Shown here: piece by piece, positions 1 through 64,000 of the stretch
How positions within the stretch are numbered: the stretch's first letter is position 1
Layout of the letters: the number at the start of each line of letters is the position of its first letter
Assembly (NCBI GenBank): GCA_021801265.1
Contig: JAJYYE010000002.1
Span: 1-64,000, forward strand
Direction: 5' to 3'
Source: Pseudomonadota bacterium
Lineage (GTDB): Bacteria > Pseudomonadota > Gammaproteobacteria > Halothiobacillales > Halothiobacillaceae
DNA length: 64,000 bases
Notes under the pieces: generated by a model
What the model was told of the DNA's origin: nothing
What the model saw: the letters and a program-made list of their open reading frames with translations, nothing else
Databases searched by the model: none
Program-made: the position numbers and the translations under genes

Positions 1-45
1 TCGTAAAGATACCCATTTCATCCTGCTACGATAGCAGAATTTTGT

Positions 46-78
46 TTGTAAATAATTAATAGTTGCACTATAGTGCAA
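46..78 (+). promoter_or_regulatory. Promoter and ArsR-type operator of the first metal operon
   Basis: A -35-like TTGTAA (46-51) and a -10-like TATAGT (69-74) are separated by 17 bp. The -10 lies inside a perfect 16-bp palindrome, TTGCACTATAGTGCAA (63-78). Bound repressor would therefore cover the -10 directly. The predicted transcription start falls at or next to the ATG at 81, so the mRNA is probably leaderless. Placement is from sequence; function is inferred from ArsR-family practice. Confidence 0.7.
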
Positions 79-80
79 CA

Positions 81-481
81 ATGCATCTAATAAATATTCA
101 ACCCCAAGACATATTCCAATCTCTGGCAGATCCAACGAGGGTACGCATCATGCGTTTGCTCGCCATGACAGGCGAAGAAACCTGTTTGTGTGAACTGGTG
201 GATAGCCTGCTGGAACCACAATACAAACTTTCCCGGCATCTCAAAATTATCAGACAAGCCGGGCTGCTAACGGCGGAGAAGGAAGGTCGCTGGGTATATC
301 ACCGATTGGTGCAGGAAGTTTTGTTCCTGGAGCCTCTTTACCAAATGCTGAAAACATTGCCTGATAACGACGGTATATTCGCTGCAGATCTGGCGCGCTT
401 CCGAGAGCGTATGTGCCTCCGTGAAGATGGCCGGTGTCGCGTGGGTATTCAAAATCCTGAATTGGCAGAGGGGAGCGTGTA

Positions 482-482
<1 letters not shown>
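81..482 (+). CDS. ArsR/SmtB-family metal-responsive repressor
   Basis: This is a winged-helix repressor of the ArsR/SmtB family, expected to release DNA when it binds a soft metal or metalloid. The N-terminal half carries the family core (SLADPTRVRIMRLL, then SRHLKIIRQAGLL as recognition helix). The stretch CLCEL resembles the CxC inducer site of As/Cd/Pb sensors, and further cysteines lie near the C-terminus. I chose the ATG at 81 rather than the TTG at 63, because the TTG lies inside the operator palindrome. The stop overlaps the start of the next ATPase gene by one base, which implies translational coupling and autoregulation of the pair. The true inducer cannot be read from sequence. Confidence 0.88.
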
Positions 483-2389
<1,907 letters not shown>

Positions 2390-2431
2390 CGCGCTTTATT
2401 TATTTTTATTTGACGAAAGGAAGGATCAAAA

Positions 2432-3037
2432 ATGATCAAGTATGGCTTCGGAAAAACCGTCGACATGTCGTTCGACGACGCGATTGTGCACGTGACCCAA
2501 GCGCTTCAGGACGAGGGCTTCGGCATACTCGCCGATATCGACGTCGCGGGCGCAATGAAGCAGAAACTCAACCAGGATATGCCGCCCTACCGGATTCTGG
2601 GTGCGTGCAATCCACCCTTGGCGCACCGCGCCCTGGAAAGCGAACCGTCCATCGGTTTGCTCCTGCCCTGCAATGTAGTGGTGCGACAGGACGAAGCTGG
2701 CACGGTTCATGTGGAATTCATGGACCCGAACGCGGTACTGGAACTGGTGAATAAACCCGAGATCACTGCGTTGGCGAGCGAGGTCAGGCAACGGCTGGAG
2801 CGGGTGTCCGCCGCGGTAGGTGGGTCCGAAGAAGCGCGCAGCGCGCAAGCCGACGAGACCATGGCGAAGGTAAAGGTGGATACGCAGCAGATGCAAGCGA
2901 GCATGGAAAAGATCCATCAGGCACAGGATCCCAAGGAACAACAACGGCTTATGCGGGAACACATGCGGCAAATGCGCGAGACCATGCGCTCGATGGGTGG
3001 CGAGATGCATGGCAAATGCATGTGTTGCGGCCATTAA
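2432..3037 (+). CDS. DUF302-domain protein with Cys/His tail
   Basis: The N-terminal 130 residues match the DUF302 fold, a small beta-rich domain often found near metal or stress genes and without an assigned reaction. The C-terminal third is a charged, methionine-rich helix that ends in MHGKCMCCGH, a likely metal-binding tail. A good ribosome site (AAAGGAAGG) precedes the ATG. It follows the ATPase in the same direction with a 42-base gap and is probably in its operon. The metal-binding role of the tail is an inference. Confidence 0.75.
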   Translation: MIKYGFGKTVDMSFDDAIVHVTQALQDEGFGILADIDVAGAMKQKLNQDMPPYRILGACNPPLAHRALESEPSIGLLLPCNVVVRQDEAGTVHVEFMDPNAVLELVNKPEITALASEVRQRLERVSAAVGGSEEARSAQADETMAKVKVDTQQMQASMEKIHQAQDPKEQQRLMREHMRQMRETMRSMGGEMHGKCMCCGH

Positions 3038-3051
3038 CGGTGGAGGTCGCC

Positions 3052-3288
3052 ATGGACATCAAGCTGCTTATCACCCGGACTTGCCACTGCAGCAACATCG
3101 AACAGGAGTTGCGTGATCTGGGACTCACATATGAGCGTTGCTACGCTGAAGACCACCCGGAACTCGTGGAGCGTTTCCAGATTCGTCATTGTCCTGTGCT
3201 GATCATTGATGGGACGCGCGTTATCCCCGTGGATGGCCTGATGGAGGGACAGATCAAAACCTTGCTGGCAACAGGAGATAAATTATGA
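3052..3288 (+). CDS. Small thioredoxin/glutaredoxin-fold protein
   Basis: This 78-residue protein has a thioredoxin-like pattern: beta strand MDIKLLIT, then TCHCSN in place of a CxxC, and the cis-proline region RHCPVLIIDG. CHC rather than CxxC suggests metal or thiol binding more than classical disulfide exchange. The ATG at 3052 follows GGTGGAGG and gives the usual length; an earlier in-frame start would overlap the previous gene. The last four bases overlap the next gene (ATGA), so the two are translationally coupled. Confidence 0.65.
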   Translation: MDIKLLITRTCHCSNIEQELRDLGLTYERCYAEDHPELVERFQIRHCPVLIIDGTRVIPVDGLMEGQIKTLLATGDKL

Positions 3289-3536
3289 AATGCCCAGTAT
3301 GTACAGAAGTAAATCTGGTGATGACTGAGCGTCAGGGAATTGAGATTGACTACTGCCCCCAATGTCGCGGTGTGTGGCTAGACCGGGGTGAGTTGGACAA
3401 GTTCATTGAGCATGCGGAGCGTCAGGGTGGCGACCGACCGCGCGGTGATTACCCCGAGCGGCAAGAGCGCCACTACCGCGATGACGAGCACCAAGATAGG
3501 CCGCGTAAGTCCTTCCTCCGTGATATGTTCGACTGA
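3285..3536 (+). CDS. TFIIB-type zinc-ribbon protein
   Basis: This 83-residue protein matches the bacterial zf-TFIIB family. It starts MKCPVC, and a second pair YCPQCRGVWLDRGEL completes a four-cysteine zinc site. The C-terminal half is very rich in Arg, Asp, Glu and His and is probably disordered. Function in this family is not established. It overlaps the previous gene by four bases and belongs to the same transcription unit. Confidence 0.75.
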   Translation: MKCPVCTEVNLVMTERQGIEIDYCPQCRGVWLDRGELDKFIEHAERQGGDRPRGDYPERQERHYRDDEHQDRPRKSFLRDMFD

Positions 3537-3545
3537 GGGGTGGGT

Positions 3546-4106
3546 ATGAGGAGATGGTTCTGGATCGGCGGTCTGGGTTTGGTGATTTTACTGGCACTCC
3601 TCGTCTGGGGGGGTATCGCCGGCGTCGGCCTTGTAACTGACAGGTTGCCTCAGTGGCTCGCCGGCGGTAAACAAATCGCCGCGCAGCCCATGCAAAAGGC
3701 CGAAGAGATGTTGCCCGGACTCAAGGAGCGAGTTAAGGCGCTCGTGCCGCCAGAGCTGGGACAAAAGGTCGAAGAGTGGGTGCCGGGCGCAGCCCTGCCC
3801 AGGCAGGACGTGGGCGGCGAGGACATCGCGGGCGTCCCGCGTTTTCCCGGCATGATGCGAGTCACTTTCAGTGTTCAGGAGCAAAAACGACGTGTGGCCT
3901 ATAAAGGCAAAGTCAGCTTCGCCGAGGTCATCGCATTTTACGCTCGCGAGATGGTGACACTGGGATTCAGTAAAGAGGTAACTGCCGCCTCCCCCACGGA
4001 AGAGGTCCATGTCTACGCCAAGGGAAACCGTCGCATTGAGCTTAAGCTTGTGAAAACGGCGCGACTTGGCATGGAGATGACCGAGGTGGAAGTCCGGGAA
4101 TTGTAA
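3546..4106 (+). CDS. Hypothetical single-pass membrane protein
   Basis: I do not recognise a family. Residues 4-27 form one hydrophobic segment (WFWIGGLGLVILLALLVWGG), so the rest is probably periplasmic. The C-terminal domain contains FPGMMRVTFSVQEQKRRVAYKGKVSF, like a small alpha/beta domain that brings together strands and a helix. The ATG at 3546 has GAGGGG upstream. It lies nine bases after the zinc-ribbon gene, so it is likely expressed with the ArsR operon. Confidence 0.6.
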   Translation: MRRWFWIGGLGLVILLALLVWGGIAGVGLVTDRLPQWLAGGKQIAAQPMQKAEEMLPGLKERVKALVPPELGQKVEEWVPGAALPRQDVGGEDIAGVPRFPGMMRVTFSVQEQKRRVAYKGKVSFAEVIAFYAREMVTLGFSKEVTAASPTEEVHVYAKGNRRIELKLVKTARLGMEMTEVEVREL

Positions 4107-4224
4107 ACTGACGACATGAGGGCAGTTGCGGGAAAAACATTCAGACAGAAGATGCGCCGCGCGATCCAGAGCGGAATCCTTGGGGAATACGCTTTTGCTC
4201 GATGGCCAGCTAAAGGAGACTAGC

Positions 4225-4476
4225 ATGTGGATGGATTATGAAGGTTACGGCATGGGCTGGCATTGGCTGGGCTGGCTGGGCATGGCGTTTTTCTGGCTGA
4301 TTCCGGTACTGCTGGTGCTGGTCTTAGTGAAGTATCTAATGAGTGGTCGCCGCTCGAACGCCGCAGATGGTGAGAAAAAGCCCGAGGCGCTGTCCGTCCT
4401 GGAGGAACGATATGCTCGGGGAGAAATCGGTAGCGAGGAGTACTTGCAGAAGCGCGACGATCTGAAGCGAGGTTAG
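4225..4476 (+). CDS. SHOCT-domain small membrane protein
   Basis: This 83-residue protein has one membrane segment ([22 protein letters not shown]). Its C-terminal SHOCT motif reads [27 protein letters not shown] domains are common short oligomerisation modules. The start at 4225 is set by the ribosome site AAAGGAG; upstream in-frame sequence is arginine-rich and not membrane-like. It is last in this operon and converges on ynfA. Confidence 0.75.
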
Positions 4477-4520
4477 GCGCTCTAGTGCCCGTCAGCAAGC
4501 GAACCGGAAAATCCTTGTTG

Positions 4521-4858
4521 CTAGCTCTGCAGTGGCTGCAGCATGATGATCGCCATCCCTGCCAGAGCGATCCCCGCGTCAAGTAAATCCCAGCGCGTAG
4601 GTGTTCACCTTCCACCTGCCATAGCCAAATCAATGCAACGGCAATATAGACCCCACCGTAGGCCGCATAGGTACGGCCGGCTGCGCTGGGATGCAACGTG
4701 AGTAGCCATGCGAACAGCGCCAAGCTCGCCGCAGCTGGCACCAGCAACCACCCCGGCTTGCCCTGCTTGAGCCAAAGCCAGGGCAAGTAGCAGCCTACGA
4801 TTTCGGCGACGGCGGTGGCAATGAACAACGCCATCGTTTTAGCTAGCTCCGTGATCAC
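4521..4858 (-). pseudogene. ynfA: Frameshifted ynfA (UPF0060 small membrane protein)
   Basis: The N-terminal 85 residues are a clear YnfA/UPF0060 protein ([14 protein letters not shown]-like segment, [18 protein letters not shown]). The reading frame then shifts. The family's C-terminal segment, [17 protein letters not shown], continues in another frame and ends at the stop at 4521. Adding one G to the GG at 4600-4601 restores a normal product of about 112 residues ending LQPLQS. This is either a real one-base deletion or a sequencing error in a G run. The GTG start overlaps the cadR stop (GTGA), so the two are co-translated. Confidence 0.8.
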
Positions 4859-5319
4859 TCGTGCGACTTTCGTTTAGACAGGCTGGCGCTGCCGTCGGAC
4901 GGGTGACACGCGCACGCCTCGCCATGGGCAGCTGCAACCAACTCTTGCAAAATTCCGCAGTCTGCCGCCCGTTGCCCTGTGACGCATTGAGTGCGAAGTT
5001 GAATGAGTTGTTTTTCCAGTGTTCTGAGTGATATGAGTTTGCTGCGTACGCGCGCAAGATGCTCATCAAGCAGGTGGTTCACGTCTAAGCAGTCGGCGTC
5101 GGGCTTCGACGTAAAATTGAGCAGGCGCTTAATATCTTCCAGCCCCATGTCCAGCGTACGGCAATGCCGGATAAAATTTACCCGTTCAATCGCATCCTGG
5201 CCATAGGCCCGGTAACCGTTGGTCTGGCGGGCAGGTAACTGCACCAGCCCCGCGCGTTCGTAATAGCGTAGTGTTTCAACTTCGATGCCAGTAAGTTTTG
5301 CCAATTCCCCAATGCGCAT
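4855..5319 (-). CDS. cadR: CadR/PbrR-like MerR-family regulator
   Basis: This is a 154-residue MerR-family activator for divalent soft metals. The N-terminal winged helix ([25 protein letters not shown]) is followed by a long dimerisation helix. Cysteines at 77, 112 and 121 match the three-cysteine site of CadR/PbrR/ZntR sensors. The spacing between the last two is longer than in classical CadR, so Zn against Cd/Pb preference is open. The tail [12 protein letters not shown] is a further possible metal ligand. It faces a promoter with a 19-bp spacer that reads into the czc genes. Confidence 0.88.
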
Positions 5320-5356
5320 GAGTCCCTCCGCATATCAATCTAATCGTTCTAACCGC

Positions 5357-5387
5357 TTGACCCTGAAGCCGCTATAGGGTTTACAGT
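5357..5387 (+). promoter_or_regulatory. MerR-type promoter of the czc operon
   Basis: TTGACC (5357-5362) and TACAGT (5382-5387) are 19 bp apart, the over-long spacer that MerR-family activators correct by twisting DNA. The spacer region holds the dyad ACCCT (5360-5364) and AGGGT (5376-5380). It sits between divergent cadR and the exported-protein gene that starts the czc cluster, so metal-loaded CadR most likely controls both directions. Confidence 0.85.
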
Positions 5388-5426
5388 GCTTGTATCCTAC
5401 TCAAAGATCAAGTTAAATATTCAACC

Positions 5427-5780
5427 ATGTCTGCTGCGTTCCGACGAATTGTTCACTTCCTGCTGATCACCTTAGTGATCAATGGGGGTGGCTGGACGTT
5501 TAATCGCGAAGCCGTGGCCGACTCGTTTTATATGGAGGCGTCGCAAACTGCACTGGCTGACGATGAATCGTCCGCTGAGCAGTCCAGCGATGAAAAAACC
5601 AGCCTTAACGGCGTGGTGTGCAACCACTGGTGCCACGCCGTGGATCATTTTGTCGGAATTTTTCTGCTGCATCCGATTCTCCAGACGGCGACGCCTGAGG
5701 ATTACTTTGTCTTTTTGCATACCATCGTTCCTCCCTCTCTTCCCGAAGGCCGCTACCGGCCCCCGCGTCTGTTCTCCTAA
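5427..5780 (+). CDS. Small exported Cys/His protein at the czcI position
   Basis: The 117-residue product starts with a basic end and a hydrophobic segment, like a signal peptide or anchor. It carries the cluster VVCNHWCHAVDHF, with two Cys and three His, which could bind metal in the periplasm. It sits directly after the CadR promoter and before czcC, as czcI and similar small periplasmic proteins do in other czc operons. Sequence resemblance to CzcI is weak, so the name is not assigned. No clear ribosome site was seen. Confidence 0.6.
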   Translation: MSAAFRRIVHFLLITLVINGGGWTFNREAVADSFYMEASQTALADDESSAEQSSDEKTSLNGVVCNHWCHAVDHFVGIFLLHPILQTATPEDYFVFLHTIVPPSLPEGRYRPPRLFS

Positions 5781-5865
5781 ATCTGATCCAAATCATGTTG
5801 TGATTTTGTCTTGAGTGCACGCTCGCCTCAAGCGAGCTGCTATGCATGCATCAGAAGGAGTTATC

Positions 5866-7173
5866 GTGCAATTCGTCCCTATTTACCGCAGCCTGCGCAG
5901 CCGGATGCGGCTAATGTGCCGCCTTATCGGCGTGCCATTGTTGCTCGCATCACTTTATCCACTTTCAGCCCTGTCGGCTCCGCTCACTCTGGAGCAAGCC
6001 TGGCAACAGGCTGAACAGGCCAACCCGGCATTGCGCGCTAGCCAGGCGAATCTTGCCGCGGCGCAGGGCGAGCTCACCGACGCCCGTGCGCCGCTGTGGA
6101 ACAATCCACAACTCGCTACGGAGTGGCGCAAGCGCACTATTCCTCAAACGACCGACCCCGCCCGGAGCAACCGCGAGTGGACAGTCGGGCTGGCGCAAAC
6201 TTTCGAAATAGCCGGACAACAGGGCAAGCGCCGCAGCGCAGCGGAACAGTCTCTTGCCGCGACGCAAGAGGTAATCGCGGAAACCCGGCGCCAGCTGCGC
6301 GCAGAGGTGGAGCAGCGCTTCGTGCAGGTGCTTAGCCTGCAACTGCGCATTCAAATGGAAGAGCGGACGCTCAAGCTTATACAGGATGCGGCAACAGCGG
6401 TCAGAAAGCGCGTCGCTGCGGGCGAAGACAGCCGCCTCGATGGCAATCTCGCCAAGGTGGAAGCGGAGCGCGCACAAAACCAGGTGTCTGTGTTGCGGGA
6501 GCAACTGGTCCAGGCACGGGCCGAGCTGGCCACCTTGTTGCAACTGCCGGCTGACAACTTGCCCGAAGTTAGCGGAGATCTCGATCCCTCGTTAGCTTCG
6601 TACACCTTGCAGGAACTGCTAGCTTCGGCTGCCAACCGTCCACTACTACGTGCGTTGGATTATCGGGAAAAAGCCGCCCGGAGCCGGCTCGATCTGGAGC
6701 GCGCGGCAGTTTATCCGGACGTGACGCTGGGCCTCTCCAGCGCGCGCGAAGGCCCGGCTAATCCCCAAGACAGAATCACGGGTTTGAGCGTCTCCCTGCC
6801 GCTGCCGCTGTTTCGCCGTAACGCCACCGGAATCGGGCGCGCGACCACCGAGCTGACCCAGGCGCAGGTGCAGCAACAGGCCGGGCAACGCGACGCGCGC
6901 GCTCAAGTACTGGCGTTGTGGGAGCGCTGGGAGAATCTGAAAACGCGCGTCAAAAGGTTGAACGAATCGGTGCTGCCCAGCTTGGAGGAAAACCAGCACC
7001 TATCCTCCATTTCCTTTCGCGCCGGCGAGATCGGGCTGTTGCAATTGCTGTTGGTCAACCGCCAGGTACTGGACGGGCAGCGCGACCTGCTCGACGCCCG
7101 AACCGATTTGCGCCTGACCCAAGTGACCCTGGAAGCGGCAGCAGGCTGGCAGCCCGCACGCGAAGTACGCTGA
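5866..7173 (+). CDS. czcC: CzcC-like outer-membrane efflux protein
   Basis: This is a TolC-superfamily outer-membrane channel of the CzcC type, the exit duct of a heavy-metal RND pump. It has a signal-like N-terminus, then LTLEQAWQQAEQANPALRASQANL and long heptad-like helices in two repeats, as expected for the helical barrel. I chose the GTG at 5866 because GAAGGAG lies at the right distance; earlier in-frame codons lack a ribosome site. About 435 residues is typical. It is followed by czcB and czcA with short gaps. Confidence 0.9.
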   Translation: MQFVPIYRSLRSRMRLMCRLIGVPLLLASLYPLSALSAPLTLEQAWQQAEQANPALRASQANLAAAQGELTDARAPLWNNPQLATEWRKRTIPQTTDPARSNREWTVGLAQTFEIAGQQGKRRSAAEQSLAATQEVIAETRRQLRAEVEQRFVQVLSLQLRIQMEERTLKLIQDAATAVRKRVAAGEDSRLDGNLAKVEAERAQNQVSVLREQLVQARAELATLLQLPADNLPEVSGDLDPSLASYTLQELLASAANRPLLRALDYREKAARSRLDLERAAVYPDVTLGLSSAREGPANPQDRITGLSVSLPLPLFRRNATGIGRATTELTQAQVQQQAGQRDARAQVLALWERWENLKTRVKRLNESVLPSLEENQHLSSISFRAGEIGLLQLLLVNRQVLDGQRDLLDARTDLRLTQVTLEAAAGWQPAREVR

Positions 7174-7202
7174 ACATAATCGAATATCAAGGAATTCATG
7201 AC

Positions 7203-8444
7203 ATGAAAAACTTACACAGCCAACAAAAGCGTGACCTGGGGCGACTGGCCTCCTGGTTACTGGTGGGCAGTTTATCTGCAAGCCTTCTTGCAGGGTGCGG
7301 CGACAAGCCCAAAACACCGGAGAAAGACGCAGCGCAGCCCAAGCAAACGGAACCGGCAGGCAAAGACGGGACAGCACCCAAACAGGAAAAACCCGACGGA
7401 AAAACAGGCGCTGGGAAATTACTCGCCCTGAGCGCCGAAGAAGCCCAAACAGCAGGTATCAAGGTGCAGAAACTGGAACCCCAGGAAAAAGCCGAGCAGG
7501 TCGTGGTCACGGCGACCATTCAGGCTAACCAGGACAAATTGGCTCACGTAGGCCCGCGCGTGCCGGGGCGTGTCGTCAAGGTGAATGCCAGCCTGGGCGA
7601 CCGGGTGAAACCGGGACAGGCCCTGGCAATGCTCGATAGCGTCGATCTGGGCGAGGCGCGTTCGAGCTATCTGCAAGCGGCGAGCGAGGCGGCGCTGGCC
7701 CAGGCCAATTTCGAGCGCGCCCAGCGGCTGAATGCCGACAATATCATCCCCGAAAAGGACTACCTGCGCGCCCGCGCCGAACACGAAAAGGCCCGTGCGA
7801 GTTTGCGCGCCGCCGGTGACAAGTTACGCATGATGGGGGTCGCCCCGGAGAAATCGTCCAGCTCGGTGTTTCCGCTGTCCGCCCCGTTTGCCGGCACCAT
7901 CATCGAGAAAAAAGCGGTACTGGGGGAGCTTGCCCAACCGGACCAATCCCTGTTTACCGTGGCCGATCTGTCCACCCTGTGGATCGAAAGCGATCTGTTC
8001 GAGAAAGACCTGGGCAAGGTCAAGGTCGGCGCCCAGGCCGCCGTCACCGTGTCCGCCTATCCGGGCGAAGTGTTCAAGGGGCGGCTCACCTACATCAGCA
8101 GCACGATGAATAAGGAAACCCGCACGGCCAAGGCACGGGTGGAAGTGCCGAATCCCGACGGCAGGCTGAAACCGGAAATGTTCGCCAGCGCCGCGATCAA
8201 CACTACCGGGGCGAGCGCCAAGGCGCTGATCGTACCGGAAGATGCCGTGTTGCTGTTGCAGGGGCAACCGTCGGTATTTGTCGCGGAGAGCGGCGGGTTT
8301 GAGCCGCGCGCCGTGGAAGTGGGCGAACGTGCCCAGGGGTATGCCGTCCTGAAATCCGGCGTGGCGGCGGGCGAGAGCGTGGTGGTGAGCGGTGCCTACG
8401 CGCTCAAAGCCCGATTGCTCAAATCGCAAATCAGTGCGGAATAG
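7203..8444 (+). CDS. czcB: CzcB-like periplasmic adaptor (membrane fusion lipoprotein)
   Basis: This 413-residue membrane fusion protein links the inner-membrane pump to the CzcC channel. The N-terminus ends in a lipobox (SLLAGC), so it is probably a lipoprotein. A Lys/Glu/Pro-rich linker follows. The biotinyl-lipoyl halves include GRVVKVNASLGDRVKPGQAL, then a coiled-coil hairpin and a beta-barrel segment. The start at 7203 follows the CzcC stop by 29 bases. The metal substrate is set mainly by CzcA. Confidence 0.9.
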   Translation: MKNLHSQQKRDLGRLASWLLVGSLSASLLAGCGDKPKTPEKDAAQPKQTEPAGKDGTAPKQEKPDGKTGAGKLLALSAEEAQTAGIKVQKLEPQEKAEQVVVTATIQANQDKLAHVGPRVPGRVVKVNASLGDRVKPGQALAMLDSVDLGEARSSYLQAASEAALAQANFERAQRLNADNIIPEKDYLRARAEHEKARASLRAAGDKLRMMGVAPEKSSSSVFPLSAPFAGTIIEKKAVLGELAQPDQSLFTVADLSTLWIESDLFEKDLGKVKVGAQAAVTVSAYPGEVFKGRLTYISSTMNKETRTAKARVEVPNPDGRLKPEMFASAAINTTGASAKALIVPEDAVLLLQGQPSVFVAESGGFEPRAVEVGERAQGYAVLKSGVAAGESVVVSGAYALKARLLKSQISAE

Positions 8445-8453
8445 GAGGCGGCC

Positions 8454-11400
8454 ATGTTGAATTATATTGTTGACCTCTCATTGCGCTACAAGGTGCTGGT
8501 GCTGGTGGCGTTCCTGCTGGTGGTGTTGCTGGGCGTGAAAGCCTGGCGCGAAGTACCGGTGGATGCATTTCCCGACGTGACACCTGTACAGGTGAACATC
8601 TATACCGAGGCGTCTGGGCTGGCCGCCGAGGATGTGGAAAAGCTGCTGACCTTTCCAGTGGAAGGTGTCATGGCTGGCCTGCCTGGAGTGGAGGAAATAC
8701 GCTCGGTTTCCTTGTTTGGACTGTCTTATGTCAGCGTGTACTTCAAGGACAATGTGGACATCTACTTCGCCCGCCGGCTGGTGGGTGAGAAGCTACAGGA
8801 GGTCAAGGGCCGCATTCCGGAAGGCTATGGGGAGCCTGTGCTCGGTGCCAATAGTTCGGGGTTGGGGCAGGTGTTCTGGTACACCATCGAAACCGCCGAC
8901 AAGAAGTTGTCTGAAATGGACCTGCGCACCTTGCAGGACTGGAACGTTCGCCTGACGCTGCGTACCGCGTCAGGTGTCGACGACGTGATGTCGTGGGGCG
9001 GACAGGAAAAGCAATATCAGGTGCTGATCAATCCGCAAAAGCTGATCAAATATGGCCTGAGCTTCAAGACCGTGATGGAGACCCTCACCGCCAACAACCG
9101 TCAGGTCGGCGGGCAATATCTCGATATCGGGCAAGAGCAGTATCTGGTGCGCGGCCTCGGCCTGGTCAGCAACGTGCGGGATATCGGCAACGTGGTGTTG
9201 GCCACCCGTGAGGGGACGCCGGTCTATATGCGCGACGTGGCTGAAGTCAAGGAGGCGCCGTCGCTGCGCTCCGGCGCGGTGACCAAGGACGGCAAGGAAG
9301 TCGTGCTGGGCATGGCGTTGCAACGTATCGGCGAGAACGCCAAGAACGTGGTGGATGCCGTCAAGGCAAAGCTCAAGACCGTACAGCAGGCGCTGCCGGC
9401 GGGCGTTGCCATCAATACGGTCTACGACCGCACCGAGCTGGTAGAGAAGGCGGTCAAGACCGCGGAAGATGCCCTGATCGAGGGCTCCGTCCTGGTGGCC
9501 ATCATCCTGTTCCTGTTCCTGGGAGAGATCCGTTCCGCAGTGGTGGTCATCATCGCCCTGCCGCTGGCCATGCTGATCAGCTTCATCCTGATGCAACAGT
9601 GGGGGTTGTCGGCCAACCTGATGTCGCTGGCGGGCCTGGCGGTGGGGATCGGGATGATGGTGGACGGCGCCGTGGTGATGGTGGAGAACGGCTTCCGCCT
9701 GCTCTCGCACCAGGCCGGCAAGGCGGTGAACAAGACGCACGTGATCCTGGAAGCGGCGCGGGAAGTGATCAATCCGACCGCGTTCGCGATCCTGATCATT
9801 ATCGTGGTGTTCCTGCCGCTGTTTTCTCTCACCGGGCTGGAAGGCAAGCTGTTCAAACCGATGGCGCTCACCATCACCTTCGCGATGGTGGGCTCCCTTT
9901 TATTGACCATGACGCTGGTGCCGGTCATGTCGGCGCTGATCCTGAAACCCAAGGAGGAGAAAGACACCTTCATCGTCAGGTGGGCGAAAAAGGGCTATCT
10001 GCCGTTACTGGACTGGGCGCTTGAGAACAAGAAAAAAGTGTTCTCTGGTGCAGGGGTGCTGCTGGTGGCGTCTGTCGCGTTGATTCCTTTCCTCGGCAAG
10101 GAGTTTATGCCCACCCTGCAGGAGGGCGGCATCATGTTCCGGGTGACCAGTATCCCTTCCACTTCGCTCGACGAATCCATCCGCATCTCCGAGCGCCTCG
10201 AAGCCACGCTGAAAACCTTCCCGCAAACGACTTCGGCCATAGCCATGATCGGACGCGCGGAAAAAGGCGAAACTGCGGACGTAAACTACATGGAAATACT
10301 GGTCAATCTCAAACCACGTGACCAGTGGCCAAAAGCCATTTCCTTTCCCGATCTCTCCCGAGAAATGCAGGATAAGCTGGAACAGGTCGTGCCGACCTCG
10401 GTGATTTCGGCTACCCAGCCGATCCAGATGCGCGTCGAGGAGTTGATTTCCGGGGTGCGCGCCACGCTCGCGCTCAAACTCTACGGCGAAGACCTGACCA
10501 CGCTTGACCGCCTGTCCGGTGAGCTCAAGTCCGCGCTGGAGAAAGTGCCTGGCGTCGCGGACCTGTCGCTAGAGGCAAACAAGGGGAAACCGCAGATGGT
10601 GGTTAAGGTGAACCGGGATGAGGCAGCACGCTACGGTATCAACGCCGACGAAATTCTCGAGGTGGTACAAGCCGGTATCGGTGGCAAGGCGGTGAGTACG
10701 TTGATCGACGGCGTCAAACGCTTCGATATCCAGGTCTGGCTCGCCCCCGATTTCCGCAACAGCGTGGAAGCCATCAACAACATCCCGATCCGCACCCAGA
10801 GTGGCGCGCTGATTCCACTTTCCCAGGTTGCCACGGTGGAATTGGACGAAGGCTATTCCTTCATACGACGCGAGCAGTTGCAGCGCTACGCGGTGATTCA
10901 GATGGACGTGAAAGGGCGAGACGTGGACAGCTTCGTGAAGGAAGCCGCGGCCAAGATCCAGCGTGAAGTGAAAATGCCCGCGGGCTATTGGGTCGAGTGG
11001 AGCGGTGCGTTCGAGAACCAGCAACGCGCCATGGCCAAGCTGGCGGTGATCGTGCCGCTCACTATCGGGCTGATTTTCATTCTGCTCTACACCGCATTCA
11101 ACTCGGTCACCTACGCCACGCTCATCATCGCCAACGTGCCCTTCGCCACTATCGGTGGGGTAATCGGGCTTGCGATCACCGGCCAGTATCTGTCGGTGCC
11201 GTCGGCCATCGGCTTTATTGCCGTGTTCGGGGTGGCGATGTTGAACGGTATCGTGCTGGTGTCGTTCCTCAATGATCAGCGACGACAAGGGCTGTCGGTC
11301 AGGGAGGCGGTCAAGCAAGGCGCTGCGCTGCGCCTGCGGCCGGTGCTGATGACGGCCTCCATCGCCATCTTCGGCCTAGTGCCTATGCTGCTGTCTAGCG

Positions 11401-11540
11401 GTGTAGGCGCGGAGACCCAGCGCCCACTTGCGACGGTGGTAGTGGGTGGCCTGTTCACTTCCACAGCGTTGACCTTGCTGCTGTTGCCATTGATGTACGA
11501 ATGGGTTGAAACCCGCCGTGAACGCAAGCTAGTGAAGTAA
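8454..11540 (+). CDS. czcA: CzcA-like heavy-metal RND transporter
   Basis: This 1028-residue proton-driven RND pump of the heavy-metal efflux class drives cation export across both membranes with CzcB and CzcC. It has the RND layout: one N-terminal helix, a large periplasmic loop, six helices, a second loop (LISGVRATLALKLYGEDL) and six more helices. The TM4 signature reads GIGMMVDGAVVMVEN near residues 395-410. It differs from the DFG...VDGAVIIVEN of classical zinc/cobalt CzcA and from the CusA copper form, so exact metal choice is uncertain. Nine bases separate it from czcB. Confidence 0.92.
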   Translation: MLNYIVDLSLRYKVLVLVAFLLVVLLGVKAWREVPVDAFPDVTPVQVNIYTEASGLAAEDVEKLLTFPVEGVMAGLPGVEEIRSVSLFGLSYVSVYFKDNVDIYFARRLVGEKLQEVKGRIPEGYGEPVLGANSSGLGQVFWYTIETADKKLSEMDLRTLQDWNVRLTLRTASGVDDVMSWGGQEKQYQVLINPQKLIKYGLSFKTVMETLTANNRQVGGQYLDIGQEQYLVRGLGLVSNVRDIGNVVLATREGTPVYMRDVAEVKEAPSLRSGAVTKDGKEVVLGMALQRIGENAKNVVDAVKAKLKTVQQALPAGVAINTVYDRTELVEKAVKTAEDALIEGSVLVAIILFLFLGEIRSAVVVIIALPLAMLISFILMQQWGLSANLMSLAGLAVGIGMMVDGAVVMVENGFRLLSHQAGKAVNKTHVILEAAREVINPTAFAILIIIVVFLPLFSLTGLEGKLFKPMALTITFAMVGSLLLTMTLVPVMSALILKPKEEKDTFIVRWAKKGYLPLLDWALENKKKVFSGAGVLLVASVALIPFLGKEFMPTLQEGGIMFRVTSIPSTSLDESIRISERLEATLKTFPQTTSAIAMIGRAEKGETADVNYMEILVNLKPRDQWPKAISFPDLSREMQDKLEQVVPTSVISATQPIQMRVEELISGVRATLALKLYGEDLTTLDRLSGELKSALEKVPGVADLSLEANKGKPQMVVKVNRDEAARYGINADEILEVVQAGIGGKAVSTLIDGVKRFDIQVWLAPDFRNSVEAINNIPIRTQSGALIPLSQVATVELDEGYSFIRREQLQRYAVIQMDVKGRDVDSFVKEAAAKIQREVKMPAGYWVEWSGAFENQQRAMAKLAVIVPLTIGLIFILLYTAFNSVTYATLIIANVPFATIGGVIGLAITGQYLSVPSAIGFIAVFGVAMLNGIVLVSFLNDQRRQGLSVREAVKQGAALRLRPVLMTASIAIFGLVPMLLSSGVGAETQRPLATVVVGGLFTSTALTLLLLPLMYEWVETRRERKLVK

Positions 11541-11596
11541 ACCAGTAGCGTGCGGTCCTAATGCGCCGCACGCACTCACCCAACAGGAGAATCCGC

Positions 11597-11935
11597 ATGA
11601 AAGAAATTAAGGCTTATATCCATAACCACCGCATCGCCGACGTGATTCGCGCCTTGAAGGAATCAGGGCTATGTAACGCGGACGGAGGCTGCCGCAATCT
11701 TGCCGTCATCCCGGTAAAAATATTGATCAAGGCTATGGATACCCAAGAACAACATTATTCCATCGATCTGGCCGAAGCGGTCATCAACGAATCGAAGCTT
11801 GAGCTGATCTGCGAGGATCATCAGGTGGACGAGCTGGTGGACATCATCGGGCGCGTCGCGCGCACCGGCCAAGCCGACGCGGGGTGGATTTATGTGACCG
11901 ATATCGTCAGCGCGGTAGCTATCCGCTTGTTGTAG
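11597..11935 (+). CDS. PII-like protein associated with metal RND efflux
   Basis: This 112-residue protein has the PII/CutA-like ferredoxin fold (MKEIKAYIHNHRIADVIRALKESG at the start, and a C-terminal GWIYVTDIVSAVAIR). A PII subgroup called PII-NG is known to occur next to heavy-metal RND genes, and this one directly follows czcA. The usual uridylylation tyrosine loop is not evident; a CNADGGCRNL segment with two cysteines replaces it. Its ligand is unknown. AGGAG precedes the ATG at 11597. Confidence 0.75.
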   Translation: MKEIKAYIHNHRIADVIRALKESGLCNADGGCRNLAVIPVKILIKAMDTQEQHYSIDLAEAVINESKLELICEDHQVDELVDIIGRVARTGQADAGWIYVTDIVSAVAIRLL

Positions 11936-11992
11936 GAATTAACAAGGTGCAATTTTTTGCGTAGACCATGTTTTTTTGGAAAGGAATAAATC

Positions 11993-12279
11993 ATGGGAAT
12001 GTTTGAACGGATGCTGGGCAATTTGATGGGCGGTAGGTTCGGAGGGTACAACGGTTGCTATAAAGGCGGTCATGTTACAGCCGCGACGGCTATGGTGGTT
12101 ATCCAGGCTATCCGTAGGGTAGCGGTAATTCTGGCTATCCCTGCCCCAAATGGGGCAGCGCGCATGCGAGGGATACGCACTTTTGCCAGCAATGCGGCGT
12201 TTCTCTGGCGACTGGTAAATGCTTCGGCTACGGTGTCTAGCTGTCAGCACGCACTAGGTTTTGTGGCTAATGCGGAACG
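11993..12279 (+). pseudogene. Decayed copy of the zinc-ribbon protein gene
   Basis: The first 27 codons (MGMFERMLGNLMGGRFGGYNGCYKGG) match the start of the intact gene at 13607. The frame then shifts. In the next frame the rest of the homologous protein can be read (YPCPK, HFCQQCGVSL, TGKC, RTRFCG) but with three in-frame stops. Two of the expected zinc-ligand cysteines are also lost. The two copies flank the ZIP-like and mgtC genes, so this looks like a local duplication in which one copy decayed. Confidence 0.8.
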
Positions 12280-12347
12280 CCGACGCGTGATGACGGGGCT
12301 TAGCAGCCTTGACGCAGCAATCCCAGTGTTAGGGTGAGGAATACTCT

Positions 12348-13070
12348 TTGATTCCATCGGGGAAGATGTTGTTGATTCTCGCGCTTGTTCCCCTAGCCGG
12401 CGCTGTCCTGGCAGGGGGCGGTGCAGGGAAAATGCGAACCAGGCGGTATGGGGGATGGTTTGCCGCGGGCGCGGTCTGTGCTGCCACCGCGGCGAGCCTG
12501 CTTCCCGCCATGACAGGCGCCAAGCCTGCCATTTCCTTATTGCTGGGTCTCGCTTTGGGTGGCGCCATAGGTGTAGCCATTTATGCATTCACTGAATTTT
12601 TATGGCCTCGGAATCTGGTGAATTTGCGAGGCAGTGGTCGAGAGGTACGGAACGGGGAAAAATTCGTCGCAAATACCGTTTTAGTCGTGCTGCTTGTCGC
12701 GTTTTGTATCGGTGTCGTTTATTCAGCGAAAATCGCCAACTCCATGGCCGTGATGCTCTCCCTCGCCGTGGAACTTTTTTGGCTCGCCTTCTCGCTTGGA
12801 ACCCCTGTCATAAGGCTGTCTGCACGCACCACGATGGGATTGGCGCTAGCGGTTATCGCGCTGCTTGGCCAAATGATGGCTATGGTTCTTGCGGAAGGAT
12901 TAACCGGGACAGGTCTTGTCGTTAGCCTTGCTTCTGGATTCGGGGCTGTCATGTATATAGCTGTCCACCAGTTGCTTGATGGTTTGGGCAAAGGCGGTGA
13001 ATCCCGTGCTATGGCTGCAAGTTTTTTGGCAGGGTATGGTGCAGCGCTGGCCCTGATAGCCGTGGTATAG
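12348..13070 (+). CDS. Polytopic membrane protein, ZIP-like
   Basis: The product is about 240 residues and almost entirely hydrophobic, with seven or eight membrane segments. The last part (FGAVMYIAVHQLLDG, then FLAGYGAALAL) resembles the end of ZIP metal transporters. The metal-binding helix motif of ZIP proteins (HNxPEG) is not present, so transport of zinc is doubtful. The TTG at 12348 follows GTGAGGA; an ATG at 12366 is the alternative. It lies inside the czc cluster, consistent with metal homeostasis. Confidence 0.55.
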   Translation: MIPSGKMLLILALVPLAGAVLAGGGAGKMRTRRYGGWFAAGAVCAATAASLLPAMTGAKPAISLLLGLALGGAIGVAIYAFTEFLWPRNLVNLRGSGREVRNGEKFVANTVLVVLLVAFCIGVVYSAKIANSMAVMLSLAVELFWLAFSLGTPVIRLSARTTMGLALAVIALLGQMMAMVLAEGLTGTGLVVSLASGFGAVMYIAVHQLLDGLGKGGESRAMAASFLAGYGAALALIAVV

Positions 13071-13100
13071 ATATTAGGTATGAGAAGGTAAACGAAGAAA

Positions 13101-13540
13101 ATGGATATCGAAACTGAATTTCTTTATGCCTCACGCATGATTCTCGCTGCGCTGATCGGAGGCTTGATCGGCTGGGAAAGAGAGCGCCATGCGTGCGATG
13201 CGGGCTTCGAACTTACATGGCAATTGCAATAGGGGCGTGCGCATTCAGCCTGATATCCATCCACGCGGCCAGTGATCCGACCCGCATTGCGGCGCAAGTT
13301 GTCACCGGTATTGGCTTTATCGGCGCGGGCGTAATTTTTCAGGATAAGGCGGGCGTAGCCGGGTTAACGACAGCCGCCACGCTTTGGGCGACAGCGGCAG
13401 TGGGCATGTCCAGCGCTTTCGGAATGTATGTGTTGGCGATAGTAACAGGAGGGCTGCTTTATGCAACCCTCGCACTGCACCATTTGCCCGGCTGGAAGCA
13501 GCTTGGCAACAAACGGAGCACGCACGACGATGCAGAGTAA
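13101..13540 (+). pseudogene. Frameshifted MgtC/SapB-family membrane protein
   Basis: From the ATG at 13101 the frame reads MDIETEFLYASRMILAALIG, then LIGWERERHACDAG, a standard MgtC/SapB start. It then goes out of frame. One extra G in the run at 13202-13204 would give DAGLRTYMAIAIGACAF, and the remainder of the family (TGIGFIGAGVIFQ, LTTAATLWATAAVG) is intact to the stop. So a single-base deletion, or a homopolymer error, separates two halves of one gene of about 147 residues. Confidence 0.85.
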
Positions 13541-13606
13541 GCAGGGTATTGTCAAAGAGCATGGACAGTTTTGTCATCGTTAAATCAACAGCAAAAGGAG
13601 TTAATC

Positions 13607-13933
13607 ATGGGGTTATTTGATAAGGTGTTGGGCAATTTGATGAACGGTAAATTAGGTGGCCACAATGGCGGCTATCAAGGGGGCCACCATAGCGGCTCCA
13701 AGCATGGCGGCTATGGTGGCAATCAAGGATATCCGCAGAATCCCGGGCCAGGTGGTAATAATCCAGGCAATCCAGACAATCCCTGTCCCAAGTGTGGTAG
13801 TGCCAATGCGAGCGATGCGCGCTTCTGCCAGCAATGCGGCACTTCCCTGTTGCCCGGTAAATGTTCCGGCTGTGGCGCGGAGCTGGTGGCAGGCACCAGG
13901 TTTTGTGGCCAATGCGGCAAATCCCAGCAGTAG
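13607..13933 (+). CDS. Gly/Asn-rich double zinc-ribbon protein
   Basis: This 108-residue protein has a short helix (MGLFDKVLGNLMNGKLGG), a Gly/His/Asn/Pro-rich linker and two C-terminal zinc ribbons (CPKCG with FCQQCG, and CSGCG with FCGQCG). The His-rich linker HNGGYQGGHHSGSKHGG may also bind metal. An AAAGGAG site precedes the ATG. Family function is not established; placement among metal exporters suggests a cytoplasmic zinc-binding role. A decayed paralogue lies at 11993. Confidence 0.75.
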   Translation: MGLFDKVLGNLMNGKLGGHNGGYQGGHHSGSKHGGYGGNQGYPQNPGPGGNNPGNPDNPCPKCGSANASDARFCQQCGTSLLPGKCSGCGAELVAGTRFCGQCGKSQQ

Positions 13934-13981
13934 GCCCAGCGCCTACCTTCGCTCTAATTTCATTTTTACAGGAGCAACCCG

Positions 13982-14914
13982 ATGAGTGCGACTCATACCC
14001 ATGCACTGCCTACAAGCCAAAATGAAAAATTTCTTTGGATTGCGCTTGGATTAACTTCGTCGTTCCTTATTGCGGAGGTGATAGGCGGTATTGTCACTGG
14101 CAGTCTGGCACTGCTTTCCGATGCAGCGCATATGTTTACCGATGCTAGCGCGCTCGCCATTTCTTTGGCTGCTATGCGCATTGCAAAGCGGCCAGCCGAT
14201 TTGCGCAGAACCTTTGGTTACCACCGTTTTGAGATATTGGCGGCAGCTTTTAATGCGATATTGCTTTTTCTGGTTGCCATTTACATTTTGTATGAGGCAT
14301 ACCAGCGATTTAACTTCCCGGCGGAAGTTCAGCCGATCGGGATGCTGGTAATTGCAAGTATTGGCTTGATCGTCAATTTGATTAGCATGCGTTTACTGAG
14401 TGCGGGCAAGGACACCAGCCTGAATGTTAAAGGGGCCTACCTGGAGGTTTGGAGTGACATGCTGGGTTCAATCGGGGTCATCGCAGGTGCGCTGCTGATT
14501 CGCTTTACTGGTTGGGTATGGGTCGACTCGGCAATCGCAGTTGCGATTGGTCTGTGGGTATTGCCGCGTACCTGGATGTTACTCAAAGAGAGTCTCAACA
14601 TTCTTCTGGAAGGGGTGCCGGAGGGTATGGACATAGACGAGATACAAAAAAGCATGCTTGCAGTCCCCAGCGTTATCAGTGTGCACGACTTCCATCTGTG
14701 GGCAATAACCAGCGGCAAAACCAGTTTGACCGCACATGTGGTCTATAACACGGCTTACTCACCTGAAGATCAGCTGCTTCCGGCTGTACAAAGTGTTCTT
14801 GCAAAACGCTTCAATGTCCATCACACGACTCTGCAGTATGAAAAAACGCCATGTACACAAATCGATGATGGCTGCAATTATGTTGCCCGCACATCGCAAC
14901 ATGAGGATCACTAG
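13982..14914 (+). CDS. czcD: CzcD-like cation diffusion facilitator
   Basis: This 310-residue CDF exporter should exchange protons for Zn, Cd or Co across the inner membrane. It has a short His-containing N-terminus, six membrane segments, and the transport-site motif SDAAHMFTDASAL with HxxxD. The cytoplasmic C-terminal domain includes SVHDFHLWAITSGKTSLTAHV, typical of the family. AGGAG precedes the ATG. It follows the zinc-ribbon gene by 48 bases in the same direction. Confidence 0.92.
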   Translation: MSATHTHALPTSQNEKFLWIALGLTSSFLIAEVIGGIVTGSLALLSDAAHMFTDASALAISLAAMRIAKRPADLRRTFGYHRFEILAAAFNAILLFLVAIYILYEAYQRFNFPAEVQPIGMLVIASIGLIVNLISMRLLSAGKDTSLNVKGAYLEVWSDMLGSIGVIAGALLIRFTGWVWVDSAIAVAIGLWVLPRTWMLLKESLNILLEGVPEGMDIDEIQKSMLAVPSVISVHDFHLWAITSGKTSLTAHVVYNTAYSPEDQLLPAVQSVLAKRFNVHHTTLQYEKTPCTQIDDGCNYVARTSQHEDH

Positions 14915-14964
14915 TTAACTATGAATTTTTTTACGTTAGCATTTGCTGAGGAGTGGTAACCATC

Positions 14965-16875
14965 ATGGCCGAAAAATTTGAATTGGACTTGCTCGCGAAC
15001 GTAAAGGCAGGATGGTTTACTGAGCACCGCGAGCTTATTGTTAGCGGCATTGCCGGTTTGCTATTGTTGGCTGGTTGGCTGGTTGGTCGCGCCGATGCAC
15101 CACGCACCCTCTCGCTAGGGCTATTGCTTGGTGCTTATGCGGCAGGTGGTGTCTATACCTTGCGCGATGCTTGGGAGAGCGTACGTAACCGCCGTTTTGA
15201 CATTGATATTCTGATGATTGTTGCCGCAGCCGGTGCTGCGGCGCTGGGTGCATGGGAAGAAGGTGCACTGCTGCTGTTCCTGTTCAGCCTGGGCCATGCG
15301 CTGGAACACATGGCTATGGAACGCGCGCGTAAAGCCATCGAGGCGCTGGCGGAACTCGCGCCAAAAACAGCCACAGTGCAGCGGGACGGCAAGGAAATTG
15401 AAGTGGGCATCGAAGCATTGCAACGCGGTGACCAGGTGATCGTTAAGCCTGGCCAACGTATTCCCGCCGATGGTCAGGTTGCAACGGGATGCTCGGCGGT
15501 AGACCAGGCTCCGGTTACGGGTGAGTCCATGCCGGTAGACAAGCAACCGGGAGATAAAGTATTCGCTGGTACGATTAATGGTGAAGGTGCGTTGGTTGTC
15601 GAAGTTATCAAGTTGTCAAGCGAAAGCACACTGGCGCGCATGGTAAAGATGGTGGCAGAAGCGCAGATACAGATATCCCCCACCCAACGTTTCACCGATC
15701 GCTTCGAGCGGATATTTGTCCCGGCCGTGCTGGTTGGTGTCGGGTTGCTCATCGTGCTGCCGCCGCTGTTTGGTTTCCCTTTCGCCGAATCGTTTTACCG
15801 CGCCATGGCGGTGCTGGTGGCGGCTTCTCCCTGCGCGTTGGCCATCGCCACTCCGTCGGCGGTACTGTCCGGCATCGCACGTGCGGCACGCGGCGGTGTG
15901 CTGATCAAGGGCGGCGCGCATCTGGAAAATCTGGGCGTGCTCACAGCCATCGCCTTCGATAAGACTGGCACCTTGACCATCGGCAAACCCGCAGTGACCG
16001 ACGTGGTCGCCGTCAGCGGAAGCGAGGAACGTCTGCTTACCGTCGCCGCCGCCGTGGAAAGCCGCAGCGCCCATCCCCTGGCGCAGGCGGTGGTGGCGGA
16101 GGCAAAGGGGCGTGGCTTGACCTGGAACGAGGCCGGAGAGGTCGAAGCTGTGACCGGCAAAGGCGTGCGTGCAGAATTCGATGGACGGAAAGTGACCATC
16201 GGTAACGTCAAATTGTTTGACGGCGAACCTATCCCCGATGGAATTCAACAGCAGGTAGAGCGTCTCCAGACGGAAGGCAAAAGCATCATGCTGATCCAAG
16301 CGGACGGGCAATTTCTCGGCATCGTGGCTTTGGCTGATACCCCGCGTGAAACAGTGAAGCAGGTACTGGAACGACTGCATCAACTCGGCATCCAGAAAAC
16401 CATCATGCTCACCGGCGACAACGAGCGCGTGGGCCGTGCCATCGCTGACGCGGTCGGTCTGGATGAAATAAAAGCGGGTCTGCTGCCGGAAGACAAGGTC
16501 AAGGCCATGGAAGAATTGTCGCAGCGCTATGGCCAGGTGGCCATGGTCGGCGACGGGGTCAACGATGCGCCGGCCATGGCACGCGCCACGGTCGGGATCG
16601 CCATGGGTGGTGCAGGCACTGATGTAGCGCTGGAAACCGCAGACGTAGCGTTAATGGCCGACGATCTCTCCAAGCTACCCTTTGCGGTAGCCTTAAGTCG
16701 TGCATCAAGGCGCATTATTCGGCAGAACCTGTGGGTCTCGCTGGGTGTGGTCGCATTGTTGATTCCTGCCACCCTGTCGGGCTGGGCCGGGATCGGTGTA
16801 GCAGTATTAATACATGAGGGTTCGACTCTGGTGGTTGTAATTAACGCATTGCGTTTACTGGCATATAAGGAATAA
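14965..16875 (+). CDS. P1B-4-type metal ATPase (CzcP/CtpD-like)
   Basis: This is an ATPase of 636 residues with TGES (about residue 186), SPC (about 288), DKTGT (about 332), GDGVNDAP (about 529) and a last membrane helix carrying HEGSTLVV. The SPC plus HEG(G/S)T pair defines the P1B-4 group, which exports Co, Zn, Cd or Fe(II). There is no N-terminal metal-binding domain, as usual for the group. The ATG at 14965 follows GAGGAG; a GTG at 14953 is less likely. Confidence 0.9.
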   Translation: MAEKFELDLLANVKAGWFTEHRELIVSGIAGLLLLAGWLVGRADAPRTLSLGLLLGAYAAGGVYTLRDAWESVRNRRFDIDILMIVAAAGAAALGAWEEGALLLFLFSLGHALEHMAMERARKAIEALAELAPKTATVQRDGKEIEVGIEALQRGDQVIVKPGQRIPADGQVATGCSAVDQAPVTGESMPVDKQPGDKVFAGTINGEGALVVEVIKLSSESTLARMVKMVAEAQIQISPTQRFTDRFERIFVPAVLVGVGLLIVLPPLFGFPFAESFYRAMAVLVAASPCALAIATPSAVLSGIARAARGGVLIKGGAHLENLGVLTAIAFDKTGTLTIGKPAVTDVVAVSGSEERLLTVAAAVESRSAHPLAQAVVAEAKGRGLTWNEAGEVEAVTGKGVRAEFDGRKVTIGNVKLFDGEPIPDGIQQQVERLQTEGKSIMLIQADGQFLGIVALADTPRETVKQVLERLHQLGIQKTIMLTGDNERVGRAIADAVGLDEIKAGLLPEDKVKAMEELSQRYGQVAMVGDGVNDAPAMARATVGIAMGGAGTDVALETADVALMADDLSKLPFAVALSRASRRIIRQNLWVSLGVVALLIPATLSGWAGIGVAVLIHEGSTLVVVINALRLLAYKE

Positions 16876-16927
16876 CGCATGCCACAACAAGCGAGTAAGA
16901 CAAACGATGCTGAACGTTTTGCAACGC

Positions 16928-17548
16928 TCAACGCTTCTTGGATTGCTCGTCTTGTATGGGAATATGGATCGGCTTTCCTGTTTGAGGTCGAGCAATGACG
17001 GGGGTCAGCAGTGCGCCGACAGATTGCCGAATGACATTGAAGGCTGAACTCAGGAAAAGGCCAGCGATTACGACTCCGACTACAATGTCGGGCCATCTGG
17101 AAGTCAGTATATAACTTACACCTGCTGCGGTTAGCACGCCGACGTTGGCGATTAAGTCATTTCTCGAACAAAGCCAGGTCGAAGACATATTCAGGTTGTC
17201 TGCGCGATGACGAAACAGTAACAGGAAGCAAATCAGATTTGCGACTAGGGCGATTCCGCCCACCACGCCCATTATTTCTGCACTAGGCATAACTGGGTGC
17301 AATATTTTGTACATTGCCTCAGCAAGCACGCCTAGACCCAATAGCAGCATGAAACTGCCCTTCACCAGCGCCGCACCTGCCTGCCAGCGTATGGAACGTG
17401 CGAGCACAAACAGGCTGAATCCATACACTAACGCATCACCCAACATATCCAAGGCATCTGCAAGCAGCGACGTGGAATGAGCGAGTAGACCCGCCCCACC
17501 TTCCAAAACAAACATCGCGGCATTGATGAATAAAACGATCCGGTGAAT
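16928..17548 (-). pseudogene. 5'-truncated CDF-family exporter
   Basis: The remaining 195 residues after the first ATG (17515), and eleven in-frame codons before it, form a CDF protein lacking its N-terminus. Visible parts are INAAMFVLEGGAGLLAHSTSL, then LLADALDMLGDALVYG, the second transport motif CSRNDLIANVGVLTA and the membrane segment before a shortened C-terminus. Directly upstream, in the same frame, is the TGA that ends an IS30-family transposase remnant. The truncation is therefore at an IS junction. An internal ATG could still yield a shortened, probably inactive protein. Confidence 0.8.
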
Positions 17549-17660
17549 TCAAGTCACAAGTGCAACAGTCTTGGTATTAAAAAAGACCTCGAAAGGCGTT
17601 CTGTAATTTAAGCACTTGCGAGGCCGATTGTTGAGCTTGGCAACGACCTCTTGCACGAGT
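17549..17660 (-). mobile_element. IS30-family transposase 3' remnant
   Basis: Reading leftwards, the sequence encodes VVAKLNNRPRKCLNYRTPFE and then VFFNTKTVALVT with a TGA at 17549-17551. NNRPRK..GY.TP.E.F is the conserved C-terminus of IS30-family transposases. Only about 35 codons remain; no inverted repeat was found. It lies between the truncated CDF gene and the truncated transfer-region gene, marking a recombination or deletion joint between cargo and transfer module. Confidence 0.8.
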
Positions 17661-18135
17661 ATATCGCTTCGTAAAGCGCATCACACAGTTCAGTAACAGC
17701 CACTTTGAATCGCTTATGAAGTTCAGTGCTCCCGACCAAGCATAGTGCTTCATCCTCCAAAATTGCCGCCATTCGTTCAGCTTGCTCGATAAACCGCAAC
17801 AAATGTATGTCCATCTTGGTTTCAGGGCCATCAGGCAGCTTCGGCATTTTGAGCAATGACCTCGGCGCCCCCATCAATGCCATGGCCGCAAGTTGGGTAA
17901 CTTTCTCACCAACTGGGCCAACCAGCTTGAATCTCACACCGTCCTTGATTCGGCTACATAGCAGCCCTTCGGTATCAATTTCGTCAATGGATTCGAGTAC
18001 TTCACCATCATTCAACGTTTTGCCGTTCAGATAGTGCTTCTTCCCCGCCTTGATGATTTTCCAGTCAACCACCTGTAATGGTTGCTTAGAGTTCACTGTC
18101 TGGGATGAATTGTTCGTCGTCGTATTGTTCATCAT
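17608..18135 (-). CDS. Transfer-region protein, C-terminus altered by IS30 joint
   Basis: I do not recognise a family. The ATG at 18135 follows CCAGGAG and overlaps the end of the coupling-protein gene by 50 bases, so it is in that operon. The product is soluble, about 175 residues, with a Thr/Asn/Ser-rich start and a conserved-looking core (WKIIKAGKKHYLNGKTL, FIEQAERMAAILEDEALCLVG). Its last 18 or so residues are read from the IS30 remnant in another frame, so the native end is probably lost. Confidence 0.6.
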   Translation of the reverse strand: MMNNTTTNNSSQTVNSKQPLQVVDWKIIKAGKKHYLNGKTLNDGEVLESIDEIDTEGLLCSRIKDGVRFKLVGPVGEKVTQLAAMALMGAPRSLLKMPKLPDGPETKMDIHLLRFIEQAERMAAILEDEALCLVGSTELHKRFKVAVTELCDALYEAIYSCKRSLPSSTIGLASA

Positions 18136-20101
18136 CAATCTCCTGGATAACTGTTTTCGATTGTGCCAACGGTAGCTGCTCAGCCTTTGCTGTTCCGAAA
18201 ATGTCACCCGTGATTTCGGCCATTTTCAGTACAAGATCGGCATGTGGGATGAGGTGACCTACCACTTCAGCTAATGCTTCTTCAGCAATGCCCTCAGATG
18301 GTTTTTCCTCTGATTCCGGTTTATTGGAATCCTTCTGTTTTGCCTCCTCACTTACTAGCTGTTGGGTTGTCTCCGTTTTTTGTGTTTTCGCCGCGTTGAG
18401 ATCAGTGTTCATCCCTGTGTTTTGCTGCGGCTCACCTAGCCTGGGCGGGACACTGCCCCATCCGGGGCGTTTGTATCCACGTTTGAGCCAGTCAGCCAAA
18501 ACGATTGAGGGGCGCATTGTTTTGATTTGGGGAAACGGCCAGTCAATAACTCCTGACCCTTTTTGGCTCATCAGTACCGCCTTGATCCCTCGTGGATAAT
18601 CCGAATCAAGGTCAGTACCGAACTGACTGGGAAGCATTACGTGCTCCCGGACGCGCTGGTAACTGTTTGAGATGTTGCTGGCGCCAGATGCCATGAAATT
18701 ACCCATATGCACGTTCTGGGTTGCCTGAAAGCGTTCCAGCTCACGTTCACCCAGTAATGAGCTTGCCCACTTCTGGTCATCCGGTTCTTTTAGGCGCGCG
18801 ATGATTTTGGTTGCCGTCTGGCCAGCCCATGTCGCACGAGTCTGCCGATCATAAGCCTTCTCAATCTGTTGCGTCCCCTGAATACCAAGAACAATCCGAC
18901 ACCCTTTGGAACGTGCCGCTTCCAGTGCCTGCGTAATGCTCGGTACGCGGCCCGCCTGTGGTGCTTCATCGACGATCAACCAGATTCGGCGCGCATTTGG
19001 TGCTGCGTCTGGAAGATCAAGAATCTGTCTAACTGTTTGCTCAATGATTGATGCAGCAAAGGCCTGAGAGACGCCAGTGGCCGTGGATTTGAAACCAATA
19101 ATGGCCACTTTATGCTGCTTTCCTGATAACCAGTCCAGCACCGACCACCCACTGGGCTGGCTGGGCTGCTGTCTGGCCGAATGCTCGGCTGTACCCAGAT
19201 GGATTACCTGGCTTAATCCCGACGCCATCTGTGCGAGGAAACTGGCCGTGGTCTTGCTGTCCTTGCCCATCAGATAGGCTTTTGCAATCGGACTTTCTCG
19301 CATGACCGTTTCCAGTAACAGCTCGTAGTTTGCAAGCATGGCGGCGGCACTTTGTGCCAGGTGCATAGCGCCCCATTCGGTGCCGTATTTGGTTTGCAGA
19401 TCGGCAATAATCGCCGTTAGAAGCCCTTGCGCGCCTCGCGCCCAGATCGGGTCTTTCTCATTGGTCGGAATCAGGGTTTCCGCAAGTGATTCAGCCTCAA
19501 TACGCGTCTGGATGTCATGGCCCATTCTCCATATCGCACTGCGAGAATCCCAAGGAGCCAACAGGGTAAAGTGATTGTCCGGCCACTTTTCCTGAAAGTC
19601 GCCCTTGAAGCTGAAAATCAGCATCAAGTCGCCGCGTGCATGAATCTGATGGAGAATCGGCCAGAGTATTGAGGTTTTGCCTGACCCAGAGCCGCCAAGT
19701 AACAGCATATGGGCTGTCTCCTGTTGCTCAGTGATGGCGATTTTCGGATGGACTTTGATGCCATCGGCTTTCTTGTCGACAAGTTGGTCAACCGATTTCA
19801 GTTCGGTCCCGCGCAGATGGATTTCCTGTTTTGCTCCACCACCACTCAACCAACCGAAGACGAGTCCGATTACTCCACCAATGGAGGCGCCGGTGATGCT
19901 GACCCAGCTCGTCAGGTGATTCCAGATAAAAACAAGATCATCCCTGTTCAGGATGTGGTGGTGAGTGGCACCGACAATAAACCACGCCACCATCAGCCCC
20001 ACGGCGGCCATTAATGTGCCCGCCATGACCGCATAGATTGGCTTTAACGCCCCGTTACCATTTTGCCAGTTGGGATTATTGAGACTGCTGCCTGTTGCCA
20101 T
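18086..20101 (-). CDS. VirD4/TrwB/TraD-like type IV coupling protein
   Basis: This 671-residue coupling protein would bring the relaxosome to a type IV secretion channel using ATP. Two N-terminal membrane segments (about residues 24-44 and 66-88) precede the ATPase domain. Walker A is GGSGSGKTS (about 134-142) and Walker B is RIWLIVDEAP (about 375). The C-terminal 120 residues are charged and low-complexity, as in TraD-type tails. An AAAGGAG site precedes the ATG. The gene follows the relaxase, the reverse of the trwB-trwC order in R388. Its 3' part holds a copy of the repeated leader motif. Confidence 0.92.
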   Translation of the reverse strand: MATGSSLNNPNWQNGNGALKPIYAVMAGTLMAAVGLMVAWFIVGATHHHILNRDDLVFIWNHLTSWVSITGASIGGVIGLVFGWLSGGGAKQEIHLRGTELKSVDQLVDKKADGIKVHPKIAITEQQETAHMLLLGGSGSGKTSILWPILHQIHARGDLMLIFSFKGDFQEKWPDNHFTLLAPWDSRSAIWRMGHDIQTRIEAESLAETLIPTNEKDPIWARGAQGLLTAIIADLQTKYGTEWGAMHLAQSAAAMLANYELLLETVMRESPIAKAYLMGKDSKTTASFLAQMASGLSQVIHLGTAEHSARQQPSQPSGWSVLDWLSGKQHKVAIIGFKSTATGVSQAFAASIIEQTVRQILDLPDAAPNARRIWLIVDEAPQAGRVPSITQALEAARSKGCRIVLGIQGTQQIEKAYDRQTRATWAGQTATKIIARLKEPDDQKWASSLLGERELERFQATQNVHMGNFMASGASNISNSYQRVREHVMLPSQFGTDLDSDYPRGIKAVLMSQKGSGVIDWPFPQIKTMRPSIVLADWLKRGYKRPGWGSVPPRLGEPQQNTGMNTDLNAAKTQKTETTQQLVSEEAKQKDSNKPESEEKPSEGIAEEALAEVVGHLIPHADLVLKMAEITGDIFGTAKAEQLPLAQSKTVIQEIDDEQYDDEQFIPDSEL
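18356..18374 (-). promoter_or_regulatory. Leader motif, copy A (inside coupling-protein gene)
   Basis: On the minus strand this reads GGAGACAACCCAACAGCTA, identical to copy E. It is in frame as coding sequence (ETTQQLV) near the 3' end of the coupling-protein gene, about 220 bases before the start of the next gene. A hairpin with arms GATTCC and GGAATC follows, as after the intergenic copies. Confidence 0.6.
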
Positions 20102-20156
20102 AGGGTTCGCTCCTTTCGGATTGTGTATGCGCCCACTGAATTGTGGGCGTCACCTA

Positions 20157-20175
20157 TAGCTGTCAGGTTGTCTCC
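20157..20175 (-). promoter_or_regulatory. Leader motif, copy B (upstream of coupling protein)
   Basis: The minus strand reads GGAGACAACCTGACAGCTA beginning 13 bases after the relaxase stop. A hairpin with arms CGCCCAC and GTGGGCG follows, then AAAGGAG and the coupling-protein ATG at 20101. Same layout as the other copies. Confidence 0.7.
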
Positions 20176-20187
20176 TGCACTGAGCGT

Positions 20188-22986
20188 CTATTGCTGGAAC
20201 ATTGACATTTCCATCTCCATTTCAGGTTCAATGGTGATGTGGGGTTCCTGTCGATCCAGTTCCTGCTGGAGTTCTCTTCTCACCTCTTCCTTGATTTCAT
20301 CAAGGTGATGGAGCTTTTCTCCATTCTTCAGGAGCGAGAGCGCATCAGTTCCTGTCTGACGCTCCGCAGAGCGAATCCAGTTTCTTTTAAGCTGGTCGAT
20401 GTTATCCGTGATGATTTCGAGTTCGTAGCGCTGCCGTGTGCAGGTGACATAAGCGGCTTCCGCCGTCGCGGTTCTGGATGCCTCAGCGGCGCCGATGACC
20501 TTATCAATGCTCTTCCCTTGACTGCGGTAGTCCGTGATGCAGTACGCATAATCGATGTGTGCCCCGCCTGTATTGATTTCTATCTTCGTGCCGTTGCTGT
20601 CAATGATGGCCTTGCCATCCTTGACCTCCGTAACCACACCAATCTGATTATTTTTCGTTTTTGTTGACCGGTCGTTATTTGTAAATATGATTTTGTCGCC
20701 TGGGGCAATATCAATCTGGCGTGGATTGAAGACCTGTATTTTTTTGACTTGAATCTTTGAAGCGTCGATGGTCTGAAGTGAGCCGTCTTCACGTTTGACC
20801 TGAATCTGGTTCTTATTGATGTCCGCCGCGATCACTTCAAGCTGTTCGCCCTCCCTACCCATGGTTTTAATGATCTGCCCCGGTTTGTAGCTTCGGGCTA
20901 GGCGCCTTTGTGCCCGTGTCATATCGGCCTTGTCTAGCGTGGTGGCGCTGACCGAGTGGCTACTGACCTCACCCACCTTGACCAACCCTGTGCGAACCTG
21001 TTGGTTCACCCGTTTTCTAACGTCATTCGTACCACTCAATACAAGCGTGCGTGCGCGCTGTTCGGAGGTCAGTTCCAGGTATCGCGCGGCGGTGGCGGTG
21101 GCAATGGCCTGACGGCGCGCTTCCGTCTTTTCTTGTGTGGTAATTTGGCGTTCTGGCTTGTCAGGCAGGGTGACTTCAACCTTGGTGACATATTTTGAGA
21201 CCAGCTCGACCGCATTTCTGGTATTGCCCTTTGCAAACTCATGGGCAATGTCGAGCAGTTCCTGTTTTTTCTGCCTGTTAATTTCGGTAATTTCAGCGTA
21301 ATTGATGGCTTTTGAACTCATGAGTTGGGCAAATGGACTGCCCGCCTCAACGGCGCCGAGCTGTTTTGGATCGCCAACCATAACCAGCCGGTCATCCTTA
21401 CCCATATTCAGAAGGAGTGCCTCTGCATCACGGGCTGATACCATCCCGGCTTCATCCAAGATCAGCAAGCGAGGGCCAGCGGCTTCGTCCTTGAGATTAA
21501 ACTCGGCCAGTGTCATGGTGGCATCAGCTCCGGCTGATTTAAGTTCATCTGCGGCAGCGCTGGAGGGCGCAATGCCCACAACGGTCAGCCCCTGGGATTT
21601 GGCCAGTTCAGCAACAGTTTTCATGGCGGTAGTTTTACCAGCCCCGGCGGCACCGACAATGCCCGACACCTGATCGGTTGTGGTGGCGGTCAGATTGATC
21701 GCTCTTCTTTGGCCTTCACTGAATCTGAACCCTTGGGCTTTTTCAGCGTCTTCAATCAGTTGCCGCGTGTCTCCACTGCCAATCAGTGCTGGGTTCAATC
21801 CCTTCCCTTGCTGTGCCAGTAACAGGATTCGTTGCTCCCGTTTCAGAGTGTCGCGGGTGACCATCTTCCGTTTGATTCCATCCTCAATCTCAAAGACGTC
21901 TCCGACTGAGGTGGCACCCTGTATGGCTTTGTCTACCGCACTCAGCGTCGCACCTTCACTCATGTGGTTGATGAGCGCATCCAGCCGCACGGCGTCCTTG
22001 TTGATGACACTGGTACGTTCGGTCAAATGTTCGAAGGTATGGTCCAGATCAATCGCCGGCGGAGTCACTGAAACACGGGGTCCAACGGGTTGACTGAGAT
22101 CAAGCCCAGCTTCGGTTGCGCGCTGTTTCCATTCCTCATGCTGCTCCTCGGCTGATAACTGGGCTTTCCCTTGCCGGGTGGCCAGTGTGACGGCTGTTTT
22201 CAGTTCGCTACTGGCGTGGTCTCGGTCTGTCCCAAGCTCTTCCAGGGCCTTGTCAATCTGTCCTCGCCTGCGGCTGAATGTCTCAATTTGTTCATCGGTA
22301 ATCTGGGCCAGCTCGAACCCTTCCTCGGATTTACGCAGTTCATACCCCATCTCCAGGAGCCGTCTGGCCAGCTCGGCACGGTAGGCTGCTCCGGCCAATT
22401 TGATGCCGTCCTGCCCCCAGGCAAAATCAATCCCCCTCAACTTTCCGGTTTTTGGGTCAACCGTCACATTCGATACGATGCAATGACTATGGAGCAGGGC
22501 ATCCGCGATGCCGTCCACGGTGCGCGCGTCTTCATGTCGATAGGCGGCATAAATCAACTTCCCGCTTCGCACCACATTATGTCCGGCATGACCAAACCGA
22601 GCGGTAGCGAATTCCTGCTCAATCATGCCCATGGCCGCTCTAACGGCTGCATCATGGGCTTGAATAATACGGTCATCCCCACCGGCCAGTGCGAGCAAGG
22701 AAACTGATTTAGGTGCGCTGAATGACATGTCAATGCCAAGGCGACGATCAGGGTCTTCCTTCGCAAACCGTGTGCCATCAGGTAATTCCCCAGACAATAC
22801 TTTTTGAAGGTCGGCGGCATGAACGCTACCTGATAGTCCCAGATCAGCCGCCAAGGCCCCGCCCCAAGCGGATGGCGCACCTTTGGCATCGTAATAACCT
22901 GATTTTTGATCAGGGTGATTTTTCTTGTTCTCGGCATAGTCAATGATGTCTAACGGATTGCCCTTAAGATTCTTGATGCGCAACAT
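20188..22986 (-). CDS. MobF-family (TrwC/TraI-like) conjugative relaxase-helicase
   Basis: This 932-residue protein would nick oriT, stay covalently attached to the strand and unwind it. The relaxase domain fills the first 300 residues, with tyrosines at 17 and at 31-32, equivalent to the two tyrosine sets of TrwC. The metal-binding histidines are in LLHSHCIVSN (about 163-165) plus an upstream RHED. The SF1 helicase domain has Walker A GAAGAGKTT (about 443-451) and LLILDEAGM. Its ribosome site lies inside a strong hairpin (22991-23020), which suggests translational control. Confidence 0.93.
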   Translation of the reverse strand: MLRIKNLKGNPLDIIDYAENKKNHPDQKSGYYDAKGAPSAWGGALAADLGLSGSVHAADLQKVLSGELPDGTRFAKEDPDRRLGIDMSFSAPKSVSLLALAGGDDRIIQAHDAAVRAAMGMIEQEFATARFGHAGHNVVRSGKLIYAAYRHEDARTVDGIADALLHSHCIVSNVTVDPKTGKLRGIDFAWGQDGIKLAGAAYRAELARRLLEMGYELRKSEEGFELAQITDEQIETFSRRRGQIDKALEELGTDRDHASSELKTAVTLATRQGKAQLSAEEQHEEWKQRATEAGLDLSQPVGPRVSVTPPAIDLDHTFEHLTERTSVINKDAVRLDALINHMSEGATLSAVDKAIQGATSVGDVFEIEDGIKRKMVTRDTLKREQRILLLAQQGKGLNPALIGSGDTRQLIEDAEKAQGFRFSEGQRRAINLTATTTDQVSGIVGAAGAGKTTAMKTVAELAKSQGLTVVGIAPSSAAADELKSAGADATMTLAEFNLKDEAAGPRLLILDEAGMVSARDAEALLLNMGKDDRLVMVGDPKQLGAVEAGSPFAQLMSSKAINYAEITEINRQKKQELLDIAHEFAKGNTRNAVELVSKYVTKVEVTLPDKPERQITTQEKTEARRQAIATATAARYLELTSEQRARTLVLSGTNDVRKRVNQQVRTGLVKVGEVSSHSVSATTLDKADMTRAQRRLARSYKPGQIIKTMGREGEQLEVIAADINKNQIQVKREDGSLQTIDASKIQVKKIQVFNPRQIDIAPGDKIIFTNNDRSTKTKNNQIGVVTEVKDGKAIIDSNGTKIEINTGGAHIDYAYCITDYRSQGKSIDKVIGAAEASRTATAEAAYVTCTRQRYELEIITDNIDQLKRNWIRSAERQTGTDALSLLKNGEKLHHLDEIKEEVRRELQQELDRQEPHITIEPEMEMEMSMFQQ

Positions 22987-22990
22987 AAAA

Positions 22991-23034
22991 AGCTCCTGTG
23001 TGATGTCTCACACAAGAGCTGTCAGGTTGTCTCC
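22991..23034 (-). promoter_or_regulatory. Leader motif, copy C, with ribosome-site hairpin of the relaxase gene
   Basis: The minus strand reads GGAGACAACCTGACAGCT (23017-23034), starting 20 bases after the previous stop. Its last four bases begin a 13-bp stem (arms 23008-23020 and 22991-23003, loop GACA, one G-U pair). The other arm contains AGGAG, the only ribosome site for the relaxase ATG at 22986. Folding would hide that site. Confidence 0.75.
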
Positions 23035-23053
23035 GATAAACCTCAATCTCTAA

Positions 23054-23662
23054 TCAATTAATTCCAGCCATGCACCAAGAAATTCCGGGGTTACAGAGAA
23101 CAGTGTCCCCATGACTAGCCCAAGAGTAATTTTCGTTCGGCCAAGTGGTGCCATACCCAGCGTTTGGGATAATCACCAGACTATTATTGCTGATGCTCGC
23201 ATAACTCCAATAAGGGTTACCCCATCCTTGATTGAATGCACCAGTCAAATCAAAGCTCGTGCCGCCTCCAGTGCTGCCCACCACATACATAAGTTGCCAA
23301 CTGGGGGCGAACGGGGGCTTTTTCATCATCAGAATTTGGCCATTTGACTGGATGCTCATCCTCTCGTAGATGGAACCCTGCCAAAACCAAATCACTGATC
23401 CAGCGGGTGGCCAGAGTGAAGCCATAGATGGGGGCGGAGCTGATTGACAAGCCAGCCCCATCCATGACGAACCATTCCACGTGGGCGCACTTGTTTGGGT
23501 CTGATTTGCTCCACAAGATGGTGGCGGGATTGCGGCAGAGGAAATCGCCGTGGAGCAGGTTGAGTCCTGTTGGCCAGGTATGGCGCAGTTGCCTGCAAGT
23601 ACGGGAACAAAAGGTAACGCCAGCCCCAAGGCCAGGGTGGCGTATGCAACGATTCTTTTCAT
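23054..23662 (-). CDS. Secreted protein of unknown function in transfer operon
   Basis: The ATG at 23662 gives a clean signal peptide (MKRIVAYATLALGLALPFVP, cleavage after VLAG). The mature part of about 180 residues is rich in Ser, Pro, Trp and Cys, with six cysteines that could form disulfides. The sequence NPGISWCMAGIN ends it. Trp/Gly-rich beta-type sequence suggests an extracellular adhesin-like or pilus-associated role, but I recognise no family. It lies between the lipoprotein gene and the relaxase, each preceded by the leader motif. Confidence 0.65.
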   Translation of the reverse strand: MKRIVAYATLALGLALPFVPVLAGNCAIPGQQDSTCSTAISSAAIPPPSCGANQTQTSAPTWNGSSWMGLACQSAPPPSMASLWPPAGSVIWFWQGSIYERMSIQSNGQILMMKKPPFAPSWQLMYVVGSTGGGTSFDLTGAFNQGWGNPYWSYASISNNSLVIIPNAGYGTTWPNENYSWASHGDTVLCNPGISWCMAGIN

Positions 23663-23703
23663 AAAACACTCTCCGACAGTCAATTGAGGACGTCCCTCAC
23701 TAC

Positions 23704-23722
23704 TAGCTGTCAGGTTGTCTCC
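23704..23722 (-). promoter_or_regulatory. Leader motif, copy D (upstream of secreted protein)
   Basis: The minus strand reads GGAGACAACCTGACAGCTA, beginning seven bases after the lipoprotein stop. A hairpin with core TGAGG/CCTCA follows, then CTGTCGGAGAGTGTTTT directly before the ATG at 23662. Hairpin and last block closely match copy G in front of the ParA-like gene. Confidence 0.7.
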
Positions 23723-23728
23723 TGAATT

Positions 23729-24022
23729 TCAATTTGCCTGCGTCATCACCCACTTGCCGCCGATTTTCTGGAAGTGTACAGGGGCGGTCTTGTCCTGTTT
23801 TTCACCGAAAGCCGAGGATGCCACCTCGACAAGGCAGTTATAACCATCGCCTGATTTGCTACATCCCTTGCTGGTGACCTTTTCAATTTTGAAAGCGTCC
23901 CCCATCCCGGCGGCGGATTGCTGGATGGTTGCCTTGATGTCGGAGTCGCTGGGACCACTTGAGCATCCAGCAAGGGTGACGGCTGTGGCGATCAAGGCGG
24001 CTGTGATAATGATTTTTTTCAT
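23729..24022 (-). CDS. Small lipoprotein
   Basis: This 97-residue product has a lipoprotein signal ending in VTLAGCSS, so it is lipidated after export. The mature domain contains two cysteines (KGCSKSGDGYNC) and ends PVHFQKIGGKWVMTQAN, a compact single domain. Small lipoproteins in transfer regions often act in entry or surface exclusion; that is only a possibility here. It is preceded by leader motif copy E. Confidence 0.7.
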   Translation of the reverse strand: MKKIIITAALIATAVTLAGCSSGPSDSDIKATIQQSAAGMGDAFKIEKVTSKGCSKSGDGYNCLVEVASSAFGEKQDKTAPVHFQKIGGKWVMTQAN

Positions 24023-24081
24023 GGTTGGACTCTCTGTATTGAATTTGGGGTATTGCCCGGCGATTCATGCCGGGTCATTTA

Positions 24082-24100
24082 TAGCTGTTGGGTTGTCTCC
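24082..24100 (-). promoter_or_regulatory. Leader motif, copy E (upstream of lipoprotein)
   Basis: The minus strand reads GGAGACAACCCAACAGCTA, three bases after the stop of the LPD29-like gene. A hairpin with arms CCCGGC and GCCGGG follows, then the lipoprotein start at 24022. Confidence 0.7.
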
Positions 24101-24102
24101 TC

Positions 24103-24738
24103 CTATTCGTTGTCCTCCCTTAAAAAAACGTACTTCACACTTCCGAACACCTCACTCCAGGGCGTCCGGCTGTATTCGTAGATATCCTCCATACCGTTGA
24201 AATGTCCGGCCTCATACTTATCCGTGACCGCTTTCTCAATTTCCTTGCATCCAATCCCGGCCCCCTTGGGGATGGTGACGTTTATGGCGTCATAGCTGGA
24301 TTTGCGGACAGAGAACCTGACCTTTGGGTATGCTTTCCTGAGTTCTGCCCTAATATTTTTTGCAGCCACACCCGGCCCCTGGCCTTGTGTCAGGTGGCTG
24401 TATTGAGAATCAGCTTTCAGGCGTTCGACTTCGGCGGTGAATGCTTCCGCTGCCGCCGTGCGTGCTGTTTCGGCTTGCGCCTTGGCAATTGCGCAGCCGG
24501 TGATCAGGGCTGCGATTTCTTCCGTGGTTGCCAACTCGCCCTCGATGACAGAGAACCGCGCGCGGCTTGCGCTGGCTGGTTCGATCTGTTGCGCGAATGG
24601 ATGCAACTTGCGACCATCCTCCAGAGCCACGATTACATGATGTCCCTGCATCCCGATCACGGCCCCACGGCCCGGATGGTTTGCCATATCGCCGCTGTAA
24701 CGAACCCGTGTACCTGTCTGAACTGTTGCTGCTGTCAT
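24103..24738 (-). CDS. LPD29-like plasmid-associated protein
   Basis: The 211-residue product has an N-terminal small beta domain (TGTRVRYSGDMANHPGRGAV) and a C-terminal domain resembling LPD29, one of the large-polyvalent-protein-associated domains of plasmids and ICEs (AKNIRAELRKAYPKVRFSVR, then VEKAVTDKYEAGHF-like sequence and a closing strand). The role of LPD29 is unknown. It is the first gene of the minus-strand unit that ends with the coupling protein. The ATG at 24738 follows AAGAGG. Confidence 0.6.
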   Translation of the reverse strand: MTAATVQTGTRVRYSGDMANHPGRGAVIGMQGHHVIVALEDGRKLHPFAQQIEPASASRARFSVIEGELATTEEIAALITGCAIAKAQAETARTAAAEAFTAEVERLKADSQYSHLTQGQGPGVAAKNIRAELRKAYPKVRFSVRKSSYDAINVTIPKGAGIGCKEIEKAVTDKYEAGHFNGMEDIYEYSRTPWSEVFGSVKYVFLREDNE

Positions 24739-25207
24739 GATTTCTACCTCTTAAAATCGCCTGCTTTGTTGAGCTTTGATCCCTGAGCCGATTCCTGCTT
24801 TTTGCTCTGAATCGCCCGCTCGGTGCGGATTTCTGGCTTGAACCCGCTGCTTCGCGTCGCTCATCACCCTTTCGCCGTGGAATCGTTAAAAAACGGCCTC
24901 AGGGCCAATGCAGGGGTGGAGCGAAGCGGAAAGTGGCGACTGGCGCGGGCCGGAGTGACCGAGTGCAACGAGGGAGCGACAACACGGGTCGCCAAGGCCC
25001 TTGTATTGGCCCTGAGGTCGTTTTAGATTCCAATGACGGCGACAGGGTTATGAGCACGCATCAGGAAGCGGCGGGTGCCAGATAACCGTGCTGAGCGGAT
25101 CAGCGATTCAGGGAAAGCAAAAAGCGAACGTTGCCCGCGCATGGACGCGAGGGCACAAATGAAAAAACCCGCCGGGAAGCGGGTTTTGCCGGGAGGTGGA
25201 ACGTCCC
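24739..25207 (-). other. Noncoding segment with a long inverted repeat
   Basis: There is no convincing gene here. Two 20-base arms, 24890-24909 and 25005-25024, are inverted repeats with one mismatch (AAAACGGCCTCAGGGCCAAT and its complement). They enclose 95 bases rich in small GC dyads. A rho-independent terminator follows at 25165-25187. The segment contains the promoter region of the LPD29-like operon, and the repeat could be a protein-binding or single-strand structure. Confidence 0.6.
25165..25187 (-). terminator. Rho-independent terminator of the DotA-like operon
   Basis: An 8-bp stem (25165-25172 with 25179-25186, loop of six) is followed on the minus strand by a run of Ts. It lies about 20 bases past the stop of the DotA/TraY-like gene at 25208. 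Confidence 0.85.
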
Positions 25208-27358
25208 TTATTTTTCGTTGGGCGTCCGTATATCCGAGCCCCCGGATACCGAGCTATCTGTAGCTGGCCGTTCACCGCCTTCCTGGAGGTTGTGACGCAC
25301 ACTCGCCCTCCCTTGTGATATTTGTGCCCGGCCAGCCTCTCCAGTGACTCCCTTGACTGTGGCCGCCGCGCCGGTAGCTGCGCTGGTGACATCATGACTG
25401 GCCTTCGTGGCACCCAAAGGTGCAACACCGAAGCCCATCCACTTCATGACGTTATCCGCTGATTCATAGATGATCTCATGCGCCTTGTGGCTCAAGGCCA
25501 CAACCAGCCCAATCATGATCAGGTTTGAGAAAATCCAGCCAGTAATGCTGGTCATGGATGTGCTGGTGATGATGCTCAGGTTGGAAATCTGAAAGCCCTT
25601 GAGCGTGAACGCTGTAATCGCGTGCATCAGAAACATGGATATCATCAGACCAAAGGTCAGCAGAATTGGGCGGAAAATCACGTTCACGAAGAGCTGCCAC
25701 CCTTGCAGGGCATAACGCCCTGCGAATCCCTCTCCATCGCTTACTGCGTGAGAAGAGGCCCACAATGGCGCCGCAATCAGACTTTCCGAAACCATGATGA
25801 GCCAGCCAAGAACGGCGAATGACCAAAAGACAAATGGGATGGCCGGTAGATAGTAGGCAAGTAACCCACCTTCACCAATCAGCACCCCTGCTACAACGTT
25901 CACTGCTGGAGTCAGAGCCATGACGGCACCCATTCCAAAGCCGCCGCCCCAGGTGTTGGTCAAAACACTCTGGCCAGTGGCATACGCTGCCGCACTGGCT
26001 GCGGTGAGTGTGCCCATGATCGACCAACCAGCCGTGATCATCCATTGACCGTATCCTGACAGGGACCGGATCGGGTCATTTTTCTCGGTCAGCAAATTCT
26101 GTAGCGCATTTGCTCCACTGCCCAGAGAGTTACCAAAAATCTTGGTAACCAACTTGCCCATCTGATCGCCATTTGTGCCATTTTTGCTACCGCCGGGTGC
26201 GTCCGCAGCCGTGGTGACCCCGCTGGCATCGGCGGTTGCACCGGGAACGGCATTGAGGAACTTTTCGAGCAAGGATTGCACTGGGAGCCATGACTCCTTG
26301 TAGTCGGGCAACTGCTGCCATGTTGGCCCAGCTGTCGTCGGCGTGACTTCACCGGCTGCCTGGTTGGCCAGGCTAGTACTTGAAATTGTCCAGTACCACT
26401 GTCCAGCCGAAACCCATCCTTCCAGTCCAGCCTGGTGAACAAACGAATCCAGTGCCTGCACCTGCGCTTGTGCCTGAGCGTTTTTCGTGTTGGCGACCCC
26501 GTTTTTCCACGTTGACCAATAAGTGTTGATTGCATTCTGGTAGTCATCTGCACTTGGGACATTTCCAGACACGATGTTGGCAGCAATGGGATCAAGGGCA
26601 TCTGCGAGTGCGACAACGGCATGACCACGCGCGGTGCACACAGCCTGAGATAAGGCCGCTTCTGCACTGGAATCAGCAGCGTTACTAACCTTTGAGCAGT
26701 CAACGACCACGCGCCCACAACTCATCGAGTGAATAAGATCACCTGACAACATTGATGAGGCCCAGTCATAACCATAGGAGTTGCCCAATAGTGTTCGTTT
26801 CTGGATTTGCACCTTGTAGGCTGTTTGCTTGGTATTCACGAAGTGCATACAGGTTTCACTTTCGAGAATCGAAGTAGCCAAATCATCAATTCCGCCCGTT
26901 GCAGCGCTTGTTCCTGAAAACACGGAGTAATTGTTGTCCGTGAAGAATTTCAACTCCGCCTGAAACAGGGTGTTCGCGCCGTTGATCGATACGCTCACCA
27001 TTCCAATGATGATCGCCTGCAAAAGCGAGAACCCACCCAGTCCGGGGAATGGCGACACAAAAACGACAGCAGCCACCGTCCTGATCGGTGCCCACATCGA
27101 GTTAAAGGATTTCCCGCCGACCTCGCCTTCGTGCGCGGTCTGAGCCACAGAAATCGACCACATGTAGAGCACGATCAATCCGGTGGCCATCAATGCAAAT
27201 CCATTGATGACTCCAGCCATAGTCTGAATCATGCCTGCCCCGGCATCAGTTGCCACACCGGAACCCGCGCCGGTTATGGTGGACACGAGCTGTGAAAAAT
27301 CACCTCCGAATAATTGGGATAGCAAAGAGGTTGATACATCAGTCGTTGAAGTACTCAT
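25208..27358 (-). CDS. DotA/TraY-like type IV secretion membrane protein
   Basis: This 716-residue polytopic inner-membrane protein has the DotA/TraY family layout. There is an N-terminal helix, a segment MWAPIRTVAAVVFVSPFPGLGG, a long periplasmic loop (about residues 150-430) with several cysteines, and a C-terminal block of five helices. It ends in SHKAHEIIYESADNVMKWMG, a signature near the end of the family. DotA/TraY belongs to I-type systems (IncI plasmids, Dot/Icm), yet no other subunit of such a system is in the window. It starts a few bases after a 54-residue membrane protein. Confidence 0.8.
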   Translation of the reverse strand: MSTSTTDVSTSLLSQLFGGDFSQLVSTITGAGSGVATDAGAGMIQTMAGVINGFALMATGLIVLYMWSISVAQTAHEGEVGGKSFNSMWAPIRTVAAVVFVSPFPGLGGFSLLQAIIIGMVSVSINGANTLFQAELKFFTDNNYSVFSGTSAATGGIDDLATSILESETCMHFVNTKQTAYKVQIQKRTLLGNSYGYDWASSMLSGDLIHSMSCGRVVVDCSKVSNAADSSAEAALSQAVCTARGHAVVALADALDPIAANIVSGNVPSADDYQNAINTYWSTWKNGVANTKNAQAQAQVQALDSFVHQAGLEGWVSAGQWYWTISSTSLANQAAGEVTPTTAGPTWQQLPDYKESWLPVQSLLEKFLNAVPGATADASGVTTAADAPGGSKNGTNGDQMGKLVTKIFGNSLGSGANALQNLLTEKNDPIRSLSGYGQWMITAGWSIMGTLTAASAAAYATGQSVLTNTWGGGFGMGAVMALTPAVNVVAGVLIGEGGLLAYYLPAIPFVFWSFAVLGWLIMVSESLIAAPLWASSHAVSDGEGFAGRYALQGWQLFVNVIFRPILLTFGLMISMFLMHAITAFTLKGFQISNLSIITSTSMTSITGWIFSNLIMIGLVVALSHKAHEIIYESADNVMKWMGFGVAPLGATKASHDVTSAATGAAATVKGVTGEAGRAQISQGRASVRHNLQEGGERPATDSSVSGGSDIRTPNEK

Positions 27359-27366
27359 GATTCACC

Positions 27367-27531
27367 TCACCGATAAACGTAGTAGTAAATCAGTACCGCC
27401 AGAATCGCGGCAATCCCGTTGATCGAGACAATGACGAACAGAAACAGCCCCAGCGCATCTTCAAGCTGGGGATATGTCATGTTTACGAAGCGAGCATTGA
27501 TCTTCCTGATTTTCTGGATGATGGGATTCAT
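27367..27531 (-). CDS. 54-residue single-pass membrane protein
   Basis: A short gene too small for most automatic calls. It begins MNPIIQKIRKINARFVNMTY and has one hydrophobic segment, ALGLFLFVIVSINGIAAIL, near the C-terminus. Its ATG overlaps the stop of the upstream gene (ATGA, 27528-27531), and its stop is nine bases before the DotA-like start. The tight packing supports translation. Family not recognised; in this position it may help assemble the DotA-like protein. Confidence 0.7.
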   Translation of the reverse strand: MNPIIQKIRKINARFVNMTYPQLEDALGLFLFVIVSINGIAAILAVLIYYYVYR

Positions 27532-27929
27532 GCTGCCTTCCCCTTGATAAGTTTCTGAAGAAGACGGGCAATGAATCCCGAAAGGCCTCTTTCGGGGTGG
27601 CCATCACGGCCTGTGTGTTCGATGTATTTCTGAATCCCGGAAAGATTGAATTCACCCAGCGTTTTGCCGTCAGTCTGTAATTCATCCCGGTCAAAATAGT
27701 GAAAGGTCATGGGTGTCATGCCTTCACTTTCTTTGAAATACCTCCACGATGTAATCCGTAAATCGCGATTGGGATGCCATTCAAAGTCTCCATGAGGAGT
27801 CTTCAATATGACTTCCGGTGGGCCGGGCATATAGAGGGAAGCTGGAATTTCAACCGGCGGATTGCCAGGTTCAAGCTCAACGGTGATCAGGACTTCGGTT
27901 TTGAGTGTTCGTTTTCGCAGGGATTGCAT
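27528..27929 (-). CDS. Hypothetical protein, first gene of DotA-like operon
   Basis: This 133-residue soluble protein is mainly beta in character (TEVLITVELEPGNPPVEIPA, LKTPHGDFEWHPNRDLRITS) with a C-terminal amphipathic helix (FIARLLQKLIKG). No family is recognised. It overlaps the next gene by four bases. The ATG at 27929 is preceded by GGAG within the loop of leader hairpin F, so its translation may depend on that structure. Confidence 0.6.
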   Translation of the reverse strand: MQSLRKRTLKTEVLITVELEPGNPPVEIPASLYMPGPPEVILKTPHGDFEWHPNRDLRITSWRYFKESEGMTPMTFHYFDRDELQTDGKTLGEFNLSGIQKYIEHTGRDGHPERGLSGFIARLLQKLIKGKAA

Positions 27930-27959
27930 ACAGGTGTCTCCATCTTTGGGTTACACCTA

Positions 27960-27978
27960 TAGCTGTCAGGTTGTCTCC
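27960..27978 (-). promoter_or_regulatory. Leader motif, copy F (upstream of DotA-like operon)
   Basis: The minus strand reads GGAGACAACCTGACAGCTA. A hairpin with arms AGGTGT and ACACCT follows, and its loop holds GGAG, the ribosome site for the ATG at 27929. Unlike other copies there is no gene just upstream, so this copy heads the operon. Confidence 0.7.
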
Positions 27979-28500
27979 TTTTTTTGAAAACAAGTTCTCC
28001 GGGTATCTAGTCGGAGGGGTGAACCCGAAGGGTTCCCCCCTTTCTCGCCTTCGGCTCGCCTCCACCACCCCCCTCCGCAGCATCAATCCACCAAGCGCCG
28101 TTCGCCTCCGGCGCTCGTAGACGACAGAGAAATATCAGGCTGGAGTTTTAGTTGCCGATGGGAAAAGTCCGTGTCGTGACAACACGAAATGTTTTTTACT
28201 TTTTCGGAAGAGAGTTAAGGGATTGGGAACAGACTACATAGCCACATAGTCAGTATTCGGAAAGCAGCAGAAATACCAATGATACCGGTGCAGCATAGAC
28301 ACTCAGGCGTAGCGGAAGGATTGAGATAGGTGGAATCAATTGGCTGCGCAGGGGCAACCGGGATAGACTGACGCTATTGTTGTTTGTGACTTTTTGGTTC
28401 GACTGAAAGATTTTCCAACATCGATACGTTAAGCGGCATGACCAACGGCGGCAACCGTTGATCATGCCTAACCAAAACCGGCCTACACAGGAGGCACGCT
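27979..28500. other. Intergenic region between divergent operons
   Basis: No gene is supported here. It holds several dyads: GAACCC/GGGTTC (28021-28035), AGCGCC/GGCGCT (about 28092-28115) and CGTGT/ACACG (28170-28186). The leftward DotA-like operon and the rightward restriction-modification genes must both start from it. I could not assign promoters with confidence. Confidence 0.5.
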
Positions 28501-28519
28501 ATGGCTGCGAATACTTTAC

Positions 28520-29350
28520 ATGGCTCCACCACAAGATCCAGATCTCGATTTGAACGAAGAAGACATCCAAGACGTGGATGCAGCGGAAAATGATCATGAC
28601 GTTGCAATGCGCCCCGGCCCTAACGCCGATGATCCTGCCGATGTTGAAAAATACATCAGCGCAAAAGTACGGGCACTTTATGACGTGTACAGCTATCGTC
28701 ATGCGGCCGCCATCCTCGCCAACTCATATCCCGACGAACTGGCGCAAATCGAACGTGCTTTGCTCGACTTTCAAATCACCGTTAGAGAAATCGGTATGCC
28801 TGGAGGTAACGAGTCGGACATGCCCAAGAAATTCTCCCGCACATTGCGTCCCGAAGGCTGGGTTGAGACTCGCATTCAAGGAGACTTGCTTGTGAGGTCC
28901 AAAGAGTACGACGAATTGTTTCAGGATAATGGCAAAACCAAGAAGGTTAAGCTCCCTGAAAGAGAGCCACGTCTGATTGAGAACTTCATTGATGGCCACA
29001 AGATTGACTATGTGAAAGGCCGCGTCGCATTCGATCTAGAGTGGAATTCCAAAGATCAGACTTTCGACCGTGACCTGTACGCATTACGGGCCTTCCATGA
29101 ATGCGGCCTAATCAGCGCCGGGGTTCTGGTGACACGAAGTGCGAGCTTGAATCCGGTATTTGAAGTGGTCCAACAATTGAATAAACAAGGCGAAGAGATT
29201 GGTAAGACCGTGAAGGCAAAGTACGGTGCCAGCACAACTTGGATGGGTAAACTCCTGTATCGACTCAACGCAGGCCGACACGGTGGTTGCCCCGTTCTGG
29301 TGTTTGGTATTACCCCACGACTTATAACTGATTGGAATTCAAAACCATGA
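28520..29350 (+). CDS. BglII-family restriction endonuclease
   Basis: The 276-residue product matches the BglII restriction endonuclease family. The core reads VKGRVAFDLEWNSKDQTFDR, with acidic residues of a PD-(D/E)xK-type site near 171-175, followed by GLISAGVLVTRS. The N-terminal 40 residues are acidic and probably disordered. The strongest ribosome site (AGGAGG) serves an ATG at 28501 in another frame, which gives a 30-residue peptide overlapping this start. It overlaps the methyltransferase gene by four bases (ATGA). Recognition sequence unknown. Confidence 0.8.
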   Translation: MAPPQDPDLDLNEEDIQDVDAAENDHDVAMRPGPNADDPADVEKYISAKVRALYDVYSYRHAAAILANSYPDELAQIERALLDFQITVREIGMPGGNESDMPKKFSRTLRPEGWVETRIQGDLLVRSKEYDELFQDNGKTKKVKLPEREPRLIENFIDGHKIDYVKGRVAFDLEWNSKDQTFDRDLYALRAFHECGLISAGVLVTRSASLNPVFEVVQQLNKQGEEIGKTVKAKYGASTTWMGKLLYRLNAGRHGGCPVLVFGITPRLITDWNSKP

Positions 29351-30027
29351 AAAACAAGCAGGTAAACGCCGCATCAGATGCTGCGAATGACCTTCTCAAC
29401 CTCCATGGTGGTCAACGCTTTAGTACCATCCTGGCCGATCCTCCATGGCAGTTTCAGAATCGCACTGGAAAAATGGCACCAGAACACAAGCGCCTATCGC
29501 GCTATGGCACGATGAACTTAGAGGAGATCATGGCGCTGCCAGTCGAGCAGCTAGCTGATGACCCCGCTCATCTGTATTTGTGGGTTCCCAATGCGTTGCT
29601 GCCAGAAGGTTTACGCGTAATGGAAGCATGGGGTTTTCAATATAAGAGCAATATTGTATGGCACAAAATCCGTAAGGATGGCGGTCCAGATGGTCGTGGC
29701 GTGGGCTTTTACTTTCGAAATGTAACGGAGCTTGTGCTGTTTGGCATACGCGGAAAGAATGCAAGAACCCTTGCGCCTGGTCGCAGACAAGTAAATTTCC
29801 TTGCGACACAGAAGCGTGAGCATTCACGCAAGCCTGATGAGTTTTACCCCATCGTTGAAGCGTGCAGCCCTGGTCCATTTCTTGAACTATTTGCACGGGG
29901 ACCGCGTGAAGGCTGGAAAGTGTGGGGTAATCAGGCGGAAGATTACTACCCAACTTGGTCGACCTATTCGAATCACTCACAGGCGGAGCGAACGACTTTA
30001 GAGGTACCCACACTGGCAACAAAATAG
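29347..30027 (+). CDS. MT-A70-family DNA adenine methyltransferase
   Basis: This 226-residue methyltransferase has the MT-A70 signature DPPW at about residues 30-33 (STILADPPWQFQNR), then a GTMNLEEI...LP segment and HLYLWVPNALLPEGL. It should make N6-methyladenine and protect the host from the overlapping BglII-like nuclease. BglII itself is paired with an N4-cytosine methyltransferase, so this pairing differs from the prototype. The ATG lies within ATGA shared with the endonuclease stop. Confidence 0.88.
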   Translation: MKNKQVNAASDAANDLLNLHGGQRFSTILADPPWQFQNRTGKMAPEHKRLSRYGTMNLEEIMALPVEQLADDPAHLYLWVPNALLPEGLRVMEAWGFQYKSNIVWHKIRKDGGPDGRGVGFYFRNVTELVLFGIRGKNARTLAPGRRQVNFLATQKREHSRKPDEFYPIVEACSPGPFLELFARGPREGWKVWGNQAEDYYPTWSTYSNHSQAERTTLEVPTLATK

Positions 30028-30088
30028 AGAAATTTGGATTCGACCAAAATTCAACCCATGTTGGTTTCTCTATTGATGACCATATTCT

Positions 30089-31249
30089 ATGGATGAGCGA
30101 CTAATCCTCTCCTCAATGGCCCGCCATGCGACTTCACCAGAAGTTTCAGTCAGAAAATATGTAGGCGGCCTAATGGCTGATCTCGGCAATTCGATTGCCG
30201 GAAGACATAAGCTGTACCTTGATACTCGCTATTGGATATATCTGCGTGATGCGGCCATGGGCCGCGCAAAGTATCCCTGCCACCAAGAAATTCTCGACTA
30301 TGTCAGATCTCTTGTTTCAACAGGGTATGCAATTTGCCCGGTGAGTGATGTCGCATGGATGGAGCTTTTTAAGCAAACCGACCCCCAAACAAGGCTGGCA
30401 ACAGCAGATTTACTCGATGAATTAAGTCTAGGAGTGGCTATCCTGACTGAACAAGAACGAGTGATTTCCGAAATAGAGCGATTCATCATTCCTTCCGGTA
30501 TAGCCGAGCCAGTCGAAAACACAAAACAAAATGTGTGGGTCAAGACTGGATATGTCCTTGGCATAGCAATTCCAACCGTCGATAAGTGGTCCCAGGAGCT
30601 AAACCTGCGACTTCAAAAGACATCAGTGGATATGCTCTGGAACGTTACACATCGAGATCTAACTGAAGCAGCCGACGGGGTGTTGCCAATGACAAACTCA
30701 TTGGAGCAGAGCGCCGTCAAGATCACAGAGAATATGCGTCTGTATGCGCATGAGATCCGCAGCATTCAGCAAGCATTCACAGCCGAGATTTCAGGAGCCC
30801 TCAAGCTGTTCAAAGATGATATTGGGGTACTAATGCTCCGTCATTTTCGCAATACCACCGGCAACCGAGGCCCTATGCAAAATGAGCTGGTGGAAAGTGC
30901 TGCTCAAACGACTCTTACTGCGGTCATTAATGCATTCAGACTGCGCCCGAAGATAATGGCTCAACAGATACCGTCACTCTATACCTATGCAATGTGCCAT
31001 GCGGCAGTCCGAATGGACAGGACACGAAGGTTTAACGGACACGACCTCCTTGATATTCACCATGCAAGTTCCGGAATTCCCTACCATGACGCGGTGTTTA
31101 CCGAGAACCCATTACGGGTCTTGGTAACGGCGGGGAATGTAGCACTCGACAAGACATATGGGTGCACCGTGTTGGCTAAAGAGGTTGAAGTTTTGGATTA
31201 CCTTCGAAATCTTTCCGAAACACTACCCTTGGCAGAACGCCCTAAATAA
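30089..31249 (+). CDS. PIN-like domain protein next to R-M system
   Basis: This 386-residue protein has the outline of a PIN nuclease split by a long helical insert. The first strand is KLYLDTRYWIYL (Asp45), an acidic residue follows in AWMELFKQ (Glu92), and the C-terminal part has HDLLDIHHASSGIPYHDAVF (acids near 318, 321 and 334). PIN domains are metal-dependent RNases, often toxins. It lies 61 bases after the methyltransferase in the same direction and may be an added defence component. No antitoxin is visible. Confidence 0.6.
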   Translation: MDERLILSSMARHATSPEVSVRKYVGGLMADLGNSIAGRHKLYLDTRYWIYLRDAAMGRAKYPCHQEILDYVRSLVSTGYAICPVSDVAWMELFKQTDPQTRLATADLLDELSLGVAILTEQERVISEIERFIIPSGIAEPVENTKQNVWVKTGYVLGIAIPTVDKWSQELNLRLQKTSVDMLWNVTHRDLTEAADGVLPMTNSLEQSAVKITENMRLYAHEIRSIQQAFTAEISGALKLFKDDIGVLMLRHFRNTTGNRGPMQNELVESAAQTTLTAVINAFRLRPKIMAQQIPSLYTYAMCHAAVRMDRTRRFNGHDLLDIHHASSGIPYHDAVFTENPLRVLVTAGNVALDKTYGCTVLAKEVEVLDYLRNLSETLPLAERPK

Positions 31250-31271
31250 TTTTTCAAGGCAACACCTCAAA

Positions 31272-31330
31272 CCACCTTGGTGCGATGGTGTGTTCTTAGT
31301 TCCACCCTTGGGGTGGCGTCTATTGTCGTG
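31272..31330 (+). other. Candidate oriT (nic-like hairpin region)
   Basis: A hairpin CCACCC-TTG-GGGTGG (31302-31316) is followed four bases later by TATTGTC (31321-31327). In R388 the TrwC site is a hairpin followed by TATTGTCT. A smaller dyad (CACC/GGTG, about 31274-31283) lies upstream. The position, next to an stbA-like gene and its repeats, is the same as for oriT in R388. Assignment is by analogy and unproven. Confidence 0.45.
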
Positions 31331-31335
31331 TTTCG

Positions 31336-31473
31336 GCTATATCTTGCTATAGTTGGCTATATTTTAACGATATCCAGCCACTACTGGCTATTTTCTATCT
31401 ACCAACAGCAGATATTGGCTAAATATAGCTATATCATGACGATATGGAGCTATTCTTGGCTACAAGCAGCTAT
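31336..31473 (+). repeat. Nine helically phased GCTAT repeats
   Basis: GCTAT (twice GCTAA or GCTAC) occurs on the same strand at 31336, 31346, 31356, 31387, 31418, 31428, 31449, 31459 and 31469. Steps are 10, 10, 31, 31, 10, 21, 10 and 10 bases. All copies thus lie on nearly one face of the helix. They end 20 bases before the stbA-like start. The layout suits a centromere-like site and operator for that protein. Confidence 0.8.
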
Positions 31474-31492
31474 GACTATAAGGGGATTCCAA

Positions 31493-31867
31493 ATGAAGGA
31501 AATTGATGACCTGATTGCGAAGATTCTGGCATGGCCAGGGGTTTCTTTGGCCGCCCGCCTTGCTCCGTTTTACCCGGATTTGAATGCCTTACTCTTGCGC
31601 GGGTTGATCACCAAATCTGGCCTCTCAAAAAAACTGAGCTGTGACCCAACAGCGTTTGGTCGTTCCCTTAAGGTGGCCGAGGAGATGCATAGGAAAATGC
31701 TTGACGCAGGCATCGATCCAAAGGGGGATTTCTCCGTGGTGGCACCAGTGCCAGCCATCAAGCCAGCCCTTAAAAGTCCGACTGGTTCTTTTTCAGGACG
31801 AAAAGTGACACCGACCGACTCCGAAAACGGAATATCAGATTTGCCCGGCGTGAAAATGATCAAATAA
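31493..31867 (+). CDS. StbA-like small DNA-binding protein
   Basis: The 124-residue product carries a helix-turn-helix-like stretch, LITKSGLSKKLSCDPTAFGR, in its first half. Its C-terminal half is Pro/Ser/Thr-rich and likely flexible. It is the first of three genes whose order (DNA-binding protein, Walker ATPase, small membrane protein) matches stbABC of R388. There StbA binds direct repeats upstream of its own gene and stabilises the plasmid. The phased repeats just before this gene support the same role. The ATG at 31493 follows AAGGGGA. Confidence 0.6.
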   Translation: MKEIDDLIAKILAWPGVSLAARLAPFYPDLNALLLRGLITKSGLSKKLSCDPTAFGRSLKVAEEMHRKMLDAGIDPKGDFSVVAPVPAIKPALKSPTGSFSGRKVTPTDSENGISDLPGVKMIK

Positions 31868-31878
31868 ACACAAAAAAT

Positions 31879-31923
31879 GGAGACACCATGCCAGCTAGTT
31901 ATTGAGGGGCTTCCTCAATAACT
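31879..31923 (+). promoter_or_regulatory. Leader motif, copy G, with hairpin (upstream of ParA-like gene)
   Basis: The plus strand reads GGAGACACCATGCCAGCTAG (31879-31898), 16 of 19 positions like the minus-strand copies. An 11-bp stem follows (31897-31907 with 31913-31923). After it comes CTGTCGGAGAGTGTTTTT and the ATG at 31941. A five-codon mini-frame, MPASY, starts within the motif. Confidence 0.7.
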
Positions 31924-31940
31924 GTCGGAGAGTGTTTTTC

Positions 31941-32672
31941 ATGAAAAAAATCATCATCAGCCATGGGGACAAAGGCGGTGTCGGCAAATCCATGTTCGCG
32001 TCACTTGCACTCGAATACATTATTTCCCGGGGCCAGAAAGTCACCCTTGTTGAGGGGGACCCTAATATTGGAGACGTCGCCAGGCGTTATGCCGGTGTTG
32101 ATGGCATCAATGTTTTAGGTGTTAATCTCGACAAATCTGGCGTCGATGCGGAGAACGCCATTAATGCTCTGTTTTCCGAGATTGAAACGCTGGATAGCGA
32201 TTATGTGGTTATCAACTCGCCTGCAAATGCTGCCAAGACGATTGACTTCCATTCCGACCTCATTGTGCCCGTGGCGCATGATCTGGGTTTTGAAGTCCTG
32301 GTAGCGTGGATGGTGGGGCAAGGAGAGGAAAGTGCTTCCCTCTCGTCAAAATCTCATTTATGTGAGTTCGCAGACAAAAAAATTGCGGTTTTGAATTATG
32401 GTCTTTCCGGGGGCTTAGGTTCGGATCACTTCGCCTGGATGGAGCACCCAGCAAGGGATGCCTGGCTTGAAACCGGAGGGATTGAGGGATCGATCCCCCT
32501 TCTGATTTCGCGGGTATCGGGCCAAGTAAAGGACATTCGCGCTGCATCAATGCTACAGCTGGCAAAATCTCCTGATTCTCCGCTGAACCTAATCTCTCGG
32601 CAGGGTCTTTCCCGATGGCTGGATAGCTGCTTTGACGGCGCAGTCGCGCCACTCATCGGTGAGGTGGCGTAA
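31941..32672 (+). CDS. StbB/ParA-like ATPase
   Basis: This 243-residue P-loop ATPase has a deviant Walker A motif at residues 11-17 (KGGVGKS) and EGDPNIGD, then DYVVINSPANA in the Walker B position. It is of the ParA/MinD superfamily and fits StbB of R388, which affects conjugation and plasmid positioning. The ATG at 31941 is preceded by CGGAGAG within the leader. Its stop overlaps the next start by one base (TAATG). Confidence 0.75.
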   Translation: MKKIIISHGDKGGVGKSMFASLALEYIISRGQKVTLVEGDPNIGDVARRYAGVDGINVLGVNLDKSGVDAENAINALFSEIETLDSDYVVINSPANAAKTIDFHSDLIVPVAHDLGFEVLVAWMVGQGEESASLSSKSHLCEFADKKIAVLNYGLSGGLGSDHFAWMEHPARDAWLETGGIEGSIPLLISRVSGQVKDIRAASMLQLAKSPDSPLNLISRQGLSRWLDSCFDGAVAPLIGEVA

Positions 32673-33220
32673 TGGAAGGCAACATGGATGAGGTGCTGGA
32701 TGATCTGCCACCCGATGTCAGGGCTGAGGCCGCACGGATTGCGGCGAAAGCCGGACTCCGCGCGGATGATCCGGCATGGGTGTTGGCCAGACTAATTGCT
32801 GAATCTCAACATGAAGTCCTGTCACGGACTGATTCACTTCCCTCACGTATTGATGAGGCAGGGAAACGATTTGGTCAGGCGCTTGCCGGGGTTGCCAGCC
32901 CGGTGGCGGAAGCGCTTGGCAAGGTTGAAGTAGTGGTACAGAGACAGCTTTCGGATATCGACAAGAAACTGGATCAAGCGGCGTCAAAAAAAGTGGAATC
33001 GGTGACCGGGGTCTGGGCTGACGCCGCGCATAAGGAGGTGCAAAAACGACTAAAAAATGAAGGCAGACGCAGTGTTCTCATCTGGGGGGTTGCCGGAGCG
33101 GCGATGGCCGTAGCAATGATGGTGGCGGGCGGACTGGTCTGGAATGTTGTCATCAAAACAGGCTCAGTTTACGAATGCCAGACTTTCCACGAGGAGTTGT
33201 GGTGCAGGGTTAGGAATTAA
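32672..33220 (+). CDS. StbC-like membrane protein
   Basis: This 182-residue protein has a long soluble helical region (about residues 1-130, with SPVAEALGKVEVVVQRQLSD predicted to be coiled). One C-terminal membrane segment follows (VLIWGVAGAAMAVAMMVAGGLV), with a short tail holding two cysteines. Third gene in the stb-like set and translationally coupled to the ATPase. The match to StbC is by position and topology, not by clear sequence identity. Confidence 0.6.
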   Translation: MEGNMDEVLDDLPPDVRAEAARIAAKAGLRADDPAWVLARLIAESQHEVLSRTDSLPSRIDEAGKRFGQALAGVASPVAEALGKVEVVVQRQLSDIDKKLDQAASKKVESVTGVWADAAHKEVQKRLKNEGRRSVLIWGVAGAAMAVAMMVAGGLVWNVVIKTGSVYECQTFHEELWCRVRN

Positions 33221-33245
33221 AATTTATTTAGTTTTAGGTATGATA

Positions 33246-33269
33246 ATCACGCGGTGCCCGCCGCGTGAT
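33246..33269 (+). repeat. Perfect 9-bp hairpin after the stb-like operon
   Basis: ATCACGCGG (33246-33254) and CCGCGTGAT (33261-33269) enclose a six-base loop. There is no T run, so it is not a simple terminator. It lies between the stb-like operon and the terminator at 33293. Confidence 0.6.
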
Positions 33270-33290
33270 GTTTATGCGAAATGTGTTAAA

Positions 33291-34358
33291 TCAAGCTGCC
33301 GTTCCCGCGGCGGCTTTTTTATGGTTTTCAAACACCTGAATCAGAGGTTCTTCCGGGCTGAGCTCTTTCAGACGCGACAGTACTTCGGGCGGAACCAATT
33401 CCGGGTTCCGGGGGAACTTCCGCATATTGCTATTGATCTCGCTCTTCAACACGTTTATCTCGTGTTCATGGTTTTCAGGCAGCGCAGCATCCGAATCCCC
33501 CGCTCCCGCGAGTCGATTTTTAGCCTGCCCGGCTGTCTCACCGGGGCGAGCGGCATCGGATAAACTTACTGGGTCCCATCCACCTCTTTTTAATATCCCT
33601 CTTACGGCTCCAATCACGTCATGGCCGTCCTGGATTAAATACATCGTGATCGCGTCAACGTCCCGCTCAGTAAGGGCCTCTCCACCTTTCAAAGTAAGCT
33701 TCGAGAGTTGGAAACGGAAGTAGTTCGTGGATGATCTTTTAACCCGCCTCAGCAACTCTGGCCACTTCTCGTGATTTTGGAATAATAATTCAACACACTC
33801 ACCCGCCGGAGGCGGCGGCTTCGCTCCCTGAGCCTCTGGCTCATGGGTATCCCGCGCCGGAGGCGCGGGTGAGTAGTTGTTAACTACTATTGGTGAATAT
33901 TCCTGGTAGCCCCCCCCTTTCCCATCCATGCGACTCCCATCCATGCGTTTGGGGGGGATGGAGCGTAGATTCTGCGAATTTTCCCCACCCCCCCGATTTG
34001 GGGGGATGGAAGATAAAAGGGTATCAAGAAGTGGTGCGTCGGTGAATTCGTACTCCCAAATGATCGCGTTTTCTATGATTTTGTTGGCTTTTCGCGAGAA
34101 AACTGCTCCACGCTTTTTGGTAACAGACAGGTAACCTACTGCCACCATCTCGTCCCGCATTCGCGGCCATTTTTTATCAGAGATCCCTAGCGTGTGACAC
34201 ATATGCCCAATTCGAAAATTCCAGTCATTTGGACGACTTAGCGCCCAACCAAGAACGGTTCTAGTGTCCAACGAAAGTCTCAAATCTAAGAATACGGCAG
34301 TGGGAAATATAGAAATCTCCGGTAAACTTAACCTTACTTTTGCGTTACCGGTATTCAT
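33291..34358 (-). CDS. HTH replication-initiator-like protein
   Basis: The ATG at 34358 gives a 355-residue protein. Its first 110 residues form a winged-helix domain (LDTRTVLGWALSRPNDWNFR, then GHMCHTLGISDKKWPRMRDE). This is like the N-terminal domains of phage and plasmid replication proteins that read an HTH plus wing. The middle is Gly/Pro-rich, and the end is helical. It may initiate replication of the excised element. It overlaps the upstream gene by four bases (ATGA). Confidence 0.6.
   Translation of the reverse strand: MNTGNAKVRLSLPEISIFPTAVFLDLRLSLDTRTVLGWALSRPNDWNFRIGHMCHTLGISDKKWPRMRDEMVAVGYLSVTKKRGAVFSRKANKIIENAIIWEYEFTDAPLLDTLLSSIPPNRGGGENSQNLRSIPPKRMDGSRMDGKGGGYQEYSPIVVNNYSPAPPARDTHEPEAQGAKPPPPAGECVELLFQNHEKWPELLRRVKRSSTNYFRFQLSKLTLKGGEALTERDVDAITMYLIQDGHDVIGAVRGILKRGGWDPVSLSDAARPGETAGQAKNRLAGAGDSDAALPENHEHEINVLKSEINSNMRKFPRNPELVPPEVLSRLKELSPEEPLIQVFENHKKAAAGTAA
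33293..33320 (+). terminator. Rho-independent terminator of the stb-like operon
   Basis: A 9-bp stem with one G-U pair (33293-33301 with 33308-33316) is followed by a run of six Ts. It overlaps the last codons of the convergent replication-initiator-like gene. Confidence 0.8.
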
Positions 34359-34903
34359 TCCGCCACCCCCTGGTCCAGGTCCAGGTCGAGCTGCACCAGC
34401 GCCGAACAATCAGTCCCTGACCAGCCCTCAGGTGTCTGGGGCCTTTTTACCCACTTCCTAACCTTCGCAAGGATTCGGTAAAAAACAGCCCGAGGAATAC
34501 CGACCGCCGGGGCCGACGACGTGATCGTATCGGCGCCGCCGACCCTCCGCATTTCTGACAACACTCTGATGATTTTTTCGCGATGCCTAATAGGACACAT
34601 CATCATGATTTCGTATAGTTTTTCTTCCGGGTCTTCCGGCTCCTCATCTGGATTCGGGGCAGGAAGATCAAAAAAATCATCTTCATCAGAGGAAAAATGA
34701 ACCTCCCCTGCTGAATGATCGTTGCGAATATTTTGATGGTGGAATCGCCTGGCCAGCCGGACCTTGCGCCCCGAATCAGTTTGTAGCTGGCATTCAAACG
34801 CCTGCCCTTGATCAATTTGTAGTCCGTGACCCTCGCATTCCCTTTTAAATTCGAGGACTTGAGCCCAGATTTCGATCTGGGTGTGGTCGATGGGGCGCGT
34901 CAT
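34355..34903 (-). CDS. Hypothetical protein in replication-like operon
   Basis: The 182-residue product is not recognised. It has an acidic middle (HFSSDEDDFFDLPAPNPDEE) and a C-terminal helical domain (EKIIRVLSEMRRVGGADTIT, then VPRAVFYRILAKVRKWV-like sequence) that may be a helix-turn-helix. It overlaps genes on both sides by four bases, so the three-gene operon is translationally coupled. Confidence 0.6.
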   Translation of the reverse strand: MTRPIDHTQIEIWAQVLEFKRECEGHGLQIDQGQAFECQLQTDSGRKVRLARRFHHQNIRNDHSAGEVHFSSDEDDFFDLPAPNPDEEPEDPEEKLYEIMMMCPIRHREKIIRVLSEMRRVGGADTITSSAPAVGIPRAVFYRILAKVRKWVKRPQTPEGWSGTDCSALVQLDLDLDQGVAE

Positions 34904-35193
34904 TTCACACCTCCTTTTTTAGACACACGTGTATTAGAAACACGTGGCACGGAAGGAGGGGAAGATTGATTTTCAGAAACAGGTGGCCATTGCAAACGCC
35001 CTTCAAGCCACTCGGTGAGCACCGATTTACTGCTGATGCGGACATTCCCTACTTTGCGATGAGGAATTTGATCAGCGTGCCGCCGGAAGGTTGCAATTGG
35101 AATTTTGAGAAATTCGACGAACTGCTGATCACCTCTGATTATTTGTGATCCAGTATCAATGTCAGTTAATTGATTGCTTTTATTGGTTTTCAT
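34900..35193 (-). CDS. Excisionase-like (MerR-fold) DNA-binding protein
   Basis: This 97-residue protein has a helix-turn-helix of the excisionase/MerR-like type (QFVEFLKIPIATFRRHADQI, then PHRKVGNVRISSKSVLTEWL). The C-terminal 30 residues are Ser/Pro-rich. It probably represses its own operon or directs excision with the integrase at 36063. A symmetric AT-rich operator lies directly upstream. Confidence 0.65.
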   Translation of the reverse strand: MKTNKSNQLTDIDTGSQIIRGDQQFVEFLKIPIATFRRHADQIPHRKVGNVRISSKSVLTEWLEGRLQWPPVSENQSSPPSVPRVSNTRVSKKGGVK

Positions 35194-35198
35194 TATGA

Positions 35199-35240
35199 AA
35201 AACCTCTTTAAATTTAATATTAAATTTATGTCGAGGTTTT
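35199..35240 (-). promoter_or_regulatory. Nested palindromic operator before excisionase-like gene
   Basis: A perfect 18-bp palindrome, AAATTTAATATTAAATTT (35210-35227), lies inside a wider inverted repeat with arms AAAACCTC (35199-35206) and GAGGTTTT (35233-35240). It ends six bases before the gene start at 35193. Binding there would block expression. Confidence 0.65.
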
Positions 35241-35272
35241 AAAGCACGATGGCAAAACCCCGGCTGCACGGA

Positions 35273-35812
35273 TTAGCAGTCGGAGAGTGGCGGGCGCATC
35301 TCTGGTTTTATGTATCTATTCAAAAATTGAGAGGCGTCAAATTCAAATTTCTCATAAAAAACAGCTTGAATAACAAGAGACCGGTATACCTTGATTTTAT
35401 CGGCCACTGGTTTAGCTAGTGAAACCAATAAAGAAACCCAAAAAGAAACGGCAACCACACTATAAATAGCGAGCAACGAATACAGTAAATTAGAACTTAC
35501 AATTCCGGGAGCGGAGGCAATATGCAGTACTAACTTAAAAATCAAAAATGAAAAAAATGCAAAAATAAACAATATAGTACGTGCACGCCACTTTCCCTTA
35601 CGGGAGTGGAAGTTCAGATATTTACAAATATGCGATTTCGAAATTATTCGAGCAGCCGCCTGAACCCATGGGGCGCGGACTAACACTGCCAATAAGACCA
35701 CGACCGGGTTTATCCTGGCAAGGTGCAATTCAAGGCGCATGATCGTGTTCGAAGCATTCATGAACGCAAATGATATCCAGTTGACTAGGTGTGTCAACCA
35801 CAAAAACATCAC
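35273..35812 (-). CDS. Hypothetical membrane protein
   Basis: The 179-residue product has three or four hydrophobic segments (INPVVVLLAVLVRAPWV, ILFIFAFFSFLIFKLVLHIA, LLYSLLAIYSVVAVSFWVSL). No family is recognised. It is flanked by the AT-rich region upstream of the integrase end and the excisionase-like operon. Base composition is more AT-rich than its neighbours, which suggests a different origin. Confidence 0.5.
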   Translation of the reverse strand: MMFLWLTHLVNWISFAFMNASNTIMRLELHLARINPVVVLLAVLVRAPWVQAAARIISKSHICKYLNFHSRKGKWRARTILFIFAFFSFLIFKLVLHIASAPGIVSSNLLYSLLAIYSVVAVSFWVSLLVSLAKPVADKIKVYRSLVIQAVFYEKFEFDASQFLNRYIKPEMRPPLSDC

Positions 35813-35841
35813 ATGTTGTTGTTTATATTGGTGTTTTTATG

Positions 35842-36006
35842 TATACCAAAAAATAAGTCCATTTAGCTTAGCGAGTGATCTTCACAAATACAAAAAAGCC
35901 AAAAAATAAATAACGCATTGATTTTAAATGATTATAAAACACACAATCATCTTTCTTGCCATGGCGTATGAATTTTCGACGATTTTTTAGTTATACCAAA
36001 AAATAA
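35842..36006. repeat. AT-rich region with CCAAAAAATAA repeats
   Basis: CCAAAAAATAA occurs at 35846, 35899 and 35996; the first and third extend to a 15-base direct repeat, TATACCAAAAAATAA. The segment is strongly AT-rich and lies between the membrane protein and the integrase. It may bind an architectural protein or excisionase, or hold the promoter of the gene at 35812. Confidence 0.55.
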
Positions 36007-36062
36007 AAATTAACTTGAATTAACTAAATTTCAAAACGAGTTTTTCACAATTTTTAAAGAAA

Positions 36063-37049
36063 TTAATCCAACTTCGCCGCCAAATCCTCTGCCCTGAGGT
36101 GCGTGTAACGAGCCAACATCGCAGGCGATTTATGGCCTGTGATCGAAGCAACTTCCATCAATTGCAATCCCTTTTCAAAGAATCGACTTGTTGCTTCGTG
36201 GCGAAGGTCATGAAATGTCAGCCCTTCAATACCTGCCCTAGGGCATACGCGTGCCCATGCAGACCGGAATCCCCCGGACGATTGATAAGACCACACCCTT
36301 CCTGAAATTCGCCTTGGCAATGCTTTAAGAACATCAACAGCCCTCATCGACAGGGGTACAGTTCTAGCCGCTCCGTTTTTCGTGATCGGTAAATGACAGA
36401 CCCTCATATCAAGGTCTATGTGCTTCCATTCCATGCCTAGAATTTCCCCTTGCCGCATCCCCGTTTCAATGGCTATACGTACAATCGCTGCCATTTCATG
36501 ACTGGTAGATGCAGCAGATTCCATCAGGCGCGCCTCCTCATCACCATCAAGACGACGGTCGCGCCCCCGTGGCAAACGCGGCTTGCGGACAAACTCGGTG
36601 GGATTGGTAAGGCTTTCCATTCCCCATTCACGCCTGGCAACAGTGAATAAGTTGGAGATAACGGCGAGATATAATCGGATCGTATTTGCCGCAAGTCCCC
36701 TACCCTGCATATCCGCCACCACATCAGCGAGATCAGAGCCACGAATTGAAGCCAGCGACCGAATTGACAGAGGATGCTCAATCCATAGCTTTATGCGCCC
36801 CTCTTCCGCCGCTGTATTACGTTTTGTAGGTGTGATTTCTCGGCGGTATCGCTCCAGCGCTGTACCTAGGGTGGTGCTTTCTGATTCTGTGCGGCTAACA
36901 AAAACGCCGCGAACCATCTCCGACTCTACTACACTCGCCCACGCAGCGGCTTCCTTGCGCGTGGCAAAGGTTTTAGTCTGGGACAAGAAACCCTTTTTAC
37001 GTATTTGAGCCTCCCATTGAGAAGCTCCACGTTTTCGAATCGTCGCCAT
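36063..37049 (-). CDS. int: Tyrosine recombinase (integrase)
   Basis: This 328-residue phage-type integrase carries the catalytic set: Arg in ETGMRQGEI (about residue 196), HDLRHE (about 281), His in TGHKS and Tyr in ARYTHL (about 313). The N-terminal part is an arm-binding domain (MATIRKRGASQWEAQIRKKG) and a SAM-like core-binding domain. I chose the ATG at 37049 because GGAGG lies just upstream. It reads away from the tRNA-Cys fragment about 90 bases upstream, the usual arrangement for a tRNA-targeting island integrase. Confidence 0.92.
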   Translation of the reverse strand: MATIRKRGASQWEAQIRKKGFLSQTKTFATRKEAAAWASVVESEMVRGVFVSRTESESTTLGTALERYRREITPTKRNTAAEEGRIKLWIEHPLSIRSLASIRGSDLADVVADMQGRGLAANTIRLYLAVISNLFTVARREWGMESLTNPTEFVRKPRLPRGRDRRLDGDEEARLMESAASTSHEMAAIVRIAIETGMRQGEILGMEWKHIDLDMRVCHLPITKNGAARTVPLSMRAVDVLKALPRRISGRVWSYQSSGGFRSAWARVCPRAGIEGLTFHDLRHEATSRFFEKGLQLMEVASITGHKSPAMLARYTHLRAEDLAAKLD

Positions 37050-37140
37050 ATGCACCTCCAATTTCACACCAACTGTGGCAAAATTGTGGCACAAAATCAT
37101 AAATCTCGATAAAACGGCTACATTTCAATGCGTGATTTTA

Positions 37141-37187
37141 GGATTGCAAATCCGCTTACCTCGGTTCGATTCCGGGTCCAGCCTCCA
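37141..37187 (+). other. tRNA-Cys 3' fragment: attachment site at island right end
   Basis: The sequence has the anticodon arm of tRNA-Cys (GGATTGCAAATCC, anticodon GCA), variable loop, T arm (CTCGGTTCGATTCCGGG), the 3' acceptor strand TCCAGCC and TCCA. No D arm or 5' acceptor strand precedes it, so it is a duplicated 3' end and not a full gene. It is flanked by the integrase on the left and the ordinary tRNA terminator on the right. The intact gene should be at the left end, outside the window. Confidence 0.85.
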
Positions 37188-37203
37188 ATAAAATCAAACA
37201 CTT

Positions 37204-37226
37204 AACCCGCCAAGCGCGGGTTTTTT
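37204..37226 (+). terminator. Terminator of the original tRNA-Cys gene
   Basis: AACCCGC (37204-37210) and GCGGGTT (37216-37222) form a stem with a five-base loop, followed by Ts to 37226. It lies 17 bases after the tRNA 3' end and was probably its terminator before the island inserted. Confidence 0.8.
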
Positions 37227-37339
37227 GTTGGCCGCGGGACACTAATCCACACCAAAACACGACACCCAACCAAAGTAACCCACCACAACCACAGGTAATT
37301 TCGCGGAATATTTTGCGCGATAGATTGTGGGAAGCCCAC

Positions 37340-37809
37340 TGTTCGTCTACGAGCTGGCGGCGCTCCTCCAGAAGCAGCGTCAGCGCGCGAATGCCGGAGC
37401 TTTGCGGGCGAAGTGGCTTCAACTTATCCCGGTGATGCATGAGAATCTCAAGAGCGATCTGTGCATCCGTTGGGTCTGACTTGGCGCGGCTGGGCTTGAA
37501 GGCTTGCCGGTATTTAGCGAGTGTGGCCGGATTGATCGGGAACAGGACCAGGAAATCGTACTTTTGCAGTGCATAGACCAATGCGCCGCGGGATGTCTCG
37601 ATGCAGATAGCCACGGGCCGGCCGTGGAATCTGTGCCGCAGGGTGACCACCCAGTCTTCAATGTCAGCCGGGCGATGCGGCAGGACAGCAAACTCTCGCT
37701 GGACGCCGTCTGCAGCCTGCAGACAAATGTCGTGCTTGGTATCTGCCCAGTCGATACCGATAAAGGCGGTAAATTCGCCGCCGGATTGAAGTGTGAGTTG
37801 AGATTTCAT
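37340..37809 (-). pseudogene. IS110-family recombinase, N-terminal fragment
   Basis: From the ATG at 37809 the frame encodes about 157 residues of the DEDD domain of IS110-family recombinases: FIGIDWADTKHDICLQ, CIETSRGALVYALQ and AKSDPTDAQIALEIL supply the D, E, D, D residues. After QLVDEQ homology stops and unrelated sequence follows. The C-terminal Tnp domain with its catalytic serine is missing, so it cannot act alone. The full protein is usually 330-400 residues. Confidence 0.82.
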
Positions 37810-38095
37810 GATGACCTCCGGAGTGCTAGGCTGAAGGCACGGGATGTGCGTGCTTGGGCGCTGCGAAGGCAATATAAGAGAGAGCCGGTGTGACGGCAAG
37901 CCCTGAGTATTCGTTGTCGCGCTCAAGCGCACCTGCGGATTCGAAACCAAAGCGGTGATCATCGGGTGATTTGGCCGAGAAATTCGTAATCCGCAGGCGC
38001 ATATCCCGCTTCCACCGACAGCTACCTGTCGGCTGTGATCAGTATCACAGAAAGCGGGATGGACTAACTATATCGGCCAAGAAGCTGTCGGTGGA
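37810..38095 (-). ncRNA. IS110 5' noncoding region, possible bridge RNA (copy 1)
   Basis: About 285 bases upstream of the recombinase fragment are conserved with an inverted copy at 40590-40893. On the recombinase-sense strand they hold two perfect 7-bp hairpins (38033-38050 and 38015-38032), flanked by a 9-bp outer stem (ATCCCGCTT/AAGCGGGAT), and a longer stem with arms around GCGCCTGCGGATT and AATCCGCAGGTGCGC. IS110 elements encode a structured bridge RNA in this position. Transcription is not shown. Confidence 0.5.
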
Positions 38096-38116
38096 AGTTG
38101 GCTTATTTTTTACGCT

Positions 38117-38147
38117 GAATACCTTTGGAAAAAGGTATTCATTTTTT
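38117..38147. terminator. Hairpin terminator
   Basis: GAATACCTTT and AAAGGTATTC form a perfect 10-bp stem with loop GGAA (38117-38140), followed on the plus strand by ATTTTTT. It overlaps the stop of the exonuclease fragment on the minus strand. Confidence 0.65.
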
Positions 38148-38281
38148 CCGTCCAATAGTTTGAATCTGGCGCAGCAGGTTCTCGCCAATCATCTCCAACT
38201 CATAGCGTTGCTTTAATTCACTTTGGATGCGCATCAACAGATGAGCGGTTTCCTCCGCATCAGCCAAAGCACGATGGAACT
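38139..38281 (-). pseudogene. DnaQ-type exonuclease, C-terminal fragment
   Basis: The frame encodes HRALADAEETAHLLMRIQSE and then LKQRYELEMIGENLLRQIQT before its stop. HRALADAExTAHLL is the last motif of DnaQ-family 3'-5' exonucleases. The rest of the gene is absent; sequence upstream belongs to an integrase remnant on the other strand. It is a deletion scar. Confidence 0.75.
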
Positions 38282-38302
38282 ACCCCGTTTGCGGTAAGTG
38301 CA

Positions 38303-38512
38303 ATGTTTGTACAAGGGTTCCTAATCGATGGTTTGGCCACCATGATGGCAGGCCTCCAAAACCCGCCTCACGTCGTGGAGCTTTGCCTTAACCATATGGA
38401 AAGCAATCGAATGAAACGCATTTATCAACTTTACGAGTATGAACCGCAGATGAAAACAGCTTGGAACGCACTAGGAAAAAGGTTGGAAGAATTGCTAGGC
38501 CAAGCCTCATAA
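38303..38512 (+). pseudogene. Integrase C-terminal remnant
   Basis: The frame reads LIDGLATMMAGLQNPPHVVE, then LCLNHMESNRMKRIYQLYEY and a helical tail. PPHVVE..LNH and the Y.Y.. region match the end of P4-type tyrosine recombinases. The catalytic Arg and the N-terminal two thirds are missing. It shows that another integrative element once occupied this site. Confidence 0.7.
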
Positions 38513-38588
38513 AGCGACTGCAAAATTTGATGGAATTGTCCGTCAAACCCCACAACCACGATGCTACTTCATCGTGTACTTGGTTTAC

Positions 38589-39710
38589 TCATTCCAGATT
38601 CAACTCATAGCTGGTACTTCGTCCGCCCGCCTCGGACTTAACGAGAACACCCATATCAATGAGCTCATTGATATCACGCAGGGCAGTGCCAGAAGAACAC
38701 TTGGCGATTTTGCCCCACTTCTGGGCCGTCAAATTACCCTCGAAGCCATCCAGCAGCTTGTTCAGCATCTTGGTCTGGCGCTCATTCATGGAGATTCCAC
38801 CAAGACGCTGCCAGAAGCGCGCCTTAACCAAGACTGCATCCAGGGTACGGCCCGCATCCTTGATGGCGCGTTCCAAGGTACCAAGGAACCAACCCAACCA
38901 GATGGTAACGTCCATTCCTGATTTCTGGGTGGCTTCCAGAATATCGTAGTAGTCTCGCCAATCTCGCTGTATCTGTGCCGACAGGCTATAGAACCGCTGA
39001 GGGCTGCCATCGGCACGAGCAAGCAGAAGATCGCCAACGGCCCGAGCGATTCGCCCATTACCATCATCGAATGGATGCAGGGTCACAAACCACAGATGGC
39101 CTAATCCCGCCTTGATCAACGGCGAATGATCCCCGTTGTGATTCAGCCATTCGAGAAAGTGAGCCATTTCGTGATCAAGCCGATCAGCGGGCGGCGCCTG
39201 ATAGTGGACACGCTGGCGGCCAAACGGCCCGGAAACCACTTGCATCGGACCATCTTCTTCATCGTCACGCCACGGACCAACCTTGATTTTACTCATGCCG
39301 GAGTACCCTGTCGGGAATAGGGACGCATGCCAGCCAAACAGTCGCTCAGGCGTCACCTCGGACTCGGCATTGCCAGTAGCATCCAGCACCATATCCACGA
39401 CCCCATCGACGTGTCGATCCACAGGCGCTAAGGCCCCAATGTCTACACCGAGCCGGCGGGCAATTGAGGAACGCACCGACTGGACATTCAAGGAATCCCC
39501 CTCGATCTCGCTGGACTTGACCACATCATCGGTTAGTGCGGTCAGGGAGGCCTCGCTGCGCAGTTGTGAGCCGACATCAGCCAAACGGCCAATCAACAAC
39601 CCTTGAGCCATGCTGACACGGCCTAAAAGCCCAACGAGAGCACCGAGGTCATACTGCCAGCATGGCCAGTTCTCCAGCTCCCAGATGTAGGTGTATTCTC
39701 TTCGCTTCAT
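38589..39710 (-). CDS. Fic-domain protein with N-terminal inhibitory motif
   Basis: This 373-residue protein should transfer AMP or a related group to a target protein. The active-site loop is HPFDDGNGRIAR (about residues 210-221), complete with the catalytic His. The inhibitory helix motif SSEIEGD (about 65-71) lies in the N-terminal part, making it a self-inhibited class II Fic protein. A C-terminal winged helix (TAQKWGKIAKCSSGTALRDI) follows. The ATG at 39710 was chosen; the gene stands alone between IS110 remnants. Confidence 0.9.
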   Translation of the reverse strand: MKRREYTYIWELENWPCWQYDLGALVGLLGRVSMAQGLLIGRLADVGSQLRSEASLTALTDDVVKSSEIEGDSLNVQSVRSSIARRLGVDIGALAPVDRHVDGVVDMVLDATGNAESEVTPERLFGWHASLFPTGYSGMSKIKVGPWRDDEEDGPMQVVSGPFGRQRVHYQAPPADRLDHEMAHFLEWLNHNGDHSPLIKAGLGHLWFVTLHPFDDGNGRIARAVGDLLLARADGSPQRFYSLSAQIQRDWRDYYDILEATQKSGMDVTIWLGWFLGTLERAIKDAGRTLDAVLVKARFWQRLGGISMNERQTKMLNKLLDGFEGNLTAQKWGKIAKCSSGTALRDINELIDMGVLVKSEAGGRSTSYELNLE

Positions 39711-39874
39711 GTGGAAATTGTACGCCCTATTCGCTGCAGTCGGCAAATATTCTCATCAAATAATGAGGAGAAAATAATGGCATTCCCTCAAAGGGCATAA
39801 AAAGCGGCTCAATGGCCGGACTTTTATGGATACTCCCCCTTTTTTAGCGGTTGGCTACAGTAATTTTTGGGGGT

Positions 39875-40273
39875 TCATTGATTTCTGCCGCTAGAAACAT
39901 GGGCGGCAAAGCCGTCTCTTGCCTCTTGGGTGAGTTCTGATAAATCACTAGCGGGCACACGCTGCACTTCAATTTTCATCGTGGATGCAGCAGTGCACAT
40001 CTGAGTCGCGAAATCTTCAGATGCAATGAAAAGAGACGTGGGTCGCCCACCTGCCTGGTTGGCTGACGCGCTTAGAAGCTTCCTTGCCTGTATCTCTGAA
40101 ATTTCTGGCTGTGTTGTCGAAATCATTTCCATCCCGCAGATCATGCCCGAGTACGCATCCATGATCGCCATGGCGTGGAAATCACCATCCATTTCGGTTG
40201 GTATTGGTGCGCCATTTAAACGAAATAGAATCCAGGCTTCGTTTCGGCCGAATGTTGATGGATCAATAATCAT
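39875..40273 (-). CDS. Hypothetical protein
   Basis: The 132-residue product is not recognised with confidence. It starts MIIDPSTFGRNEAWILFRLN and has an alternating strand/helix pattern (DFHAMAIMDAYSGMICGMEM, then RPTSLFIASEDFATQMCTAA), compatible with a small alpha/beta domain. No operon partner. The gene is between Fic and a MITE-like repeat, in a region of remnants, so it may be cargo of an older insertion. Confidence 0.5.
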   Translation of the reverse strand: MIIDPSTFGRNEAWILFRLNGAPIPTEMDGDFHAMAIMDAYSGMICGMEMISTTQPEISEIQARKLLSASANQAGGRPTSLFIASEDFATQMCTAASTMKIEVQRVPASDLSELTQEARDGFAAHVSSGRNQ

Positions 40274-40303
40274 GGGAGTCCTATTTCTGGAAACCTAACG
40301 ACG

Positions 40304-40455
40304 CTGTAGAAAAACCCCTTGAAGGGGGAAAATAGCCATTTTCAAGGGGTGCCTTTGCCCCTTCCCGACAGGACGATAGTCGATTATAGAGCGTTTTGGG
40401 AAGTCGGTTTGTGCTCATGGTCATGAAAATTTTTACCAATGGGGTTTTTCTACAG
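40304..40455. mobile_element. 152-bp MITE-like element
   Basis: Perfect 15-bp terminal inverted repeats, CTGTAGAAAAACCCC (40304-40318) and GGGGTTTTTCTACAG (40441-40455), bound a noncoding 152-bp unit. Inside, CCCCTTGAA and TTCAAGGGG form another hairpin near the left end. No transposase frame and no clear target duplication were seen. Confidence 0.7.
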
Positions 40456-40589
40456 CCTCAACGTTGGAGAAAAGCGGACCGCCGCTTGCAGCAGATCCGC
40501 TTGACCGAAAGGTTAACCCATATGAGCGATGGGGGCTCTACCCCGATAGCACGAACACTTCAAAAGTGTCTTGGACTCCCAAGTGCTCA

Positions 40590-40893
40590 GCATCGACTGC
40601 TTCTCGGCCAATATAGTTAGTCCCGCTTTTTGTGATACTGGTCACAGTCGGCAGGTAGCTGTCGGTGGAAGCAGGATATGCGCCTGCGGATTACGAATTT
40701 CTCGGCCAAATCACCCGATGATCACCGCTTTGGTTTCGAATCCGCAGGTGCGCTTGAGCGCGATAACGAATACTCAGGGCTTGCCGTCACACCGGCTCTC
40801 TTATATTGCCTTCGCAGCGCCCAAGCACGCACATCCCGTGCCTTCAGCCTAGCACTCCGGAGGTCATCATGAAATCTCAACTCACTTCAATCC
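40590..40893 (+). mobile_element. IS110-family 5' end, copy 2 (noncoding part plus start of recombinase)
   Basis: This repeats the region 37790-38095 in inverted orientation at roughly 95 percent identity by eye. It keeps the two hairpins (40630-40647 and 40648-40665) and the ATG with the first codons (MKSQLT). A two-base deletion and divergence after about 25 bases end the homology. No recombinase remains. Confidence 0.8.
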
Positions 40894-41049
40894 GGCGGAT
40901 TACCCGGTTTCTGACCACAATCCGACTCGAAAAAACGTAGAAAAAGGCTCAACTGTTAGCACATACTCTGAGATAGTAGCTCGGTTGGCTAAAATTGCAT
41001 CCACACCCTGCTAGCCATAGGTTGATTCTGATACAGGAACATCATAGCC

Positions 41050-44000
41050 ATGAGTCACACGGACGATAAGACTACAACTACCCGAACACCCTCGACGGAC
41101 GGCCGCTTGAGCCCATCACCCCGGCTGGGTACATGGATAACCAGCGCCAAGTTGCTCACCCTTTTTATCTTTCTGCTATTGCTTCCCATTTTGGCAGGCA
41201 GTCTGTGGGTAGAGTTTGCACAGCTACGTCAGGCACAAACCGATGCAAGTAGCGACGCCAGTCATTTTGCTTCAGCCTATGCCAATCAAATCGCCAGTCG
41301 GCTCAACATTCAGTTTACGACCCTTGATTTTGTCGCCAGTACCTTACTGGGTACGACAGCAGACCCTGGCAAACCGTCTCCCGACGTGGAGCGAATCATG
41401 CGCCGTTTTATTATATTGCACCCCAACCTTTACGCATTCAATATCCAGTCGGCCGATGGCGACACCATCCTGTGGTCGACCCAAAAACAAAGCCCGAAGC
41501 CCATCAATTCCGGTACATTATTCACGCCCCTGCCGATGAACCCTGACTTCCTGCTCGGCCAGAGTAAATTAGCCACCCGCATTGGCACACATGTCTTGCC
41601 CATGCGTTTTCGTGTCAAGGATGCCGCGGGAAAGACACGATATTTTGTCGGCTCGCCCTATCTGCTCGATCGACTCTTGACGGACGATCAGACGCAACTC
41701 CCCCAGGCGTTCCGGTTTACGGTGATTGATGAACGCGACAACCGTGTTCTGGGTGTCTGGAGCCGAGGGAGCGTACATTTTGAATCAGGAGTGTCTGCGC
41801 CACAAAGACAGCCCATTGCCGTTCCGGGTTATCCCTTGCTGATCCAGGTGAACTGGCCCCCAGACCGGGGGAGTCGGCAATATCTGCACGCGCCCCCCCT
41901 GCGCTGGATCTGGGAGACCGGGACCATGTTGCTCCTCGCTACGGCTGCGGCGGGAATCAGCCTTCTGTTCCGCCAACGTGAGCGGGATGCAAAAAGACTC
42001 CGACGACTGAGCGAATTCAACACCATGGCCGCACAGGTCAGCCAACTCATTGCCACGGCCGATAAGGATGACGAATTACTCCAGGATATCTGCACCCTGT
42101 CCATTCAATATGGGCACTTGAAGCTGGTGTGGGTTGGACGTCCCGATGAGCAAAAACGCGTCCACTCTCTTGCCGCGAGTGGCGCGGTATCCTACCTGGA
42201 CGGCCTGTCCGTTTCGGTTGACCCCGATCTGGCCGAAGGGCAAGGACCGGCAGGCCAAGCCTGGCAAGATGGTCAGGCACACTATTATCAATCCTGTACC
42301 GAATCCCCCCTGCTCGCGCCCTGGCATGATCGCACACGCCAGCTGGGCTTGCGGGCGTGTGCCGCGCACCCCATTTTCCGTGCCGGACGCATTTGGGCAA
42401 TATTCAATGTCTATCACGGCCATGCGCAAGTATGGGATGACGAAGTCAAACATTTGTTGGAAGAGCTTGCACAGAATATTTCCCGGGGATTGGACCGAAT
42501 TGATGCCCGGGCACGTGAACGCCAACTCGAACACCAGCTCCAACTCTCCCAGGACTATCAGCGCGCACTGTTCGAAAAAAATGCGGCAGGTCTTTTCCTG
42601 GTCGATCGGAACCGAATCATCCAGGACATCAATGCCTCGCTGAGTGAGATAACGGGCTATTCCGCAGCGGAGCTCATTGGCCAAAGCACCGCCCTGCTTC
42701 ATGTGGATCACGCCGCTTTTGATGCGTTTGCCCAGGAGCACCAATCTCTCCTGCAAGGCAAGCCCCGGATTCATGAAACCCTGAATTTGCGGCGCAAAAA
42801 CGGGACGGTGATCATTGTTCAGATTCTCGGCTCGACAGTCACACTGACCACCGGTGATGTGGGGATTCTGTGGAGTATCGTCGATGTCACCCTGCAGCAA
42901 CAGGCTCAGGAACACATTCTCTATCAGGCATTGCATGATTCGTTGACACAATTGCCCAACCGCCGGGCACTGGATGAGTTTCTGCCCAAGGCAATCGCTC
43001 GAGCACAACGCCAGGGGTCAATTCTCGCGGTGGGCATGCTGGATCTTGATGACTTCAAGCCGGTCAATGACAACTGGGGGCACGAAGCAGGTGATTTATT
43101 ATTACAACAATTTGCCACCCGATTGCAGTCCCTGATACGAGACTCGGATCTGCTCATCCGACTGGGTGGTGATGAATTTGTTGTTGTTCTGGAAAACCTG
43201 GAGGAAGGGCAAACAATTACGCAATTGCAAGTCGCTCTCGAGCGCCTGCATCAGGCGGTTGAATCACCGTTCCACCTGGGGGCAGATGTGCGCGCTGAGG
43301 TAGGCATGACGCTGGGGGTGGCCCTGTTTCCGTTTGATGCCAAAGACGGCGACAGCCTGATACGATTGGCGGATGCGGCAATGTACCAGGCCAAAGAGCA
43401 CAAACATGATCGACAGCAATGGTGGCGCCATGGTGTCGCCCGCGTAGAACAGCCAGAACAGGAAAACCGATTTGATGCCTATGGCGTGGAAGCCGCTGCC
43501 TTGCTGGACAAGGCACACCCTTATCTCCAGCATGTGCTGGAGCATTTTGTCGAGTCATTCTATGAAGAACTCGGAAAAGAGGCCGCCCCCAACGCGATTT
43601 TGCAAACGCTCACCGCAACGGAGATGGAGCGGTTGAAGCAACGCCAGCGTGCGCATTTGCATTTTCTGCTGGACGCGCAGACGACCCAGAAAATGATTCG
43701 GGCGCATGCCCGTCACGTCGGGGAAGTCCACGTGCTTGTCGGAGTGAGACCCATTTTGTTGACCCAGGGCATCGGGCTCTACCGCCGACTGCTGAACGAA
43801 CACCTCAGTCAGGCCTTGCTCCCGGCCCGTGAACGCTATCGCATTCTGATGACGACAGAAACGCGCTTGCAAGATGATCTTCAGGTTGAACTCCATGTCG
43901 AGGATGTGGTGCTCACCGCCTATTTTCGCCTTACTTCCACCCCCTTGCCACCGCAAGGCATCCCCTGGGATGATGCCAGTGCTGCCGATATTGCCCAGAT

Positions 44001-45465
44001 GGGCGTTCTGCCAGGCATCCAGGCTGCCTTGCTGCTGCATTTGATGCCAAACGGGGCTCTCTCTGTGATCAGCAGCGCTGGCCCAAAGGCCGGGGAGATT
44101 GCCGCCCTGTTTGGTCAGCCTGGTTTTGAACCGCTGATCAAGCCATCTTTGCCACAGGGCCAGGGGTTATGCGCACAGGCCTGGCGCAGTCGGCAGATAC
44201 TCAGTTCGGCAACCCTGGTCCAGGATGTTCATTATCAGGCCTGGCATGAAACACCCCTTATTCGGTGGGCCCGGTCGGCCCTCAGCGTACCCATCGTCAA
44301 TACCCACGGACAGTGCGAAGCCGTCGTCACTCTTTTTGGCGCCTATCCCAGCCAGTTCGAATCCCAAGTCATGCAGCAGTTTGCCCATGGCCTCAAACAG
44401 CGTTGGGAACAGATCTGGATACGATGCGGTTCACGGCCACCCGCCATCGCGGAAGAACAAGCCGAAGCATTGCGACAGCGCCTGTTCAATAACGGCCTTC
44501 AGATGCAGGCTCAGCCAATCATTGACTTACGTACCGGGCGACTGGTGAGCGTGGAGATGCTGGCCCGATTGCTGCCTGCCGATGGCGAGATCCTCTCCCC
44601 CGGTTTTTTCCTTCCCTTGTTAAGCGAGGCCGAACTCAACCGCCTGTTCTGCATCGGGCTGAATATTGCGCTCGCACAACTGGTTTCCTGGGATGCCCAA
44701 GGGCTACACATTGACGTTTCGATCAACCTTCCGCCTTGCGCCCTACTTGATGAGGAAAGTCCGAAATGGGTGCAGGAAGCCTTGCTCAAACATAATGTCA
44801 CACCACAGCGGCTTACCCTGGAGCTGCTGGAAACCCAAGAAATAGACCTGGTGCAGCGCAATGAGGTCATTGGCCAATTTCTGAAAATTGGCACCCAACT
44901 GGCCATTGATGATCTGGGTTCCGGCTACAGCAGCCTGCAGCGTTTGTCGTCGATCCCCTTTCAAACGATCAAGATTGATCAGGGTTTGTTGGTCCAGATT
45001 CGGGACAAGCCGATTCAAATCATCAGCTTGATATCGTCCCTCATCCAGATGGGACGGGATCTGAATCTGTCCGTGATTGTCGAAGGTGTCGAGGATCCAG
45101 GTATGATTGAAATGGCCATTATCCTTGGGGCCCATTATGGTCAAGGGTACGCTTTGGCCAAACCGATGGCGGCGGATGAGTTGATCACGTGGCATCAGCA
45201 TTTCACCATGCCGATTCAAGTCGGCGGCATCCAGACCTTTCTGGGCGCACTCACTTATCACTGGTGGTTTATGCATCACGAACATCACGAACATCCCACC
45301 CAGGAAGCCGACTGTCCAATCACCAATTTTCTGGTTGCCCAAGGCCTGCAAGGGTGTGAAGTCAGTGATTGGCATACACAGGTTCATGCCGATCCTTCCC
45401 ATCTTCACGCCAGCGAGCAACTCACGGGTTACTTGATTGATCGCATCCGGGGCAATGCCACTTAG
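41050..45465 (+). CDS. Multidomain GGDEF/EAL cyclic-di-GMP sensor
   Basis: This 1471-residue membrane protein has, in order: TM1 (about 32-52), a periplasmic dCACHE-like region, TM2 (about 292-310), GAF (about 325-480), PAS (about 495-615), GGDEF (intact GGDEF near 706), a globin-like sensor helix bundle (about 810-965), a second GAF, and EAL (1145-1395). The EAL motif reads EML, but downstream acids (LELLETQ, IDDLGSGYS, VEGVE) are kept. The last 80 residues, HWWFMHHEHHEHP...C...HTQVH, resemble a zinc-binding CZB domain. It could make or degrade c-di-GMP in response to several inputs. Confidence 0.88.
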   Translation: MSHTDDKTTTTRTPSTDGRLSPSPRLGTWITSAKLLTLFIFLLLLPILAGSLWVEFAQLRQAQTDASSDASHFASAYANQIASRLNIQFTTLDFVASTLLGTTADPGKPSPDVERIMRRFIILHPNLYAFNIQSADGDTILWSTQKQSPKPINSGTLFTPLPMNPDFLLGQSKLATRIGTHVLPMRFRVKDAAGKTRYFVGSPYLLDRLLTDDQTQLPQAFRFTVIDERDNRVLGVWSRGSVHFESGVSAPQRQPIAVPGYPLLIQVNWPPDRGSRQYLHAPPLRWIWETGTMLLLATAAAGISLLFRQRERDAKRLRRLSEFNTMAAQVSQLIATADKDDELLQDICTLSIQYGHLKLVWVGRPDEQKRVHSLAASGAVSYLDGLSVSVDPDLAEGQGPAGQAWQDGQAHYYQSCTESPLLAPWHDRTRQLGLRACAAHPIFRAGRIWAIFNVYHGHAQVWDDEVKHLLEELAQNISRGLDRIDARARERQLEHQLQLSQDYQRALFEKNAAGLFLVDRNRIIQDINASLSEITGYSAAELIGQSTALLHVDHAAFDAFAQEHQSLLQGKPRIHETLNLRRKNGTVIIVQILGSTVTLTTGDVGILWSIVDVTLQQQAQEHILYQALHDSLTQLPNRRALDEFLPKAIARAQRQGSILAVGMLDLDDFKPVNDNWGHEAGDLLLQQFATRLQSLIRDSDLLIRLGGDEFVVVLENLEEGQTITQLQVALERLHQAVESPFHLGADVRAEVGMTLGVALFPFDAKDGDSLIRLADAAMYQAKEHKHDRQQWWRHGVARVEQPEQENRFDAYGVEAAALLDKAHPYLQHVLEHFVESFYEELGKEAAPNAILQTLTATEMERLKQRQRAHLHFLLDAQTTQKMIRAHARHVGEVHVLVGVRPILLTQGIGLYRRLLNEHLSQALLPARERYRILMTTETRLQDDLQVELHVEDVVLTAYFRLTSTPLPPQGIPWDDASAADIAQMGVLPGIQAALLLHLMPNGALSVISSAGPKAGEIAALFGQPGFEPLIKPSLPQGQGLCAQAWRSRQILSSATLVQDVHYQAWHETPLIRWARSALSVPIVNTHGQCEAVVTLFGAYPSQFESQVMQQFAHGLKQRWEQIWIRCGSRPPAIAEEQAEALRQRLFNNGLQMQAQPIIDLRTGRLVSVEMLARLLPADGEILSPGFFLPLLSEAELNRLFCIGLNIALAQLVSWDAQGLHIDVSINLPPCALLDEESPKWVQEALLKHNVTPQRLTLELLETQEIDLVQRNEVIGQFLKIGTQLAIDDLGSGYSSLQRLSSIPFQTIKIDQGLLVQIRDKPIQIISLISSLIQMGRDLNLSVIVEGVEDPGMIEMAIILGAHYGQGYALAKPMAADELITWHQHFTMPIQVGGIQTFLGALTYHWWFMHHEHHEHPTQEADCPITNFLVAQGLQGCEVSDWHTQVHADPSHLHASEQLTGYLIDRIRGNAT

Positions 45466-45756
45466 TGCCATAGTGAACCAGATCAAGGGAAAAAATTCCC
45501 TCACTGATTGAATGAGATAAAACACATTACCCCGAATGGCAAAAAACCAGGGTTATGCCGCCACAGGCACAACACAAGATATTGATTTAATGGTATTTTT
45601 TATTTTTGCGGCGGAAGCGAAAACCATTTTAATCCCGGCTTTTACTCACACCGGTCTGAAATACGACCGGCACACTAATCCAAAAAATGAAGCGCTGTTA
45701 CACAGTCAAATTTATGGTAAAACAGGTTTTTGTTACCCGAGATAGTGTCATCAAAG

Positions 45757-46380
45757 ATGGTATTCACGCCTAAAAATCAGCGCCCCTTAATTGGTGTCAT
45801 TTTGGCTGGGGGGCAAGGTACTCGCATGGGGGGATGCGAGAAAGCATTGCTGGATTTTCATGGGGAAACGTTGCTGACTCGTGGAATCAATCGCATCAAA
45901 TGCCAAGTTAGTTCATTAATAATTAATGCAAATCGTCAACTCGACGACTACCGGTCCTACGGTCTACCCATTGTTATGGATCAACCACGATATGCGGGCA
46001 TGGGGCCGATGGCAGGCATACAGGCAGCCCTGCTGCATGCGTGGGAAGCCAATGGGTTTCAGGACTGCTGGCTACTCACCGCGCCCTGCGACTGTCCTTT
46101 TATGCCAACCGATTTGGCGGAACGCCTAATGGCTACCGCAGAGCAAACCGATAGCCTGTGCGCCGTGACTTGGGATGGCGAACGGATGCACCCGACGTTT
46201 AGCCTTGTGCATTCGACATTACTTCCGGCATTGACGGAATCACTGGAGGGTGGCAAATACACGTTGGGGCGGTGGTTGCAGGAATCATCTGTGGTTTATG
46301 CCGACTTCTCCGATCATTTAGCGGCCTTTGAAAACATCAATACGCCAGAGCAACTCAGAGCAGGAACGGGCAATTTATGA
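45757..46380 (+). CDS. mobA: Molybdenum cofactor guanylyltransferase
   Basis: This 207-residue protein joins GMP to molybdopterin to give the MGD cofactor. The nucleotide-binding start LIGVILAGGQGTRMGGCEKA is the MobA signature, and QPRYAGMGPMAGIQAAL and PCDCPFMP follow. The ATG at 45757 was chosen; a TTG at 45730 is possible. Its stop overlaps moeA (ATGA). The downstream formate dehydrogenase needs bis-MGD, which explains the clustering. Confidence 0.9.
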   Translation: MVFTPKNQRPLIGVILAGGQGTRMGGCEKALLDFHGETLLTRGINRIKCQVSSLIINANRQLDDYRSYGLPIVMDQPRYAGMGPMAGIQAALLHAWEANGFQDCWLLTAPCDCPFMPTDLAERLMATAEQTDSLCAVTWDGERMHPTFSLVHSTLLPALTESLEGGKYTLGRWLQESSVVYADFSDHLAAFENINTPEQLRAGTGNL

Positions 46381-47636
46381 CACACACGCCGCCAGCAGAG
46401 CGCCCGAATCGTGAAGCCGATGCGATTGACTTTGATCAAGCACTGAATTATTTGCTCGATCACGCCCAAACGATGACAGGCGAAATGTTATTGCCGTTAG
46501 CCGAGTGTCTGGGCAAAGTTCTGGCAAGATCGGTTGAAGCGGGTTGTGATATTCCACCGGTGCCCATTAGTGCATTGGATGGGTACGCCATCAATACGGC
46601 GGATCTCGCAGATCGGGGTGAAACCTGCCTGCCGATCTCCCAGCGCATCCCAGCAGGTCAAATGGGGAAGCCACTTGCGACGGGAACGGCCGCAAGAATT
46701 TTCACTGGCGCGGCCATGCCGGCCAATGCAAACGCCGTCCTCGCGCAGGAATCCACCCAATTAAACCATGAGATGGTCTGCTTCAGTCGTCGGCCAACCC
46801 CGCTGGAAGATGTCAAAGCCACGGGCAGTGATTTAAAAAAGGGCGATCGGCTGCTCAATATCGGGCGACGACTCCATCCCCAGGATCTCGCGCTGGTTGC
46901 CTCGGCGGGGATCAATCAACTGGCGGTTTACCGCCCGCTAAAGGTTGCCATCCTGTGCACGGGGGATGAGTTAATCGAACCCGGTCAGCCCTTGCCCCCC
47001 GGCAGCACCTACAATGCCAATCGCTACCTGGTTCCAGCACAAATTCAAGTGTTGGGGATGGACACCTTGATCGTGAATCGGGTCGCCGACACGCTCATCG
47101 ACACCCAGGCGGCGCTCATCGACGCCATGGCACAGGCCGACGTCGTGTTAACAACGGGGGGCGTATCAGTCGGTGAAGAAGACCATATTCGGGCGGCGAT
47201 TAAATCGCTGGGCGAACTGCATATTTGGCGCGTCAACATGAAGCCCGGCAAACCATTCACGTTTGGGCTTCTCGGTATGCAAAAAACGCCTATCCTCGGA
47301 TTGCCGGGCAATCCCGTGTCGGCTTTTCTGAATTTTGCGCTACTTGCACGGCCATTTCTGTTGCGCTGCCAAGGCATAGAGGAACATCAGCGCGTTTCAC
47401 TACGACTGCCGGCAGGGTTTGAGTGGCCAACGCCCAGGCATCATCGGGAGTTTCTTCGCGCCAGAATCGATCCCGATGACCCGCTAAGCCGCGTCACGCT
47501 CTACCCCAATCAGGGTTCCAGCGCCTTGATTTCAACCACTTGGGCCAATGGAATTGCGGTGATTCATGAATCGCAAACACTGTCCGTGGGTGATTTGGTT
47601 GAATTCATTCCGCTATCAAGCATGAATTTATATTAA
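46377..47636 (+). CDS. moeA: Molybdopterin molybdenumtransferase
   Basis: This 419-residue protein inserts molybdate into adenylylated molybdopterin. MoeA hallmarks are PVPISALDGYAINTADL, the GTAARIFTGAAMP segment, CTGDEL and VLTTGGVSVGEEDHI, then MKPGKPFTFG and GLPGNPVSAF. Length is normal. It overlaps mobA by four bases. Confidence 0.92.
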   Translation: MTHTPPAERPNREADAIDFDQALNYLLDHAQTMTGEMLLPLAECLGKVLARSVEAGCDIPPVPISALDGYAINTADLADRGETCLPISQRIPAGQMGKPLATGTAARIFTGAAMPANANAVLAQESTQLNHEMVCFSRRPTPLEDVKATGSDLKKGDRLLNIGRRLHPQDLALVASAGINQLAVYRPLKVAILCTGDELIEPGQPLPPGSTYNANRYLVPAQIQVLGMDTLIVNRVADTLIDTQAALIDAMAQADVVLTTGGVSVGEEDHIRAAIKSLGELHIWRVNMKPGKPFTFGLLGMQKTPILGLPGNPVSAFLNFALLARPFLLRCQGIEEHQRVSLRLPAGFEWPTPRHHREFLRARIDPDDPLSRVTLYPNQGSSALISTTWANGIAVIHESQTLSVGDLVEFIPLSSMNLY

Positions 47637-47707
47637 AAATCTTCATCTTCAACGCCGATACGCGCCAAATGATGATTTATTCACCCCTGCGGCTTATCGA
47701 AAAATTC

Positions 47708-48757
47708 TCAGTAAAAAATATCATCAAAGGTAGCGACGGAGCCCGAGTGACTGCCATCGTATCCGGGCAACGCGTTAACTGCGGTGCGAAAAGAAGCACC
47801 TTGCATGATCGCGCAAGCCGAGCGCATCATGCTGCGCTCGAGTATGCTGGTTTTGCAGGCGAAAAAGTAATTTTCGCGGGCCAGCGGGATAAAATCCAAA
47901 TCAAATCGCCTGGCTGCTGTTTCAACACCAAAGCCGATATCGGCCATATTGCTGGCGACAAACGCAGCAATCGCTGAATGGGTAAACTCAGCATGATCAT
48001 AATCAGCAATATGATTGATATCGATCTGTGCCTTGGCGAGCAGCAACTCAAGCAACATTTTCGTACCCGACCCCGTTTGCCGATTAATAAAACGAACATC
48101 CTTGCGCTGTAAATCCGCCAAGCCGTGAATGTTTTTCGGGTTACCTTTGGCGATGAACAAACCTTGGGTTCGGTATGCCAGATGAATCAACGTGTGCCGC
48201 TTCGGGTCGAGCCATTGCAAACAGGTTTTTGTGGCATGTTTAAACTCATCCACCGGCACATGGAATCCGGCCAGATCACATTCATCCCGGGATAGCGCCG
48301 TCACCGCTTCGAGCCGGTTGCGGTAATTGATCTCGACAGGGATATCGTCCGCATTAAGTCGCTTGATGAATTGCTCGACCGCAAAACCGTGCGATGCCGT
48401 AATTCGTAACGCTAAAGATCCATTCGTCAAAATGGATTCCAGCTCAGAGGCAAAACTTTCAAGAATGGGCGTCAAGCGGGCAGTAATGCGTTTCTCGGCC
48501 CAGATCAGTTTTTCTGCCACAGGAGTCAAATTGGTGCCCCTGCCTCTGGATTTGTGTAATAACGGCACGGCAAACTCTGCTTCAAAATGGCGCAATAAGC
48601 CCCAAGCATGTCGGTATGAGAGATTAGCCTGCGCGGCTGCGCGGCCAATACTACCCTCATCACGAATGGCCACCAGCAACTGTAATAACTGCGGCAAGGC
48701 AAGTGCAGTGCCCTTATGTTTTTTCAGGTGCCAATTCGGATAAATTTCAAAACTCAT
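47708..48757 (-). CDS. ModE/LysR-type HTH regulator with PBP-like sensor domain
   Basis: This 349-residue regulator has an N-terminal winged helix of the ModE/LysR kind (SIGRAAAQANLSYRHAWGLL, FEAEFAVPLL) and a C-terminal PBP-like domain (FHVPVDEFKHATK, FINRQTGSGTKMLLELLL, DIGFGVETAA). The second domain type binds small ligands such as molybdate or related anions. It is divergent from fdsG and close to mobA-moeA, so it most likely controls the formate dehydrogenase in response to a cofactor or substrate signal. Confidence 0.82.
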   Translation of the reverse strand: MSFEIYPNWHLKKHKGTALALPQLLQLLVAIRDEGSIGRAAAQANLSYRHAWGLLRHFEAEFAVPLLHKSRGRGTNLTPVAEKLIWAEKRITARLTPILESFASELESILTNGSLALRITASHGFAVEQFIKRLNADDIPVEINYRNRLEAVTALSRDECDLAGFHVPVDEFKHATKTCLQWLDPKRHTLIHLAYRTQGLFIAKGNPKNIHGLADLQRKDVRFINRQTGSGTKMLLELLLAKAQIDINHIADYDHAEFTHSAIAAFVASNMADIGFGVETAARRFDLDFIPLARENYFFACKTSILERSMMRSACAIMQGASFRTAVNALPGYDGSHSGSVATFDDIFY

Positions 48758-48856
48758 ATATGTAATAAATAACCTATTTATATAATCAAGAAAGCTGTGG
48801 TAACTTGCTAAGTATCTCGCTGACCCCGACTAAAAACAGCGGGGTTATTATAAGCA

Positions 48857-48880
48857 ATATATGTTTATATTTGCATATAT
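48857..48880. promoter_or_regulatory. Candidate operator between the regulator and fdsG
   Basis: ATATATG and CATATAT (48857-48863 and 48874-48880) form a dyad with ten bases between. It sits about 100 bases from each of the divergent genes. A related half-site, CATATATG, overlaps the regulator's own start region near 48756. Confidence 0.5.
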
Positions 48881-48900
48881 TTTTCATCACAAGCCCCCAA

Positions 48901-48952
48901 GGAACCTCTGATTAACGCCGTCGTAACCGGAACGGGGGTGATCAGAGATTCC
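48901..48952 (+). repeat. Inverted repeat in the fdsG leader
   Basis: GGAACCTCTGAT (48901-48912) and ATCAGAGATTCC (48941-48952) pair with one mismatch, around a 28-base loop that has its own small stem (CCGT/ACGG). It may be an mRNA leader structure or the end pair of a short inserted repeat. Confidence 0.5.
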
Positions 48953-48983
48953 CTAACTTCCTGAACATGGGAGATCGAGCAAC

Positions 48984-49442
48984 ATGAGTGCGGCCTATAA
49001 CCCCCAAAAAGTCGCTGAGCTGATATCGGCCCAAATCAACCGCCCCGGCGCCTTGCTGCCAATACTGCACGCCATTCAGGATGAGCTGGGGTACATCCCA
49101 CCGGACTCAGTCACCCAGATCGCTGCCGCCGTGAATCTGACACGTGCCGATGTTCATGGCGTCATTACGTTTTATCACCACTTTCACACGACGCCTCCCG
49201 CCTGGCATACCATCCATGTGTGCCGGGCCGAAGCCTGTCAGAGCATGGGCGCAGATCGGCTGGCCGAACACGTAGAACGAAACCTAGCCAACAGCCCACC
49301 CAATGTGTTTGAGGTGCAACCGGTGTACTGCCTGGGACTGTGTGCGAACGCACCCGCCATCATGATTAATGAGCAACTGCATGCCCGCGTCACGCCAGAA
49401 AAATTTGATCGGCTGATTGGCCCATTGGCAGATAAATCATGA
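48984..49442 (+). CDS. fdsG: NAD-dependent formate dehydrogenase, gamma subunit
   Basis: This 152-residue NuoE-type subunit carries a [2Fe-2S] cluster. The cysteines are in HVCRAEACQS and VYCLGLCANAPA. The N-terminal helices (LLPILHAIQDELGYIP) match the family. It begins the fds operon and overlaps fdsB by four bases. It passes electrons within the diaphorase part of the complex. Confidence 0.92.
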   Translation: MSAAYNPQKVAELISAQINRPGALLPILHAIQDELGYIPPDSVTQIAAAVNLTRADVHGVITFYHHFHTTPPAWHTIHVCRAEACQSMGADRLAEHVERNLANSPPNVFEVQPVYCLGLCANAPAIMINEQLHARVTPEKFDRLIGPLADKS

Positions 49443-51004
49443 GCATACCTATTTTCGTTCCCCGCGACTCTGCCGCACTCGCCATGGGTTCCGATGTCGT
49501 CGCGCAGCGAATTATGATCGAAGCCAAGCAGCGCGGGCTGGACGTACACGTTGTGCGCAACGGTTCTCGCGGACTCTTGTGGCTGGAACCGATGATTGAG
49601 GTACAAACCGATCACGGTCGCATCGCGTTTGGGCCCGTGGATGACACGGATATTCCGGGTTTATTTGACGCCCATTTTCATGAAGGCGGGACACACCCGC
49701 TCGCGCTTGGTCCGACCGATGAAATCCCCTTTCTGAAACAGCAGGAGCGCCTGACCTTTGCACGCGTCGGGGTGACAGACCCGTTATCCCTAGCGGATTA
49801 TCTCGCACACGACGGCTTCCAAGGGCTACACACAGCGCTCCAGGCCGAACCGGACCACATCGTACGGATCGTGACCGAATCCGGCCTGCGCGGCCGAGGG
49901 GGGGCCGCCTTCCCAACCGGTATCAAATGGCACACGGTACGAAACACGCCGGCCAATCAAAAATACATTGTATGCAACGCCGATGAAGGCGATTCCGGCA
50001 CGTTCGCGGACCGCATGCTCATGGAAGGCGACCCGTTCGCATTAATTGAAGGCATGACCATCGCAGCGCTCGCCGTGGGCGCCACACAGGGCTACATCTA
50101 CGTCCGTTCGGAATATCCGCAGGCGATCTTGATTTTGAACAAGGCCATCACGATGGCACAACAAGCGGGATATATCGGTGCCCATATCCTGGGTTCGGAA
50201 AAGCAGTTTGAACTGGAGGTACGTAAGGCAGCCGGATCCTATGTGTGCGGCGAAGAAACCGCGATGCTGGAGAGCATTGAAGGGAAACGTGGCATCGTGC
50301 GCGCCAAGCCGCCGTTACCCGCGATCACCGGCTTGTTTGGCAAGCCGACTGTCATCAACAATGTGATTTCACTGGCCAGCGTACCCATTATTTTGGCCAA
50401 GGGTGCCGACTTCTATAAAAACCATGGCCTAGGCCGTTCGCGCGGCACCTTGCCATTCCAGCTGGCGGGCAACGTCAAACAGGGCGGATTGATCGAAAAG
50501 GCGTTTGGCATCACCCTGCGCGAATTGCTTTATGACTTTGGTGGCGGCACCGCCTCGGGCCGCCCAATTAAAGCCGTTCAAGTTGGCGGGCCGCTCGGTT
50601 CGTATCTCCCTGAATCGCACTGGGATACACCCATGGACTATGAAGCCTTTGCTGCGCTGCAAGCGACAGTCGGCCATGGCGGCATCGTGGTGCATGACGA
50701 CACGGCCGACCTCGCCAAACTCGCCCGATATGCCATGAAATTCTGCGCGATTGAGTCGTGCGGCAAATGTACACCCTGCCGAATCGGCGCGACGCGCGGT
50801 GTTGAAGTCATGGACAAAATCATCGGCAATCAGGATCGACCGGCGCAAATCGAATTACTGCGGGATTTGTGCGACACCATGCTCAATGGTTCCCTGTGCG
50901 CCATGGGCGGTATGACACCGTTTCCGGTGCTTTCTGCACTGAATCACTTTCCACATGATTTCCAGAAAGAGAATGCGGCCACCACAGGAGAACACCATGT
51001 CTAA
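49439..51004 (+). CDS. fdsB: NAD-dependent formate dehydrogenase, beta subunit
   Basis: This 521-residue NuoF-type subunit binds FMN, NADH and a [4Fe-4S] cluster. An N-terminal thioredoxin-like region precedes GLRGRGGAAFPTGIKW, the glycine-rich NADH site, and YVCGEETAMLESIEG. The cluster motif is ESCGKCTPCRIG, with a further Cys in LCDTMLNGSLC. It overlaps fdsA by eight bases. Confidence 0.93.
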   Translation: MSIPIFVPRDSAALAMGSDVVAQRIMIEAKQRGLDVHVVRNGSRGLLWLEPMIEVQTDHGRIAFGPVDDTDIPGLFDAHFHEGGTHPLALGPTDEIPFLKQQERLTFARVGVTDPLSLADYLAHDGFQGLHTALQAEPDHIVRIVTESGLRGRGGAAFPTGIKWHTVRNTPANQKYIVCNADEGDSGTFADRMLMEGDPFALIEGMTIAALAVGATQGYIYVRSEYPQAILILNKAITMAQQAGYIGAHILGSEKQFELEVRKAAGSYVCGEETAMLESIEGKRGIVRAKPPLPAITGLFGKPTVINNVISLASVPIILAKGADFYKNHGLGRSRGTLPFQLAGNVKQGGLIEKAFGITLRELLYDFGGGTASGRPIKAVQVGGPLGSYLPESHWDTPMDYEAFAALQATVGHGGIVVHDDTADLAKLARYAMKFCAIESCGKCTPCRIGATRGVEVMDKIIGNQDRPAQIELLRDLCDTMLNGSLCAMGGMTPFPVLSALNHFPHDFQKENAATTGEHHV

Positions 51005-53882
51005 GTACTACGATGTGTTAAGTATTGAAGAAAAAGATTTCGGTACGCCAGCCCACATCTCCGGATCGTTAGTCACGCTGGAAATTGATGGCATGGCAGT
51101 TACCGTACCCGAAGGTACCTCGATTATGCGCGCCGCCGCCGAACGGGGGGTAAATGTCCCCAAGCTCTGCGCTACCGATAGCGTGGAACCGTTTGGTTCC
51201 TGTCGTTTGTGCTTGGTTGAGATTGAAGGGCGCAAAGGCTATCCCGCGTCCTGCACCACCCCGGTTGCGCCGGGCATGAAAGTACACACGCAATCGCCCA
51301 AATTGCAAAGTCTGCGCAAGGGCGTGATGGAGCTTTATATTTCCGATCACCCGCTTGATTGCCTGACCTGCGCGGCAAACGGTGACTGTGAATTACAAGA
51401 TATGGCGGGTGTGACCGGTCTGCGCGAAGTGCGTTACGGATATGAAGGTGAAAATCATCTCAATCTGAAAAAAGATGAATCCAATCCTTATTTCACCTTT
51501 GATTCGTCCAAATGCATCGTCTGCAATCGCTGTGTGCGCGCCTGTGCGGAAACACAAGGTACCTACGCGCTGACGATCTCGGGACGCGGTTTTGATTCGC
51601 GCGTGTCGGCAGGACAGGACCAGCCCTTCATGGCGTCAGAATGCGTATCGTGCGGCGCCTGTGTGCAGGCCTGCCCCACCGCCACCTTGCAGGAAAAAAG
51701 CGTGATTACGCTTGGTCAGCCCGAACACAGCGTAGTAACAACCTGCGCCTATTGCGGCGTGGGTTGTGCCTTCAAAGCCGAGATGAAAGGCAACGAAGTG
51801 GTGCGCATGGTACCGTATAAAAACGGCCTGGCCAACGAGGGCCATTCCTGCGTGAAAGGCCGTTTTGCCTGGGGTTATGCAACCCACAAAGATCGCATTC
51901 TCAACCCAATGATTCGCCGCAGGATTACAGACCCTTGGCAAGCAGTCAGCTGGGATGAGGCCCTCACTTATGCCGCCTCGGAATTCAAACGCATTCAACA
52001 AAAATACGGCCGCGATTCAATTGGCGGGATTGTGTCGTCGCGCTGTACCAACGAAGAGGGCTATTTGGTACAAAAAATGGTGCGTGCCGCATTTGGCAAC
52101 AACAACGTCGATACCTGCGCACGGGTGTGTCATTCCCCCACGGGCTATGGCTTGAAGCAAACCCTGGGCGAATCCGCCGGCACACAAACCTTCAAATCGG
52201 TGGCGCACAGTGATGTGATCATGGTCATCGGCGCAAACCCCACGGATGCGCATCCGGTGTTCGCCTCACGGATGAAAAAGCGCCTGCGGGAAGGTGCCAA
52301 ACTCATCGTGATTGATCCACGCCATACCGACTTGGTGCGCTCGCCGCATGTCGAGGCAGATTTTCATTTGCCACTCAAGCCTGGCACCAACGTGGCCATC
52401 CTCTCCGCGCTAGCCCATGTGATCGTTACCGAAGGGTTATTGGCGAACGAATTTATTGCTGAACGCTGCGAGGATAAAGCCTTCCGGCAATGGCGAGATT
52501 TTGTCGCCCACCCGGAAAACTCCCCTGAGGCCATGCAGGAAACTACCGGCGTTTCGGCAGAATTAGTTCGCGGTGCAGCGCGCTTGTACGCAACCGGTGG
52601 CAATGCGGCAATTTATTACGGCTTGGGCGTCACTGAACACGCCCAAGGTTCGACCGCCGTGATGGCGATTGCGAACTTGGCGATGGCAACCGGCAATATT
52701 GGCCGTGAAGGTGTGGGTGTGAACCCCTTACGCGGCCAAAACAATGTTCAAGGCTCTTGCGATATTGGTTCGTTCCCGCACGAATTACCGGGTTATCGGC
52801 ATGTATCCGACTCAGCGACCCGCGATTTATTCGAGCAGGCGTGGGGGGTGAATATTCAGCCTGAACCGGGTTTACGCATCCCGAATATGTTCGATGCCGC
52901 GTTGGATGGCAGTTTTATGGGGTTGTATTGCCAAGGCGAGGACATCGTGCAATCCGATCCGAACACACAGCACGTAGCGGCGGCGCTCTCGGCCATGGAG
53001 TGCATTGTGGTCCAAGATATTTTCCTGAATGAAACTGCCATGTATGCGCATGTGCTGCTACCGGGTTCCTCGTTTCTGGAAAAGGACGGTACATTCACGA
53101 ATGCGGAGCGGCGTATTTCTCGCGTGCGCAAGGTCATGCCGCCGAAGGCCGGTTTTGCGGACTGGGAAGTCACCGTCGAGCTCGCCAGACGGCTGGGCTA
53201 CCCGATGAACTACACACATCCCTCCGAAATCATGGACGAGATCGCGCTGCTGACACCGACATTCCGCGGAGTGAGTTACGCCAAACTCGATCAACTGGGC
53301 AGCATCCAATGGCCATGTAACGACGAGGCGCCTCAGGGCACGCCCATCATGCATGTGGACGAGTTTGTCCGCGGAAAAGGGAAGTTCATCATCACCCAAT
53401 ATGTGGCGACCGATGAAAAAATCACCCGTAAATTCCCGTTAATTCTCACCACAGGGCGAGTATTGTCGCAGTACAACGTCGGCGCACAGACGCGACGCAC
53501 CGAAAACAACCAATGGCACGAACAAGATTTGCTGGAAATCCACCCCCACGATGCCGAGGAACGCGGCATCAGTGATGGTGGCTGGGTCAACATCCAGAGC
53601 CGATCCGGAGAGACTGTGTTGCGTGCCAAATTAACTGAACGGATGCAGCCGGGCGTCGTGTACACCACATTCCATTTCCCCGAGTCGGGCGCGAATGTCA
53701 TCACCACAGAAAATTCTGACTGGGCCACCAATTGCCCGGAATATAAGGTAACCGCCGTGCAGGTGATGCCGGTGCACGAGCCCTCCGAGTGGCAGAAACA
53801 ATACACCCGTTTCAACCGGGTGCAGCACGAATTACTGAGCAGGGCCAGCCAAACAGCCGCCACTGATCATTTGAGTTCATAA
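50997..53882 (+). CDS. fdsA: NAD-dependent formate dehydrogenase, catalytic alpha subunit
   Basis: This 961-residue molybdenum enzyme oxidises formate to CO2. The N-terminus carries a [2Fe-2S] domain (CRLCLVEIEG), a His/Cys [4Fe-4S] site (HPLDCLTCAANGDCELQD) and a two-cluster ferredoxin domain (CIVCNRCVRAC, CVSCGACVQAC). Another [4Fe-4S] motif, CAYCGVGC, opens the catalytic part. The catalytic cysteine is in ARVCHSPTGYG (about residue 377), so it is the Cys and not the selenocysteine type. The C-terminal domain binds bis-MGD. The ATG at 50997 follows CAGGAG. Confidence 0.95.
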   Translation: MSKYYDVLSIEEKDFGTPAHISGSLVTLEIDGMAVTVPEGTSIMRAAAERGVNVPKLCATDSVEPFGSCRLCLVEIEGRKGYPASCTTPVAPGMKVHTQSPKLQSLRKGVMELYISDHPLDCLTCAANGDCELQDMAGVTGLREVRYGYEGENHLNLKKDESNPYFTFDSSKCIVCNRCVRACAETQGTYALTISGRGFDSRVSAGQDQPFMASECVSCGACVQACPTATLQEKSVITLGQPEHSVVTTCAYCGVGCAFKAEMKGNEVVRMVPYKNGLANEGHSCVKGRFAWGYATHKDRILNPMIRRRITDPWQAVSWDEALTYAASEFKRIQQKYGRDSIGGIVSSRCTNEEGYLVQKMVRAAFGNNNVDTCARVCHSPTGYGLKQTLGESAGTQTFKSVAHSDVIMVIGANPTDAHPVFASRMKKRLREGAKLIVIDPRHTDLVRSPHVEADFHLPLKPGTNVAILSALAHVIVTEGLLANEFIAERCEDKAFRQWRDFVAHPENSPEAMQETTGVSAELVRGAARLYATGGNAAIYYGLGVTEHAQGSTAVMAIANLAMATGNIGREGVGVNPLRGQNNVQGSCDIGSFPHELPGYRHVSDSATRDLFEQAWGVNIQPEPGLRIPNMFDAALDGSFMGLYCQGEDIVQSDPNTQHVAAALSAMECIVVQDIFLNETAMYAHVLLPGSSFLEKDGTFTNAERRISRVRKVMPPKAGFADWEVTVELARRLGYPMNYTHPSEIMDEIALLTPTFRGVSYAKLDQLGSIQWPCNDEAPQGTPIMHVDEFVRGKGKFIITQYVATDEKITRKFPLILTTGRVLSQYNVGAQTRRTENNQWHEQDLLEIHPHDAEERGISDGGWVNIQSRSGETVLRAKLTERMQPGVVYTTFHFPESGANVITTENSDWATNCPEYKVTAVQVMPVHEPSEWQKQYTRFNRVQHELLSRASQTAATDHLSS

Positions 53883-53886
53883 CCCA

Positions 53887-54711
53887 ATGAACTCAAATCA
53901 ACCTGCCATTGAATGCGTTAGCACCCAGTCCATATCGCGCTGGCGCGACCAATACTGGACAAACGAACAGGATCAACTGGCAATCGAGGTTCCGGTCGCC
54001 TTACAATTCAATGGCGTCTCGCATGCGGTGATGTTGGCAACACCTTGCAATCTAGAGCACTTTGCCTTGGGATTTGCGCTGAGCGAGGGCATCGTAGGGA
54101 GCCGTGCTGAATTCCACACCGCACACATAACACACAGCGCGCTGGGGATCACCATCGCGTGTGACATCGCCAGCCCTGCGTTCATGAAGCTCAGTGAACG
54201 CCGACGCAATATGACAGGGCGCACCGGATGCGGCTTATGTGGTGTAGAAAGTTTGGAACAGGTATTCAGGCCGTTACCCGGCTCAGCGCCCGCAGCCCAA
54301 CCCATTTCAGCGCCGTCAATGCGCATCGCATTAGAAAATCTTTCAAGACTGCAACCACTCAATCGCCTGACCGGCGGCATGCATGCGGCAGCATGGAGCG
54401 CGTCTGACGGTACGCTACAACAAGTCTGCGAGGACGTGGGGCGACATAATGCATTGGATAAATTGATCGGCATGATGGCTGAGCGCAACGTGAACTTTGA
54501 GGAGGGGTTCTTGCTGATTACCAGTCGCGCCAGTGTGGAGATGGTGCAAAAAGCCGCGACTGTCGGCATGAGAAGTTTGATCGCAATCTCCGCGCCAACT
54601 GCCTTAGCGGTCAAAACAGCCCAGGCAGCAGGCATGACCTTAATCGCATTCGCACGGGGCGACGCGTTCGTGGCCTATACCCATGCGGATCGAATCAACG
54701 TAACCGATTAA
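53887..54711 (+). CDS. fdhD: Formate dehydrogenase sulfurtransferase
   Basis: This 274-residue FdhD protein delivers sulfur to the molybdenum cofactor, which the dehydrogenase needs for activity. The sulfur-carrying cysteines are in TGCGLCGVES (about residues 115-120). LTGGMHAAAW and CEDVGRHNALDKLIG are family motifs. It starts four bases after fdsA, inside the operon. Confidence 0.93.
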   Translation: MNSNQPAIECVSTQSISRWRDQYWTNEQDQLAIEVPVALQFNGVSHAVMLATPCNLEHFALGFALSEGIVGSRAEFHTAHITHSALGITIACDIASPAFMKLSERRRNMTGRTGCGLCGVESLEQVFRPLPGSAPAAQPISAPSMRIALENLSRLQPLNRLTGGMHAAAWSASDGTLQQVCEDVGRHNALDKLIGMMAERNVNFEEGFLLITSRASVEMVQKAATVGMRSLIAISAPTALAVKTAQAAGMTLIAFARGDAFVAYTHADRINVTD

Positions 54712-54733
54712 ATCGAGAATAGGTCCATCAATT

Positions 54734-54976
54734 ATGGATATGAACAATTTGGTACATATGGCGAATAAAATCGGCGTCTTTTTTGAAGCAATGCCGGATC
54801 ACAACGATGCCTTGCGGGACATTGTCGATCATCTGCATAAATTCTGGGAACCGCGTATGCGCCGTCAATTACTGGCTTATCTGGATTCAGAAAACGGCAA
54901 GGACCTGCTGCCGATCGTGGTCGAGGCCATTCACACCCACCGTAACCAACTATCCCAGAAAAACCAATCAATTTAA
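54734..54976 (+). CDS. fdsD: Formate dehydrogenase delta subunit
   Basis: This 80-residue helical protein matches FdsD: MANKIGVFFEAMPDHNDALR, then IVDHLHKFWEPRMRRQLLAY. It is a small accessory subunit of fds complexes whose role is poorly defined. It follows fdhD by 22 bases. Confidence 0.88.
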   Translation: MDMNNLVHMANKIGVFFEAMPDHNDALRDIVDHLHKFWEPRMRRQLLAYLDSENGKDLLPIVVEAIHTHRNQLSQKNQSI

Positions 54977-55068
54977 AGATTTACACCGAGACAGGAGGGG
55001 TCTGCTCGGTGTGATGTGTGCGAAAAATAAAACCCCGTTCCATCAAGTTGGCAATTCGAGGATGACAT

Positions 55069-56685
55069 ATGACTGGAGTTTTAGACAAAGAAAGAACGAT
55101 TGCAGGGCCGCACTTTAATCGTTGGCTGGTCCCACCCGCCGCGTTGGCGATTCACCTGTGTATCGGTATGGCCTACGGGTTCTCGGTATTTTGGTTACCC
55201 ATGACGAAACTCCTGGAGGGTAACTCAACCGCTTGCAGCAATCAGTCGTGGATGGCTGATTTGTTTTCGAGCCAATGCAATTGGACTGTGCCCGAAGTGA
55301 GCGTGACCTTTACGCTGTTTATTTTCATGCTGGGTGTGGCCGCGGCCTTCTGGGGCAGCTGGATGGAACACGCAGGCCCACGTAAATCTGGTTTTATCGC
55401 AGCCTGGTGTTGGGGCGGCGGCATGGCGCTGGGTGGTGTGGGCGTGATGACCCATCAACTCTGGCTGGTTTGGCTGGGTTGTGGTGTTCTGGGTGGCATT
55501 GGCCAGGGCCTCGGCTATATTACGCCGGTATCGACACTCATCAAATGGTTCCCGGATCGACGCGGCATGGCCACGGGGCTCGCCATCATGGGCTATGGCG
55601 GCGGGGCCATGATCGGCGCGCCAATTGCGGTCGCCTTGATGAACCATTTCGGCGCGGGGGTAGCGGCTGAAGGCGTCGCACTCACGCTAATCACCATGGG
55701 CGCGATCTACTTTGTCATCATGACCATCGGCGCTTTTGGCTTCAGAACCGCCCCGGACGGCTGGCTGCCCACAGGTTTCACGCCGAATACCGCACAAACC
55801 AAGGCCATGATTACCGATGGTCACGTGCATCTTTCCAAGGCCTGGCACACGCCGCAATTCTGGTTGATCTGGGGCGTGTTGTGCCTGAATGTGAGTGCTG
55901 GCATCGGGGTGATTGGCATGGCTTCGCCGATGTTGCAGGATATTTTTGGCCCCTTATTGGTGGGCGCATCCAGCACCGATACCATTACGGCGGCGCAGAA
56001 AGCCGGGATTGTGGCCGCGGCAGCAGGCTTGGTCGGTTTGATCAGCCTGTTCAACAGTGTGGGCCGTTTGTTCTGGGCCTCGGTTTCCGACTGGATCGGG
56101 CGTAAAAATACCTATTTCACCTTTTTCGTGCTCGGCACGGCCTTGTATCTCTTGATGCCTACCTTGGGCCACCTGGGTGCAGCCGGTTTATTTGTGCTGG
56201 TTGTCTGCGTGATTCTAACCATGTATGGCGGGGGGTTTTCCACTGTGCCTGCCTATTTAGCGGATATTTTTGGCACACAGATGGTTGGCGCCATTCATGG
56301 TCGACTGCTCACGGCGTGGTCTGTCGCTGGCATCATCGGTCCAGTATTGATCGCCAACCTGCGCGAGGCCCAGCTGCATGCCGGTGTACCGAAAAATCTG
56401 GTGTATGACAATACGCTGTACATTCTCGCCGGATTGTTGGTTGTGGGGTTTTTCTTAAATCTGATGATCCGGCCCGTTGATCCAAAACACTTCATGACGG
56501 CTGATGAGTTGGCCGAAGAACGGGCCCTGACGGAGAAGGCCCGCCATAAGGCAGTCAATGCAGAAAACGCGGCACGCGGCAGTTTCGGAATCACGGGCGC
56601 ATTCGCATGGTTCGCCGTTGCTGTACCGTTCCTGATTGGGGTGTGGATTGCCTTGGGTAAAGCCAGCGCACTATTTTTCCACTAG
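55069..56685 (+). CDS. OFA-family major facilitator (oxalate/formate type)
   Basis: This 538-residue MFS protein has twelve or more membrane segments and the OFA family layout, with an N-terminal YGFSVFWLPMTKLLEG, loop motif KWFPDRRGMATGLAIMGYGG and ADIFGTQMVGAIHGRLLTAW. OFA members exchange carboxylates such as oxalate and formate. Position after fdsD suggests formate or a related acid as substrate, though this is not proven. A terminator follows. Confidence 0.82.
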   Translation: MTGVLDKERTIAGPHFNRWLVPPAALAIHLCIGMAYGFSVFWLPMTKLLEGNSTACSNQSWMADLFSSQCNWTVPEVSVTFTLFIFMLGVAAAFWGSWMEHAGPRKSGFIAAWCWGGGMALGGVGVMTHQLWLVWLGCGVLGGIGQGLGYITPVSTLIKWFPDRRGMATGLAIMGYGGGAMIGAPIAVALMNHFGAGVAAEGVALTLITMGAIYFVIMTIGAFGFRTAPDGWLPTGFTPNTAQTKAMITDGHVHLSKAWHTPQFWLIWGVLCLNVSAGIGVIGMASPMLQDIFGPLLVGASSTDTITAAQKAGIVAAAAGLVGLISLFNSVGRLFWASVSDWIGRKNTYFTFFVLGTALYLLMPTLGHLGAAGLFVLVVCVILTMYGGGFSTVPAYLADIFGTQMVGAIHGRLLTAWSVAGIIGPVLIANLREAQLHAGVPKNLVYDNTLYILAGLLVVGFFLNLMIRPVDPKHFMTADELAEERALTEKARHKAVNAENAARGSFGITGAFAWFAVAVPFLIGVWIALGKASALFFH

Positions 56686-56711
56686 GTCATCAGCCCCTTT
56701 AAAACCTAAGC

Positions 56712-56749
56712 AACCGCTCAGCACATAAAATACGCCGAGCGGTTTTTTT
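56712..56749 (+). terminator. Rho-independent terminator of the fds operon
   Basis: AACCGCTC (56712-56719) and GAGCGGTT (56737-56744) form a stem, with seven Ts from 56743. It follows the transporter stop by 27 bases. Confidence 0.88.
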
Positions 56750-56909
56750 GTGCGCCACTCAAATCAAACCCTCACTATAGCGAGACGCCCTAAACATCAA
56801 CCCGGCACTCAACCACAAGGGAGGGCGATAATCTGACGTGTCATGTATCATCACAATTCACTCGAGCGGGCGCGCCATTTCCCACGTTAAAACCGAATTT
56901 ATCCTCCAG

Positions 56910-57461
56910 TTACCAGGTCAGGTCATCGGGCACCTCAAACCGTGTGTAGTAATCCTGAGCTTCCGCAGAAACCGATGCGTCCACACCTGTGATAGGAATC
57001 AAAATCCCGGCATCACGCTGTTCAATTTTCTCGGCTGCCGTATGGGGGATTAACACATATCCCGCCTCAAAACGTGCGATGCGAACTCTGGCCGCCACCA
57101 GTCGCTGATGGATCTCTTGGCTCACGTGCAGTGTTTTCACCTTGTTATCATCAACAAAATGATAAATGGCATGCCCATCGTAACGGCTCAATCGGTTGGA
57201 CTCTATGATCTGACGCAGCTCTGCCTGCGCTGCCTTCTTCGCCTGCTGCTGCTGATGCGCCAGATTCAGCTGCCGATCGCGTTCAACCTTGTGCTGCGCT
57301 ACCCGAGCGACGAGTTCGGCCGCATCACTCAACGCGGCCTTGCCCTTGTGCTGCTTGGTTTGCTGGTATTGATCTCTCCCCTTATCCTTTTTGGCCCTTT
57401 TGGCTTTTTGCTCATCGACTAGGCCGGCTTGTTTCAGCTGTTCGAATAGGGACTCTGCCAT
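56910..57461 (-). CDS. DUF2058 (YaiL-family) protein
   Basis: This 183-residue protein matches DUF2058. The N-terminal half is a basic coiled segment (MAESLFEQLKQAGLVDEQKA, KRAKKDKGRDQYQ), and the C-terminal half has HAIYHFVDDNKVKTLHVSQE and PHTAAEKIEQRD. The family is typical of gammaproteobacteria and probably binds nucleic acid. It converges on the fds operon. Confidence 0.85.
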   Translation of the reverse strand: MAESLFEQLKQAGLVDEQKAKRAKKDKGRDQYQQTKQHKGKAALSDAAELVARVAQHKVERDRQLNLAHQQQQAKKAAQAELRQIIESNRLSRYDGHAIYHFVDDNKVKTLHVSQEIHQRLVAARVRIARFEAGYVLIPHTAAEKIEQRDAGILIPITGVDASVSAEAQDYYTRFEVPDDLTW

Positions 57462-57772
57462 ATTTTCTGCTCATAATTAATTTAAGGTCGTGATCCAAAA
57501 TAAGGCTCTGTTTTGTGGATGCGCCAGCGCAAAAAAGAGGCAACCATCCTAACAGCCAAGGCTCATCCAAATGACAACCAAAGTGTCACGTCAAGCCGCG
57601 CGGCAATAATGATTCAGTCGAATCACGATTCAATGCACGGCCTCGGTGCAACCCAAATCGCCGTGGCCGCAGTCGTCAAATTTTACTGGGTGATTGCCCG
57701 CAGTTGAGAACGAAAAAAACGTCAACGGCAAACCGGACGCAATAAATCTACTTTGATTATCGGTCAATGAGG
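57462..57772. other. Intergenic region, nothing recognised
   Basis: I see no supported gene, RNA or repeat in this 311-base gap. A 64-codon open frame on the plus strand lacks a ribosome site and family features. Confidence 0.6.
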
Positions 57773-60229
57773 TTAAAGCCCCACGCGCTTTGATAGCGCG
57801 CTGAGCAGGCTGAGTAACGCGGTTTTTACCGGGTCGGTGAAGCGCAGTTTTTCGTCACCAAATACAATCCAGGCCTGAACACATCCTGCTTCGAGCACGC
57901 CAGATATCGGCACCACGGCCAAGGCGCTGACGGGATACGGGCGCAATTGCTCGATGAGTTCAGTCTGCAAGGTAACGTTGGGTGATGCGGGTGTATTTTT
58001 CGCTTCATCGTCGATAAACAGGGGCGTTTGCGCGACCAGCACCCGATCAATCAACCCCATGGCGGCAACTTGATTGGCGATGTCCCGCACGGGCGCGCTG
58101 CCGCCAACGCATTCGTAGGACTTGTGTTCTTGCTGCTCCAAGATAGGCCCGGTTAAATCGGATGATGATGACCAAACTTCCGGCCAGTGCGTGTAGCGAC
58201 ATAGGGCAACGAGACGGGTTTGTGCGATCAGCTGCGCGCCATACTGCACAAAGCGGGTTTCGGGTATCGGCACCGATTGCTCGGTGATTCCCTCAAGCTC
58301 CTCAACGGATTTTTCCCTTAAGTTTTCACCCCATGCGTTAAGGGGCTCGTGTTTTTCCTCTTGGCCATCTTTGACATCAACGTCCGATGCCGTATCGATC
58401 CCCGTGCTGACAGGCAGGGGATCGGCGGACTCTTCGCGCAAAAATTCGGCGGCCAGGCGGTAAAAATCACGTTCCGCCTGAAGTTGATCAGCCTGTTCAA
58501 CGGTGTCACCGAGATTTTCGATGGCCACAATGAGGCTGGCGGTAGGGGATTCGGCCACTTGGAGTGCCCGAATGCTGAATTGCCGCCAGGCCACGCCGTG
58601 TTCCCCGATCCGGAGGCGACGCGTGAACGTGATTTCGTCTCGAATGCCGCTGACCAAATCGTCCAGACTCTGCTGATCGGCAATGAGGTAATCAATGGGA
58701 TCATTCTGCCCCGCGACCGGCAGCATGAGCATCGACAATGGGCTACCGACCAAATTTTCGCGGGTTGCATGGAAGAGTTGCATGCAACGTCGGTTGATAT
58801 TGTTAATGAGCCATGGGGCTTGTGCCGTCGATCGGGTCACGATGGCCAAGCCCAGCGTGGGGATTTGCTCCCACAGTTGCGTGAGCTGATCGCGTTCCCT
58901 CTGCATGGTTTGCAGGGATTTTTCACGGTTGATCCGCATGATTTTCCACAAGAAAAACAGGGAAAGCATCAGCGTGAATACGCCAAGCAAGGCGGCAACG
59001 GCTAACCATTGTCGTGTTCGGCGCAGGGGGTGCAACACGGCATCCTGCGTGGTGGTCACCCACAACAGTGCGGGAATCTTACTTAGATTAACGCTGGCAT
59101 ACAATACGGTTTGCCCTTCGCAGGTAATTTGACCGCTGGCTCTTGGGTTGACCGATGGAACCGTGCTGGGGGCGTGCGGCTGACGATGATCCAGCGAAAC
59201 CCTGGCCTGGAATGCCGGGGATTGACGAAAACAGGCGAGATCTTGAGCCGATACCGCTTGCACGCTGTCACGTTGCGGTAAGCTGTTGATGCGCGCTAAA
59301 TCCGCCATCAGCGGGGTTGATACCCACTGATCGGGATGGTCTTCTTCCGGGGTCAGCAAAACCAAGGTACGCACGGCGTTTTCCAGGGTCAATGGTTCGG
59401 TGTGTGCCGTTTGCTGGACAAGCGTTTGAGCGGTGAGCTCGGCATAGAACACCAGATACCAGGGCCCGCTGCTCACGTCTTTTTGGTTCAAAAACAGGGG
59501 GAGCACCCAATAGCAATCGCCGCCCATTCTCCCCGGCGTGAATTGGCAGGCAAACTGTACTTTGGACGTTGCGGCGGCCTGCTCAAACAGGCTATCAGGT
59601 GCTTTGGCGGCATTACTCCGGCCAAACTGCGCTGTCTGGCGGTGATCGGGGTCGTATACCGTGATTTGCGGGAATGGATTATGGGCAATCAGTATCTCCA
59701 ACTCTTTAAGCGTTTTAGCCGAGCGGGTTTGATCGGCTTTGATTCGCTCAGCCAATAGCTCTGGCTGAGCGGCCAAGGTTTCAACAGCCTGGTTACGGGA
59801 ATCGAACCAGTCATTGATGAGCTTACTGTGCACTCGAAGTTGCGCGGTGAGCGCGGTTTGCGCCTGATTAATCAGTACAGGACGGTATTCGCGGGTCGCA
59901 AAAGACACCATAAATACCTGCAACAGTAAGGTAAACCCAATCAGGAGGATGAGCGCCACCCACCACAAGCGCGCTTGATGGGTAAGCTGGATGGGTTCGT
60001 GCGGCGAAGCGGGCGCCAAGGTTTGCGCGCGCTCGAGCAATAAAAACAGCAGCCACGCGGTAATCAGGACAAAAATCCCGCCAACCACTAATCCTGCGGC
60101 AGAAATAGTCCAGCGTTCCCCCCCCAAGCTACCCAGTAACCATTGCATCAAGGTAATCCACAGTGCTGCCGCCACGATGTAGGCAAGCACCCAACGTATC
60201 GATATCCGGTTGATGAGGTTGGGGTTCAC
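57773..60229 (-). CDS. Membrane sensor protein with extracytoplasmic and PAS-like domains, no output domain seen
   Basis: This 818-residue protein has three N-terminal hydrophobic segments and a fourth near residue 405, which together bracket a dCACHE-like periplasmic part (RVHSKLINDWFDSRNQAVET). A cytoplasmic PAS-like region follows (PTLGLAIVTRSTAQAPWLIN, then a conserved NINRRCMQLFHA). The end looks like a GAF or diaphorase-type domain (LAVVPISGVLEAGCVQAWIV). No kinase, GGDEF or methyl-accepting domain is seen. It ends the leftward pair with gltX upstream by six bases. Confidence 0.6.
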   Translation of the reverse strand: MNPNLINRISIRWVLAYIVAAALWITLMQWLLGSLGGERWTISAAGLVVGGIFVLITAWLLFLLLERAQTLAPASPHEPIQLTHQARLWWVALILLIGFTLLLQVFMVSFATREYRPVLINQAQTALTAQLRVHSKLINDWFDSRNQAVETLAAQPELLAERIKADQTRSAKTLKELEILIAHNPFPQITVYDPDHRQTAQFGRSNAAKAPDSLFEQAAATSKVQFACQFTPGRMGGDCYWVLPLFLNQKDVSSGPWYLVFYAELTAQTLVQQTAHTEPLTLENAVRTLVLLTPEEDHPDQWVSTPLMADLARINSLPQRDSVQAVSAQDLACFRQSPAFQARVSLDHRQPHAPSTVPSVNPRASGQITCEGQTVLYASVNLSKIPALLWVTTTQDAVLHPLRRTRQWLAVAALLGVFTLMLSLFFLWKIMRINREKSLQTMQRERDQLTQLWEQIPTLGLAIVTRSTAQAPWLINNINRRCMQLFHATRENLVGSPLSMLMLPVAGQNDPIDYLIADQQSLDDLVSGIRDEITFTRRLRIGEHGVAWRQFSIRALQVAESPTASLIVAIENLGDTVEQADQLQAERDFYRLAAEFLREESADPLPVSTGIDTASDVDVKDGQEEKHEPLNAWGENLREKSVEELEGITEQSVPIPETRFVQYGAQLIAQTRLVALCRYTHWPEVWSSSSDLTGPILEQQEHKSYECVGGSAPVRDIANQVAAMGLIDRVLVAQTPLFIDDEAKNTPASPNVTLQTELIEQLRPYPVSALAVVPISGVLEAGCVQAWIVFGDEKLRFTDPVKTALLSLLSALSKRVGL

Positions 60230-60235
60230 GACAAA

Positions 60236-61639
60236 TTAAGCCGTTAAAAAACCGTGCAAGGCCCGCAGGCGCGCCAAGGTTTTATCCTGACCGAACAAAC
60301 TCAGCGTCACCCCGAGGCTGGGTGATGCCGTTTGTCCCAGCAATGCCAGCCGCAACAAAGGCCCGACTTTACCGAGCTTGAAGCCCAGTGTTTCAGCCAC
60401 TTGCTTGACCGTGTGATCCAGCGTGCCTTCCTCATCCCACACCTCGGGGGCCGCCAACGCCATGCCGAGTGCGGCCAAAATGCCTGGCGCATCGGCATCT
60501 AATTTAGCCAGAGCAGCCGCATCATAGCCGTGCAAATCCTGATAATAGGGTTTCGCCAGCTCCGCCATTTCAACCAAGGTGTGCGCTCGGTCGGCATAAG
60601 CAACAACAATCCGCGCCGGGTCTGGGCCGTTTAACGCCGGATCGATATCCAATCGCCCCAAATGCCAGCGCAATTCAAGCGCCGTGTGTTCCGGTGGCTG
60701 GATTTTGAAATAGTGTTGATTGAGCCACCGTAATTTATCGGGGTTAATGCTGGAGGCGGATTGGTTGATGTCCTGGATATCAAACAAGGTAACCATCTCT
60801 TCGCGGGTAAAAATCTCCTGATCACCGTGCGACCAGCCGAGGCGGACCAGGTAATTGAGTAAAGCCTCCGGCAGGTAGCCTGCTTCACGATATTGCATCA
60901 CACTGACTGCGCCATGCCGCTTGGATAACTTGGTGCCATCAGGTGCATGAATCATCGGTAAATGCGCAAAACTCGGTGGGGTGACGCCCAATGCACGGTA
61001 TAAGTTGATTTGGCGCGCGGTATTGTTGAGATGATCATCACCCCGAATCACATGGGTAATTGCCATGTCCCAATCGTCGACGACGACGGTGAGGTTGTAG
61101 GTGGGCCCGCCATCCGATCGCGCAATGATTAAATCATCCAGTTCGTTGTTTTGAAAAACCACCCGCCCGCGCACCCCATCGTCGATCACGACTTCACCCT
61201 CCAAGGGGTTACGAAAGCGCACGACAGCCGATACACCCGCCGGCGGCGTACCGGTAAAATCGCGGTACCGATGGTCATAACGCGGTTTTTCGCCACGCGC
61301 CATTTGTGCTTCCCGCAGTTGATCCAGCTCTTCCCGGCTGGCATAGCAAGGGTAGGCATGACCGCTGGCCATGAGTTGGTCGATGACTTCTTTGTAACGC
61401 ACCATCCGTTCGGTCTGATAAAACGGCCCCTCGTCATAGTCGAGATTCAGCCAAGCCATGCCCTCTAAAATGGCATTCACCGACTCTGGTGTGGAACGCT
61501 CACGATCCGTATCCTCTACCCGGAGCACAAATTGCCCCCCATGTTTACGCGCATACAAATAGCTGAATAACGCGGTACGCGCGCCGCCAATATGCAAAAA
61601 TCCAGTGGGCGATGGGGCAAAACGGGTGCGAACAGTCAT
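60236..61639 (-). CDS. gltX: Glutamyl-tRNA synthetase
   Basis: This 467-residue class I synthetase charges tRNA-Glu with glutamate. The HIGH-type motif is FAPSPTGFLHIGGARTA at the start, and the KMSKS-type motif is TKLSKRHG. The C-terminal anticodon-binding domain is of normal size. It is a core chromosomal gene and helps to mark this side as host sequence. Confidence 0.96.
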   Translation of the reverse strand: MTVRTRFAPSPTGFLHIGGARTALFSYLYARKHGGQFVLRVEDTDRERSTPESVNAILEGMAWLNLDYDEGPFYQTERMVRYKEVIDQLMASGHAYPCYASREELDQLREAQMARGEKPRYDHRYRDFTGTPPAGVSAVVRFRNPLEGEVVIDDGVRGRVVFQNNELDDLIIARSDGGPTYNLTVVVDDWDMAITHVIRGDDHLNNTARQINLYRALGVTPPSFAHLPMIHAPDGTKLSKRHGAVSVMQYREAGYLPEALLNYLVRLGWSHGDQEIFTREEMVTLFDIQDINQSASSINPDKLRWLNQHYFKIQPPEHTALELRWHLGRLDIDPALNGPDPARIVVAYADRAHTLVEMAELAKPYYQDLHGYDAAALAKLDADAPGILAALGMALAAPEVWDEEGTLDHTVKQVAETLGFKLGKVGPLLRLALLGQTASPSLGVTLSLFGQDKTLARLRALHGFLTA

Positions 61640-61840
61640 GAATACCTCGGAAGAAATCAGTCCCTTTGAGCACGATAAGCCGCGATCAGCAGGGTCGGCT
61701 CGAACAGAATTTTAAGAAAAACTCCGGGGATGATAGCGTAAAGTAGCGAAGCTGGTTGATTGCGCGACCCATCAAAAAGGGGTGCGCCCAACATGAACCA
61801 TCCAGCCCACACCCTCCAACCTATTTAATGGTTACCTTGT

Positions 61841-62752
61841 ATGAAGTCCATTTCAACGATTCACTCCGCCCTGTCCCACGCCCTTGCCTGCACCCTGATG
61901 TGCGGCGGTTTAATCGGCAGCGTAGCAGCAGACGAACCGTCACCCATCGCACCAACCACCCCAGCGCTCAGCTGTGATAATGCTCGGTTTGTGAAATCCA
62001 TCACCCTCGCGCGAGTTTGGATTCCTGCGCCGCCCCAGGATGTACTCGATCTCGGAGCGGCACTCAGCGAACACATTGCCGCTGTGCTCCAAAAAACGGG
62101 ACATTTCAATGTAACACTGACTGACCCAACCCGCACAGGCGACCTGGCACCGGCGATTGATGCCTTCAGCCGGAATCAAACGCCCTATTTTGTCCGCATC
62201 AGTGGGCACAATTTTGGCATCACGGGGCAAACAAGTCCTTGGGAATTTTTGGGACCGAGCACTAATCCACGCGGCGGCACACTGGACATTTCATTGGCGA
62301 ACGGACAAACCCCGCGCACAGTCGCAAAAACCGTTCTCAGTGCCCAGCCAGTTGATGCGGGCACTTTCGCCCCGCCCATTGATGCACGTGGCCCAGCGTT
62401 CGCCCATAGCCTTTATGGGCAATCGTTGCACGCACTCACCACCCAAGCGGCGCAATGGATTGATCAATCCTTGGGATGTGAGCCGCTCTCTGGACAGGTA
62501 ATTGCCCTCAATGGCGCCGAAATAACCATCAATCGCGGTGTTGAGGATGGTCTGCGCGCCAGTGATCGGGTGCAGGTTTTGCAGCGCAGCGACCCGCTCA
62601 TCCAGCTTGGCCAAACCCACCTACCCAATCGGTATTTATTACAAAATTTAGGTATGGCGGATATTGCCTATCTGGGCAACCACACCACGAGACTCCATTT
62701 AACGCGTCGGCAGGCGGTACAAATCGGCGATGTTATTCAAGTGGGTCAATAA
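61841..62752 (+). CDS. FlgT-like flagellar assembly protein
   Basis: This 303-residue exported protein (signal segment followed by SVAADEPSP) resembles FlgT. The middle domain, KSITLARVWIPAPPQDVLDL, then ALSEHIAAVLQKTGHFNVTL, and the C-terminal beta domain, GQVIALNGAEITINRGVEDG, match its M and C domains. FlgT helps build the H-ring of the flagellar motor in Vibrio-type flagella. The N domain is reduced or missing. No other flagellar genes are nearby, so the name is tentative. Confidence 0.6.
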   Translation: MKSISTIHSALSHALACTLMCGGLIGSVAADEPSPIAPTTPALSCDNARFVKSITLARVWIPAPPQDVLDLGAALSEHIAAVLQKTGHFNVTLTDPTRTGDLAPAIDAFSRNQTPYFVRISGHNFGITGQTSPWEFLGPSTNPRGGTLDISLANGQTPRTVAKTVLSAQPVDAGTFAPPIDARGPAFAHSLYGQSLHALTTQAAQWIDQSLGCEPLSGQVIALNGAEITINRGVEDGLRASDRVQVLQRSDPLIQLGQTHLPNRYLLQNLGMADIAYLGNHTTRLHLTRRQAVQIGDVIQVGQ

Positions 62753-64000
62753 CTTCCAAGGGCTGCTCACATAATGCCTGCATCAATACAGGCCGATGGA
62801 TGAGATACCCCTGAATGTAATGGACCCCGATTGCCTGCATGCACTCAAGCACGGATTCAGTTTCAACCCACTCGCCAATAGTTTGCGCGTCCATCACCGT
62901 TGCCACTTGCTGAATCGCCGTCACAATGACCTTGGCCACGGGATCATGTTCAATATCGCGAATCAATTTGCCATCGATTTTCACAAAATCCGGCTTGAGT
63001 CGACGTAAAAACTCAAATGAAAGCAAGCCACCGCCAAAATCATCCAGCGCCACCCAACAGCCCATATCCCGTAGCGCATTCATTAAGTCCAGTACCAATT
63101 CAAAATTGGTGATCGCCGATGTTTCAGTAATTTCAAAACAGATCAGCGCCGGGTTGATGTTGAATTCGCGAAATACCGCGCGAATAAACCCATTAATCAG
63201 GGGGTCTTGTACGGTCGCGCCAGATAAGTTAATTGCCAGCAGCGGCGGGCTACTTGAACACTGTGCCAAAAATTCACAGGTTTTTCGAATCACCCAGCGA
63301 TCGATTTCAGGCATGAAATGATACTTTTCAGCCGCCTCAATAAATTGTACCGGCGACTGCAAACTGCCGTCCGCCCCCTTGACGCGCAATAACACCTCAT
63401 AGTGTGCATGGGCGTTCCCCTTGACCGGCAGCGTTGCCACCCCCCGAGAGGTTGCTGCGATTAACTGCACCACCTGCACCAAACCTTCATCATCCAGGGC
63501 TTGTTTGATGTGATGCAAAGAGGCAATTTGCTGACGCCGTGAAGCAATTTCCTGATCATCCCGCGAATACCAAACCACGCGGTTGCCACCGTCGCGATGC
63601 GCGCGCCGACACGCCGCCTCGGCATCATCCAGCAATCCCGAGCCCAATCGATAATCCGCCAAACATACCCCGAGGCTGATGGTGATCCTAAACCGCTGCG
63701 CACCGATCGTAAACCGCATTTCCCGCAACGCAGCCAATAATTCATCGGGCCACTGCCGCCAGGCAAATGAGTGCAAATCGGGAATCCAAATGCCAAATTC
63801 ATCCACACCCAGGCGCGCAATCATCCCGGCAGCAGGAATCGTCAAGGAAAGCTGGCTGGCCAAACGGGAGACCAGTTGGTCGCCCATCGCACGTGAATTG
63901 GCCTCGTTAAACAGACGAAAATCATCCACATCCAGCCATAGAATCATGCCTTCGCATTTTTTCTCACCGAGCGAATGGCACTGACCTTCCACAAACTCCT
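62733..64000 (-). CDS. GGDEF/EAL protein, 5' end outside window
   Basis: The frame is open to the right edge, so only the C-terminal part is seen. The first part is a GGDEF domain with a degenerate signature (LGVDEF, not GGDEF), probably without cyclase activity. The EAL domain is complete, with the motif EVL (YEVLLRVKG), NLSGATVQDPLI, CFEITETSAI and VALDDFGGGLLS, and WVETESVLE near the end. It should hydrolyse c-di-GMP or act as a sensor. Its stop overlaps the FlgT-like gene by 20 bases (convergent). Confidence 0.85.
   Translation of the reverse strand, partial: EFVEGQCHSLGEKKCEGMILWLDVDDFRLFNEANSRAMGDQLVSRLASQLSLTIPAAGMIARLGVDEFGIWIPDLHSFAWRQWPDELLAALREMRFTIGAQRFRITISLGVCLADYRLGSGLLDDAEAACRRAHRDGGNRVVWYSRDDQEIASRRQQIASLHHIKQALDDEGLVQVVQLIAATSRGVATLPVKGNAHAHYEVLLRVKGADGSLQSPVQFIEAAEKYHFMPEIDRWVIRKTCEFLAQCSSSPPLLAINLSGATVQDPLINGFIRAVFREFNINPALICFEITETSAITNFELVLDLMNALRDMGCWVALDDFGGGLLSFEFLRRLKPDFVKIDGKLIRDIEHDPVAKVIVTAIQQVATVMDAQTIGEWVETESVLECMQAIGVHYIQGYLIHRPVLMQALCEQPLEVIDPLE

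What the first reader, a model, noticed from the sequence alone, without database searches (positions are those of the whole stretch)
31336..31473. Nine GCTAT repeats phased to the DNA helix in front of an stbA-like gene
Starts at 31336, 31346, 31356, 31387, 31418, 31428, 31449, 31459, 31469 give steps of 10, 10, 31, 31, 10, 21, 10 and 10. Gaps are near whole multiples of one helical turn; two of the skipped positions (near 31367 and 31439) hold ACGAT, like decayed repeats. R388 StbA binds arrays of direct repeats next to its own gene and oriT. A different repeat sequence with single-face phasing suggests a new StbA-type centromere or filament site.
Basis: partly seen in the sequence, partly recalled or inferred. 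Interest (0 to 1): 0.7.

Follow-up and report, generated by a model that had tools for sequence, protein, structure and literature searches.

The report
Helix-phased repeat array beside transfer origin
Between the probable DNA-transfer origin of a chromosome-borne mobile element and its stbABC-like genes lies a row of short repeats spaced one helix turn apart, very probably the binding platform of the first gene's product, as in plasmid R388; a sister element has a row of different repeats in the same place, as if platform and reader changed together.

Summary
The array is real. Nine GCTA sit at the stated starts (seven are exact GCTAT; 31418 is GCTAA, 31459 is GCTAC). Phase coherence is 0.99 at 10.25 bp; none of 2000 dinucleotide shuffles reaches it, and it is the best such signal in 64 kb. 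The ten strongest autocorrelation lags are all multiples of about 10.25 bp.

It lies 45 bp past a candidate MOBF nic site (31291/31292) and directly before a stbABC-like operon. Helix-phased arrays before stbA are already known (R388 stbDRs: 9 bp + 2 = 11 bp), and I found them in seven of nine R388-type stb loci but in none of five MOBP mobC-type loci. So this is a variant of a known kind, with a new unit and a slightly shorter period.

The more interesting point: a same-genus element keeps the oriT (88% DNA), relaxase (79%) and StbC end (81% over 139 aa), but has twelve GTCAA-type slots at exactly 11 bp, with StbA 40% and StbB 31% identical. Array and cognate genes look like a replaceable specificity module.

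Caveats: sequence homology of this StbA to R388 StbA was not detectable; binding is untested; both elements are chromosomal, so "plasmid centromere" is not established.

The parts
31336..31473 (+). Phased direct-repeat array: 14 slots at 10-11 bp (mean 10.23), nine with GCTA (seven GCTAT), two with ACGAT
31260..31327 (+). Candidate MOBF oriT; nic predicted at 31291/31292 in GGTGCGATGGTGT/G; 88% identical in the same-genus element G013
31302..31316 (+). Short perfect hairpin CCACCC-TTG-GGGTGG, conserved in G013 with one extra base, between nic and array
31493..31867 (+). stbA-like gene, 124 aa, putative reader of the array; no family match; 40% identical to the G013 homologue
31941..32672 (+). 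stbB-like ParA-type ATPase (KGGVGKS), weakly TraL-like (NF010461, E 3e-7, below cut-off)
32672..33220 (+). stbC-like protein, hydrophobic segment near the C end, weakly like DUF6753; last 139 aa 81% identical in G013
20188..22986 (-). TrwC-type MOBF relaxase, 79% identical to the G013 relaxase, 30% to R388 TrwC
18086..20101 (-). TrwB/TraD-type coupling protein
36063..37100 (-). Tyrosine integrase, consistent with an integrated element

Best explanation
The array is the binding platform of the stbA-like protein of an integrated, conjugation-related element. Successive protein units dock about every 10.25 bp, roughly on one side of the helix, between oriT and the stb genes. As for R388 StbA, the complex would (i) repress its own operon, (ii) mark the leading side of oriT and restrain or license transfer together with the ParA-like StbB, and (iii) help keep the excised circular form. 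Unit sequence and StbA/StbB differ together between related elements while oriT, relaxase and the StbC C-terminus stay, so array + stbA + stbB behave as a replaceable specificity module. Shown: array, phasing, gene order, nic-like motif, conserved flanks, divergent middle. Inferred: binding, regulation, maintenance role, joint replacement.
For: Array beyond chance. Position between a nic-like motif and stbABC-like genes, as in R388. Phased arrays before stbA in seven of nine R388-type loci and none of five MOBP mobC-type loci. Sister element with twelve GTCAA-type slots at 11 bp at the same place, same oriT and relaxase, divergent StbA/StbB. R388 StbA binds its repeats and represses its own promoter (PMC3098194; PMC3937220).
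Against: No detectable sequence homology between this StbA and R388 StbA. AlphaFold2 model unusable (pLDDT 47). Only one close relative found, so joint change rests on one pair. pXcB and pACMV3 have the nic motif and stb-like genes but no significant array. Element is chromosomal, so a partition role is uncertain.
Confidence: 0.72

Rival explanations
1. The array is only an operator: the stbA-like protein binds it to autoregulate the operon, with no role in oriT architecture or maintenance.
For: It lies directly before the operon; R388 StbA represses its own promoter 50-fold.
Against: Fourteen slots are far more than a simple operator needs; R388 repeats act in cis in stability and transfer.
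Confidence: 0.15
2. The phased steps are mainly a DNA-shape signal (flexible TA and GC steps every turn) that lets a host or relaxosome protein wrap the oriT region; StbA is not the reader.
For: GC steps (n*R^2 9.4) and TA steps (4.6) are phased at 10.2 bp.
Against: G013 has no TA step at all in its array and a different period (11.0), yet keeps a sequence-specific unit; units track the StbA lineage.
Confidence: 0.08
3. Chance or low-complexity artefact.
For: Units are short and AT-rich; the motif was picked after looking.
Against: Tests over all 4-mers, periods and places, and an independent phased array at the homologous place in G013.
Confidence: 0.01

Closest known systems
R388 stbDRs / StbABC (IncW, MOBF11)
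   Same: Direct repeats one helix turn apart between oriT and stbA; MOBF relaxase; three-gene operon with ParA-like StbB on the leading side
   Different: Unit TTGCATCAT at 11 bp in two sets of five against GCTA at 10.25 bp in 14 slots; StbA not alignable beyond noise; StbB has the KGGVGK type Walker motif rather than SGxxGK; element integrated
RP4 TraKLM and pTF-FC2-type MobCDE operons
   Same: StbB is closest to TraL/MobD; StbC is weakly like DUF6753, the gene after mobD
   Different: MOBP relaxases; no phased array in the five mobC-type loci tested; RP4 itself was not tested
G013 (same-genus chromosomal element)
   Same: oriT 88%, relaxase 79%, StbC end 81%, array in the same place
   Different: Unit GTCAA(C) at exactly 11 bp; StbA 40%, StbB 31%

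Membership tests
R388-type stbDR array | direct repeats about one helix turn apart directly before stbA | tested here: met
R388-type stbDR array | R388 unit (TTGCATCAT) and exact 11-bp period | tested here: not met
   GCTA at 10.23 bp; R388 unit
R388-type stbDR array | bound by the product of the next gene | not testable with these tools
   needs EMSA or footprint
R388-type stbDR array | array stabilises a replicon in cis | not testable with these tools
   needs plasmid-loss assays
StbA protein family | significant sequence similarity to R388 StbA | tested here: inconclusive
   hhalign probability 3.9%; family HMM does not list the window protein above background; reverse profile puts R388 StbA first with E 0.005 among 13 sequences
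StbA protein family | N-terminal HTH fold as in 7PC1 | tested here: inconclusive
   single-sequence model pLDDT 47, helical N-half only
StbABC/TraKLM/MobCDE operon | DNA-binding-sized first gene, ParA-like ATPase, third gene, on the 3' side of nic | tested here: met
   nic is predicted, not mapped
MOBF transfer system | TrwC-type relaxase and MOBF-like nic motif | tested here: met

The most novel reading that the evidence does not exclude
In MOBF stb systems the array and its StbA/StbB form a specificity cassette that is exchanged as a block in a fixed oriT/StbC frame, giving types that do not cross-react (an oriT-linked incompatibility or transfer code), that also act in chromosome-integrated elements, and that tolerate different helical pitches (10.25 against 11 bp).
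Probability: 0.4. Interest if true: 0.6.

Novelty: new variant of a known kind. Interest (0 to 1): 0.45.

Why it matters
How StbA balances transfer against vertical stability is still open, and its DNA code is documented mainly for R388. A natural pair of elements with nearly the same oriT and relaxase but different arrays and StbA lets specificity, spacing tolerance and cross-talk be tested directly. It also suggests a DNA signature (TGCG(N)NNKGTST followed within about 200 bp by a 10-11 bp phased array and an stbB gene) for finding oriT in unannotated MOBF elements.

Tried and rejected
Searches for further close relatives of StbA, StbB or StbC: genome contigs and viral contigs, plasmids, 369 class genomes; only G013 was convincing. 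L006, L007, L008 and L018 sit in unrelated or uninformative contexts and were treated as chance matches. A pattern search for the nic box in 398 phylum genomes gave scattered hits with 2-3 mismatches; the reversed-pattern control also hit about nine genomes, so I treated them as mostly chance and did not inspect each. G020 has a mobC/mobD-type operon without an array. pACMV3 has the nic-like motif and an stb-like operon but no significant array. G021's contig with a 34% identical relaxase showed no array above noise. Rfam: nothing. No fold search was run because the model was poor.

Full report
OBSERVATION. The sequence at 31336-31473 holds GCTA at all nine stated starts; seven are GCTAT, 31418 is GCTAA and 31459 is GCTAC. 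The ladder has 14 slots with steps of 10 or 11 bp, mean 10.23. The skipped slots hold ACGAT (31367, 31439), GCCAC (31377) and two poor matches (31397, 31408), so it can also be read as two six-slot sets separated by two weak slots, all in phase, reminiscent of the two sets of five repeats in R388. A scan statistic over all 4-mers and periods of 10.0-11.2 bp gave 8.80; 2000 dinucleotide shuffles of the same 151 bp peaked at 5.86 and no other independent place in the window exceeded 5.4. Autocorrelation without any motif gives 31, 72, 41, 82, 92, 61, 103, 113, 123 and 51 as the ten best lags, all multiples of about 10.25. No further phased GCTAT pair exists in the 166.7-kb contig.

SURROUNDINGS. 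The window is the first 64 kb of a 166.7-kb contig of a 2.66-Mb genome. The element carries a TrwC-type MOBF relaxase, a TrwB-type coupling protein and a DotA/TraY-like protein on the minus strand and a tyrosine integrase; beyond about 46 kb the genes look chromosomal (moeA, a formate-dehydrogenase-like set, a glutamyl/glutaminyl tRNA synthetase). The array precedes three genes on the plus strand: a 124-aa protein without any family match, a ParA-like ATPase closest to TraL/MobD, and a protein weakly like DUF6753.

ORIGIN OF TRANSFER. 45 bp before the array stands GGTGCGATGGTGT/G. The motif TGCG(N)NN[TG]GT[CG]T occurs 194-309 bp before stbA in the window, G013, pACMV3 and eight of nine R388-type stb loci (R388: TGCGTATTGTCT followed by ATAG; pPA1045-2 lacks it), and in none of five MOBP mobC-type loci; base-shuffled DNA has it in 1% of 405-bp stretches. 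I wrote the motif after seeing these sequences, so the comparison is descriptive. I read 31260-31327 as oriT with nic at 31291/31292; this is a prediction, and the R388 nick position is from general knowledge. [quoted passage not shown]

COMPARISON. DNA similarity covers oriT (88% over 31260-31327) and is then absent until 32849 inside stbC, apart from a 76-bp leader that in G013 lies elsewhere. Protein identity: relaxase 79%, StbA 40%, StbB 31%, StbC 81% over its last 139 aa. The middle has diverged or been replaced as a block while both flanks are conserved; one pair cannot tell replacement from fast co-divergence.

SURVEY. Testing 400 bp before stbA against 100 shuffles, phased arrays at about 10.5-11 bp were significant in R388, Oligella, pXAC33, X. 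citri pv. punicae, P. psychrotolerans, pPA1045-2 and Moraxella; pXff45 was borderline, pXcB negative, and five MOBP mobC-type loci (one of them in G020, same genus) were negative. P values are bounded at about 0.01 by the number of shuffles and are uncorrected, and some loci are close relatives (R388 and Oligella; pXAC33 and punicae). Units differ: ATGCA/TGCA, ATAGC (reverse complement of GCTAT) and GCAAA. Phasing is the shared feature; the unit varies.

MECHANISM. R388 StbA binds its repeats in vitro, acts through them in stability and in restraining transfer, and represses its own promoter 50-fold; StbB is needed for conjugation (PMC3098194; PMC3937220). By analogy the GCTA array most likely loads the 31493-31867 product as a row beside oriT. 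At 10.23 bp per slot the row drifts about -9 degrees per slot against 10.5-bp DNA, at 11 bp about +17, so the two arrays would set proteins on different superhelical paths. What the system does in an integrated element (maintenance of the excised circle, transfer control, or only autoregulation) is not shown.

MEMBERSHIP. As an array it meets the positional and phasing features of stbDRs, not the R388 unit or exact period. The protein cannot be filed as StbA by sequence: HMM and profile comparisons are at noise; the only hint is that R388 StbA is the top hit of the reverse profile (E 0.005 among 13 sequences). The AlphaFold2 model from a single sequence has pLDDT 47; its helical N-half and unstructured C-half are compatible but prove nothing. 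R388 StbA has a solved 72-residue structure (7PC1) for a later test.

Noticed in passing
window 31879-31954; 23651-23722 (-); partial near 27960; G013:C1:1006600-1006675: A nearly identical leader with a hairpin (TTATTGAGG-GGCTT-CCTCAATAA) and SD-like GGAGACA...(C/A)TGACAGCTAGT precedes stbB and at least one other gene of the element, and a gene in G013 (97% over 76 bp). It may encode a tiny leader peptide or a shared translation control.
   Followed up: partly
window 28520-31249: BglII-family endonuclease (Pfam 1.4e-50), MT-A70-type methylase and an unmatched 386-aa protein lie between the relaxase side and oriT; a likely restriction-modification insertion.
   Followed up: partly
window 25208-27358 (-): A DotA/TraY-like protein (type I / IVB system) in a MOBF element with no other recognised large secretion gene in the stretch read; possibly a mobilisable or reduced element.
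   Followed up: no
L028 (pPA1045-2), about 20-110 bp before the stbA-like gene: Phased ATAGC repeats, the reverse complement of GCTAT, in a MobC-neighbouring stbA-like locus without the MOBF nic motif.
   Followed up: no
window 38589-39746 (-): Fic-domain protein matching PADLOC SoFic.
   Followed up: no
window 33291-34409 (-): Protein convergent with stbC, weakly like a phage replication initiation protein (PHROG 4707, E 4e-4); DNA similarity continues into it in G013.
   Followed up: no
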